Below are positions 1 to 37,045 of a DNA stretch of 37,045 nucleotides, one piece after another. Numbering within the stretch: position 1 is the stretch's first letter; each line of letters begins with the position of its first letter. This stretch comes from Nitrospira lenta (GTDB taxonomy: Bacteria; Nitrospirota; Nitrospiria; Nitrospirales; Nitrospiraceae). The notes below the pieces were generated by a model. The model saw only the letters and a list, made by a program, of their open reading frames with translations. It was not told the DNA's origin and did no database searches. Position numbers and translations under genes: made by a program. The DNA is taken from positions 1 through 37,045 of the forward strand of contig CAMDPZ010000018.1 in the NCBI GenBank assembly GCA_945905765.1, given 5' to 3'.

Positions 1-47
1 GGGACGCGGTCCGCGCCACTTTGCCGGGGGCAGGGTGTCCAAAGGGG

Positions 48-77
48 TTGACAGTCTATGTGGAAGTTCAGTATCTT
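48..77 (+). promoter_or_regulatory. Sigma-70-like promoter of the multicopper oxidase gene
   Basis: A perfect TTGACA (48-53) is followed after 18 bases by TATCTT (72-77); GTATCT at 71-76 gives a 17-base spacing. Transcription would start near 84, leaving a leader of about 190 bases before the ATG at 274. It is the only promoter-like pair seen upstream of the oxidase gene. Confidence 0.55.
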
Positions 78-83
78 TCGCCC

Positions 84-273
84 CTCATTGAAGCTGACCG
101 CCCCCTCGTGAGGCGGGCAGGCTGAGTCTGTCTGTATTGCGTAGAATGCATGCGTCGCTGATTAAGCGACTCGTTGTTGTACTCCTCATCACGGAGGCCG
201 GTTCATTATTCGGTCTATACATAGTCAGTGAATTTTGTAGTCGTTTCCTCACCAAAAACAAGGAGGCCGGTCC
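84..273 (+). promoter_or_regulatory. Long structured 5' leader of the multicopper oxidase gene
   Basis: The predicted leader holds two potential hairpins. One is around 99-117, a C-rich arm pairing with GAGGCGGG. The other is a perfect 6-bp stem, GTCGCT (154-159) with AGCGAC (165-170). A 14-base direct repeat, GGAGGCCGGTTCAT at 193-206 and GGAGGCCGGTCCAT at 262-275, places a second copy of the ribosome-binding-site region 69 bases upstream of the real one. No gene is supported here; an 82-codon reading frame starting at 137 overlaps the oxidase start and has no credible composition. The leader may be regulatory, but only the structure is visible. Confidence 0.35.
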
Positions 274-3200
274 ATGTTTTTTCAGACGCTACGGGTTTGT
301 GTCTCAACCCGCATGCTTAGCGCGATGGCGGCGGTGGCCCTTCTCGGGGCCCCGCTCGCATCCGCTGAGAATCCCTCACACATAGGGCAGCCAGCATTGC
401 AACATGTTGCGATGAACCACCAGCTGCCAGGCTGGGCGGAAAAGCTCAAGGGCCAGACGATCGTCGAAGATTCGATGGGCGGCAAGGCCGAGCGTTCCGC
501 GATGGTTGAACAGCAGCATCAGCGGATCATGGACCACATGGCCCAGGATCCTCAGGTGCAGGGCATCAACACCGGCATGTACAACACCTCCGCCATGATG
601 CACCAGTATGGCGCGGGTGGACAGGACATGCTCCTCGTGTCCGATCCCCGGGTCGAGCCGGTGGCGTTGACCGGCGGCGGGAAGTGCCCGGCTACGGCCC
701 CGGTGAAGCAGTACAATGTGTCCGCGATCAATGTCGAGATCACGCTGAACCAGTGGCTCGATTTCTATCCCGGCTACATGTATGTGCTGGACGAGAACCT
801 GGATAAGGTGCGCACCGAAGAAGCGACGAATAAGGCGGCGCGCGACAAGGAAGGCTTCGATCCCGGAGCCATCATCCCGGGCGTGCAGGCCCAGTGGATT
901 CAGCCCTTGACGATTCGCGCCAACCAGGGCGATTGCGTCAAGATCAAGCTCTCCAACAAGTTGGAAGAGGGCAGCGGCTCGGTCAGCTTGCATATCCATG
1001 GATCGAGCATGGTCGTGAGCGCCACCGGCGCAGCGGCCACGACGACCAATACCGATTCCATCGTCGAAGAAAAGAAGAGCGGCGAGTTCGAGTGGTACAT
1101 CCACCCGAACACCCAGGAAGGCGTCCGCCAGTTCCACACCTACAGCCAGGATCGTGAGCTGACGGTGATGGGCATGTTCGGATCCTTCATCGTCGAACCC
1201 CGCGGTTCGTCCTATTGGGAAGCCCTTGGCAGCGGCGCCGTGACCCCGGCCTCCAGCGGCTGGCAGGTCATGATCAAGAACGGCACCGGTCCTGACTTCC
1301 GTGAATTCGTGCTCTACTACCACGAAGTCGGCGACGAAGCGTTCCGTCCGTTGAACAAAAAAGGGGACTTCCTCCCGCAGCGCGATCCTCTGACCGATGC
1401 CTACCGTCCCGGTGGCCGCGCGATCAACTATCGCAGCGAGCCGTTCGGCATCAATAACATGCATGTGCAGCACGAGTACTTCGGCTTCGAAGACGAGTCG
1501 ATGGGCTACAGCTCCTATACGTTCGGCGATCCGTCGCCGACGATTCCCCGTTCCTACATCGGTGACCCGGCCAAGTTCCGCCTGGTCCACGGTGGATCGG
1601 AAGTCTTCCACTCGCACCATCCCCATGGTGGCACCATCCGGTGGCCGCGCAGCCCGCGGGCGATCGATGACATGAACCTCTGGGCCACGGCCGTGAACGG
1701 CCCGGTCAAGTATCCCGTGATTCGCGCCAAGACCGACCGGGTTGACGTCGAAGTCATCGGGCCTTCAGAAGCCCTCGATTTGGAGACGGAGTGCGGTTCC
1801 GGTCTTTGTCAGCAGTTGGCCGGCGATTTCCTCTTCCATTGCCACGTCGCGCACCATTATGTGGCGGGTATGTGGGGCTACTGGCGCGTGTACAACACGA
1901 TCCAGCAGGGCGATCTTCGGAACGACGTGATGCCGGACCTTCAGGAATTGCCGGACCGCAAGGGCCGGATCAAGACCCCGGTGTCGTCGGACAAGCTGGT
2001 CGGCCAGACGGTCGATTGGTTCGGCAAGCAGTTCACGATCACGGACAAGGGTAAGAGCAATTGGACCACCAACCCTGCGACCATCACGGTCAAGGATTGG
2101 GTCGCGATGCAGATGCCCACCATGGGCAAGCCTGGCCACAAAGACGACGAGAAGGGCCAGACCATTTCGTATGACGCAACCGTGTTGGATTGGGCCTGGG
2201 ATGGCAATCGTGCGTTGAGCGAGCGCGAGAGCACGATCGACAATCCCAAGTACAAGTCCACGCATCCTGGCAAACGCCATCCGATCATGTTCGAGGCGAT
2301 GACGGGCAAAGTGGCCTGGCCGCACCTGACGCCGCATTTCGGCCGTCGGGTGATGTTTTCCCCGAACCACGTCGGCGCGCCTTGGTTGGAGATGATCCGC
2401 CGGGACGCGAACGGCGAGGAGAGCACCGATCAGGCGAAGCCTGGTGAGAACGGCGTCTGGAGCCTCTGTCCCGAGAATGCGGGACGGAAGAGCTATAACG
2501 TCCACTTCATCAAGTTGCCGATCAAGATCGCCAAGGCTCAGGGCAAGGAGCCGGCGGTGGTCGATCCGAACGGATTGATCTATGTGCTCCATGAAGAAGA
2601 AGCGGCCATTCGGGCCAATGACGATTTGAAGTATCCGTTGGTCGTCCGCGGCAACATCTACGATTGCCTGGATTGGACCCTGACGAGCGAGTGGGACGAC
2701 GACGACTACACGAACTTCCAGTCGTCGAAGATCAATACCCATTGGCATTTCCTCCAGTTCGACAACCAAGCGTCTGACGGCGTGATCACCGGTTTCTCGT
2801 ATGAGCAGTCGGTGCGTCCGTTCACGATGCTGGAGAAGAAGAACACGAAGGGGCTGCCGGTCCCGATGAACACGGTCATGACCGCATCGGTGAAAAAGGG
2901 CGCCACCTCGATTTCGGTGAAGAATGCCCGTCAGTACCACGTCGGGACGCTGATCCTCGTCGGCGCCGACAATGTGAAGGGCAACGAAGTCTCACGGATC
3001 AAGGCGATCAGCGGCAACACGATCACCTTGTCCAGCGGGTTGAAACATGATCACCCGGCGAACGACATCGTCACGGTGGAGTTCGTGCGTCAGCGGTTCT
3101 GGGTCGATGCGGACGTGGGCACCGTGTTTTGGCACGATCATGCGTTCGGCGCGACCACCTGGCCGCACGGCGGATTCGGGACCTTCATCGCCGAGCCGGT

Positions 3201-5139
3201 TGGCTCGACCTACCATGATCCGAAGACCGGGAAGATGATCCGGAGCGGTCCGATCGCGGACATCCGTACTGTCGAGCCGGTGGGCCATGGCGTGAACAAC
3301 AGCTTCCGTGAATTGATGGTGCAGTTGCACGACACCGTGCCGCACACCGTCAACATCGTGACCGCGGGTAATCCTCCTGGGCAGCCGATCGAAGTGGCGC
3401 TCGAAGCGGGGAAGACCGTGTCCTTCATGATGCCGGATAAGCTCTACATGACGCCGATGCCCTTCCTGAACGGTGGGACCCATACCACGGGAAGCGGTTT
3501 GAATTTCCGGGCGGCTCCGATCGCGCAGCGGTTGGCGACCAATCCGGATGTGTCGCAGGCTTTCAACAGCCAGATCCATGGCGATCCCTACACGCCGCTC
3601 TTGAGGGCGTATGTCGGCGATACGATGGTATTCCGGCTGTTGCATACCTTGATGAACGAGACGATGACCTGGACCCTGTCCGGCCATACGTTCTTGAGCG
3701 AGCGTTATGCGGGCGATGCGAATCGGAAGAGTTCGATGCACGTCGGCATTGCCGAGCGTTATGACCTTGTGGTGCCGCAAGCGGGCGGACCCCGGTTGCA
3801 AGCGGGTGACTACATCCACTTCAACGGCCGTTCCTCGAAGTTCTCCGAGGGTGGCTGGGGCATCATTCGCGTGTACGACAAGGACCAGGCCGACTTGAAG
3901 AAGTTGCCGGCCGGGTTCTCCATCAAGGGCGAAATCCCCAAGGCCTTGCCGGTCTGTCCGGCTGACGCTCCGGTGAAGAGTTTCAACGTGGTGGCCATGG
4001 ATTATCCGTCGATGAAGTTCAACGCGAAGGCGCCGGACTCCATCGAAGTGGACTTCGAGCGGAAGATTCAGATTAGCAACCCCGAGGCCAAGATCTACGC
4101 CTTGGAAGACGATGCCGCGAAGGTGGCAAGCGGTGCGCAACCGATGCCGCTCACGCTCCGCGTGAACGTCGGGGATTGCGTCAAAGTGCATCTGAAGAAC
4201 AAGATGAAGGAGAGCAAGGCCTCCTTCTCGGCCATCGGATTGGCCTTCGATCCGAAGGATTCGATGGGTATGAACGTCGGTAACAACCCGGGCGATCAGA
4301 CGATCGTCCCTGGCGCCGAGCGGACCTATACCTATTACGCGGACCCGTTCAACGGGGAAACGACGTCGTTGGTGTGGGACTGGGGCAACGTGATGGTCAA
4401 CCCGCGCAACGGGTTGTTCGGCGCGATTGTCGTGGGCCCGAAGGGATCCAAGTACCGGGATGCCAGGACTGGCGCAGATATCAGCAACAAGAACGCCTGG
4501 GCAGCCGATGTGATCATCGATCGCTCGGTGCCAGGGAACGAGATGCGTCCGAACTATCGCGACGTGGCCTTGTTCTTCCAGGACGAAGACAACATTATCG
4601 GCACGAGTTTCATGCCGTATGTGCAGAATGTTGCGGGCTTGACCGGCGTCAACTACCGGTCGGAACCGTACAAGTATCGCGAGGAGCAGGGTTGTTCGCT
4701 GGGCAAGATGTTCCAGCCTTGCAAAGCGGACAAGCCTGAAGACCCGTCCACTCCGCTCATCGAAGCGCATGCCGGCGATCCGGTGCGTATCCATGTGATC
4801 GGAGCGAGCAACGAGCAGAACGGAATGTTCAGCGTCGAAAAGCATGAGTGGCCGATCGAGCCCTTCATGCGCGGCGCGGACATGATCAGCGTGGTCGAGT
4901 TCTCCGGTTCGGAGACTCTCGATGCCTTCCTGCCCTCGGCCGGCGGTCCTTACCGTTTGCCGGGTGACTATGTGTACAGCAACCAGCGGTTGCCGTACTC
5001 CCAGTCCGGGCAGTGGGGCTATGTGCGGGTGCTGCCGTCCGGCGATACCCGCCTGCTGCCGTTGCATGGAGCGGGAGCCGGGATGAAGAGCGCGTCGGTT
5101 CAGCAACCGATGCAGATCATCCCAGTCTCAACGAAGTAA
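274..5139 (+). CDS. Giant secreted multicopper oxidase with three two-cupredoxin units
   Basis: ATG 274 follows AAGGAGG (260-266) at 7 bases. A signal peptide ends near ASA|EN (residues 31-32), so the 1621-aa protein is exported. Three repeat units each open with a CPxxA-x-K-x-[YF]NV motif, with Cys at 138, 732 and 1228. Copper motifs are split. Unit 1 has HIHG (240-243), a degraded second motif (H288, with Tyr where the second His belongs), an intact HxxHxH (446-451) and an intact HCHxxxHxxxGM (522-533). Unit 2 has HWH (823-825) and HDH (954-956) but lacks the last two motifs. Unit 3 has lost nearly all ligands. A working trinuclear centre therefore probably combines motifs 3-4 of unit 1 with motifs 1-2 of unit 2. 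The size recalls the manganese oxidases MnxG and MofA; ferroxidase or another metal oxidase is equally possible. Substrate unknown. Confidence 0.9.
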   Translation: MFFQTLRVCVSTRMLSAMAAVALLGAPLASAENPSHIGQPALQHVAMNHQLPGWAEKLKGQTIVEDSMGGKAERSAMVEQQHQRIMDHMAQDPQVQGINTGMYNTSAMMHQYGAGGQDMLLVSDPRVEPVALTGGGKCPATAPVKQYNVSAINVEITLNQWLDFYPGYMYVLDENLDKVRTEEATNKAARDKEGFDPGAIIPGVQAQWIQPLTIRANQGDCVKIKLSNKLEEGSGSVSLHIHGSSMVVSATGAAATTTNTDSIVEEKKSGEFEWYIHPNTQEGVRQFHTYSQDRELTVMGMFGSFIVEPRGSSYWEALGSGAVTPASSGWQVMIKNGTGPDFREFVLYYHEVGDEAFRPLNKKGDFLPQRDPLTDAYRPGGRAINYRSEPFGINNMHVQHEYFGFEDESMGYSSYTFGDPSPTIPRSYIGDPAKFRLVHGGSEVFHSHHPHGGTIRWPRSPRAIDDMNLWATAVNGPVKYPVIRAKTDRVDVEVIGPSEALDLETECGSGLCQQLAGDFLFHCHVAHHYVAGMWGYWRVYNTIQQGDLRNDVMPDLQELPDRKGRIKTPVSSDKLVGQTVDWFGKQFTITDKGKSNWTTNPATITVKDWVAMQMPTMGKPGHKDDEKGQTISYDATVLDWAWDGNRALSERESTIDNPKYKSTHPGKRHPIMFEAMTGKVAWPHLTPHFGRRVMFSPNHVGAPWLEMIRRDANGEESTDQAKPGENGVWSLCPENAGRKSYNVHFIKLPIKIAKAQGKEPAVVDPNGLIYVLHEEEAAIRANDDLKYPLVVRGNIYDCLDWTLTSEWDDDDYTNFQSSKINTHWHFLQFDNQASDGVITGFSYEQSVRPFTMLEKKNTKGLPVPMNTVMTASVKKGATSISVKNARQYHVGTLILVGADNVKGNEVSRIKAISGNTITLSSGLKHDHPANDIVTVEFVRQRFWVDADVGTVFWHDHAFGATTWPHGGFGTFIAEPVGSTYHDPKTGKMIRSGPIADIRTVEPVGHGVNNSFRELMVQLHDTVPHTVNIVTAGNPPGQPIEVALEAGKTVSFMMPDKLYMTPMPFLNGGTHTTGSGLNFRAAPIAQRLATNPDVSQAFNSQIHGDPYTPLLRAYVGDTMVFRLLHTLMNETMTWTLSGHTFLSERYAGDANRKSSMHVGIAERYDLVVPQAGGPRLQAGDYIHFNGRSSKFSEGGWGIIRVYDKDQADLKKLPAGFSIKGEIPKALPVCPADAPVKSFNVVAMDYPSMKFNAKAPDSIEVDFERKIQISNPEAKIYALEDDAAKVASGAQPMPLTLRVNVGDCVKVHLKNKMKESKASFSAIGLAFDPKDSMGMNVGNNPGDQTIVPGAERTYTYYADPFNGETTSLVWDWGNVMVNPRNGLFGAIVVGPKGSKYRDARTGADISNKNAWAADVIIDRSVPGNEMRPNYRDVALFFQDEDNIIGTSFMPYVQNVAGLTGVNYRSEPYKYREEQGCSLGKMFQPCKADKPEDPSTPLIEAHAGDPVRIHVIGASNEQNGMFSVEKHEWPIEPFMRGADMISVVEFSGSETLDAFLPSAGGPYRLPGDYVYSNQRLPYSQSGQWGYVRVLPSGDTRLLPLHGAGAGMKSASVQQPMQIIPVSTK

Positions 5140-5183
5140 GATCGACCGTCCTGCTGATCGCAGGATGTGACGAATCAGGGGAA

Positions 5184-5215
5184 GGGGGAGGCTACGGCCT
5201 CCCCCTTTTTCTTTT
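5184..5215 (+). terminator. Rho-independent terminator after the multicopper oxidase
   Basis: Perfect 9-bp stem GGGGGAGGC (5184-5192) / GCCTCCCCC (5197-5205), tetraloop TACG, followed by TTTTTCTTTT. It lies 44 bases after the stop codon and makes the oxidase a single-gene transcript. Confidence 0.93.
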
Positions 5216-5265
5216 GTGGCGCCCTTTGGTACGATGCCGGCATGTTCGAGCTGGAGGAGGGTCTC

Positions 5266-6210
5266 GTGAGCCAGTCTATGATTCGAGCAGCCTGTCGTAG
5301 GGCGGCAGTTGGCGCGGCGGTTATTTTCTCTCTCCTGTCCCTGGAGACCGTCGCCTGGTCCTCCTACGATGTGATTGACGTTGAGCATGGTGGGATGATC
5401 CAAGGAACGATTCTGCTCGATGGCGCAGTGCCGGAACCGAAGGGGTTCAACCTCATTACCTTTCCCGACCCGGCCTATTGCGGGCGAATCTCGAACGGTC
5501 GAGGCTGGCGTCTGCTCCATGATTTCGTGGTCGGACCCCAGCATGAGCTGAAAGACGCGATCGTTTTTCTGGAAGGGGTCGAGGCAGGCAAACCTTTCGA
5601 GCTGTCTGTCCCCTTGATCGAAGCCAGGGATTGCCAGTTCGTTCCCTTCATGACCATCGTGCGGAACGGCCATGCGGTGGAAGTGATCAATATGGATCCG
5701 GTGATGCACGATATCCAAGGTTACGAGACCTCGTTGGAAGCAGGGGCGCGGACCCTGTTCAATACGCCGCTCGTGATGAATCATCAACACCGCCGCGGGG
5801 ATCTTCACGCGCAGCACAACCATGCGCCGGGCAAGTCGCTGGTCGGGCCGATGTATTTGAATCGAGGGCGGCGGACCTTCTATATGCAATGCGGTTTCCA
5901 CGCCTACATGGAAAGTTGGGCGATGGCGGTCAATAATCCCTACTATGCGCTGACCGATTCGAACGGCAAGTTTGCGATCGAGCAGATCCCGCCTGGCACC
6001 TACCAGCTGGTGGTTTGGCATCCCCAGACCGGCCCTGGCGTCACCAAGACGGTCACGGTTCAGCCGGATGGCAAGCTGGTCGAGCAATTGTCGCTTTTCG
6101 CTCCGAAGGGGGGCCGCTCCGCCTTCAAAGTGGTGGACAATCCCCGCTTCGGTCCCGACACGATGGGCTATTCAGTCGATATCCAGCCGCTCGTCGAGCA
6201 TCAACACTAA
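5266..6210 (+). CDS. Secreted amicyanin-like copper-motif protein with C-terminal carboxypeptidase-regulatory-like domain
   Basis: The GTG at 5266 is chosen because GGAGGAGG (5253-5260) lies 5 bases upstream and because longer frames would run through the terminator. The 314-aa product has an N-terminal signal or anchor (residues about 5-31), then a beta-rich region. A late motif C209-x2-H212-x2-M215, with an earlier His148 in a VMHD context, fits a type 1 copper site. The C-x2-H-x2-M spacing is that of amicyanin (Cys92, His95, Met98). A His-rich stretch (about 173-188) precedes it. The last 90 residues resemble a carboxypeptidase-regulatory-like beta sandwich (G-K-F-x-I-x2-[IV]-P-x-G-x-Y). 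It is a diverged paralogue of the product of 8672-9466. Probably periplasmic electron transfer or copper handling; no biochemical function can be assigned from sequence. Confidence 0.8.
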   Translation: MSQSMIRAACRRAAVGAAVIFSLLSLETVAWSSYDVIDVEHGGMIQGTILLDGAVPEPKGFNLITFPDPAYCGRISNGRGWRLLHDFVVGPQHELKDAIVFLEGVEAGKPFELSVPLIEARDCQFVPFMTIVRNGHAVEVINMDPVMHDIQGYETSLEAGARTLFNTPLVMNHQHRRGDLHAQHNHAPGKSLVGPMYLNRGRRTFYMQCGFHAYMESWAMAVNNPYYALTDSNGKFAIEQIPPGTYQLVVWHPQTGPGVTKTVTVQPDGKLVEQLSLFAPKGGRSAFKVVDNPRFGPDTMGYSVDIQPLVEHQH

Positions 6211-6337
6211 CAGGATGCTGAAAAGGTCCGCCAGTATCGTTCTCGGCTCATCGAAATCCTCAACGTACCCCAGAGGGTACGCCTCCGGTTTCGATTCGCC
6301 TGCGGTCTTGCTGGACGGGCCTTTTGAGCATCCTGTT
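6209..6337 (+). repeat. MITE-like hairpin repeat with long terminal inverted repeats
   Basis: About 129 bp. The left end (6209-6234, starting in the stop codon of the preceding gene) and the right end (6311-6337) are inverted copies, matching at roughly 24 of 27 positions. The centre holds a perfect hairpin, GTACCC (6265-6270) / GGGTAC (6275-6280), flanked by further complementary segments, so the whole element can fold. It has no coding capacity. It looks like a dispersed non-autonomous element; I see only one copy here. Confidence 0.7.
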
Positions 6338-6421
6338 GGAGCATTGTTCTCTTGTGCTACATGTGTGGAGCAGAGAGGTTCTCGCGTGGCCACAGAGTTT
6401 TCCGTAGCATGCTAAACGGTT

Positions 6422-7066
6422 ATGTTCATTAAACTAGGGTCGGGCAAGGTCTGCAGTTGGGGGCTCTGCTTCTGGCTTGCCCTCTGGCTTGGGCAGGAGA
6501 GTCCTTCCTCCTATGCGGCGGCTGACGATGCTGCTATCCCTTCGGTCGAGTTCTCCGGTTCGCTGATTAAGACCGTCAAAGGGAAGCGCTATCAGGCGCA
6601 AGTCTTTGCGAAGGGGGATCGGTTGCGGCTGGAGTATAAGTATGCGCTTAAAACCGAGCGTGGGTACTCGGCGATTGAAATCATTCGGCTCGATAAGTCG
6701 GAGACCTGGTATCTGCTGGCGCAGTCAAAGGAACTGTTGGTGACAGGGCTGGACTCTGATGATTTGCTGCCGGTGAGCCCGGTCTTACCGGGAGAGCGGG
6801 AACGAGTTCTGGTCGGCGATGCGACGGCGGCTGGTCGTGCGGCCCAGTTGTTCGAGGTTCAGACAGACCACCAGGGCAGGGTCGAGCGGTTCTATGAGTG
6901 GGTGGATGCGGAAACCGGCGTGGTCTTGAAGCTCGTCAGTCGGGATCGGGAGTGGTCGTTTGAGTATGAACGGTTTAGACTGTCGCCGCAGCCTGCCTAT
7001 TATTTTGACGAGCCACCAGGATATAAAAAACGTATAGCGGCGACTGCGCCGAGAGGACGGGGGTAG
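6422..7066 (+). CDS. Small secreted protein, LolA/outer-membrane-lipoprotein-sorting-like beta fold
   Basis: 214 aa with an N-terminal signal segment (about 10-34, Ala-rich end). The mature part is a run of amphipathic beta strands: 'F-S-G-x-[LV]-x-K-T-x-[KR]-G' followed by 'L-R-L-E-Y', an IxRLDK-x-TWYLL segment and a C-terminal 'E-[YF]-x-W-V-D-x-x-T-G-[VL]-x-L-K' stretch. This pattern is typical of LolA-like or DUF4412-like periplasmic proteins that bind hydrophobic ligands. No lipobox is obvious. The ribosome-binding site is weak. The next gene starts 4 bases after the stop, so the two are co-transcribed. Function not established. Confidence 0.72.
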   Translation: MFIKLGSGKVCSWGLCFWLALWLGQESPSSYAAADDAAIPSVEFSGSLIKTVKGKRYQAQVFAKGDRLRLEYKYALKTERGYSAIEIIRLDKSETWYLLAQSKELLVTGLDSDDLLPVSPVLPGERERVLVGDATAAGRAAQLFEVQTDHQGRVERFYEWVDAETGVVLKLVSRDREWSFEYERFRLSPQPAYYFDEPPGYKKRIAATAPRGRG

Positions 7067-7070
7067 AGCG

Positions 7071-8447
7071 ATGATGGGTGATGTGATGAGGTGCAGGCGT
7101 TCGTGCCGGGTGAATCTGCTTGCCGCAGTGGCGGTGGCCTACGTTTCTCTTTGGAGTGGACCTGGCCATGCCGGAACGGCATCGGTGCCCAAGGCGGCGC
7201 AAGAGGCCTTCGAGAAGAAAGACTATGCTCAGGTACTCGAACAGCTGGCCAAGCTGGAGAAGGACCAGGCTGCAACGCCTGACGTGCGCCGTCTCAAGAT
7301 CCGCTCGTTGCTTAAGCTCGGCAATCCCAAAGATGCACTCGGCGAGTACGACAAGCTGGAGCTCGCGCTGAAGCAAGACGACTTGCCTCTCCTGCGGGAG
7401 GTGGCGATGGGATTCATCGTCGTCATGGTGAAGGACATGCGCGATCAAATGCGCGGGGCTGCCTATACCGCGCTGAAAGAAGTGGATTCGGACGAGACGA
7501 TTCCCTATTTCGAAGATGGCTTGAGCGATGGGTCCGGGCCGGTCCGGGTGCTCGCGGTCGAGGGGCTCGGTCGATCCGAGGCCGGACGGAAATCGATGAA
7601 ACTGCGCGGGGCCATCGAGGATCAAGCCGGATTGGTGAAAGCGCGGGTCGTGAAGGCGCTTGGCAAAACGGGAGACCTTGGCGTGTTGCCGATCATTGAA
7701 GCGGCGACGAAAGACGAGTTGAGCACGGTTCGTATCGCGGCCTATAGCGCCTTGATTAGGCTTGGCAGGAAAGAGGCCTGGACGCAATTGCAGCAGGCGG
7801 CCGAGTCGCTGAATCCGGAGGATCGAGCCGACGCCATTCGCACGATCGTCGATTTGAACGACCAGCGTGGCGTCCCCCTCATGATCGAGTCGTTAACGTA
7901 TAAACAGCCCTCTGTGCGCGGCGCTGCCGCTCGCGGGTTGGGGCATCTCGGACGGAAAGAGGTGCGGGGGCAAATCGAGCAGCTTCTGAAAGATCCGATC
8001 CCCGGCGTGCGCGAATCGGCAATCGGGAGCTTGGCGGACATGGGGGGGACGGAATCGGTGCCGGCCATCACCAAGGCGCTCGGCGACGGCAGTTTTACGG
8101 TCCGCGCCTCGGCAATTGCCGCCTTGCTTCAGCTGGGCCAACCCTATCGGACTGTGGCGCCCACGGCGCAAGCGCTGGCTCAGCAGAATGATACGGCGAT
8201 GCGGGCGTCCGTCGCCTATGCCCTGGGGAAGGCGACCAAGCCTAACGTGTTCGATGCTATCGCCCTGTTGACCAGTTTGACGGCTGATCCGCTTCCCGGT
8301 CCTAAGATTGTCGCCATTCGCTCCCTTGGGCATGTGGGGGACCGTGAGCTGATTCCCCTCATGAAGGAAGCGCTGCACGACACGAATGACGCGGTGAGGG
8401 CCACCGCGGCAGGGGCCCTCTTGCACCTGCTTCAACTCAAGAAATAG
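7071..8447 (+). CDS. Secreted HEAT-repeat protein
   Basis: 458 aa. A signal peptide (about 12-34, ending GHA) is followed by a short helical TPR-like region (about 38-110: 'A-x-K-A-x-Q-x-A-F-x-K-K-D-Y'). Then come about ten HEAT-like repeats to the C terminus, recognised by recurring 'V-R-x-x-A-[AV]-x-[AG]-L-[GI]-x-[LM]-G' and 'I-P-x-[LI]' units, as in the PBS-lyase HEAT family. Such proteins are scaffolds. Position between two copper-motif proteins suggests a role in assembling or docking an extracytoplasmic complex, which is inference. Several ATGs cluster at the start (7071, 7074, 7083); the first is used here. Confidence 0.85.
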   Translation: MMGDVMRCRRSCRVNLLAAVAVAYVSLWSGPGHAGTASVPKAAQEAFEKKDYAQVLEQLAKLEKDQAATPDVRRLKIRSLLKLGNPKDALGEYDKLELALKQDDLPLLREVAMGFIVVMVKDMRDQMRGAAYTALKEVDSDETIPYFEDGLSDGSGPVRVLAVEGLGRSEAGRKSMKLRGAIEDQAGLVKARVVKALGKTGDLGVLPIIEAATKDELSTVRIAAYSALIRLGRKEAWTQLQQAAESLNPEDRADAIRTIVDLNDQRGVPLMIESLTYKQPSVRGAAARGLGHLGRKEVRGQIEQLLKDPIPGVRESAIGSLADMGGTESVPAITKALGDGSFTVRASAIAALLQLGQPYRTVAPTAQALAQQNDTAMRASVAYALGKATKPNVFDAIALLTSLTADPLPGPKIVAIRSLGHVGDRELIPLMKEALHDTNDAVRATAAGALLHLLQLKK

Positions 8448-8483
8448 GCAATTGGCGTGGGATTGGCGACCCCTTGTTTTGGA

Positions 8484-8513
8484 TTGACAGGGTGGGGTAG
8501 AGTTTTGTATACA
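8484..8513 (+). promoter_or_regulatory. Sigma-70-like promoter upstream of the second copper-motif protein
   Basis: TTGACA (8484-8489), 18-base spacer, TATACA (8508-8513). Same hexamer and spacing as the promoter at 48-77. Start expected near 8520, leader of about 150 bases. Confidence 0.6.
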
Positions 8514-8522
8514 GACTCGTTC

Positions 8523-8540
8523 TGAGGCGGTCCCGCCTCA
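8523..8540 (+). promoter_or_regulatory. Perfect hairpin/palindrome at the transcription start
   Basis: TGAGGCGG (8523-8530) and CCGCCTCA (8533-8540) form an 8-bp inverted repeat with a 2-base centre, 9 bases after the -10 box. It could be an operator or a 5' mRNA stabiliser. The right arm, with its flanks (CCCGCCTCAC, 8532-8541), is the reverse complement of GTGAGGCGGG (108-117) in the leader of the multicopper oxidase. Nothing else is seen between here and the RBS near 8660. Confidence 0.45.
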
Positions 8541-8671
8541 CGCGAATGACAATTGAGATCGAGTCACCAGGGTGGAATACGTTCCCGGTTCCCCTCATGG
8601 TTGGTGGCAGGCGATAAGGGGACGAGAGTATTAATTCAGCGGTTAGTTGTTCATCTCAAGGAGGCAGTCAT

Positions 8672-9466
8672 ATGAAGAGTGCGTTGTCAGTCATATTGGG
8701 CGTGGCAGCCGTCGCGTTTGTCGCGGCGCCTTTCACTGCGTTTGCAGGCGGCAGCATTTCCGGCAAGGTGACCTTTGCTGGAAAGTCTGAGCAGAGGGAG
8801 TTTTCCTTCGCGAAGTTCCCGAACCCGAAGTTTTGCGTGAAGAACCCCAACAAGGCCTTGATGGATGGCGACAAGCGCTTCTTCAAGACCGTTGAAGTCG
8901 CCAAGGATGGCGGACTCAAGGGCGCGGTCGTGGCCGTGGTCGATGTCGAAGACAAGGCCTTCGTCGATGCCTACACGGGCACCGAAGTCGTGGCGGAGTT
9001 CTGCGAGTTCCTCCCGTTCACCGGTGTGGTCGTGAACAACAAGTCCTTCAAGGTTGAGAACCATGACGCAGACGCCGATGACCCAAAGTCGGTCCAGGGC
9101 GTGTTGCACAATCCGCATAGCTTCGTGGTGAAGGGCTCCAGCTCGGCCACCGGTTTCAACATCGGTTTGGCCAAGAAGGGCGACAAGCTCGACAAGCCAG
9201 TGGTGTTCCGTGGCGGCGCAGAGAAGGAAGGTTTTTATCGTTTACAGTGCGACCAGCATGAGTTCATGCAGGGCTTCTACCTGCCGGTGACGAATGCCTA
9301 CTTCGCCGTGGCGAAGGAAGATGGTTCGTTCGAGATCAAGGGCGTGCCGGCCGGCAAGCACAAAGTTGTGGCCTGGCATCCGTTCGCAGCCAAGGGCAAG
9401 AAGGTTGAATTTGACGTGGATGTGACCGAAGGCGGGACGGCCACGCTCAAGGCTGAAATCAAGTAA
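8672..9466 (+). CDS. Secreted amicyanin-like copper-motif protein (paralogue of 5266-6210)
   Basis: 264 aa; ATG 8672 follows AAGGAGG (8659-8665). The signal peptide ends AFA|GG near residue 25. The N-terminal part 'GG-x-I-x-G-x-[IV]-x-[FL]-x-G' and an F-P-[DN]-P-x-[YF]-C segment align with the other copper-motif protein. C193-x2-H196-x2-M199, with His146 and His149 upstream, is a candidate type 1 copper site with amicyanin spacing. The C-terminal 60 residues form a carboxypeptidase-regulatory-like domain with the 'W-H-P' motif shared with the paralogue. Lysine-rich, with regular codon use and a strong RBS, promoter and terminator, so probably abundant. Single-gene transcript. Electron transfer is an inference from the motif. 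Confidence 0.82.
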   Translation: MKSALSVILGVAAVAFVAAPFTAFAGGSISGKVTFAGKSEQREFSFAKFPNPKFCVKNPNKALMDGDKRFFKTVEVAKDGGLKGAVVAVVDVEDKAFVDAYTGTEVVAEFCEFLPFTGVVVNNKSFKVENHDADADDPKSVQGVLHNPHSFVVKGSSSATGFNIGLAKKGDKLDKPVVFRGGAEKEGFYRLQCDQHEFMQGFYLPVTNAYFAVAKEDGSFEIKGVPAGKHKVVAWHPFAAKGKKVEFDVDVTEGGTATLKAEIK

Positions 9467-9500
9467 GCCAACGTTTTGTATCGGCGGGGCAACCCGCAAT

Positions 9501-9538
9501 CGAGGGGCAGCGGAGCAATCCGCTGCCCCTCGTGTTTT
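9501..9538 (+). terminator. Rho-independent terminator
   Basis: Perfect 14-bp stem CGAGGGGCAGCGGA (9501-9514) / TCCGCTGCCCCTCG (9519-9532), loop GCAA, then TGTTTTT. It ends the transcript of 8672-9466. Confidence 0.95.
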
Positions 9539-9565
9539 TAGCGGCGCCGGGCCTCGCTCCTTACC

Positions 9566-9595
9566 TTGCCTTTCACTTTCTGAACTGGGTAAGAT
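9566..9595 (+). promoter_or_regulatory. Possible promoter of the 9.6-17.8 kb operon
   Basis: TTGCCT (9566-9571), 18 bases, TAAGAT (9590-9595). If real, transcription starts near 9602, after the ATG at 9594, so the methyltransferase must start at 9615 or 9633. No other likely promoter is visible between the terminator and the gene. Confidence 0.4.
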
Positions 9596-9632
9596 GCCGG
9601 GTTTTCTGCTCAAAATGCTTGAAAGGGGTCCT

Positions 9633-10622
9633 GTGTCACGGGAATTGTCGCTCGCGGAAATCTTTCAGCTGGGGTACTACTGGGAGACCAAGATTCTTTT
9701 GACTGCCGTCCGGCTGGATGTGTTTTCCGCATTGGATGGGAAGCGGAAGACCCTTTCGGAAGTGGCTGCTCGCCTGGGCGCCCATGAGCAGACATTGGAA
9801 CTGTTGTTAAATGCTCTCGTCGCGATGCGACTCTTGGATAAGGACGGGGATTCGTACGGAAATTCGACTGCCGCTGCCACGCATCTGGTCCGCAATTCGC
9901 CCAAATATATCGGTCACTTGCTCCTGCTGCACGATGCGGAATGGGAGAACTGGGGCAAGCTGGAGCAGACGATTCGCACGGGGCAGCGATTGGTTGACCG
10001 GCATGTCTTCGAGACAGATCCTGAGTTAGGCACCAATGTATTGGCAGTCCTTCATCGGATCGGGCAGCAGAGCGGGCCTGATTTCGCCAAGCGGCTGCAG
10101 CTGAGCGGGCCGGTTCGGCTCTTGGATTTAGGCGGAGGAGCCGGGACCAACGCGATTGCCTTCTGCCAGGCCTATCCTGAGCTGACCGCGACCGTGTTCG
10201 ATTTGCCTGCAACGCTTCGACTGACGGAACGAACGGTGAAAGAGGCAGGGTTGGAATCGAGGATTAACCTGCTCCCAGGCGATTTCAATAAGGATGGACT
10301 CGGCGGGCCCTACGATGTGGCCCTCATGTCCGACATCCTGCACTATCAAGACTTTTCGACGAACGCCGCATTGGTAAAGAGGGTGCTGGCCCATTTGGCG
10401 CCGGGCGGCCGGTTGGTGATCAAGGATCGATTCTTAAATGAAGCAGGCACCGGTCCTGCCTGGACCACCGCCTTTGCGGTCCATATTCTGGTGAACACGG
10501 AACGGGGCGGCTGCTACAAGACGACCGATGCGATGCAGTGGATGAGGGACGCAGGCTTTGCGGCCGTGACGGAGTTGGAGCCTTCAGCAGCGGTGCAGGG
10601 GACGAAGTCCGGTCAGTCCTAA
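9633..10622 (+). CDS. SAM-dependent O-methyltransferase (family 2 type, with N-terminal dimerisation domain)
   Basis: 329 aa from GTG 9633 (AAAGGGG at 9622-9628). In-frame ATGs at 9594 and 9615 are possible, but the likely -10 box overlaps 9594. The N-terminal 90 residues form a winged-helix dimerisation domain ('L-S-E-V-A-A-R-L-G', 'L-L-N-A-L'), followed by the class I fold: SAM motif I 'LLDLGGGAGTNA', then 'T-V-F-D-L-P', 'L-M-S-D-I-L-H' and 'L-A-P-G-G-R-L-V-I-K-D'. This arrangement is typical of small-molecule O-methyltransferases (hydroxyneurosporene/acetylserotonin types). The substrate is unknown. It is the first gene of a tight gene string that includes bd-like oxidase 1, so a quinone-like or heme-related substrate is conceivable but unproven. 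Confidence 0.85.
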   Translation: MSRELSLAEIFQLGYYWETKILLTAVRLDVFSALDGKRKTLSEVAARLGAHEQTLELLLNALVAMRLLDKDGDSYGNSTAAATHLVRNSPKYIGHLLLLHDAEWENWGKLEQTIRTGQRLVDRHVFETDPELGTNVLAVLHRIGQQSGPDFAKRLQLSGPVRLLDLGGGAGTNAIAFCQAYPELTATVFDLPATLRLTERTVKEAGLESRINLLPGDFNKDGLGGPYDVALMSDILHYQDFSTNAALVKRVLAHLAPGGRLVIKDRFLNEAGTGPAWTTAFAVHILVNTERGGCYKTTDAMQWMRDAGFAAVTELEPSAAVQGTKSGQS

Positions 10623-10647
10623 CGGCGAATGTGCGGCAAGGAGTCTC

Positions 10648-11364
10648 ATGCTTGAATGGCTGAAACAGCCCGGTTTTTTTGGCACCCACGCCACGGTCGG
10701 GGCGGACATGAGTCAGCTCATGGCGACATTTTTCACAGGGCTCTTCGTGATTGGCTGGATCCAGGCGCGGAGACGCCGGGCTGATGCCCACCATTGGATG
10801 ATGCTGGGCGGGATGATCGCCATGGTGGCCTTCTTCATGAGCTACTATTTATTCCGCCAATTGGGCGTGTTGGCCTTTGAGGGGAAGGAAGGCTTTGGCG
10901 GGTCGCAGGCCCTCTACGATTATGTCTTCATTCCTGTCCTCACGTTGCACATCGTGCTGGTCATTCTTGGATTGATCATGGCGATTTACATGATCGTGCT
11001 GGGCTTCCGCTCTCAACAAGTCGTCGATGGGGCCAGATCGCTTAAGGAAGCGCTGCTGCTGACGACCTGGAGGAAGGTCGGGCTGGTCTTCGGCAGCCTG
11101 ACCGCGCTAGTGATGCTCTTGTTCTTTTCGCGCGTCGCGACCGCCGGTTTCTCTATGCGGAAATTCGAAGTCTATCTGAGCCTGTTGCTGCTGATCGCCA
11201 TTGTGTTCTCGGTCGAGATGACGATCCAGCGGATCTGGCCGAACGGTGCGCGCCGCCATCGGGCGCTCGGCTTGTTCACGATGGTGATCTATTGCGTTCT
11301 GTTTCTGACCGGCACCACGACTTATACGATGCTCTATCTTTTGTATCCGGGAAAGATCGGATGA
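10648..11364 (+). CDS. DUF420-like polytopic membrane protein, possible oxidase assembly factor
   Basis: 238 aa, ATG after AAGGAG. Six or so membrane segments (about 20-38, 48-68, 93-118, 142-162, 174-192, 206-228). The N-terminal 'GFFGTHA' and 'AD-x-S-Q-L', the His-rich loop 'ADAHHWMM', 'LHI' in the third span and the C-terminal R-R-H-R-A-L-G segment followed by 'TGTTTYTMLYLLYP' match the layout of DUF420 proteins. Characterised members (CtaM-type) are needed for heme-copper oxidase maturation. Its place a few genes upstream of a bd-like oxidase fits an assembly role, by inference. Longer than typical DUF420 proteins because of an inserted loop around residues 120-140. Confidence 0.65.
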   Translation: MLEWLKQPGFFGTHATVGADMSQLMATFFTGLFVIGWIQARRRRADAHHWMMLGGMIAMVAFFMSYYLFRQLGVLAFEGKEGFGGSQALYDYVFIPVLTLHIVLVILGLIMAIYMIVLGFRSQQVVDGARSLKEALLLTTWRKVGLVFGSLTALVMLLFFSRVATAGFSMRKFEVYLSLLLLIAIVFSVEMTIQRIWPNGARRHRALGLFTMVIYCVLFLTGTTTYTMLYLLYPGKIG

Positions 11365-11395
11365 CGCAAGAAGTGCTGAGATTTGAGGCCCCGTC

Positions 11396-11896
11396 ATGCT
11401 GACTTGCGGCTGTGGTCGCTGGATGCATACAGAGGGGATTGAAGAACGGTCCTATGATGATGGGCCGCCCCAGTGGTTCATTCGAACGGAATGTCGCGGC
11501 TGCGGCTTGAAGGTCGGCATCGATGTCCCGGCCGGCCAAGCTGGCGGGCTCGTTGATCGAATGATGTGGACCGATGATGCGCTGCATCGGCTGGATCGCA
11601 TGCCTCCGTACCTTGCGCCGTTATTCCGTGCGGAGGTGGAGCAGGATGTGCGGACCAGAGGCGAGCGTGTGATCGCCTATGACACGTTGCTTCGACCGAG
11701 GACCGGCGAACGGATTGAGTGGGAGCCTGAAGCGGAACGTCGCTTGGAGCGGGTGCCGGCGCCGGTCCGTGCCATGGCCCGCATTGAGCTGGAGCGAACC
11801 GTGGCAGATCGCGGCGAGACACTCATCACTGTCGCGCTGATGGAAGAAGTGAAGGCGCGTTATTTTGGAATGGCCGCGCAGAAGAGTGATGGGTGA
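11396..11896 (+). CDS. Zinc-ribbon protein with two PCP_red-type helical domains
   Basis: 166 aa. An N-terminal ribbon with C4, C6, C33 and C36 (CxC...CxxC) probably binds zinc. Two related helical segments follow: 'W-T-D-D-A-L-x-R-L-D-R-M-P' (about 60-100) and 'W-x-P-E-A-E-R-R-L-E-R-V-P' (about 110-160). The second matches the PCP_red domain also found at the C terminus of light-independent protochlorophyllide reductase subunit B ('P-x-x-V-R-x-x-[AV]-R-x-x-[IL]-E', 'G-x-x-x-I-T'). There is no photosynthesis here; stand-alone PCP_red proteins occur in many non-phototrophs with unknown function. The stop codon lies inside an inverted repeat (11884-11964). Confidence 0.68.
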   Translation: MLTCGCGRWMHTEGIEERSYDDGPPQWFIRTECRGCGLKVGIDVPAGQAGGLVDRMMWTDDALHRLDRMPPYLAPLFRAEVEQDVRTRGERVIAYDTLLRPRTGERIEWEPEAERRLERVPAPVRAMARIELERTVADRGETLITVALMEEVKARYFGMAAQKSDG

Positions 11897-11964
11897 TCGG
11901 TGATGCGTGACGAGCGAAGAGGGTCGTGCGTTTCCCGATACGGTTCACGGTTCACCCATCACTC
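11884..11964 (+). repeat. Inverted repeat overlapping the stop codon of the PCP_red gene
   Basis: Left arm 11884-11903 and right arm 11945-11964 are reverse complements at 18 of 20 positions (GAGTGATGGGTGA core), with a 41-base loop. The left arm encodes the last codons and TGA of the upstream gene. Further GTGATG/GTGACG units around it give a simple-repeat character. No T-tract follows, so it is more likely a dispersed palindromic repeat than a terminator. Confidence 0.6.
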
Positions 11965-11979
11965 GTCACTGGAGTTGTA

Positions 11980-13029
11980 ATGTTGCATCGAATGGCATTG
12001 CGAGTCTTGCCCAGCCTGAGCTTGGCTGTCACGGAAGACTCGGTGCGCAAGCAGAAGCGGATTGTTATGTTTGTGCCGGGGCTGGTGGCCTTCGTGGTCT
12101 ATCGGCTGGCCAAGCTGTTTCTGCCTTTGTCCGAACCGATCGTCTTGTTGCTGGTCAGCGGGCTGGTTGCGGTGGTCACCTCGTTGCTTGCCTATCGCGT
12201 CGGTCGCGCCGCTGGCTGGGGGACGATCTTTCGAGAGGACAGGAGCCGTTTGTTGCTCTGGCTTGGAGGCTGGATCGGGTTTGTCTATGGGGTTCAGTTG
12301 TCCTTGCTGGTGCTGGCTCTGCTCTGGCTTGTCGGCTATGGCTATCTGCAACATCCGGATGGGCCTGCCATGATGGCGATCATTATTTCCTGCACGGCTG
12401 TGGCGCGCGACGCCTTTGAGATCGGGCATGTAAGGAAAGTGGCACTCCTGGGCCGTCCCTTTCCGACGTTTCCCGATGGACTGGCCCTCCGTACGATGGT
12501 CGGCAGTCATGCGCTGGAATTGGCGCCTTGGGTCGCAGTTGGTCTCATCATTGGGGCATTGGGCGCCTCGCTGGGACACCTCGTCGAGGCGAGCCAGGGA
12601 GCGGCCTTGGTCCAGTTGGCTTCTGTATCGGTGTTGGGGGGGCTGGTCTCTCTCTGTGCCTACTTTGGCGGGCTTCGTCCCAACTCGTCATGGACCCAAG
12701 GGCTGTTCCAGACGAAGGCGGGCGAATTGCTGAAATATTGGTGGTGGCCGGGACTCGCCTTTGCCGCGACCTACTATCTAGTGGCGGCCGGGTGTGTGCT
12801 GTTCCTCTTGAGGCAGCCTGGTATCCCTACTGTCTATGCGATGGCCAGTGGCGGATTCGTGACCGGCATGATGGCTCTGTATTGTTACTATCTGGGGTTT
12901 CGCCGGCAGGTTGAAGAACAGCAGGGCCAGACGATGTCGAGCGCTTTGCTTCGCTGTCCCTTCGTCATGGGAATCCTTGGCAAGTCATCTGGTGCGGGCG
13001 TCTCCATGACGGCCAGTTCGAAGGTATAA
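11980..13029 (+). CDS. Polytopic membrane protein of unknown function
   Basis: 349 aa from ATG 11980, which has GGAG at 11971-11974; an upstream ATG at 11926 would lie in the repeat. About nine hydrophobic segments: roughly 30-47, 52-72, 88-110, 112-130, 180-200, 212-235, 255-275, 282-300 and 310-330 (approximate). The segment R-D-A-F-E-I-G-H-V-R-K in the cytoplasmic loop near 143-153 is charged and distinctive. I do not recognise a named family. The gene sits 4 bases before bd-like oxidase 1 and is translated with it, so a role in that oxidase's assembly or function is the natural guess. Confidence 0.75.
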   Translation: MLHRMALRVLPSLSLAVTEDSVRKQKRIVMFVPGLVAFVVYRLAKLFLPLSEPIVLLLVSGLVAVVTSLLAYRVGRAAGWGTIFREDRSRLLLWLGGWIGFVYGVQLSLLVLALLWLVGYGYLQHPDGPAMMAIIISCTAVARDAFEIGHVRKVALLGRPFPTFPDGLALRTMVGSHALELAPWVAVGLIIGALGASLGHLVEASQGAALVQLASVSVLGGLVSLCAYFGGLRPNSSWTQGLFQTKAGELLKYWWWPGLAFAATYYLVAAGCVLFLLRQPGIPTVYAMASGGFVTGMMALYCYYLGFRRQVEEQQGQTMSSALLRCPFVMGILGKSSGAGVSMTASSKV

Positions 13030-13033
13030 GCCT

Positions 13034-14905
13034 ATGGATATGAAGAAGCGAACATCCGGTGTTGTGTGGCTCTCTCTCCTCCTGTTGGTGGTGTTGTCCG
13101 CCGCATGGATTGGCTGGGGTCTTCAGAGTCAGGCCTTTGCCGAGGAGAGCGCCGACCTCTATTTCAAAACGCCTGGAACTCCCGTCGGGCCTCCGGCCCC
13201 TTCTCCCCAAGAGACGGTCTATTCGCGCATCGGATCGTTCGATAGCCGATTGCTCGTCTGGTTCGTGACGCAGCAACATACCTACTTCGGCGGGTTCGTC
13301 CTTGCTCTGCCGATTTTCTGTGTCCTGCTGGAGTTCTTGGGTTTGAGCAGCAGAAAGCCGTCGCTGGCCCTTCGCTATGATGGCCTTGCGCGGGATTTAG
13401 CCAAAGTGGCGCTGCTGGCCCTGTCTGTGACCGCGGTGGTCGGGAGCCTCATGCTGGGGATGTTTATCTGGTTCTATCCCAGCTTCATGAAGTATATGGG
13501 CGGGACGTTTAAGTCCTTTATGCCGTTGTATGCGATCGTGTTTGTCGGGGAATCGCTGCTGCTCATCCTCTATTACTACAGCTGGAACCGGTTGGCTGTG
13601 CCATCGCTGAAGTGGGTCCATGCCTCGATCGGCGTGTTGACCAATCTGTTCGGGGCCGCATTGCTGTTCCTGGCGAATTCTTGGTCTGCCTTCATGATGG
13701 CGCCGGCCGGCATCGATGCGCAGGGGCGGTTTCTGGGGAACGGATGGCATTTGCTCCATTCGGCTCTCTGGAATCCCTTGAATGTCCATCGGTTCCTGGC
13801 CGATATCATGTCCGGCGGGGCGGTGGTCCTGGCCTATGCCTGCTATCGTTTCTTCACCAGCAAGACCGACGAAGAGCGCGCCTATTTCGACTGGGTGGGC
13901 TATGTCTTTTTGTTTGTCACGGTCTGCGCGCTCTTGCCGATGCCCTTTGCCGGCTATTGGTTAATGAGGTCGGTCTATGCCTTCAGTCAGAGCATGGGCG
14001 TGACGATGATGGGCGGCCTGCTCACCTGGCTCTTCGTGGTACAGGCCCTCTTGATCGGCGCTCTTTTTCTTGGCGTGAATTATTATCTCTGGCAGAGCAT
14101 GGCGCGCCTCCGCGGAGGGGAACGGTATCAGCCCTATTATCAGTCGCTGCTGGCGGTGCTGATGTTGGCCCTCTTTATTTGGCTGACGCCGCATACGGTC
14201 ATGATGTCGGGCAGCGAAGTGAAGGCGATGGGCGGTTCGTCGCACCCCGTGGTCGGCAACTATGGCGTGATGTCGGCGAAGAACGGCGCAGTCAATATTT
14301 TGATCCTGGTGACCACCCTGAGTTTCATCTACTATCGGCGCGCCAATCGCACAATGGTCGTATCCTGGGTCAAGCAGGGGAACCTCCTTATCGGGGCGCT
14401 GTTCCTGCTGGGCTCTATCAATATTATTTATCTTTCGGTCTATGGATTCTATTTGCCGGCGAAACTCCGCGTCGGATTGTCGTCGCCGCAGGCTGTAACC
14501 ACCTTGACGGTGCTAGTGGTCGGGCTGGTGATCAATCGTATGATGCTCAAGGGAGCGCTCGTTCATGGGCCGGTCCAATGGGGGAAGATTTCTGTCAGGG
14601 GCATGGTGGGCCTCTTCGGATTGGCTGCCGCCTTCTCCTGGGTCATGGGTCTCATGGGTTATATCCGCTCTTCCGGGCGGTTGGCCTGGCATGTGAGTGA
14701 GGTGATGGCCGATGTGTCGCCCTGGGCCTTTACGCCGGACTTTGCCTTTGCGGCGAAGATGGTGACGCTCAACATGGTGATCTTTTGGGGTGCGGTCTTT
14801 GCGCTCTTCTGGATGTGCCAGCGCGATCAGTTGCCGGTGATGGAGGAAGAGTTGGCCGAGGGGGCTGCGCCGGTCCTGGCTCCTTCGTCGTCGCAAGAAG
14901 CATGA
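13034..14905 (+). CDS. Cytochrome bd-like oxidase subunit, paralogue 1
   Basis: 623 aa, about 14 membrane spans, preceded by an N-terminal signal-like span (10-32) and a periplasmic stretch with 'DLYFKTPGTPVG'. Comparison with E. coli CydA (from memory) gives: H82 in 'TQQHTY' matches heme ligand H19; E173 in 'FVGES' matches E107; 'FLANSWSAFMMAPAG' matches the ANxWMQ-P-G helix; H252 in 'LNVHRF' matches H186; M413 in 'NYGVMSAKNG' matches M393. CydA's E99 is not conserved. The GRQPW signature is replaced by 'GYIRSSGRLAWHV'. No cydB is found. Long stand-alone bd-like oxidases of this kind are known in Nitrospira and have been proposed as terminal oxidases; the electron donor (quinol or cytochrome c) is open. 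Paralogous to 18467-20380. Confidence 0.85.
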   Translation: MDMKKRTSGVVWLSLLLLVVLSAAWIGWGLQSQAFAEESADLYFKTPGTPVGPPAPSPQETVYSRIGSFDSRLLVWFVTQQHTYFGGFVLALPIFCVLLEFLGLSSRKPSLALRYDGLARDLAKVALLALSVTAVVGSLMLGMFIWFYPSFMKYMGGTFKSFMPLYAIVFVGESLLLILYYYSWNRLAVPSLKWVHASIGVLTNLFGAALLFLANSWSAFMMAPAGIDAQGRFLGNGWHLLHSALWNPLNVHRFLADIMSGGAVVLAYACYRFFTSKTDEERAYFDWVGYVFLFVTVCALLPMPFAGYWLMRSVYAFSQSMGVTMMGGLLTWLFVVQALLIGALFLGVNYYLWQSMARLRGGERYQPYYQSLLAVLMLALFIWLTPHTVMMSGSEVKAMGGSSHPVVGNYGVMSAKNGAVNILILVTTLSFIYYRRANRTMVVSWVKQGNLLIGALFLLGSINIIYLSVYGFYLPAKLRVGLSSPQAVTTLTVLVVGLVINRMMLKGALVHGPVQWGKISVRGMVGLFGLAAAFSWVMGLMGYIRSSGRLAWHVSEVMADVSPWAFTPDFAFAAKMVTLNMVIFWGAVFALFWMCQRDQLPVMEEELAEGAAPVLAPSSSQEA

Positions 14906-14924
14906 ACAGCGAAAGGGTTGGAGT

Positions 14925-15581
14925 ATGAATCGAGGGGTGATGATCCAGAGGTATCTCGCAGTCTGGCTGGTGCTCTGCGGAAGTTTCATGATGCAGGGTG
15001 CGGTCTCGGCCCAAAGTCAATCCTTGGTCTTGGAGGATTTCCAGGCGAAAGAAACAGACGGGTTCCCCTCGAATTGGGACCATGAGAATCAGCGGAGCCA
15101 TTCCAAGGGGCGCGATGCCTATAAGATCCAGACTGAAAACGGCGTGAACTTTCTGGCGGCGAAGGATGCGGGGCAGCGGATCAAGAAAAAGAAGATCGAT
15201 TGGGATCCGAAGGCCTTTCCGGTCCTTACCTGGCGCTGGCGATTGAATAAGGCCGCGGCGGGAATTGAGCCGATCGCGGCGATCTATGCCTCGCTGGATA
15301 CGGATTTGATGTTCATCCCCGTCTTTACGAAGTATATCTGGAGCGCCACCAAGCCTGAGGGGGTGCTGAGCGAGGGGGGCATGTTCAGCGGCGCGGAGAT
15401 CGTGGTCCAGAGCGGCACCAAGGATGTCGGGCAATGGGTTGAAGAGCGAGTCAACGTCTATGAAGACTTCAAGCGGATCCACAAACATGAGCCGGCTGCC
15501 AAGGCCTGGGGTATTTCCATCATTGCCGGGCCTGGCGTCGAAATCGATTTCGGTTCACTGGTTGCCAGCGCAGGACGCTAG
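14925..15581 (+). CDS. Secreted DUF3047 family protein
   Basis: 218 aa with signal peptide (about 8-28, ending VSA|QS). The mature protein opens with 'L-V-L-E-D-F-Q' and contains '[12 protein letters not shown]', 'A-A-I-Y-A-S' and '[11 protein letters not shown]', the usual DUF3047 landmarks; these proteins are periplasmic, beta-sandwich and uncharacterised. The conserved 'D' in the usual 'DD-x-A' segment is shifted here, so it is a divergent member. Starts 19 bases after the bd-like oxidase stop and is probably in the same operon. Confidence 0.75.
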
Positions 15582-15601
15582 GGCAATGGAGTGTAGTTAG
15601 C

Positions 15602-16000
15602 ATGGCCGAATCCGGCACGGAACAAGATTGGTCGATGAAGGTGCCCGATATCCTATTCGGTGTGGCCGTGATGGGGACCGTCGGGACGCTTATCGGGGTC
15701 ATCATGGGAGGCGGCATCCTGCCGGTTGCGAGCGGGGCAGGGCTCCTGCTTGGCGGGGTCATCGGCCTGATGGGTGGACGACGTTTCCTGGTGAGTATTT
15801 TGGTGGGGACAGTGCTGGGCGGACTGTTGGCCTGGTTCATTGCCGGGCCGGAGCGAATATCCGTGGGCGCCGGGGCCGGCGCCGCCATGGGCGGATTTCT
15901 CGGGGTGCAGATCTCGATGCTGCTGGATATGCGCGCGGCCAAGAAGGCCGCATCTGAATCGGCTGATTCCTCCGTGTCACGCACAACTGAAGGAGCCTGA
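15602..16000 (+). CDS. Small glycine-rich membrane protein
   Basis: 132 aa. Three to four short hydrophobic spans (about 15-40, 42-57, 60-80, 88-108) rich in GxxxG and GG pairs, like glycine-zipper proteins, with hydrophilic tails (C-terminal '[14 protein letters not shown]'). No family recognised. GGAG lies upstream of the ATG, and the gene is packed 20 bases after the DUF3047 gene and 6 bases before the next gene. Confidence 0.7.
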
Positions 16001-16006
16001 GGCGCG

Positions 16007-16933
16007 ATGGAAAATAGAAAAGTACTCATCGGCTCGATCGTGTTTGTTTTTGCGTCGTTCTTCCTGCTGATCGGCTTGTTGGTCTACGAGTCGTACAAGA
16101 CGAAGAAGATGAAGGAATTGGTCCTGTCGATCAAGACTGAGACCCGCCTTGCGCCGAGCGCCGTTCCTTCGCAGGATTACTCCATGTATAAAACGAAGAT
16201 CGGCGACGAGGGCCGAGAGATGGTGCAGGTTCCCGAAGGGCCGTTCATCATGGGCAGCAAGGATGGCGATCCGGACGAGGCGCCGGAGCGGCAAGTGTTT
16301 CTCAAGGCCTTCTACCTCGACAAGAAAGAGGTCTCGCAAGAGGAATATGCCCGGTTTGCAAAAATGACCAAGCGGCCGCTCCCCAAAATCGAAGTCTTTG
16401 AAGACGATCAATCCAAGCTGCTGAAGCCGGAGTTTGCGGCGATGAGCGTCACCTGGGATGAGGCGGGGGCCTATTGTAAGTGGGCCGGCAAGCGTCTTCC
16501 CACGGAAGCGGAATGGGAAAAAGCCGGCCGTGGCGAGGGAAAGCGGAAGTATGCCTGGGGCGACACCTTCATGAGCGGCCGTGCCAATGCCAATGTGGAC
16601 GGGAGTGAAGATGGGTATCGGTACCTCGCGCCTCCCGGATCGTTCGAGGTCGGGCGAGGCCCCTACGGCATCTATGATATGACCGGGAATGTCGCGGAAT
16701 GGGTTGCGGATTCGTACGACGAGCACTATTACCAGAAAGCGCCCTACCGTGATCCGAAAGGCCCTGAGGCCGCAGAGGATTTGAAAGTCGTGCGCGGAGG
16801 GTCCTGGCGAGAGACCGAGCATAACGCCCGATTGTCCAAGCGATTCGCTGCGAAACATTGGCGGGCGGATATTACCATCGGTTTCCGTTGTGCCAGCGAT
16901 ATGGAGGTTGGAGACAGCCCCGCGGCGCCATAA
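16007..16933 (+). CDS. Membrane-anchored FGE-sulfatase-fold protein lacking catalytic cysteines (1)
   Basis: 308 aa. One N-terminal anchor (about 7-27), then a SUMF1/formylglycine-generating-enzyme-like domain (about 68-303): 'M-V-Q-V-P-E-G-P-F-I-M-G', 'K-R-L-P-T-E-A-E-W-E-K-A', 'W-G-D', 'Y-D-M-T-G-N-V-A-E-W-V-A-D', 'V-V-R-G-G-S-W' and 'I-G-F-R-C-A'. True formylglycine enzymes have two active-site cysteines shortly after the GGS motif; here that stretch ('RETEHNARLSKRF') has none. The domain is therefore probably a binding or structural module, not a sulfatase activator, and no sulfatase gene is nearby. Followed 5 bases later by a second copy. Confidence 0.85.
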   Translation: MENRKVLIGSIVFVFASFFLLIGLLVYESYKTKKMKELVLSIKTETRLAPSAVPSQDYSMYKTKIGDEGREMVQVPEGPFIMGSKDGDPDEAPERQVFLKAFYLDKKEVSQEEYARFAKMTKRPLPKIEVFEDDQSKLLKPEFAAMSVTWDEAGAYCKWAGKRLPTEAEWEKAGRGEGKRKYAWGDTFMSGRANANVDGSEDGYRYLAPPGSFEVGRGPYGIYDMTGNVAEWVADSYDEHYYQKAPYRDPKGPEAAEDLKVVRGGSWRETEHNARLSKRFAAKHWRADITIGFRCASDMEVGDSPAAP

Positions 16934-16938
16934 CAGAC

Positions 16939-17817
16939 ATGCTCGAAACCAAATTCAAGGTCCTGTTTCTTTTTGTCCTTCTCGTGTTTGCCGCGCTTCC
17001 CATCATGGCAATCATCCGCGGCACCACGCTGACGCCGTTTGAGGATTCCCCGAGTGATTCTACGGATGGGGCTCTGTTGGAGCCGGTCGATCCTGCTCAG
17101 GTTGCTCGCGAAGAGCCGGTCCAGGAAGAGTTGGTCACGATTCCGGCTGGCCCCTTCATCCGCGGGACCGATCATGACGGATTCGATGAGCGGCCGCAGC
17201 GTACCTTGCTGCTCGATGCCTTTGCGATCGATCGGTACGAAGTGACCAACTTCCAGTATCAGCAATTTGTGGAAGCGACAGGTCATCGTAAGTCCGGCCC
17301 TCCGTCCCGCTACGCCAAGAACATGAGCAAGATGCGCGGCCTCAATCAGCCCGTGGTCTATGTGTCATGGGAGGATGCGGAGGCCTATTGCCAGTGGAAG
17401 GGGAGGCGGCTTCCCACTGAGGCGGAATGGGAGAAGGCGATGCGGGGAACGGATGGCCGTCTCTGGCCCTGGGGTAATGTGGAGCAGCCCAATGGAGCGA
17501 ATTGGGCCAGGGTGCAGGACGGTCATGAGGTTGCCGCATCTGTCGGCGCCGTTCTGACCGATAAGAGCCCCTATGGCGTCATGGACGGAGTAGGCAATGT
17601 GATGGAGTGGGTGGCCGACTGGTACGCGGAAAGTTATTTCACTGAGGCTTCCGAACAAAATCCTCAGGGCCCTGATTCTGGCACCTATCGGGTGCTTCGA
17701 GGAGGGGGGTATGCGACTACGGGAGCCGATATTCGCATCACCAGTCGGAGCAAAATGGTTCCCGACTTTCGTGATGAAACGATCGGGTTCCGCTGCGCGG
17801 TTTCGGGTCTGAAATGA
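16939..17817 (+). CDS. Membrane-anchored FGE-sulfatase-fold protein lacking catalytic cysteines (2)
   Basis: 292 aa from ATG 16939, chosen over an overlapping start at 16858. N-terminal anchor (about 7-27), acidic linker, FGE-like domain (about 63-290) with 'V-T-I-P-A-G-P-F-I-R-G', 'GRRLPTEAEWEKAM', 'WPWG', 'G-V-G-N-V-M-E-W-V-A-D-W' and 'LRGGGYATTG'. Active-site cysteines are missing as in its neighbour. The two are tandem duplicates that have diverged and close this operon. The periplasmic domain could bind a redox protein of the oxidase complex (inference only). Confidence 0.85.
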   Translation: MLETKFKVLFLFVLLVFAALPIMAIIRGTTLTPFEDSPSDSTDGALLEPVDPAQVAREEPVQEELVTIPAGPFIRGTDHDGFDERPQRTLLLDAFAIDRYEVTNFQYQQFVEATGHRKSGPPSRYAKNMSKMRGLNQPVVYVSWEDAEAYCQWKGRRLPTEAEWEKAMRGTDGRLWPWGNVEQPNGANWARVQDGHEVAASVGAVLTDKSPYGVMDGVGNVMEWVADWYAESYFTEASEQNPQGPDSGTYRVLRGGGYATTGADIRITSRSKMVPDFRDETIGFRCAVSGLK

Positions 17818-17849
17818 GGGCGGAATCGAAGAGGAAAAGCCTGATAAAT

Positions 17850-17954
17850 CTACAAGAAATCAAAGTAGTAGAGAATCAGGAACACGGCCAAAATTATATT
17901 GACAACCATTCCGGCCAAAACTATAATGTCGAACACTTTTGAGTTTTTAATCAT
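17850..17954 (-). CDS. 34-aa single-span membrane microprotein (minus strand)
   Basis: Reads MIKNSKVFDII, then a hydrophobic run to a short C-terminal 'YYFDFL'. The product has one span (about 9-30). AGGGGA lies about 6 bases before the ATG, and a TTGACA / TATTCA promoter pair (17993-18022) lies upstream on the same strand. It is transcribed convergently to the FGE-like gene and divergently from the microprotein at 18079. A longer frame starting at 18125 exists, but the extra N-terminal part is not membrane-like and has no good RBS. Size and site beside the oxidase operon suggest a small subunit or regulator; no homologue recognised. Confidence 0.55.
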   Translation of the reverse strand: MIKNSKVFDIIVLAGMVVNIILAVFLILYYFDFL

Positions 17955-17992
17955 CGATTTTCCCCTGATTTTTCGTGGACGGCAAAGAATTT

Positions 17993-18022
17993 TGAATAAC
18001 ATTACGGGCGTCTGTGTGTCAA
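17993..18022 (-). promoter_or_regulatory. Sigma-70-like promoter on the minus strand
   Basis: Read on the - strand: TTGACA (18022-18017), 18 bases, TATTCA (17998-17993). The expected start near 17986 leaves a short leader to the ATG at 17954. The -35 is perfect, the -10 weak. I found no convincing plus-strand promoter in the 124 bases between the two divergent microprotein genes. Confidence 0.45.
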
Positions 18023-18078
18023 GAAATTCGCTGATACGACCCAGGTAGTTATTTTTTCCATCAGGAGAAGGAGATACG

Positions 18079-18201
18079 ATGGCCACGGCAACAGTAGATA
18101 GCGAGTTGAAGGTCAACATCGGCAAGATGATTTTCTACATCACATGTGCGGCAGGAATCTGGTTTTTCTATTGGTTCGCAGGAATTCAGTGCCCCTGCTA
18201 G
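18079..18201 (+). CDS. 40-aa single-span membrane microprotein of the bd-like oxidase locus
   Basis: ATG 18079 follows AGGAGAAGGAG (18062-18072). The product has a short soluble N terminus 'MATATVDSELKVNIGKM', one span rich in aromatic residues (about 17-36) with Cys23, and the C-terminal end IQCPC (Cys38, Cys40). It precedes the second microprotein and bd-like oxidase 2. Small single-span subunits (CydX, CydS, CcoQ-like) are normal for oxidases, so a subunit role is plausible; the CPC tail could bind metal or form disulfides. Too short for automatic callers to favour. Confidence 0.7.
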   Translation: MATATVDSELKVNIGKMIFYITCAAGIWFFYWFAGIQCPC

Positions 18202-18262
18202 GTGAGGGCCGCTCGATTTCTGAGATTTTTTGAACGTCCGCAAGGTTTGAGGGGGGCATGCG

Positions 18263-18385
18263 ATGGGTCAGACAATTCTCTATGTGCTTGTATCGCTGGT
18301 AATTTGCGTTGCCTATTTTGTGGGAGTTGATCACTTTTTGATGGATTCACAGGGACTGGACTTCTGGTATCTGTTCCGGAAGTAG
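18263..18385 (+). CDS. Second 40-aa single-span membrane microprotein
   Basis: ATG 18263; the G-rich GAGGGGGG at 18249-18256 is a modest RBS. Product MGQTILYVLV..., one span (about 5-22), then a soluble tail with 'GVDHFLMDSQGLDFWYLFRK'. It lies 61 bases after the first microprotein and 81 before bd-like oxidase 2, on the same strand. Composition (N-out short end, one span, aromatic/basic C terminus) resembles oxidase accessory subunits. No named family recognised. Confidence 0.65.
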   Translation: MGQTILYVLVSLVICVAYFVGVDHFLMDSQGLDFWYLFRK

Positions 18386-18466
18386 GCCGTGGGGATCGTT
18401 CTGCGTTGAGTTGAGTTTGCGGGGATCGCGATCAGTCTTTTTCGGAATGCATTAAGGAGGTATCTC

Positions 18467-20380
18467 ATGGGTTTAGTAGCCGGGAAGAAGTTGTTCTCAA
18501 TCATGGCGCTGTGCGCGATGATTGGCCTTCTCCTGCTCCCCATCGCCGTATCGCTTCCGTCACTGGCTATGGGCGCCGATGCGCCCGATGCGGTGAAAAA
18601 GGATGGTGAGGCGAAGGTTGAGAAGGGGAGAGACGTCTATTATAAGACGGAAGGTATCGTCGTCGGTGCTCCTGCTCCGAAGACCGTCGATGGTCCTCGG
18701 GATTATCCTCGGTACAACTTCGAGAGCCGCGTGTTGCTCTGGTTTGCGAACCAACAGCACCTCTATTACGGAAGTTTCGTGCTCGCGGTGCCGATTTTTT
18801 GTATGGTCATCGAGTTCATGGGGGTGGTGACGAAGGATAAGGCCATGGCGAAGCGGTATGACCAGCTTGCCTATGACTTCATTAAAATCAGCTTGACGGC
18901 CTATTCGCTGACCGCCATCCTGGGTGGTATCCTGATCTTCACCTTTCTGACGCTCTATCCGGCATTCTTCGGCTATCTCTCCAGCATCTTCCGCCCGGTC
19001 ATGCATATCTATGCATTGATGTTTGTGGCGGAGAGCGGCACCCTCTACATCTATTATTACGGCTGGGACAAGATGCGGGAAGGGTTCCTCAAGTGGATTC
19101 ACTTGAGCCTGTCCGTGATCTTGAACGTGATCGGCACCCTGCTGATGTTCCTGGCCAACTCCTGGATCGGCTTCATGATGTCGCCGGCCGGCGTCGATGA
19201 GCAAGGCCGGTATCTAGGGAATATCTGGCACGTCATCCATACCGCGCTCTGGAATCCGCTCAATCTGCATCGCATTTTGGGTAACATGGCGTTCGGCGGC
19301 GGTGTCGTGGCGGCCTACGCGGCCTACAAGTTCTTGGCGTCCAAGACGGATGAGGATCGCGCCCACTACGATTGGATGGGTTATATCGCCATGGCGCTCG
19401 GCGTGGCTTTCTTAATCCCCTTGCCATTCGCTGGTTACTGGCTGATGCGCGAAGTGTATGCCTACCGCCAGCAGATGGGCATTACCCTCATGGGCGGTCT
19501 CCTGGCTTGGCTCTTCATCATTCAAGCCACCATGATCGGTATTCTCTTCTTGAGCACCAATTACTATCTCTGGCAGGCGCTCGGTCGAATGCGCGGTGCG
19601 GAGAAGTATCAACGGTACATTAAGTATCTCGTGTTCGTGCTCTGCTGCGGCTACCTGGTGTTCATTACCCCCCATACGATCGTCATGACTCCGGCTGAGC
19701 TCAAGGCGATGGGCGGGCAGCAGCACCCGGTGCTGGGTAACTATGGCGTCATGTCGGCCAAGAATGGTGGTATCAACGTCATTATCACCACCACCATTCT
19801 CAGCTTCGTCTGGTACATGCGGGGCAATAAGGTCTCGACGGTATCTTGGTCGAAATTCGGCAATATTTTCATGGGCATCTTCTTCGGTTGCGCCTATTTT
19901 AATATTATCGGGCTTGCGGTCATGGGATATTACATCCCAGCCAATGTGCGGGTCGGTTTGTCGGTGCCTCAGGTGGCGACGACCTTGTCCTGCCTCTTCT
20001 TCATGTTTGCGCTCAACAGCTTCATGATGAAGGGCGCGAAGCAGATGGGGCCCATCGAGTGGGGCAAGATTTCCGCTCGATCACAGTATGCCTTGATCAT
20101 GCTCGCGACGGCCTTTACCTGGATGATGGGATTGATGGGCTACATCCGCTCATCGGTCCGGTTGTTCTGGCACGTGAATGAGATCATGCGCGATAACTCT
20201 CCCTGGGCCTACACCCATACGGTGGGATTCGCGGCGAACATGATTTCCTTTAATGTGTTGTTCTTCTGGATCAGCATCCTCTTTGTCTTCTGGCTCGGCA
20301 GCCTCGGGATAAAGAAGGCGCCAGTTGAAGCGAAGGCAGGGGTTCCAGGCGGCGCACCGCAGCCAGCTGGGGGCCACTAA
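18467..20380 (+). CDS. Cytochrome bd-like oxidase subunit, paralogue 2
   Basis: 637 aa; ATG after AAGGAGG. N-terminal signal-like span (about 10-35), a periplasmic segment with 'DVYYKTEGIVVGAPAP' shared with paralogue 1, then about 14 spans. Counterparts of E. coli CydA residues (alignment from memory): H98 for H19, E189 for E107, H268 for H186, M429 for M393. At the place of E99 there is Ile181, next to His180. 'FLANSWIGFMMSPAG' matches the conserved CydA helix; the GRQPW motif is replaced by 'GYIRSSVRLFWHV'. No CydB follows; instead two membrane cytochromes c and a heme b/c protein are encoded downstream. It is therefore a candidate cytochrome c-linked oxidase or reverse-flow partner. The hydrophilic C terminus is Pro/Ala/Gly-rich. 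Confidence 0.87.
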   Translation: MGLVAGKKLFSIMALCAMIGLLLLPIAVSLPSLAMGADAPDAVKKDGEAKVEKGRDVYYKTEGIVVGAPAPKTVDGPRDYPRYNFESRVLLWFANQQHLYYGSFVLAVPIFCMVIEFMGVVTKDKAMAKRYDQLAYDFIKISLTAYSLTAILGGILIFTFLTLYPAFFGYLSSIFRPVMHIYALMFVAESGTLYIYYYGWDKMREGFLKWIHLSLSVILNVIGTLLMFLANSWIGFMMSPAGVDEQGRYLGNIWHVIHTALWNPLNLHRILGNMAFGGGVVAAYAAYKFLASKTDEDRAHYDWMGYIAMALGVAFLIPLPFAGYWLMREVYAYRQQMGITLMGGLLAWLFIIQATMIGILFLSTNYYLWQALGRMRGAEKYQRYIKYLVFVLCCGYLVFITPHTIVMTPAELKAMGGQQHPVLGNYGVMSAKNGGINVIITTTILSFVWYMRGNKVSTVSWSKFGNIFMGIFFGCAYFNIIGLAVMGYYIPANVRVGLSVPQVATTLSCLFFMFALNSFMMKGAKQMGPIEWGKISARSQYALIMLATAFTWMMGLMGYIRSSVRLFWHVNEIMRDNSPWAYTHTVGFAANMISFNVLFFWISILFVFWLGSLGIKKAPVEAKAGVPGGAPQPAGGH

Positions 20381-20398
20381 TCATCGTTAGGATCTTGG

Positions 20399-20440
20399 TT
20401 GGGAGGAGAGGGGGCGCGGTGTACGTGCCTCCCTCCTACC
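20399..20440 (+). other. Imperfect hairpin between oxidase 2 and the cytochrome c gene
   Basis: GGTTGGGAGG (20399-20408) can pair imperfectly with CCTCCCTCCTACC (20429-20440 region), with an inner GC-rich loop. There is no T-tract, so it is not an evident terminator; it could set relative expression of the two genes. AGGAGG (20448-20453) for the next gene follows. Confidence 0.3.
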
Positions 20441-20462
20441 CGAACCTCAGGAGGATAAAACC

Positions 20463-21776
20463 GTGGGCGATCTGATAAATGAAGCGATCTCAATAGGGTG
20501 GCCGCTACTCGCGCTTCTCGCGAGTCTCTTCGTGTATTCCCTGGTAACTATCAGCGATCCCGCTGCAAAGAAGCGTGCGACGTTCAAGCTCTTTATTGGC
20601 ATGATTGCCGCATTCATGTTGTTGTTGGCAATCGCGCATTATGAAACGAGCTTCTACGGAGCGAACCGGATGTTGCCGGTTTCGTTAGTGCTCATCACCG
20701 CCATGTGTTTCATGATGGGGATCTATTTCCCCAACCAGGCTGCGTTGCTGAAGATCGGTGGCTTCATGTTCTTTGTCGCCGCCGGCCTGTCAGGATATGG
20801 GAATTGGCTGCCGCAGGTTGAGGGGGGATTCCCTCCCAAGGAAGAGAAGATTCAGTTTGAGTCGATGACGGCGCAGCAGCTGGCCGATGAAGGCGAAAAG
20901 ATCATTTTCGGCGGCATCGGGCAAAACAAGGTGCAGGGCGCAATCGGCAAAGGGCAATGTCCGCTCTGCCACGCCTTCCACAAGGGCATGTTGGGCGAGC
21001 GCGCGCCAAACCTGGACGGTCTTCCTGAGCGTGCGGGCAAGGAACGGTTGGAAGATCCGAAGTACAGCAAGGGCAAGCCGGCCGGCAGAGACTATGCCCA
21101 AAAGGAGGCATTTCCTGGAGCCGGGACCGCAGAGAACGGTCAGGAGTATATCGCTGAGTCGCACTCCTGCCCGAGCTGCTATGTGGTAGCTGGGTATGGC
21201 GTGAAGGGCACCAACGATAAAGAGAGCCCGATGCCTGCCATCCACAAGCCACCGATCTCATTGAGCCTTGCTGAGCTGGCGGCTGTCGATACCTGGTTGT
21301 ATATCCGCGAAGGACGCGATGCCCCGACATACGAAGAGATCATCAAGTCGTATGAGAAGTTTGTCCCAGAGGCGGATCGGCCGAAGCAGCAGGATGATAA
21401 GGCAGCTGGGGCACCCAGCGCCTTGATGGCGGATGGCACGGAGCCGGTTGATCAGATTTTTGCAAAGGCCCAGTGCGTGGCCTGCCACACGATTCCCGGT
21501 ATCCCTGGCGCAGTCGGCACCATCGGTCCTAAGCTCGAAGAGGGGACGAATGCCCCGCTTCGTATCAAGAGCGCGGACTACAAGGGCGGTGCCAAGACCG
21601 TTCCGGACTACATCATGGAGTCGATCGTGTCACCGAGCGCCTACGTGGTGAAACCATTCCCGGACAATACGATGCCGAAGGTGTTCGGGCAGAAACTCAG
21701 CGCCGGGGCGTTGAAAAAGATCGTCGATTATCTGTCCCAGGTGAAGGCGGGATCGCCGCCACCGAAGATTTCATAA
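20463..21776 (+). CDS. Membrane-anchored multiheme-type cytochrome c with one CxxCY site
   Basis: 437 aa from GTG 20463 (AGGAGG 20448-20453). Four N-terminal spans (about 11-31, 42-60, 68-90, 96-114) anchor a periplasmic part. Heme-type motifs: CPLCH (166-170), CPSCY (236-240) and CVACH (338-342). The middle one has Tyr in place of the axial His; the surrounding sequence still looks like a cytochrome c fold ('S-P-M-P-A-I' near 257-262 could supply a Met ligand). So two normal c hemes and one unusual or lost site. The late Met-containing 'F-P-D-N-T-M-P' is the usual distal ligand of the last heme. It sits directly after oxidase 2 and is the likeliest electron carrier for it. Confidence 0.88.
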   Translation: MGDLINEAISIGWPLLALLASLFVYSLVTISDPAAKKRATFKLFIGMIAAFMLLLAIAHYETSFYGANRMLPVSLVLITAMCFMMGIYFPNQAALLKIGGFMFFVAAGLSGYGNWLPQVEGGFPPKEEKIQFESMTAQQLADEGEKIIFGGIGQNKVQGAIGKGQCPLCHAFHKGMLGERAPNLDGLPERAGKERLEDPKYSKGKPAGRDYAQKEAFPGAGTAENGQEYIAESHSCPSCYVVAGYGVKGTNDKESPMPAIHKPPISLSLAELAAVDTWLYIREGRDAPTYEEIIKSYEKFVPEADRPKQQDDKAAGAPSALMADGTEPVDQIFAKAQCVACHTIPGIPGAVGTIGPKLEEGTNAPLRIKSADYKGGAKTVPDYIMESIVSPSAYVVKPFPDNTMPKVFGQKLSAGALKKIVDYLSQVKAGSPPPKIS

Positions 21777-21819
21777 TCTTGTCTGTCTACCTCTTTTGTT
21801 GAGCAAAGGGAGTTCGCCG

Positions 21820-22857
21820 ATGAAAGCATTAATGTCAGTCGGGGCACTCATAGGAGCAATTGGAATACTCCTGCTTGCCGGAATGATTCTGGAGATCGTT
21901 CCGTCAAATACCGTGCGCCTGGTCGAAGGCTACATGCCTATGCAAGTGCTCTTTGAGCTTACGCTGTTTGTGGCGGGGTTTACAGGGCTAAGCTATATGT
22001 TGGGTACCATGGGGATGGCGCTCCCTCGATTCTGGCAGGGGATTTCATTCTGGTGTTTCATTCTCCTGTACTTGAAATATCGCGTCTATCCACCGATCCC
22101 GTTCAGCGTTCGCGCCATGTACGGGACCGTCTCACTCATCGCCGTATTCATGTGGGTTTCTGCGAACGAAGAGGATTGGAAGAAGTTTAAGCAGCCGATC
22201 ATGAATGTCTTGGATGCTCAGAGTGGGGCGAACAAGATGCTGCGATACGCCTATCTGGTCCTGTTACCGATTTTGATCGGCGGGTTTTCCTACAACGCGA
22301 TGGTCCCGAAATCAGAGGAGCCTATCGAGTTGCGGACGGTGCATCCTGCGCCGCCAGCCAGCACCAAGGTGCATGGCAAGACCTACACGCTGCAAACGTC
22401 GCAGAATCCGTACCGTGTCAACCTTGAGGGTAAGTTCGACCAGGAATACAGCAACGCGAATATTGTAGAGCAAGGCATGGGCCGGTTGATGAAGCCGAAT
22501 GCCAATCCCTGGGATAAAGATGCTCAAGGGTACCTCAAGTATGTGCGTGAGGGCGGAGAGATCTTCTTCCAGAACTGTCACTTCTGCCACGGAGATAACC
22601 TGAACGGCCGCGGTCTCCATGCCTTTGCGTTCAATCCGATCCCGGCAAACTTTACGGATCCGGGAACGATTGCACAATTGCAGGAAACGTTCATTTTCTG
22701 GCGCGTAGCCAAGGGTGGAATCGGGTTGCCGAACGAAGGGTTCCCCTGGGCTTCCGTGATGCCGCCGTGGGAGCAGCACCTGACGGTGGACGAAATCTGG
22801 AAAGTGATTTTGTTCGAATATTGGCACACGGGGTATTATCCCCGGACCTGGGACTAA
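21820..22857 (+). CDS. Membrane-anchored monoheme cytochrome c
   Basis: 345 aa from ATG 21820 with AAAGGGAG upstream; a TTG at 21796 is less likely. About five N-terminal spans (about 7-28, 42-68, 75-92, 100-115, 145-165), a periplasmic linker, and one heme motif CHFCH (253-257) in a class I domain. 'ASVMPPW' near 310-316 gives the Met ligand. The product ends 'YYPRTWD'. Its neighbours (cytochrome c before, heme fusion after, 50 bases) and shared orientation indicate a common complex. The polytopic anchor plus single heme resembles cytochrome subunits that dock to quinol or oxidase modules. Confidence 0.87.
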   Translation: MKALMSVGALIGAIGILLLAGMILEIVPSNTVRLVEGYMPMQVLFELTLFVAGFTGLSYMLGTMGMALPRFWQGISFWCFILLYLKYRVYPPIPFSVRAMYGTVSLIAVFMWVSANEEDWKKFKQPIMNVLDAQSGANKMLRYAYLVLLPILIGGFSYNAMVPKSEEPIELRTVHPAPPASTKVHGKTYTLQTSQNPYRVNLEGKFDQEYSNANIVEQGMGRLMKPNANPWDKDAQGYLKYVREGGEIFFQNCHFCHGDNLNGRGLHAFAFNPIPANFTDPGTIAQLQETFIFWRVAKGGIGLPNEGFPWASVMPPWEQHLTVDEIWKVILFEYWHTGYYPRTWD

Positions 22858-22907
22858 TCGTTCACGGGAATTGACAGCCAACCTGGATTTACGACATGAG
22901 GGAAACC

Positions 22908-24683
22908 ATGAAGAATTCGTTTAGTCTGAAGGCAGGAATGCTCCTCACAGCTGCCTTTGGAGTCATCCTGGTCGCCGGAAGCACCGGGGGCTTAGCGTTT
23001 GCTGACGAGGCCCTTCCTGAGGGCTTCAAGAAAGGCGAATTAGCGCCTGAGCCTGCTGCCGATATGATCGAAGCAGGAAAGCGGGTCTACTTCACCAAGT
23101 GCGTGTGGTGTCACGGAGTCGATGGCGCGGGTGATGGCCCAGGCGCCGATCGTCTCTGGCCTCGTCCCCGCAACTTCAACCAGGGGACGTTCAAGATTCG
23201 GCGCACGGCCAGCGGTGAGTTGCCGTTGTTCGATGCGAAGAAGCCCACTCCTGGTCAGAACGACCTGTTTGAGACCGTGACGCACGGTCTCCCAGGTTCC
23301 GCCATGCCCTCATGGGAAGGCATCCTGACGGAAGAGCAACGGCTCCAAGTGTTGGCTTTTGTCACGACGCAGCTCGTGAAAGACCGGAAATTTACCGACA
23401 AGCAGTCCGAGGCTCAGACCGTGTTGCAGTTGGACGATCTGAAGCCGATTCCTGCGACAGAGGAGAGCGTGAAAAAGGGCGCGGAGCTCGTTAAAGAGAA
23501 GAAGTGCGTCGAGTGTCACGGCACTGAGGGCCGTGGTGACGGTAATGCCTTCAATCTGAAGGACGACTGGGGCTTCTCGATTCAGCCTGCTGACTGGCAC
23601 AAGTGCTGGAACTTTAGAGGCAGCCGGCAAGATCCCTATAACGTCAAGAACATCTTCCGGACGTTTTCGACCGGAATCAACGGGACCCCGATGCCTTCGT
23701 TTGCTGACAACAGCACGGTTGAAGAACGGTGGCACATTGCCAACTTCGTGAACTCGCTGTGTGAGCGCGAGGCTGACGGTACGCCTCTCGCCATCGACCC
23801 GTTAGCGGACAAGCCGAAGATCAACTTCGTGGTGTCCTCAGGGGTGGTCGAAGGAGAGATTCCCGCTGATCCAGAGCATGAACTGTGGAAGAACCGGGCT
23901 CGCCGGTATGTCGCGATGGGCGGGCAGATCACCCATAAGCCCAGAAATTTCGTGAATCGGATCGACGATATCTGGGTGAAGTCGCTCTACAACGACAAGC
24001 ATGTCGTGTTCATGTTCCAGTGGGACGACCGGACGAAGAGCGTTGCGACAGGGAAGTTGCCTTGGGCTCCGACCGAGGTCAACATCGATGTGAAGGAACA
24101 GGACCCGAAGACGGGCGAAGAGGGTTCAATTGCCGCGCATCAGAACAACTACACGGTCTACAACGATGCGATCGCCATGGAAACTGCTGTGAAGTGGAAA
24201 GAGCTTCCAGCCCCTATTAAGCCGCGGTATTTGTTCGGCAGCAACGAACAGTACCCGGTCGACATTGTGAAGTGGGAAGCCGATGGTTCCCTCCGCGCCT
24301 TTGAGGGCACGGGCTGGGACAAGGATTTCGCCGAGCGCGATACGTACGAAGAGAACATCAAAATCCTTCACTCGGAGTGGAAGGATGGCCGATGGACGGT
24401 GATCATTCAGCGTCCGTTGGGCAACAAGAAGGATCAGGATTACGACGAAGATACCTTCTTCGAAATGGGACAGTACATTCCTACCGTGTTCTTCGCCTGG
24501 GATGGCCACAACGGTGACGCAGGACGGAAGATGGCCGTGTCGGCCTTCTACTACACGTTCCTGGAGCCGCCGACGCCTCGCGAAGCCTACATCTATCCGG
24601 TTGTGATCGCCTTCGGGGTGGTCTTGCTGGAAGGTTGGGTTCTCACCAGACGCTCGAACAAGCGGAAGGGAAAGACCCTCTAA
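22908..24683 (+). CDS. Diheme cytochrome c fused to an ethylbenzene-dehydrogenase-type heme b domain
   Basis: 591 aa from ATG 22908 (GAGGGA 22898-22903; an ATG at 22896 is also in frame). Signal segment (about 8-31, ending AFA|DE). Two class I heme domains: CVWCH (65-69) and CVECH (200-204), with 'A-M-P-S-W' and 'P-M-P-S-F' as Met-ligand segments. From about residue 295 a beta-rich domain follows with 'V-F-M-F-Q-W-D-D', 'W-x-P-T-E-V-N-I-D-V' and 'H-S-E-W-K-D-G-R-W-T-V-I-I-Q-R-P', typical of the heme b-binding gamma subunits of DMSO-reductase family enzymes (ethylbenzene dehydrogenase, perchlorate reductase, Nitrospira NxrC). One C-terminal span (about 565-583) anchors it. The catalytic molybdenum subunit is not in this window. 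It may relay electrons between a periplasmic enzyme and the oxidase. Confidence 0.88.
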   Translation: MKNSFSLKAGMLLTAAFGVILVAGSTGGLAFADEALPEGFKKGELAPEPAADMIEAGKRVYFTKCVWCHGVDGAGDGPGADRLWPRPRNFNQGTFKIRRTASGELPLFDAKKPTPGQNDLFETVTHGLPGSAMPSWEGILTEEQRLQVLAFVTTQLVKDRKFTDKQSEAQTVLQLDDLKPIPATEESVKKGAELVKEKKCVECHGTEGRGDGNAFNLKDDWGFSIQPADWHKCWNFRGSRQDPYNVKNIFRTFSTGINGTPMPSFADNSTVEERWHIANFVNSLCEREADGTPLAIDPLADKPKINFVVSSGVVEGEIPADPEHELWKNRARRYVAMGGQITHKPRNFVNRIDDIWVKSLYNDKHVVFMFQWDDRTKSVATGKLPWAPTEVNIDVKEQDPKTGEEGSIAAHQNNYTVYNDAIAMETAVKWKELPAPIKPRYLFGSNEQYPVDIVKWEADGSLRAFEGTGWDKDFAERDTYEENIKILHSEWKDGRWTVIIQRPLGNKKDQDYDEDTFFEMGQYIPTVFFAWDGHNGDAGRKMAVSAFYYTFLEPPTPREAYIYPVVIAFGVVLLEGWVLTRRSNKRKGKTL

Positions 24684-24697
24684 CGTTCACGTGAACG
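24684..24697 (+). promoter_or_regulatory. Perfect 14-bp palindrome after the stop codon
   Basis: CGTTCACGTGAACG starts directly after the TAA at 24681-24683. Possible operator or processing site; it is separate from the terminator downstream. Confidence 0.35.
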
Positions 24698-24718
24698 AGA
24701 GCGTCTGACGAAGTATGA

Positions 24719-24752
24719 GGGGGTGGGGTAACCCACCCCCTCTTTCTTTTTT
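24719..24752 (+). terminator. Rho-independent terminator of the oxidase/cytochrome operon
   Basis: Stem GGGGGTGGG (24719-24727) / CCCACCCCC (24732-24740), loop GTAA, followed by TCTTTCTTTTTT. It separates the respiratory module from mobA. Confidence 0.93.
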
Positions 24753-24774
24753 GTGGGGCTGGATTGAGGGCACG

Positions 24775-25395
24775 ATGGAGATCGAGGTAACCGGCGTTCT
24801 GCTCGCCGGGGGCAAAAGCCGGAGAATGGGTGAGGATAAGCGGCATCTCCTTGTGGGAGAACAGACGCTCCTTGAGCGAGGGCTGGACGTGCTTCGTTCA
24901 ACCTTTCAGGATGTTCTGGTGGTCATTGCGCAGGACAGCCCTCCGCTCGACGTCGAGGCTCATGTGGTGCGCGACCTGGTCCCTGATTGCGGCAGCCTTG
25001 GCGGGCTCTATACGGGGCTAATGCAGGCCGCTACGCCTTATATATTCGTGGTGGCTTGCGATATGCCGTTTCTCGATCCTGCCGTCATTGCCCAGTTCAC
25101 GAGCCGGAGAACCGATGCCGATATCGTCATGGCGAAACTCGCTTCCCGCATACATCCGATGCATGCCTTGTATAGCAAGCGTTGTTTGCCCGTCGTTGAG
25201 CGGATGATTCAGGCGAGACAGCTCAAGATCCAGGAGATGGTGTCGGACCGGTCTCTCCATGTGCGCTATGTGACTGAGGGTGATCTCCGGGCCATCGACC
25301 CATCCGGACGTTCCTTCCAGAACGTGAATACCCCTGCCGATCTGGAGGCGGTACGGTCGCTGCTGGATCAGTTGCCTCCATCCGAGCGCGTCTAG
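24775..25395 (+). CDS. mobA: Molybdenum cofactor guanylyltransferase
   Basis: 206 aa from ATG 24775 (TGAGGG upstream); an earlier in-frame start would lie in the terminator. The nucleotidyltransferase signature 'LLAGGKSRRMGEDK' (near 8-21), 'D-x-V-P-D-C-G-S-L-G-G-L-Y-T-G' and 'V-V-A-C-D-M-P-F-L' with the metal-binding Asp are all present, and length is normal for MobA. It joins GMP to molybdopterin to form the guanine dinucleotide cofactor used by DMSO-reductase family enzymes, which include nitrite oxidoreductase and nitrate reductase. Cytoplasmic. The next gene follows after 7 bases. Confidence 0.93.
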   Translation: MEIEVTGVLLAGGKSRRMGEDKRHLLVGEQTLLERGLDVLRSTFQDVLVVIAQDSPPLDVEAHVVRDLVPDCGSLGGLYTGLMQAATPYIFVVACDMPFLDPAVIAQFTSRRTDADIVMAKLASRIHPMHALYSKRCLPVVERMIQARQLKIQEMVSDRSLHVRYVTEGDLRAIDPSGRSFQNVNTPADLEAVRSLLDQLPPSERV

Positions 25396-25402
25396 TGCCG
25401 CC

Positions 25403-26395
25403 GTGACAAGGACCATCGTCATCATCCATCCAGGCGGACTCGGCGACGTGCTCCTGGCTGTCCCTGCCATGATTCGGCTGCGCACCCGCTTCCCTGCCCA
25501 CCGGCTGATGCTTTGTGCGGAGGAGCAGGTCGCGAAGCTGCTTCTTGCCTGTGGCATCATTGATGAATGGATCTCTGTGCAGGGACGAGCCTGTGCGGAC
25601 TTGTTCTCCGGGGTGGAATCGGTCGTGGGAGAGGTACGGACTTGGCCGGAGGTCTGCGATCTTGCGGTTGGCTGGTTGGAGGATCGCGATGGGACCTTGA
25701 GCGAGGGGCTCACGAGGGGCGGCGCTCGTGAGGTGGTCGTGACGTCTCCTTTTTCTCCCACGATTCAGGCGACTCATCAGCGTGACCGGTTTCTTGAAGC
25801 GATTCATGAGGCGCCGTTTGAGGGCGAGGCCCTGCTGACGGCGCCGGAGTCGCTTTTCCATCTCGGACAAGCCTGTCTTGACGATGCAGGATTCCCGGTT
25901 AAATCGCGGCTCGTCGTCATTCATCCCGGAAGTGGAAGTGCCCATAAATGCGTGGCGCCTGAGGCCTTGGCCTTTGTCGTGGGAACGATCCAGACTTTCG
26001 GGGCAATTCCGGTGATGCTCGAAGGGCCGGCAGACCGTGAGCCGGTCGCACGGCTGATGCAGTCCTGCGTAAATCAGCCGATGGTCCTGAAGGATTTGGA
26101 TCTTCTTACTCTGGCCGGGGTGCTGGCTCAGGCGAGCCTCTTTGTCGGGCAGGACTCTGGCGTCACCCATCTGGCAGGCCTGATGGGGGTGCGGACTGTG
26201 GCTTTATTCGGGCCGACCGATCCGGCTCGTTGGGCTCCCTGCGGAACCAAGGTCACAGTGCTCCAGGGTGCGCCCTGCCTTTGCCAGTCGTGGAACGAGG
26301 TCGGCCGGTGCGAGGGAAAGCCCTGCCTCAAGGTCTCGCAGTCCCGTCTTGAGTCAGTCTGTCTGACTTACCTTAGAGAGGCAGCATTTCGCTAG
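25403..26395 (+). CDS. Glycosyltransferase family 9 (heptosyltransferase-like)
   Basis: 330 aa from GTG 25403, 7 bases after mobA. 'I-I-H-P-G-G-L-G-D-V-L-L-A-V-P-A' at the N terminus and 'V-I-H-P-G-S-G-S-A-H-K' and 'F-V-G-Q-D-S-G-V-T-H-L-A-G' in the C-terminal Rossmann domain are the ADP-heptose-binding signatures of family 9. Such enzymes add heptose to the lipopolysaccharide inner core. Which heptosyltransferase it is (WaaC/WaaF/other) cannot be told. A Cys-rich tail ('C-L-C-Q-S-W-N-E-V-G-R-C') is typical of many family members from this kind of bacterium. Confidence 0.88.
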   Translation: MTRTIVIIHPGGLGDVLLAVPAMIRLRTRFPAHRLMLCAEEQVAKLLLACGIIDEWISVQGRACADLFSGVESVVGEVRTWPEVCDLAVGWLEDRDGTLSEGLTRGGAREVVVTSPFSPTIQATHQRDRFLEAIHEAPFEGEALLTAPESLFHLGQACLDDAGFPVKSRLVVIHPGSGSAHKCVAPEALAFVVGTIQTFGAIPVMLEGPADREPVARLMQSCVNQPMVLKDLDLLTLAGVLAQASLFVGQDSGVTHLAGLMGVRTVALFGPTDPARWAPCGTKVTVLQGAPCLCQSWNEVGRCEGKPCLKVSQSRLESVCLTYLREAAFR

Positions 26396-26414
26396 GGAAG
26401 CCCAGCTGGCTGCC

Positions 26415-26443
26415 TTGTCACTGCTTATTCCGTATGCTAGAGT
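26415..26443 (+). promoter_or_regulatory. Possible promoter of argS
   Basis: TTGTCA (26415-26420), 17 bases, TAGAGT (26438-26443). The leader would be about 40 bases. It is the only plausible pair in the 94-base gap. Confidence 0.42.
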
Positions 26444-26489
26444 GGCCAGTTCGTTTTTCCTTTCATTGGTAAGGACTTAGGAGCTTTCT

Positions 26490-28244
26490 TTGTCTAGCGG
26501 AGTCGTGCAAGAAAAGGTCACCAGTGCGCTCCTTGGCGCGCTCAATGGAGCCAAGAAAAAAGGCCAACTGAAGACGGAAGCCTGGCCTGAGTTGAGTCTG
26601 GATGCTCCTAAGCGGCCTGAATGGGGAGACCTTGCCTCAACGGTCGCCATGTCTCTTGCTGCCTCAGAGCAACGAGCGCCCCATGACATTGCCCAAATCA
26701 TCATCGACAATCTTTCTCAGGACGAGCAACTGTTCGACCGGGTTGAAATTGCCAGGCCCGGGTTCCTCAACCTCACGCTCAAGCCTGCCATCTGGCAAGA
26801 AGTGCTCAGGGAAATCGAGCTGAAAGGGTTAGCCTACGGGCGGGCCGAAGTGGGGGAGCGACGTCGCGTGTTGGTGGAATATGTGAGCGCGAATCCGACC
26901 GGTCCGTTGCATGTGGGCCATGGGCGCGGCGCAGCGGTCGGGCAGGCGGTCGCGAATATGCTAAAGGCGGTCGGCTATGACGTCGTGAGCGAATACTATA
27001 TCAACGACGCAGGCCGGCAGATGAAATTATTGGGAACGTCCGTCTACGCACGGTACGAGGAACTTTCGAATCGGCCGGTCGAGTTTCCGGCAGAGGGTTA
27101 TCACGGGGCCTACATCACTGCCGTGGCTGAGCGAGTGAAGCAACAGCTCGGAGCCGAGCTGGCCGGGCGTGAGGCGACAGAAGTTGAGGCCCGTTGCCGA
27201 ACGTTTGCCTATCAGGAACTGCTGGGTCTGATTCGCGAGGATCTGAAATCCTTCGGGATCGAGTTCGAATCCTGGTTCAGCGAGGCCTCCCTCGTGGATT
27301 CAGGGGCGGTCCAGCGGGTTTTGGATGAATTGAAAGCGCAGCAGTTTCTCTTCGAAGAGGAAGGAGCCTGGTGGTTCCGGTCTTCGGCCTTCGGTGACGA
27401 GAAAGATCGCGTCGTCCGGAAGCAGGACGGCGAATATACCTATCTGGCTTCCGACATTGCTTACCATCAAGACAAATTACGGCGCGGATACGATTTACTG
27501 ATCGACGTCTGGGGCGCGGATCACCATGGCTACATTCCCCGTATGCAAGCGGTGGTGCAGGCCTATGGCCATCCGAAAGATCGTCTCCAGGTCGTGCTAG
27601 TCCAGATGGTGAATTTGTTGCGCGGCGGGAAGAAAGTGGAAATGTCGAAGCGGGCCGGCGAGTTCATCACGATGCGGGAAGTCATCGATGAAGTCGGGGC
27701 CGATGCGGCCAAGTTCTTTTTCCTTATGCGCGATTCCAATTCGCATCTCGACTTCGATTTGGAGCTAGCCAAGCAGCGGTCTTCCGATAATCCCGTCTAC
27801 TATGTGCAATATGCCCATGCCAGGATCTCCAGCCTCTGGCGCGTTGCGGCCTCCAGGGGCATCGCCTGCCCCCTGCCGAGCGAGGCGGACCTCACCGTAT
27901 TGACGGACCCGGATGAGTTGGGGCTGATTCGCAAGCTCTCTGCCTATCCCTCCGTCTTGCAGGGCAGCGCGATGGATTATCAGCCTCACCGGATGACCTA
28001 TTATCTGCAGCAATTGGCCGGGCTGCTCCATACGTTCTATAACAAGCATAGGATTTTGCCTCCCGCAGCGGATCGCGATCTCTTGGCGGTCACGCCGGAT
28101 GGATTGGTTCCAGGGGAGGGGCTGCCGAAAGAGGTGCTGTCTCCGGAACGGACTGCGGCGAGATTGGCGTTGATGCGAGGGGTCCAGCAGGTCTTGAGGA
28201 ACGGACTCGCTGTGCTCGGAATTTCTGCGCCGGATCAGATGTAG
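26490..28244 (+). CDS. argS: Arginyl-tRNA synthetase
   Basis: 584 aa. TTG start at 26490 with GGAG at 26480-26483; TTG is unusual but no ATG/GTG with a good RBS is nearby at the N terminus. N-terminal Add domain (1-95), class I catalytic core with HVGH at 141-144 (HIGH motif) in 'NPTGPLHVGHGRGA', and the 'V-E-M-S-K-R-A-G' loop (M385-S-K-R) in place of KMSKS, as usual for ArgS. C-terminal anticodon-binding domain with 'L-x-R-M-T-Y-Y-L-Q-Q-L-A' (about 485-580). Charges tRNA-Arg in the cytoplasm. Followed by tgt after 15 bases. Confidence 0.97.
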   Translation: MSSGVVQEKVTSALLGALNGAKKKGQLKTEAWPELSLDAPKRPEWGDLASTVAMSLAASEQRAPHDIAQIIIDNLSQDEQLFDRVEIARPGFLNLTLKPAIWQEVLREIELKGLAYGRAEVGERRRVLVEYVSANPTGPLHVGHGRGAAVGQAVANMLKAVGYDVVSEYYINDAGRQMKLLGTSVYARYEELSNRPVEFPAEGYHGAYITAVAERVKQQLGAELAGREATEVEARCRTFAYQELLGLIREDLKSFGIEFESWFSEASLVDSGAVQRVLDELKAQQFLFEEEGAWWFRSSAFGDEKDRVVRKQDGEYTYLASDIAYHQDKLRRGYDLLIDVWGADHHGYIPRMQAVVQAYGHPKDRLQVVLVQMVNLLRGGKKVEMSKRAGEFITMREVIDEVGADAAKFFFLMRDSNSHLDFDLELAKQRSSDNPVYYVQYAHARISSLWRVAASRGIACPLPSEADLTVLTDPDELGLIRKLSAYPSVLQGSAMDYQPHRMTYYLQQLAGLLHTFYNKHRILPPAADRDLLAVTPDGLVPGEGLPKEVLSPERTAARLALMRGVQQVLRNGLAVLGISAPDQM

Positions 28245-28259
28245 GGAGCGAGAGGGACT

Positions 28260-29408
28260 GTGGACTTTTCCGTGCAGCAGGCAGATCGTGAGACGAGTGC
28301 GCGACTGGGGAGACTCAGCACCGCCCATGGCGTCATCGACACGCCAGCCTTTATGCCGGTCGGCACCTTGGGGCCGGTGAAGGGGATCGATCCGACCGAC
28401 CTGGAACAGCTTGGCTTCGGTCTCATGCTGAACAACGCCTACCACCTCTATCTGCGGCCTGGGCATAAGGTCGTGGCTGAGCTGGGAGGGTTGCACCGGT
28501 TCACCGGATGGCCCGGCGCGATTTTGACGGACAGCGGTGGATTTCAGATTTTCAGTCTCGCGAAACTATGTAAGGTGACGGACGATGGGGTGAGTTTTCA
28601 GTCCCATCTCGACGGATCGGCTCATTTCATTACGCCGGAGACCGCCATTGAGATCCAGGAAGCGCTGGGGGCGGATATCATGATGGCCTTCGATCATTGC
28701 GTGGCCTTGCCGGCTGAAAAGGACGTCGTGCGCGATGCGGTGCGCCGGACCACCCTGTGGGCCAAACGGTGTCAGGACAGCCGCCGTCGCAGGGATCAAG
28801 CTCTCTTCGGGATTGTGCAGGGCGGTTTGGACCGGGATCTTCGCGTGACGTCGGCGCGCGACCTCGTGGGGCTTGGTTTCGAGGGCTATGCGGTCGGGGG
28901 GCTCTCGGTGGGAGAGTCGAAGCCTGAGATGTATGCCATGCTGGATGTGACGGTGCCGGAGCTTCCGGTCTCGAAGCCGCGGTATTTGATGGGTGTGGGG
29001 ATGCCGGAGGATTTGATCGAAGGAGTGGCCAGAGGGATCGATCTCTTCGATTGCGTCGTTCCCTCTCGCCATGGACGGACTGGCTCGCTCTTTACGAGTT
29101 TCGGGCGGGTGGTGATCAAGCAAGCGAAGTACGTGCGGGATGAGCAGCCGATCGACCCGTCCTGCGGCTGTCCGGTTTGCGCGCGCTACTCGCGGGCCTA
29201 TCTCCATCATCTTTACCAGGTGAAAGAGATGCTGTCGTCGAGACTGAACACGATCCACAATTTGTGGTATTTTGCCGATCTCATGAAGCAGATTCGTTCG
29301 GCGATCGCGCAGGGCAGCCTGCGGTCGTTCCGAGAAGAGTTTTATCGGTCCCGTGACCTGACTGCCGCAGCGGAGGCCGAGGACCATCGGCGACACGCGG
29401 CAGATTAA
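28260..29408 (+). CDS. tgt: tRNA-guanine transglycosylase (queuosine pathway)
   Basis: 382 aa from GTG 28260. Substrate-binding 'DSGGFQIFSL' (from D91), nucleophile D264 in 'LFDCVVPSRHGRTG', and the zinc site C302-x-C304-x2-C307 plus H333 are all in place. Exchanges guanine-34 for preQ1 in tRNAs for Asp, Asn, His and Tyr. It starts the tgt-yajC-secD-secF block found in many bacteria. Length and motifs are normal. Confidence 0.97.
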   Translation: MDFSVQQADRETSARLGRLSTAHGVIDTPAFMPVGTLGPVKGIDPTDLEQLGFGLMLNNAYHLYLRPGHKVVAELGGLHRFTGWPGAILTDSGGFQIFSLAKLCKVTDDGVSFQSHLDGSAHFITPETAIEIQEALGADIMMAFDHCVALPAEKDVVRDAVRRTTLWAKRCQDSRRRRDQALFGIVQGGLDRDLRVTSARDLVGLGFEGYAVGGLSVGESKPEMYAMLDVTVPELPVSKPRYLMGVGMPEDLIEGVARGIDLFDCVVPSRHGRTGSLFTSFGRVVIKQAKYVRDEQPIDPSCGCPVCARYSRAYLHHLYQVKEMLSSRLNTIHNLWYFADLMKQIRSAIAQGSLRSFREEFYRSRDLTAAAEAEDHRRHAAD

Positions 29409-29433
29409 CTGTGAGGAGAAGGGATAGGTTCGT

Positions 29434-29778
29434 ATGGTAATGCAATCGGTCGCATGGGCTCAAGGAATCGGTGGCGGGGGGTCTGGGTCGAGCTCCGGGA
29501 CGCTCTTGTCCCTCGTGCCCTTCGTGCTGATTTTCGTCATTTTCTATTTCCTGCTCATTCTGCCGCAGCAAAAACGCCAGAAACAGCAGAAGGCCTTGCT
29601 GGAGGCCTTGAAAAAAGGCGATAAGGTGATCACGGGATCCGGCATCTGGGGCACGGTCACGAATCTCGGGAAAGAGACCGTGACGCTGCAGATCGCCGAC
29701 ACGGCGAAGATCCGGATTCAGCGGGAACATATTGCGCGATTACGCGCCGACGATGAGGACAAGGACAAGGACTCGTAG
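29434..29778 (+). CDS. yajC: Preprotein translocase accessory subunit YajC
   Basis: 114 aa. Short periplasmic Gly/Ser-rich N terminus, one span (about 24-44) with 'FYFLLILPQQKRQKQQ', then the YajC cytoplasmic domain with 'L-K-K-G-D-K-V-I-T-G-S-G-I-W-G-T-V' and a charged tail. An in-frame ATG at 29440 is an alternative start. GAGGAG lies upstream. Part of the SecDF-YajC complex. Confidence 0.95.
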   Translation: MVMQSVAWAQGIGGGGSGSSSGTLLSLVPFVLIFVIFYFLLILPQQKRQKQQKALLEALKKGDKVITGSGIWGTVTNLGKETVTLQIADTAKIRIQREHIARLRADDEDKDKDS

Positions 29779-29808
29779 ACCGCGAGTGACAAAGGGGTTA
29801 CAGACAAC

Positions 29809-31452
29809 ATGAAAAAAGTGGGTGGGCGGTTAATAGTATTGGCGCTGGTAGTGGTGCTGTCGGTGATCTTCTTCATTCCCTCCTATCAGCCGTTCTACCA
29901 GGCGTTGCCCGCCTGGCTGAAGGCGGTGATGCCGAACAAAGGCATTACGTTGGGATTGGACCTCCAGGGCGGGATTCATCTCGTCATGGAAGTGGATGAA
30001 GATCGCGCGGTCGAGATTGCCGTGGATCGATCGGTCGTATCCCTCCAAGACTTGTTGGTGGATAAGAAAATCCCTGTCGAGTCTGTGACGCGAACAGGCC
30101 CGACCCAGGTGACGATCCAATTCCAAAATGCCGAGCTCAAGGCGCAGATCCAGAAAATGATCGAGGACTATCCGACGTTCCTTGAGACGGAGTCTGCCGG
30201 ATCGGCCAACATGCTGGTGTGGGAGCTGCGGGAGCTGGAGGTCAAGCGCATCAAGGATTCCGCGATCAACCAGGCGCTGGAAACGATCCGGAACCGCATC
30301 GACCAGTTTGGCGTGGCGGAACCGATGGTGCAGCGGCAGGGGCTGAAGCAGATCGTCGTGCAGCTGCCCGGCGTCAAAGAGCCCAAGCGCGCCAAGGATC
30401 TGATCAAAGAGACGGCGTTGCTTGAATTCAAGCTGCTGGATGAAGACAACCAGGTGAAGATGGATCTCCCCGCCCGCATCCCGAAAGAAAAAGAGGCGGA
30501 GGTGCTGAGGCAGGCCGAGGCGAAGCTGCCGGTCGGCGATCAGATCCTGTTCGAACGGGCGGTCGATAAAGACACCGGCCGCGAATATCGGATTCCCTAT
30601 CTTGTGAAAAAGCGGGTGATGTTAACCGGCGATGTGTTGAGCGATGCGCGGGTCTCGATCGGCCAATTCAACGATCCCTATGTGTCGATCACGTTCGACG
30701 CCAAGGGCGGCCGGGAGTTTGATCGGATCACGGGCGATAACGTTAAGAAGCGCATGGCCGTCGTGCTGGACAACACGATTTACTCGGCGCCGGTGATTCA
30801 GGAGCGCATTACCGGGGGGCGCGCGCAAATCACCGGAACCTTCTCGATGCAAGAGGCGAGCGATTTGGCGATCGTTCTCCGGGCCGGCGCCTTGCCGGCT
30901 CCGCTCAAGATCATTCAGGACCTCACGGTCGGACCGTCGCTGGGGAAAGACTCGATCGACAAGGGCGTGCAGGCCACCTTGTTTGCCGGCGCGCTGGTGG
31001 TGCTGTTCATGATGGTCTATTACCGGACGTCCGGGGTGATTGCCGACTTTGCGCTGGCCTTGAACCTCCTCTGTTTGATGGGGGCGCTCTCGGCGCTGAA
31101 CGCGACCTTGACCCTGCCGGGGATCGCCGGCATCGTGCTCACGATCGGGATGGGCGTCGACTCGAACGTCCTGATTTTCGAACGTATTCGTGAAGAGCTG
31201 CGAGGGGGGAAAGCGGTTCGGCTGGCCGTCGACGGAGGCTATGAGAAGGCGCTGTTGACGATCGTCGACTCGCACGTGACCACGCTGATCACGGGGGTGG
31301 CGCTGTTCCTCTTCGGGACTGGGCCGATCAAAGGGTTTGCCGTGACCTTGTGCCTTGGCATCGGGATCAATCTCTTTACGGCCTTGGTGGGCACCAAGGT
31401 CATCTTCGACCTTATGAATCAACGACACAAAGTCGAACAGTTAAGCATCTAG
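29809..31452 (+). CDS. secD: Protein translocase subunit SecD
   Basis: 547 aa. First span about 9-28, then the large periplasmic P1 region (about 40-360: 'L-G-L-D-L-Q-G-G-I-H-L-V-M-E-V', 'R-I-D-Q-F-G-V-A-E-P'), then five C-terminal spans (about 385-535) including 'G-M-G-V-D-S-N-V-L-I-F-E-R-I-R-E-E' of the RND-type core. Uses proton motive force to help pull exported proteins out of SecYEG. Shorter than E. coli SecD (615 aa) but within the usual range. Followed by secF after 15 bases. Confidence 0.97.
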   Translation: MKKVGGRLIVLALVVVLSVIFFIPSYQPFYQALPAWLKAVMPNKGITLGLDLQGGIHLVMEVDEDRAVEIAVDRSVVSLQDLLVDKKIPVESVTRTGPTQVTIQFQNAELKAQIQKMIEDYPTFLETESAGSANMLVWELRELEVKRIKDSAINQALETIRNRIDQFGVAEPMVQRQGLKQIVVQLPGVKEPKRAKDLIKETALLEFKLLDEDNQVKMDLPARIPKEKEAEVLRQAEAKLPVGDQILFERAVDKDTGREYRIPYLVKKRVMLTGDVLSDARVSIGQFNDPYVSITFDAKGGREFDRITGDNVKKRMAVVLDNTIYSAPVIQERITGGRAQITGTFSMQEASDLAIVLRAGALPAPLKIIQDLTVGPSLGKDSIDKGVQATLFAGALVVLFMMVYYRTSGVIADFALALNLLCLMGALSALNATLTLPGIAGIVLTIGMGVDSNVLIFERIREELRGGKAVRLAVDGGYEKALLTIVDSHVTTLITGVALFLFGTGPIKGFAVTLCLGIGINLFTALVGTKVIFDLMNQRHKVEQLSI

Positions 31453-31467
31453 TCCGAAGGAGCCGGC

Positions 31468-32385
31468 ATGTTAGAGATTCTTGGAAAAACTAATATTGAT
31501 TTCATGGGAAAGCGCCGCTGGGCCTTTCTATTTTCCGGCATCATGGTGATGTTGGGGCTGGTGGCAGTCGTGCAGATTAGCCGGGGGGCGGCAAACCTCG
31601 GCATCGATTTCGCGGGCGGGACTGCGGTGCAGCTGAAGTTCGACCAGGCGATCCGGATCGACGAAGCCAGGAAAATCCTGGAGGCGAACGGTCTGGGCAA
31701 CGCCGAGCTGCAAGAGTTCGGCCAGGAGAACAAACTCCTGATCCGCCTGAAGGCGTCGACGACCATCGAAGAAAAGGTGGCCGAACGGGTTGTCGCAGTC
31801 TTTACGAAGGAGTTTCCCTCGAACCATTTCGTCGTCGACTCCAGCACGGAGATCGGGCCGACCATCGGGAAGAAGCTGCAGGAGGACGCCCTTATTGCGA
31901 TCCTCATTTCCTTTGTCGGGATCATCCTTTACGTGGCGGGGCGATTCGAGTTTCGTTTCGGTATCGCCGCGGCCTTGGCGACCTTCCACGATGTGCTGGC
32001 AGTGCTGGGCGCCTTTTACCTTTTAGATAAAGAGATCACCTTGCTGGTAGTGACCGCGCTCCTGACCTTGGCCGGTTACTCGATGACCGACACGGTCGTC
32101 GTGTTCGACCGGATCAGAGAAAATCTCCGGATGCGGAGGCGGGACAGCGAGGAGACGATCATCAACAATGCGGTGAACCAGGTCTTGAGCCGCACGATCG
32201 TTACGAGTTTGACCGTCGTGTTGGTGTTGATTCCTCTGACGCTGGCCGGAGGAGAGGTCTTGCACGACTTCTCGCTCGCTCTGTTGTGGGGCGTGATCTT
32301 CGGGACCTATTCATCCATTTTCGTCGCGAGTCCGTTGCTGCTGCTGTGGCCCGGAGCGTCCGGGCGGCTCTTGAAGCGGAGCTAG
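31468..32385 (+). CDS. secF: Protein translocase subunit SecF
   Basis: 305 aa; AAGGAG before the ATG. 'I-D-F-A-G-G-T-A-V-Q-L-K-F' follows the first span, then five spans from about 135 on, including 'Y-S-M-T-D-T-V-V-V-F-D-R-I-R-E-N' (transport core) and a C-terminal 'F-G-T-Y-S-S-I-F-V-A-S-P' segment. Partner of SecD. Length is typical. This is the last gene of the translocase block. Confidence 0.97.
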   Translation: MLEILGKTNIDFMGKRRWAFLFSGIMVMLGLVAVVQISRGAANLGIDFAGGTAVQLKFDQAIRIDEARKILEANGLGNAELQEFGQENKLLIRLKASTTIEEKVAERVVAVFTKEFPSNHFVVDSSTEIGPTIGKKLQEDALIAILISFVGIILYVAGRFEFRFGIAAALATFHDVLAVLGAFYLLDKEITLLVVTALLTLAGYSMTDTVVVFDRIRENLRMRRRDSEETIINNAVNQVLSRTIVTSLTVVLVLIPLTLAGGEVLHDFSLALLWGVIFGTYSSIFVASPLLLLWPGASGRLLKRS

Positions 32386-32413
32386 TCTGCAGCCGTTGGC
32401 GGAGAGACACGAG

Positions 32414-32440
32414 GCTGCGACCGGGCCATCCGGTCGCAGC
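32414..32440 (+). other. Perfect 11-bp hairpin between secF and the sensor kinase
   Basis: GCTGCGACCGG (32414-32424), loop GCCAT, CCGGTCGCAGC (32430-32440). No T-tract follows, so it may be a terminator-like element, an attenuator or an mRNA 3' end. It ends 14 bases before the kinase ATG and could also limit its translation. Confidence 0.45.
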
Positions 32441-32454
32441 AGCTGTTCGCTGGC

Positions 32455-35400
32455 ATGCCCATGACATTCTGGAGTCGGTCTCACAGTCTCCAGCACAAGA
32501 TCATCGCGGCGATCGTGCTGGTCGGTCTTCTGCCCCTGACACTTCTGCTTGCCCTCACCTATGTCGAGGAGCGTCGCGCGCTTCGCGAAATGACCGGCGC
32601 GAACTTCAAAGAAGTCGCCGTGGAAGCCGCTCGCCGCATTGAAATGCAGGTCGGCCGCGGGATGAACGAGGCCCAGCAGCTCGCGACCACCCCGTTTCTT
32701 CGCACCGCCGTCACGGAATCCAATCGCACGTACGAGGGGAAGGATGCGCAGAGCATCCAGGGTCTGATCAAGGATTGGCAGCAGCGGTGGCGCCAGCGGG
32801 ACAAGCGTAGCGAGTTTCCTCTCTTCATCAATCGTATCGTCACCAACTATCTCATCCGATGGCACGACATTCGGAAGTCCGACTATGTCGGGATTCTGGT
32901 GACCGACCAGCAGGGCGCGCTGGTGGTGAGCTCCATCCCGCAAGTGGAGTACTTTTACGGCAAGACGCCCTGGTGGCAAGCGGTGATGAAAGGGGGCGGT
33001 TCCAGCGGCTATGTGAGCGAGATCGCGTTCGATCCCGGCTTCGGAACCCACGTGATTATGGTTGCCGTTCCCATTCTGGACGAGGCGAAGGAGTCGGCGA
33101 TCGGGGCGGTCACGGTCTTGCTGCGTCGGGATACGATTTTCCATGCTATTGCCGATGTTACGGTCGGGGAGACTGGCCATGCGATGCTGTTCAGTTCTGA
33201 CGGGGTGCCGGTGATCTGTCCGGTCATGTCTCCGGAAGAGCATACGGTGAGGCCTGATTTTGTCGGTGCGCTTGGCGGGCTGAAGTCCGGGTGGTCCATT
33301 GTGGCGGACGATTCGCATGGGGGCGCGAATGCATTGATCGGCTTCGCGCCGGTTCGGTTCAGCGAAAACCTGGCTCCGGGAAGCCTCGGCGGCAAACAGT
33401 GGGTGACCGTGGTGCGGCAGGACTCGCAGGAAACCTATGCGCCGCTGGCCGAACTGGTGGCGAAGGTGCTGCTCTACGGGTTGCTCGTCCTGGCCGTGCT
33501 GTGGGGGACCGGGATCGTCGTGGCCCGTCGGATTGCCAGGCCGATTCAGTTGTTACATGACGGGGTGAGGGAAATCGGAAGCGGGCGTTTGGACCAGCGG
33601 CTGGCGTTGAAGACCGGCGACGAAATCGAAGGCCTTGCCGAGGCGTTCAATCAGATGGCGACCAATCTCCAGCGGTCGTTCGGGCAGATCGAGCAGCGGA
33701 TGGAGGACGTCCATCGGCTGGAGGAAAAGTATCGCGATCTGATCGAACATTCTCCGGAGATGATTTGCCAATTGAACCGGAGCGGCGGCTTCGTCCATGT
33801 GAACAAGACGGGACTCGATAAACTGAAGTATACGCTGGATGAGATGTTGGCGATGAAGCTGTGGGATCTGGTGCCGCGCGGGCAGGAACCGCTCGTCTTG
33901 CAGTATCTGGAGCGATTGGTGGCCGAGGGGCGCAGTTCGATGGAGACGGTGTTTCTGGCCAAGGACGGCCATCCGATCGATGTGGAGATTCATGCGACGG
34001 CCTTGATCGATCAAGAACGGGGCGGCCTGGTCCATTCTCGCGCCTTTGTGCGCGACGTGACCGAACGGCGCCGGCTCGAACAGCAACTGCAGGAATATAC
34101 GGCCAAGCTTGAAGATGCGGTGTCGGAGCGAACCCAACAGTTGGTGGCCTCGCAGGCTCGCTACAAGGCCCTGTTTGATTTGGTCGCGGATTCCGTGTTC
34201 ATGGTGAATGAATCCGGCACGATCGTGGCGGTCAATAAACGTGAGGAGCAGGCCCTGGGTTATACGGAGGCGACGGTGGTCGGCCGCAGCCTGTTCGAGG
34301 TCGTACTGGCCGGGCACCATGATGCTTTGCGCGGATGGTTTGCCGATATCATTACGGGCCAGCGGAAAGTCGCCACGCAAGAGATCATGGTGCGCCATGC
34401 CGACGGTTTGGAAACGCCGGTCGAAATGGACTTGATTCGAGTCGGCGCGGACGAACAAGTGTTGGTGATGGTGCAGTTGCGCGACATTACCGACCGGAAG
34501 AAGCTGGAGCGGCAGTTGCAGAGTTATCGGGAAGAGTTGGAGCAGAAAGTGCGAGAGCGCACGAGGGAAATCGAGGAGACCAAACAGTATCTGGAGAACT
34601 TGCTCGAGAACGCGAACGATGTCATCTATACCCTCGATACCGAGCAACGGTTTACCTATGTGAACAGCAAGGTCGAAGCCTGGGGCTATCGGAAAGAGGA
34701 TCTGATCGGCCGTCCCTATCTGGCTCTGTTATCCAAGCGGCATCGGGGGCGGCGGTTGAAGAGCACCTTGGACATCGGCGCCAAACAGGTCTATGAGGTT
34801 GAAGTCGTCACACGCACGGGGGAGCCGCGGGCGGTGATGGTCAGCGTTTCCCCCCTGCATGCGGTTGAGGGGACACTTCTCGGTGTGCTGGGTATTGCGC
34901 GGGACATGACCGAGACCAAGAAGCTGGAGCAGCAGATCAGGAACTCGGAGAAGCTCGCGTCGGTCGGACGTTTAGCCGCCGGGGTGGCCCATGAAATCAA
35001 TAATCCCCTTGGCGGCATCCTCAATTGCCTCTACAACTTACGGAAGGGCACCTTGTCGGCGAGCCGGCAGGAGGAATATCGAGCTTCCATGGAGGACGGG
35101 GTGCAGCGGGTGCAAAAGATCGTGCGGCAGTTGCTCGATTTCTCCCAGCAGCATGAGCCGGAGTTCGCCTTGACGGATATCAATCATATCGTCGATCGGG
35201 TCTTGGTCTTGACGACGCACCTCTTTGCTCCGAATCGAATCGTCTTGGAGACGGTGCTGGGCCATGGGCTCCCATCGGTCATGGTCGATCGGCATATGAT
35301 CGAGCAAGTCTTGATGAACCTGGTGCTGAATGCGGTGCAAGCGATGAAAGAGGGCGGGACGCTGACGATTCAAACTGTGGTCGTCGAAGGAGTCTGTCTG

Positions 35401-35640
35401 GTCGAAGTGCGCGATACGGGGTCGGGCATTCCGCCGGCGGTCCTGCCTCGCATCTTCGATCCCTTCTTTACGACGAAGAGCGAAGGGGAAGGGACCGGCC
35501 TCGGCCTGTCGGTCAGCCTCGGCATTGTAGAGCGACACGGAGGAAGGATCGTGGTGGATAGCGAAGTGGGGAAGGGGACGACCTTTACCCTCTATCTGCC
35601 GGTCTCGCGCGAACGTTCGTTGCTGGAGAGGGTGTCATGA
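32455..35640 (+). CDS. Membrane sensor histidine kinase with dCache-like sensor, HAMP and three PAS domains
   Basis: 1061 aa. Span 1 about 14-36, a periplasmic dCache-like sensor (about 40-335; 'S-G-Y-V-S-E-I-A-F-D-P', 'V-P-I-L-D'), span 2 about 338-362, HAMP (about 363-418) and three PAS domains (about 425-550, 565-690, 715-835), each ending in the usual 'R-D-[IVM]-T-[ED]-R/T-K-K-L-E' exit helix and joined by coiled coils. Then HisKA with His846 in 'SVGRLAAGVAHEINNPLGGI' and HATPase_c (about 945-1055: 'N-L-V-L-N-A-V-Q-A-M', 'D-T-G-S-G-I-P', 'G-T-G-L-G-L-S'). The stop codon overlaps the start of the regulator gene by 4 bases, so both form one two-component system. Signal unknown; no heme or flavin ligand in the PAS domains can be named by eye. 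Confidence 0.93.
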   Translation: MPMTFWSRSHSLQHKIIAAIVLVGLLPLTLLLALTYVEERRALREMTGANFKEVAVEAARRIEMQVGRGMNEAQQLATTPFLRTAVTESNRTYEGKDAQSIQGLIKDWQQRWRQRDKRSEFPLFINRIVTNYLIRWHDIRKSDYVGILVTDQQGALVVSSIPQVEYFYGKTPWWQAVMKGGGSSGYVSEIAFDPGFGTHVIMVAVPILDEAKESAIGAVTVLLRRDTIFHAIADVTVGETGHAMLFSSDGVPVICPVMSPEEHTVRPDFVGALGGLKSGWSIVADDSHGGANALIGFAPVRFSENLAPGSLGGKQWVTVVRQDSQETYAPLAELVAKVLLYGLLVLAVLWGTGIVVARRIARPIQLLHDGVREIGSGRLDQRLALKTGDEIEGLAEAFNQMATNLQRSFGQIEQRMEDVHRLEEKYRDLIEHSPEMICQLNRSGGFVHVNKTGLDKLKYTLDEMLAMKLWDLVPRGQEPLVLQYLERLVAEGRSSMETVFLAKDGHPIDVEIHATALIDQERGGLVHSRAFVRDVTERRRLEQQLQEYTAKLEDAVSERTQQLVASQARYKALFDLVADSVFMVNESGTIVAVNKREEQALGYTEATVVGRSLFEVVLAGHHDALRGWFADIITGQRKVATQEIMVRHADGLETPVEMDLIRVGADEQVLVMVQLRDITDRKKLERQLQSYREELEQKVRERTREIEETKQYLENLLENANDVIYTLDTEQRFTYVNSKVEAWGYRKEDLIGRPYLALLSKRHRGRRLKSTLDIGAKQVYEVEVVTRTGEPRAVMVSVSPLHAVEGTLLGVLGIARDMTETKKLEQQIRNSEKLASVGRLAAGVAHEINNPLGGILNCLYNLRKGTLSASRQEEYRASMEDGVQRVQKIVRQLLDFSQQHEPEFALTDINHIVDRVLVLTTHLFAPNRIVLETVLGHGLPSVMVDRHMIEQVLMNLVLNAVQAMKEGGTLTIQTVVVEGVCLVEVRDTGSGIPPAVLPRIFDPFFTTKSEGEGTGLGLSVSLGIVERHGGRIVVDSEVGKGTTFTLYLPVSRERSLLERVS

Positions 35641-37045
35641 AGGGGCTCAGAATTCTGCTCGTGGATGACGAGCCGTTGATGCGACTCTCGATGGTCGATG
35701 CGCTGGAAGCCGTCGGCCATGAAGTGGAAGCGGCGGCATCCGGCACGGAAGGTCTCGACGCCGTCAGGCGGCGGCCTTTCGATTTGGTGATTACCGATTT
35801 GAGACTGCCTGGCGCGGACGGCCTAACGGTGCTCAGCGCGACCAAGGAGCAATCGCCCCATACGGAGGTCGTGGTGATTACCGCCCACGGGTCGGTGGAG
35901 ACGGCGGTCGGCGCGATGAAGCTCGGCGCCTTCGACTACATCACCAAACCGTTCCAGATGGACGAATTATTATTGATCGTCGAGCGGGTGGGTCGTGTGG
36001 TGGCGCTGCGGCGCGAGAATCAGGACCTTAAGGAAGCGCTGGAAGACAAGTTCAGCTTCGGGGGCATCCTCGGTACGAACAATCAAATGCGCGCGGTGCT
36101 CGACAAGATCAAGCTGGTGGCCGGCACGGATTCCACGACGTTGATTCTGGGAGAGAGCGGCACAGGCAAGGAGCTGGTGGCCAATGCCATCCATCAAAAC
36201 AGCGCGCGAAGCCAGCATCCCCTGATTAAGGTCAGTTGCGCGGCCTTGCCGGAAACCTTGCTGGAGGCGGAGCTCTTTGGCCACGAGAAGGGGGCCTTTA
36301 CCGGGGCGATGAAGCAGCGGCGCGGACGATTCGAGCTGGCGCATCGCGGGACCTTGTTCCTCGACGAAATCGGGGAAATTTCTCCGGTCATCCAGGTGAA
36401 GCTCTTGCGGGTGCTCCAGGAACGGCAGTTCGAGCGCGTCGGAGGGAACGACCGGATCGACGTCGATGTGCGCCTGGTTTGTGCGACGCAGAAGGATCTT
36501 CGCAAGGAAGTGTCGCAGGGGCGGTTTCGGGAAGATCTGTTTTATCGCCTGAACGTCGTGCAGATCGTGATTCCGCCCTTGCGCCAGCGGCAAGAGGACA
36601 TCATGGTCATCGCGGAGCATGTGTTGAAAGCCTGCTCCGGCAAGATGAATAAGACGCTGAAAGGGTTTTCCTCCGTGGCGCGCGAGCTCTTCTTGCGTTA
36701 TTCGTTTCCCGGGAATGTGCGGGAATTGGAAAATATGGTCGAGCGGGCGGTGGCGTTGGGTCGGGATCGTGAGGCGATTCAACCGGCTGACCTCTGCGGT
36801 TTCCAGTCCTGTCCCTATACGGGTGGGCTGCAGCAAGAGTCGTGCGGGTTCTGCAGCGAAGGACTGACGGGACAGAAGCGCGAGGAGCGGCCGCTGACTT
36901 CGCTGGCGACGGCGCGGGAGCAGTTCGAGCGGGAATATATTGTCTCGGTTCTCGGACGGGTAGAGGGGAGCCGGACGACGGCGGCGAAGGTTCTCGGTCT
37001 CTCTCGCAAGGCCCTCTGGGAAAAGTGCAAACGCTACGGCATTCC
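35637..37045 (+). CDS. Sigma-54-dependent response regulator (NtrC family), truncated by the window end
   Basis: 469 codons visible, starting ATGA-overlapped with the kinase stop and open to the last base. Receiver domain with Asp54 (FDLVITDLRLPG), T and K switch residues ('V-I-T-A-H-G', 'D-Y-I-T-K-P-F'); AAA+ domain with Walker A GESGTGKE (172-179), GAFTGA (219-224, sigma-54 contact loop), Walker B 'G-T-L-F-L-D-E-I-G-E-I' and arginine-finger segment. An unusual linker carries C387-x4-C392-x10-C403-x2-C406 between AAA+ and DNA-binding parts. The last visible part is a Fis-type HTH ('A-A-K-V-L-G-L-S-R-K-A-L-W-E-K'), so only a few residues are missing. It would activate sigma-54 promoters under control of the adjacent kinase; targets unknown. 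Confidence 0.95.
   Translation, partial: MKGLRILLVDDEPLMRLSMVDALEAVGHEVEAAASGTEGLDAVRRRPFDLVITDLRLPGADGLTVLSATKEQSPHTEVVVITAHGSVETAVGAMKLGAFDYITKPFQMDELLLIVERVGRVVALRRENQDLKEALEDKFSFGGILGTNNQMRAVLDKIKLVAGTDSTTLILGESGTGKELVANAIHQNSARSQHPLIKVSCAALPETLLEAELFGHEKGAFTGAMKQRRGRFELAHRGTLFLDEIGEISPVIQVKLLRVLQERQFERVGGNDRIDVDVRLVCATQKDLRKEVSQGRFREDLFYRLNVVQIVIPPLRQRQEDIMVIAEHVLKACSGKMNKTLKGFSSVARELFLRYSFPGNVRELENMVERAVALGRDREAIQPADLCGFQSCPYTGGLQQESCGFCSEGLTGQKREERPLTSLATAREQFEREYIVSVLGRVEGSRTTAAKVLGLSRKALWEKCKRYGI

Follow-up and report, generated by a model that had tools for sequence, protein, structure and literature searches.

Results

Organization of the locus

The window, that is, the whole stretch of 37,045 nucleotides that was analysed (Nitrospira lenta, contig CAMDPZ010000018.1), opens with the gene of a very large multicopper oxidase. 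It is followed on the same strand by two cupredoxin-like proteins (CUP1 and CUP2), two cytochrome bd-like oxidases and cytochromes c. The features are:

274..5139, + strand: six-domain multicopper oxidase, 1621 aa, ATG start, single open frame, probably exported
1609..1626, + strand: copper motif 3, H446-S-H-H449-P-H451, domain 2 (H446 type 1; H449 and H451 trinuclear); aligns with MnxG H281/H284/H286 by hand count
1837..1872, + strand: copper motif 4, H522-C523-H524...H528...M533, domain 2; H528 aligns with MnxG residue 340 by hand count
2740..2748, + strand: copper motif 1, H823-W-H825, domain 3, from alignment with homologues and MnxG
2860..3084, + strand: small beta domain inserted between motifs 1 and 2, at about aa 863-937
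3133..3141, + strand: copper motif 2, H954-D-H956, domain 3, from alignment with homologues and MnxG
5278..6210, + strand: CUP1, plastocyanin-like cupredoxin with type 1 ligands H144, C205, H208 and M211, plus a carboxypeptidase-regulatory-like domain; start codon inferred
6422..8447, + strand: protein without Pfam match (6422-7066) and HEAT-repeat protein (7071-8447)
8672..9466, + strand: CUP2, second cupredoxin-like protein, with a CxxHxxM motif and a carboxypeptidase-regulatory-like domain
9594..13029, + strand: BchU-like methyltransferase, DUF420 protein, PCP_red protein and protein without Pfam match
13034..14905, + strand: cytochrome bd-like oxidase 1
14925..17817, + strand: DUF3047 protein, small protein without Pfam match and two FGE/SUMF-domain proteins
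18467..20380, + strand: cytochrome bd-like oxidase 2
20463..24683, + strand: two cytochromes c, followed by a probable alt-NxrC that combines two cytochrome c stretches with a heme-b domain (DMSO reductase type II gamma / EB_dh; TIGR03477 below cut-off)

The cluster resembles the alt-NxrC/bd-like gene cluster that a passage of PMC6606698 ranks with the 40 most transcribed genes of N. moscoviensis. The BchU-like methyltransferase, DUF420 and PCP_red genes (9594-11896) separate the oxidase module from the bd-like oxidase, in an order kept in several genomes; together they might modify tetrapyrrole or heme to serve the bd-like oxidases. The two FGE/SUMF-domain proteins are adjacent (16007-17817), and similar genes were seen near several oxidase paralogues elsewhere.

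The oxidase consists of three homologous units

The N-terminal stretch of the oxidase, ending in ...APLASA, resembles a Sec signal when read by eye, and on this reading of the sequence the protein is probably exported across the membrane. Two multicopper oxidase families of Pfam scored above cut-off. The initial annotation had placed three unit starts at CPxxA motifs (Cys 138, 732 and 1228). This was confirmed, because these were the only CPxxA matches in the protein and the units were mutually homologous by BLASTP (E 7e-9 for 1 versus 2, 1e-19 for 1 versus 3 and 2e-15 for 2 versus 3). Each unit also carries a second conserved Cys (221, 798 and 1302), kept in 83 or 84 of the 84 rows of the alignment described below, which suggests one disulfide per unit. 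The N-terminal region around aa 80-112 is rich in Met and His, a pattern only partly conserved between subfamilies.

The copper ligands are complete and split between domains 2 and 3

None of the twelve expected copper ligands was missing (H446, H449, H451, H522, C523, H524, H528, M533, H823, H825, H954 and H956). HxxHxH (H446, H449, H451) occurs once in the oxidase, and so does HCH (H522, C523, H524). The twelve residues were invariant in 84/84 full-length homologues of the class. Only sequences of 1500 aa or more entered this alignment, which left 84 of 88 distinct matches; 48 rows were of the window's own type (at least 80% identity), and 23 rows showed less than 60% identity.

The assignment of motifs 3 and 4 to unit 1 and of motifs 1 and 2 to unit 2, which had been made from the single sequence, was thus borne out in domains 2 and 3 across all 84 rows. 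One trinuclear centre between these units is the correct reading, its ligands being divided between the two domains. Unit 3 had been described as nearly ligand-free, and the motif search indeed found none of these copper motifs there. For unit 1 the description needed amendment. Its motif 2 is broken in the window protein (H288-T-Y290) as had been said, but His stands at 290 in 25 of the 84 rows, 5 of these with Arg at 288, and a retained motif 1 (H240-I-H242) had been overlooked beside the correctly listed motifs 3 and 4. In the 14 rows inspected, domain 6 had neither motif 3 nor motif 4, so that a second trinuclear site is not to be expected.

The order 3-4 then 1-2 had been taken as unusual. 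This view was not sustained, because the same order was found in MnxG and in five distant relatives, and a passage of PMC3600357 (2013) reports it for all bacterial six-domain oxidases analysed there. A permuted or novel active site was rejected, since this order is the norm of the family.

In three-domain laccases and CueO, motifs 1-2 are N-terminal and motifs 3-4 are C-terminal. The window oxidase differs from this type, as its set runs 3-4 then 1-2 and is distributed over three two-domain units. Its trinuclear ligands split between domains 2 and 3, its single type 1 site in domain 2 and its three homologous two-domain units are those of the prokaryotic six-domain (MnxG) type. In ceruloplasmin and the chordate six-domain blue proteins, by contrast, the trinuclear centre lies between domains 1 and 6 (as stated in a passage of PMC3600357), and the window protein, with its domain 6 devoid of motifs 3 and 4, is not of that type.

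Comparison with MnxG and distant relatives

The best-matching PDB entry by sequence was MnxG of Bacillus sp. PL-12 (9bxa, E 1.8e-80). MnxG was also the best NCBIfam family (NF041487, E 3.2e-41), although the score of 140 bits lay far below the equivalog cut-off of 3100. The protein is accordingly MnxG-like rather than laccase-like, as the initial annotation had proposed. In both proteins motifs 3 and 4 lie in domain 2 and motifs 1 and 2 in domain 3, the ligands are collinear (motif 4 in the PDB match, motifs 1 and 2 in a separate alignment), and the type 1 site has an axial Met. The 9bxa entry is titled 'Mnx H340A', its type 1 His being engineered to Ala; since H528 falls on residue 340 by hand count, this residue was taken as the MnxG type 1 histidine. 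No paper on 9bxa was met in PMC.

The two proteins also differ. The window oxidase is longer (1621 versus 1227 aa), and the conserved Cys pair of each unit and the tail-type insert in domain 3 belong to it. Compared with Priestia MnxG, its type 1 loop has Glu for Lys at 443, His for Phe at 448 and two additional residues, GG. Where Mnx has MnxE and MnxF, the window oxidase has a cupredoxin neighbour. No MnxE/MnxF-like gene was seen in weak tests that had no positive control: neither of the two small genes that precede MnxG in Priestia, which were identified by their position only, had a match among the window and neighbour ORFs, and the second of them had none in the own genome.

A plasmid search gave 17 records, from which five relatives were examined (Streptomyces, Priestia, Halalkalicoccus, Rubrobacter and Hymenobacter, of four other phyla). 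All five showed the same motif split and, like MnxG, kept every trinuclear ligand; only the axial Met varied, being Phe in Rubrobacter. On the Priestia megaterium plasmid (L101, 3695-8738) an mnx-like set was seen: two small genes and an MnxG-type oxidase, the end of which is overlapped by a further gene. copC lies upstream of this set. The window oxidase is a distinct branch of a known kind, and its architecture was already known.

The fold of domains 1-4 was predicted from a 35-row alignment in which one row (L126) carried X over motif 4, probably N in its contig. The mean pLDDT was 57, with domain 2 poor. Foldseek and VIA both ranked 9bxa first for this model, with VIA placing it on MnxG 421-1217, one unit out of register. 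Owing to this shift and the poor fold, no geometric conclusion was drawn from the model, and the geometry of the copper site rests on alignment with the solved homologue. The domain 3 insert is of the phage-tail type; its sequence had no significant match in the PDB (best E 0.058). In some members from another family of the order (L089, 11980-17133), the region that matches the window protein breaks in two near aa 915 within a longer open frame, indicating that the insert seems to be longer there.

CUP1 accompanies the oxidase

CUP1 shows a plastocyanin-like fold with the H, C, H and M ligands of a type 1 site, and is thus a cupredoxin. Its gene lies downstream of 66 of the 83 oxidase copies, with none downstream in the other 17. 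Among class members outside the window's order, it adjoins or nearly adjoins 11/12 oxidase copies by hand count. Given this recurring gene pair, CUP1 is most likely the partner of the oxidase, which we regard as the best-supported new inference, bearing in mind that a neighbourhood of genes is no proof of interaction.

The oxidase is a core gene of the class with several paralogues

An oxidase match (E 1e-50 or better) was found in 184/185 class genomes of at least 90% completeness. When genomes were drawn from the whole phylum, a match at E 1e-10 was found in 76 of 197; 74 of these belong to the class, and the two outside it had weak matches (E 2.7e-11 and 3.0e-23). Class genomes outside the window's order matched in 24/24 cases, 18 of them in two or more places, where gene pieces can count twice (as in G191). 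Conservation across Nitrospira, which the initial annotation had left to be checked, was also found at genus level, with a match in 31 of 32 genomes and several paralogous types coexisting, separated in the tree (43 rows; the outgroup part had long branches and was set aside). The own genome carries a second copy at 68% identity. The type labels used below (window type; about 74%, 67%, 55% and 53%) were coined in this analysis.

Neighbourhoods were taken from a contig scan, using the best 80 of 553 relatives (78 loci), a choice that favours close relatives. All of these loci are titled Nitrospira, Nitrospirae, Nitrospirota or similar, and the scan thus yielded no distant named relative; copies of Ca. 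N. defluvii were among these matches. Two paralogues outside the cluster (L035 9966-14532, 67%; L041 15266-19901, 55%) are preceded by ORFs similar to those at the window's far end that look like a regulator and a histidine kinase, so these paralogues may be induced. Viral contigs gave 67 pattern matches, none of them a relative. The AMO family found no match in the own genome, and its control likewise matched nowhere.

Different paralogues head the same cluster

Loci picked through the oxidase cannot reveal an oxidase-less cluster, so the genus was searched with CUP2. At least 74% identity was required (30 loci), the oxidase had to lie upstream within 25 kb on the same strand and contig, and places were compared by hand. 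Seven loci were set aside because no oxidase was on the contig and the upstream side was short or of undetermined length (G012 C315, G015 C263, G017 C259, G022 C19, G023 C494, G024 C257 and G030 C5). An oxidase of some type was upstream of CUP2 in 21 of the 23 decidable loci. The other two were G003 C20, with 150 kb upstream, and G022 C107, with 18 kb; both genomes carry oxidases on other contigs.

The window type heads the cluster in nine loci (G000, G001, G007, G011, G021, G026, G027, G028 and G029), and the 53% type in five (G002, G008, G016, G018 and G019). Tandem heads were found with the 53% and 55% types (G004, G009 and G010), with the 53% and window types (G005) and with the window and 67% types (G020). 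Oxidase fragments of 52-59% identity occupy the place in G006 and G031. The bd-like gene was on the same contig in 18 of the 21 headed loci and on another contig in G011, G021 and G031. Outside the genus, the window type was at this slot in G119 and G157, and the 74% type in G197. As different paralogues head the same cluster, it seems that the slot matters more than which paralogue fills it.

When only copies with 7.9 kb or more of downstream sequence were counted, CUP2 or the methyltransferase lay in reach in 13/19 of the window type, 1/13 at 70-80%, 1/19 at 62-70% and 9/17 below 62%. The 62-80% types are located mostly outside the cluster. Of the 83 copies surveyed for CUP1, 19 had at least 11 kb downstream, and just two of these had a bd-like gene within 15 kb; in other orders of the class no bd-like gene was seen in the stretches examined around the oxidase.

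Discussion

The oxidase is real, intact and conserved, and in kind it has been noticed in Nitrospira before. A passage of Luecker 2013 (PMC3578206) describes in Nitrospina and Ca. N. defluvii a related cluster, which also has a multicopper oxidase resembling that of Bacillus SG-1. Compared by description, the oxidase of N. gracilis and Ca. Nitrospira defluvii is probably of the same protein family and lies in the same kind of cluster, with bd-like oxidase, cupredoxins and cytochromes c. Four points of the present analysis are of lasting interest: the family is conserved throughout the class, a cupredoxin is its likely partner, its domain 3 carries an insert, and paralogues are swapped at one cluster. 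In the PMC literature, with subscription papers outside its scope, we did not meet the presence in 184/185 class genomes, the CUP1 pairing, the swapping at the bd-like cluster or the phage-tail-type insert.

In multicopper oxidases, electrons enter at the type 1 copper and O2 is reduced at the trinuclear centre. We consider it probable that the window protein is an active oxidase of six-domain MnxG architecture, working with CUP1 at the periplasmic side of the bd-like/cytochrome c cluster. The type 1 copper of domain 2 would take electrons from a periplasmic-side donor, and these would pass via Cys523 and the flanking histidines to the trinuclear centre between domains 2 and 3, where O2 would be reduced to water. 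CUP1 may carry electrons to or from the oxidase, or handle its copper. In Nitrospira the pair would serve the periplasmic side of a bd-like-oxidase and cytochrome c cluster tied to nitrite oxidation. Candidate substrates are reduced cupredoxin, Cu(I), Mn(II) or Fe(II).

The function of such oxidases in nitrifiers awaits experimental verification, as a passage of PMC11995701 puts it, and the protein bears on the question of Mn oxidation by nitrifying Nitrospira in drinking-water filters, in support of which a passage of PMC12070406 (2025) points out that Nitrospira genomes contain MnxG. Were the protein a Mn(II) oxidase, periplasmic Mn(III)/Mn(IV) would protect against superoxide or yield energy; excerpts of PMC3578206 and PMC12070406 propose, respectively, a Mn(III)-based superoxide defence and an energy role in sand-filter Nitrospira. 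MnxG is its closest solved relative, and the oxidase extends to class members beyond the window's order. According to a passage of PMC9040806, the GTDB class of Nitrospirales also includes the order of the Mn-oxidising Ca. Manganitrophaceae, and each of these has two multicopper oxidases; the latter may belong to the window family. We nevertheless regard this role as rather unlikely. The score is far below the MnxG cut-off, the type 1 loop departs from that of Priestia MnxG, and near-universality in the class would be unlike a Mn-specific trait. Mnx activity moreover requires MnxE and MnxF according to passages in the literature, and neither was found in the stretches tested, by the weak searches described above. 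The MnxG gene cited in PMC12070406 likely belongs to the window family; if so, its presence says little specific about manganese, because the family is a core gene throughout the class, forms a separate branch, and has a type 1 loop unlike MnxG and a cupredoxin of its own. A Cu(I) oxidase or copper-handling protein that supplies and protects periplasmic copper proteins is similarly doubtful. The copper protein CUP1 as partner and the Met/His-rich N-terminal region would agree with it, as would the plasmid relatives, in which copC (Streptomyces, Priestia) or metal-transport genes (Rubrobacter, Hymenobacter) lie in the stretch shown for four of the five examined. However, neither was present in the stretch shown for Halalkalicoccus, the Met/His pattern is conserved only in part, and the Pfam scan of 17 window ORFs matched neither a copper exporter nor a copper regulator.

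The oxidase could also act in nitrite oxidation, as a soluble terminal oxidase or electron valve fed directly by CUP1 that is reduced from the cytochrome c/NXR side. Its place upstream of CUP2 in 21/23 decidable genus loci, 18 with the bd-like gene on the same contig, points in this direction, together with the high transcription of the N. moscoviensis cluster and a passage of PMC3578206 that suggests copper carriers for such a cluster. On the other hand, two CUP2 loci lack the oxidase, the oxidase occurs in other orders of the class with no visible bd-like neighbour, and a paralogue lies elsewhere in the same genome. In addition, periplasmic O2 reduction would conserve little or no energy. 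We hold this role as a tentative possibility, slightly ahead of those of manganese and copper. A degraded, inactive copy with motifs surviving by chance, which might be suspected from the missing motif sets outside domains 2 and 3, is extremely improbable and was rejected on conservation. The frame is open, the twelve ligands are invariant, matches occur in nearly every class genome, and the idea that close homologues hold all four motifs in one unit is contradicted by the 84/84 homologues and the five distant relatives.

In a further reading, oxidase and cupredoxin would act as one unit: electrons drawn from a reduced metal, which might be Mn(II), would leave the type 1 copper for the cupredoxin, in place of O2 or in addition to it. 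The CUP1 genes beside 11/12 oxidase copies outside the window's order would agree with this. We think this quite improbable, more so than the manganese or copper roles; if true, metal-derived electrons would enter the respiratory chain, and CUP1, here named as the partner, would offer a possible electron route for the Mn-oxidising relatives.
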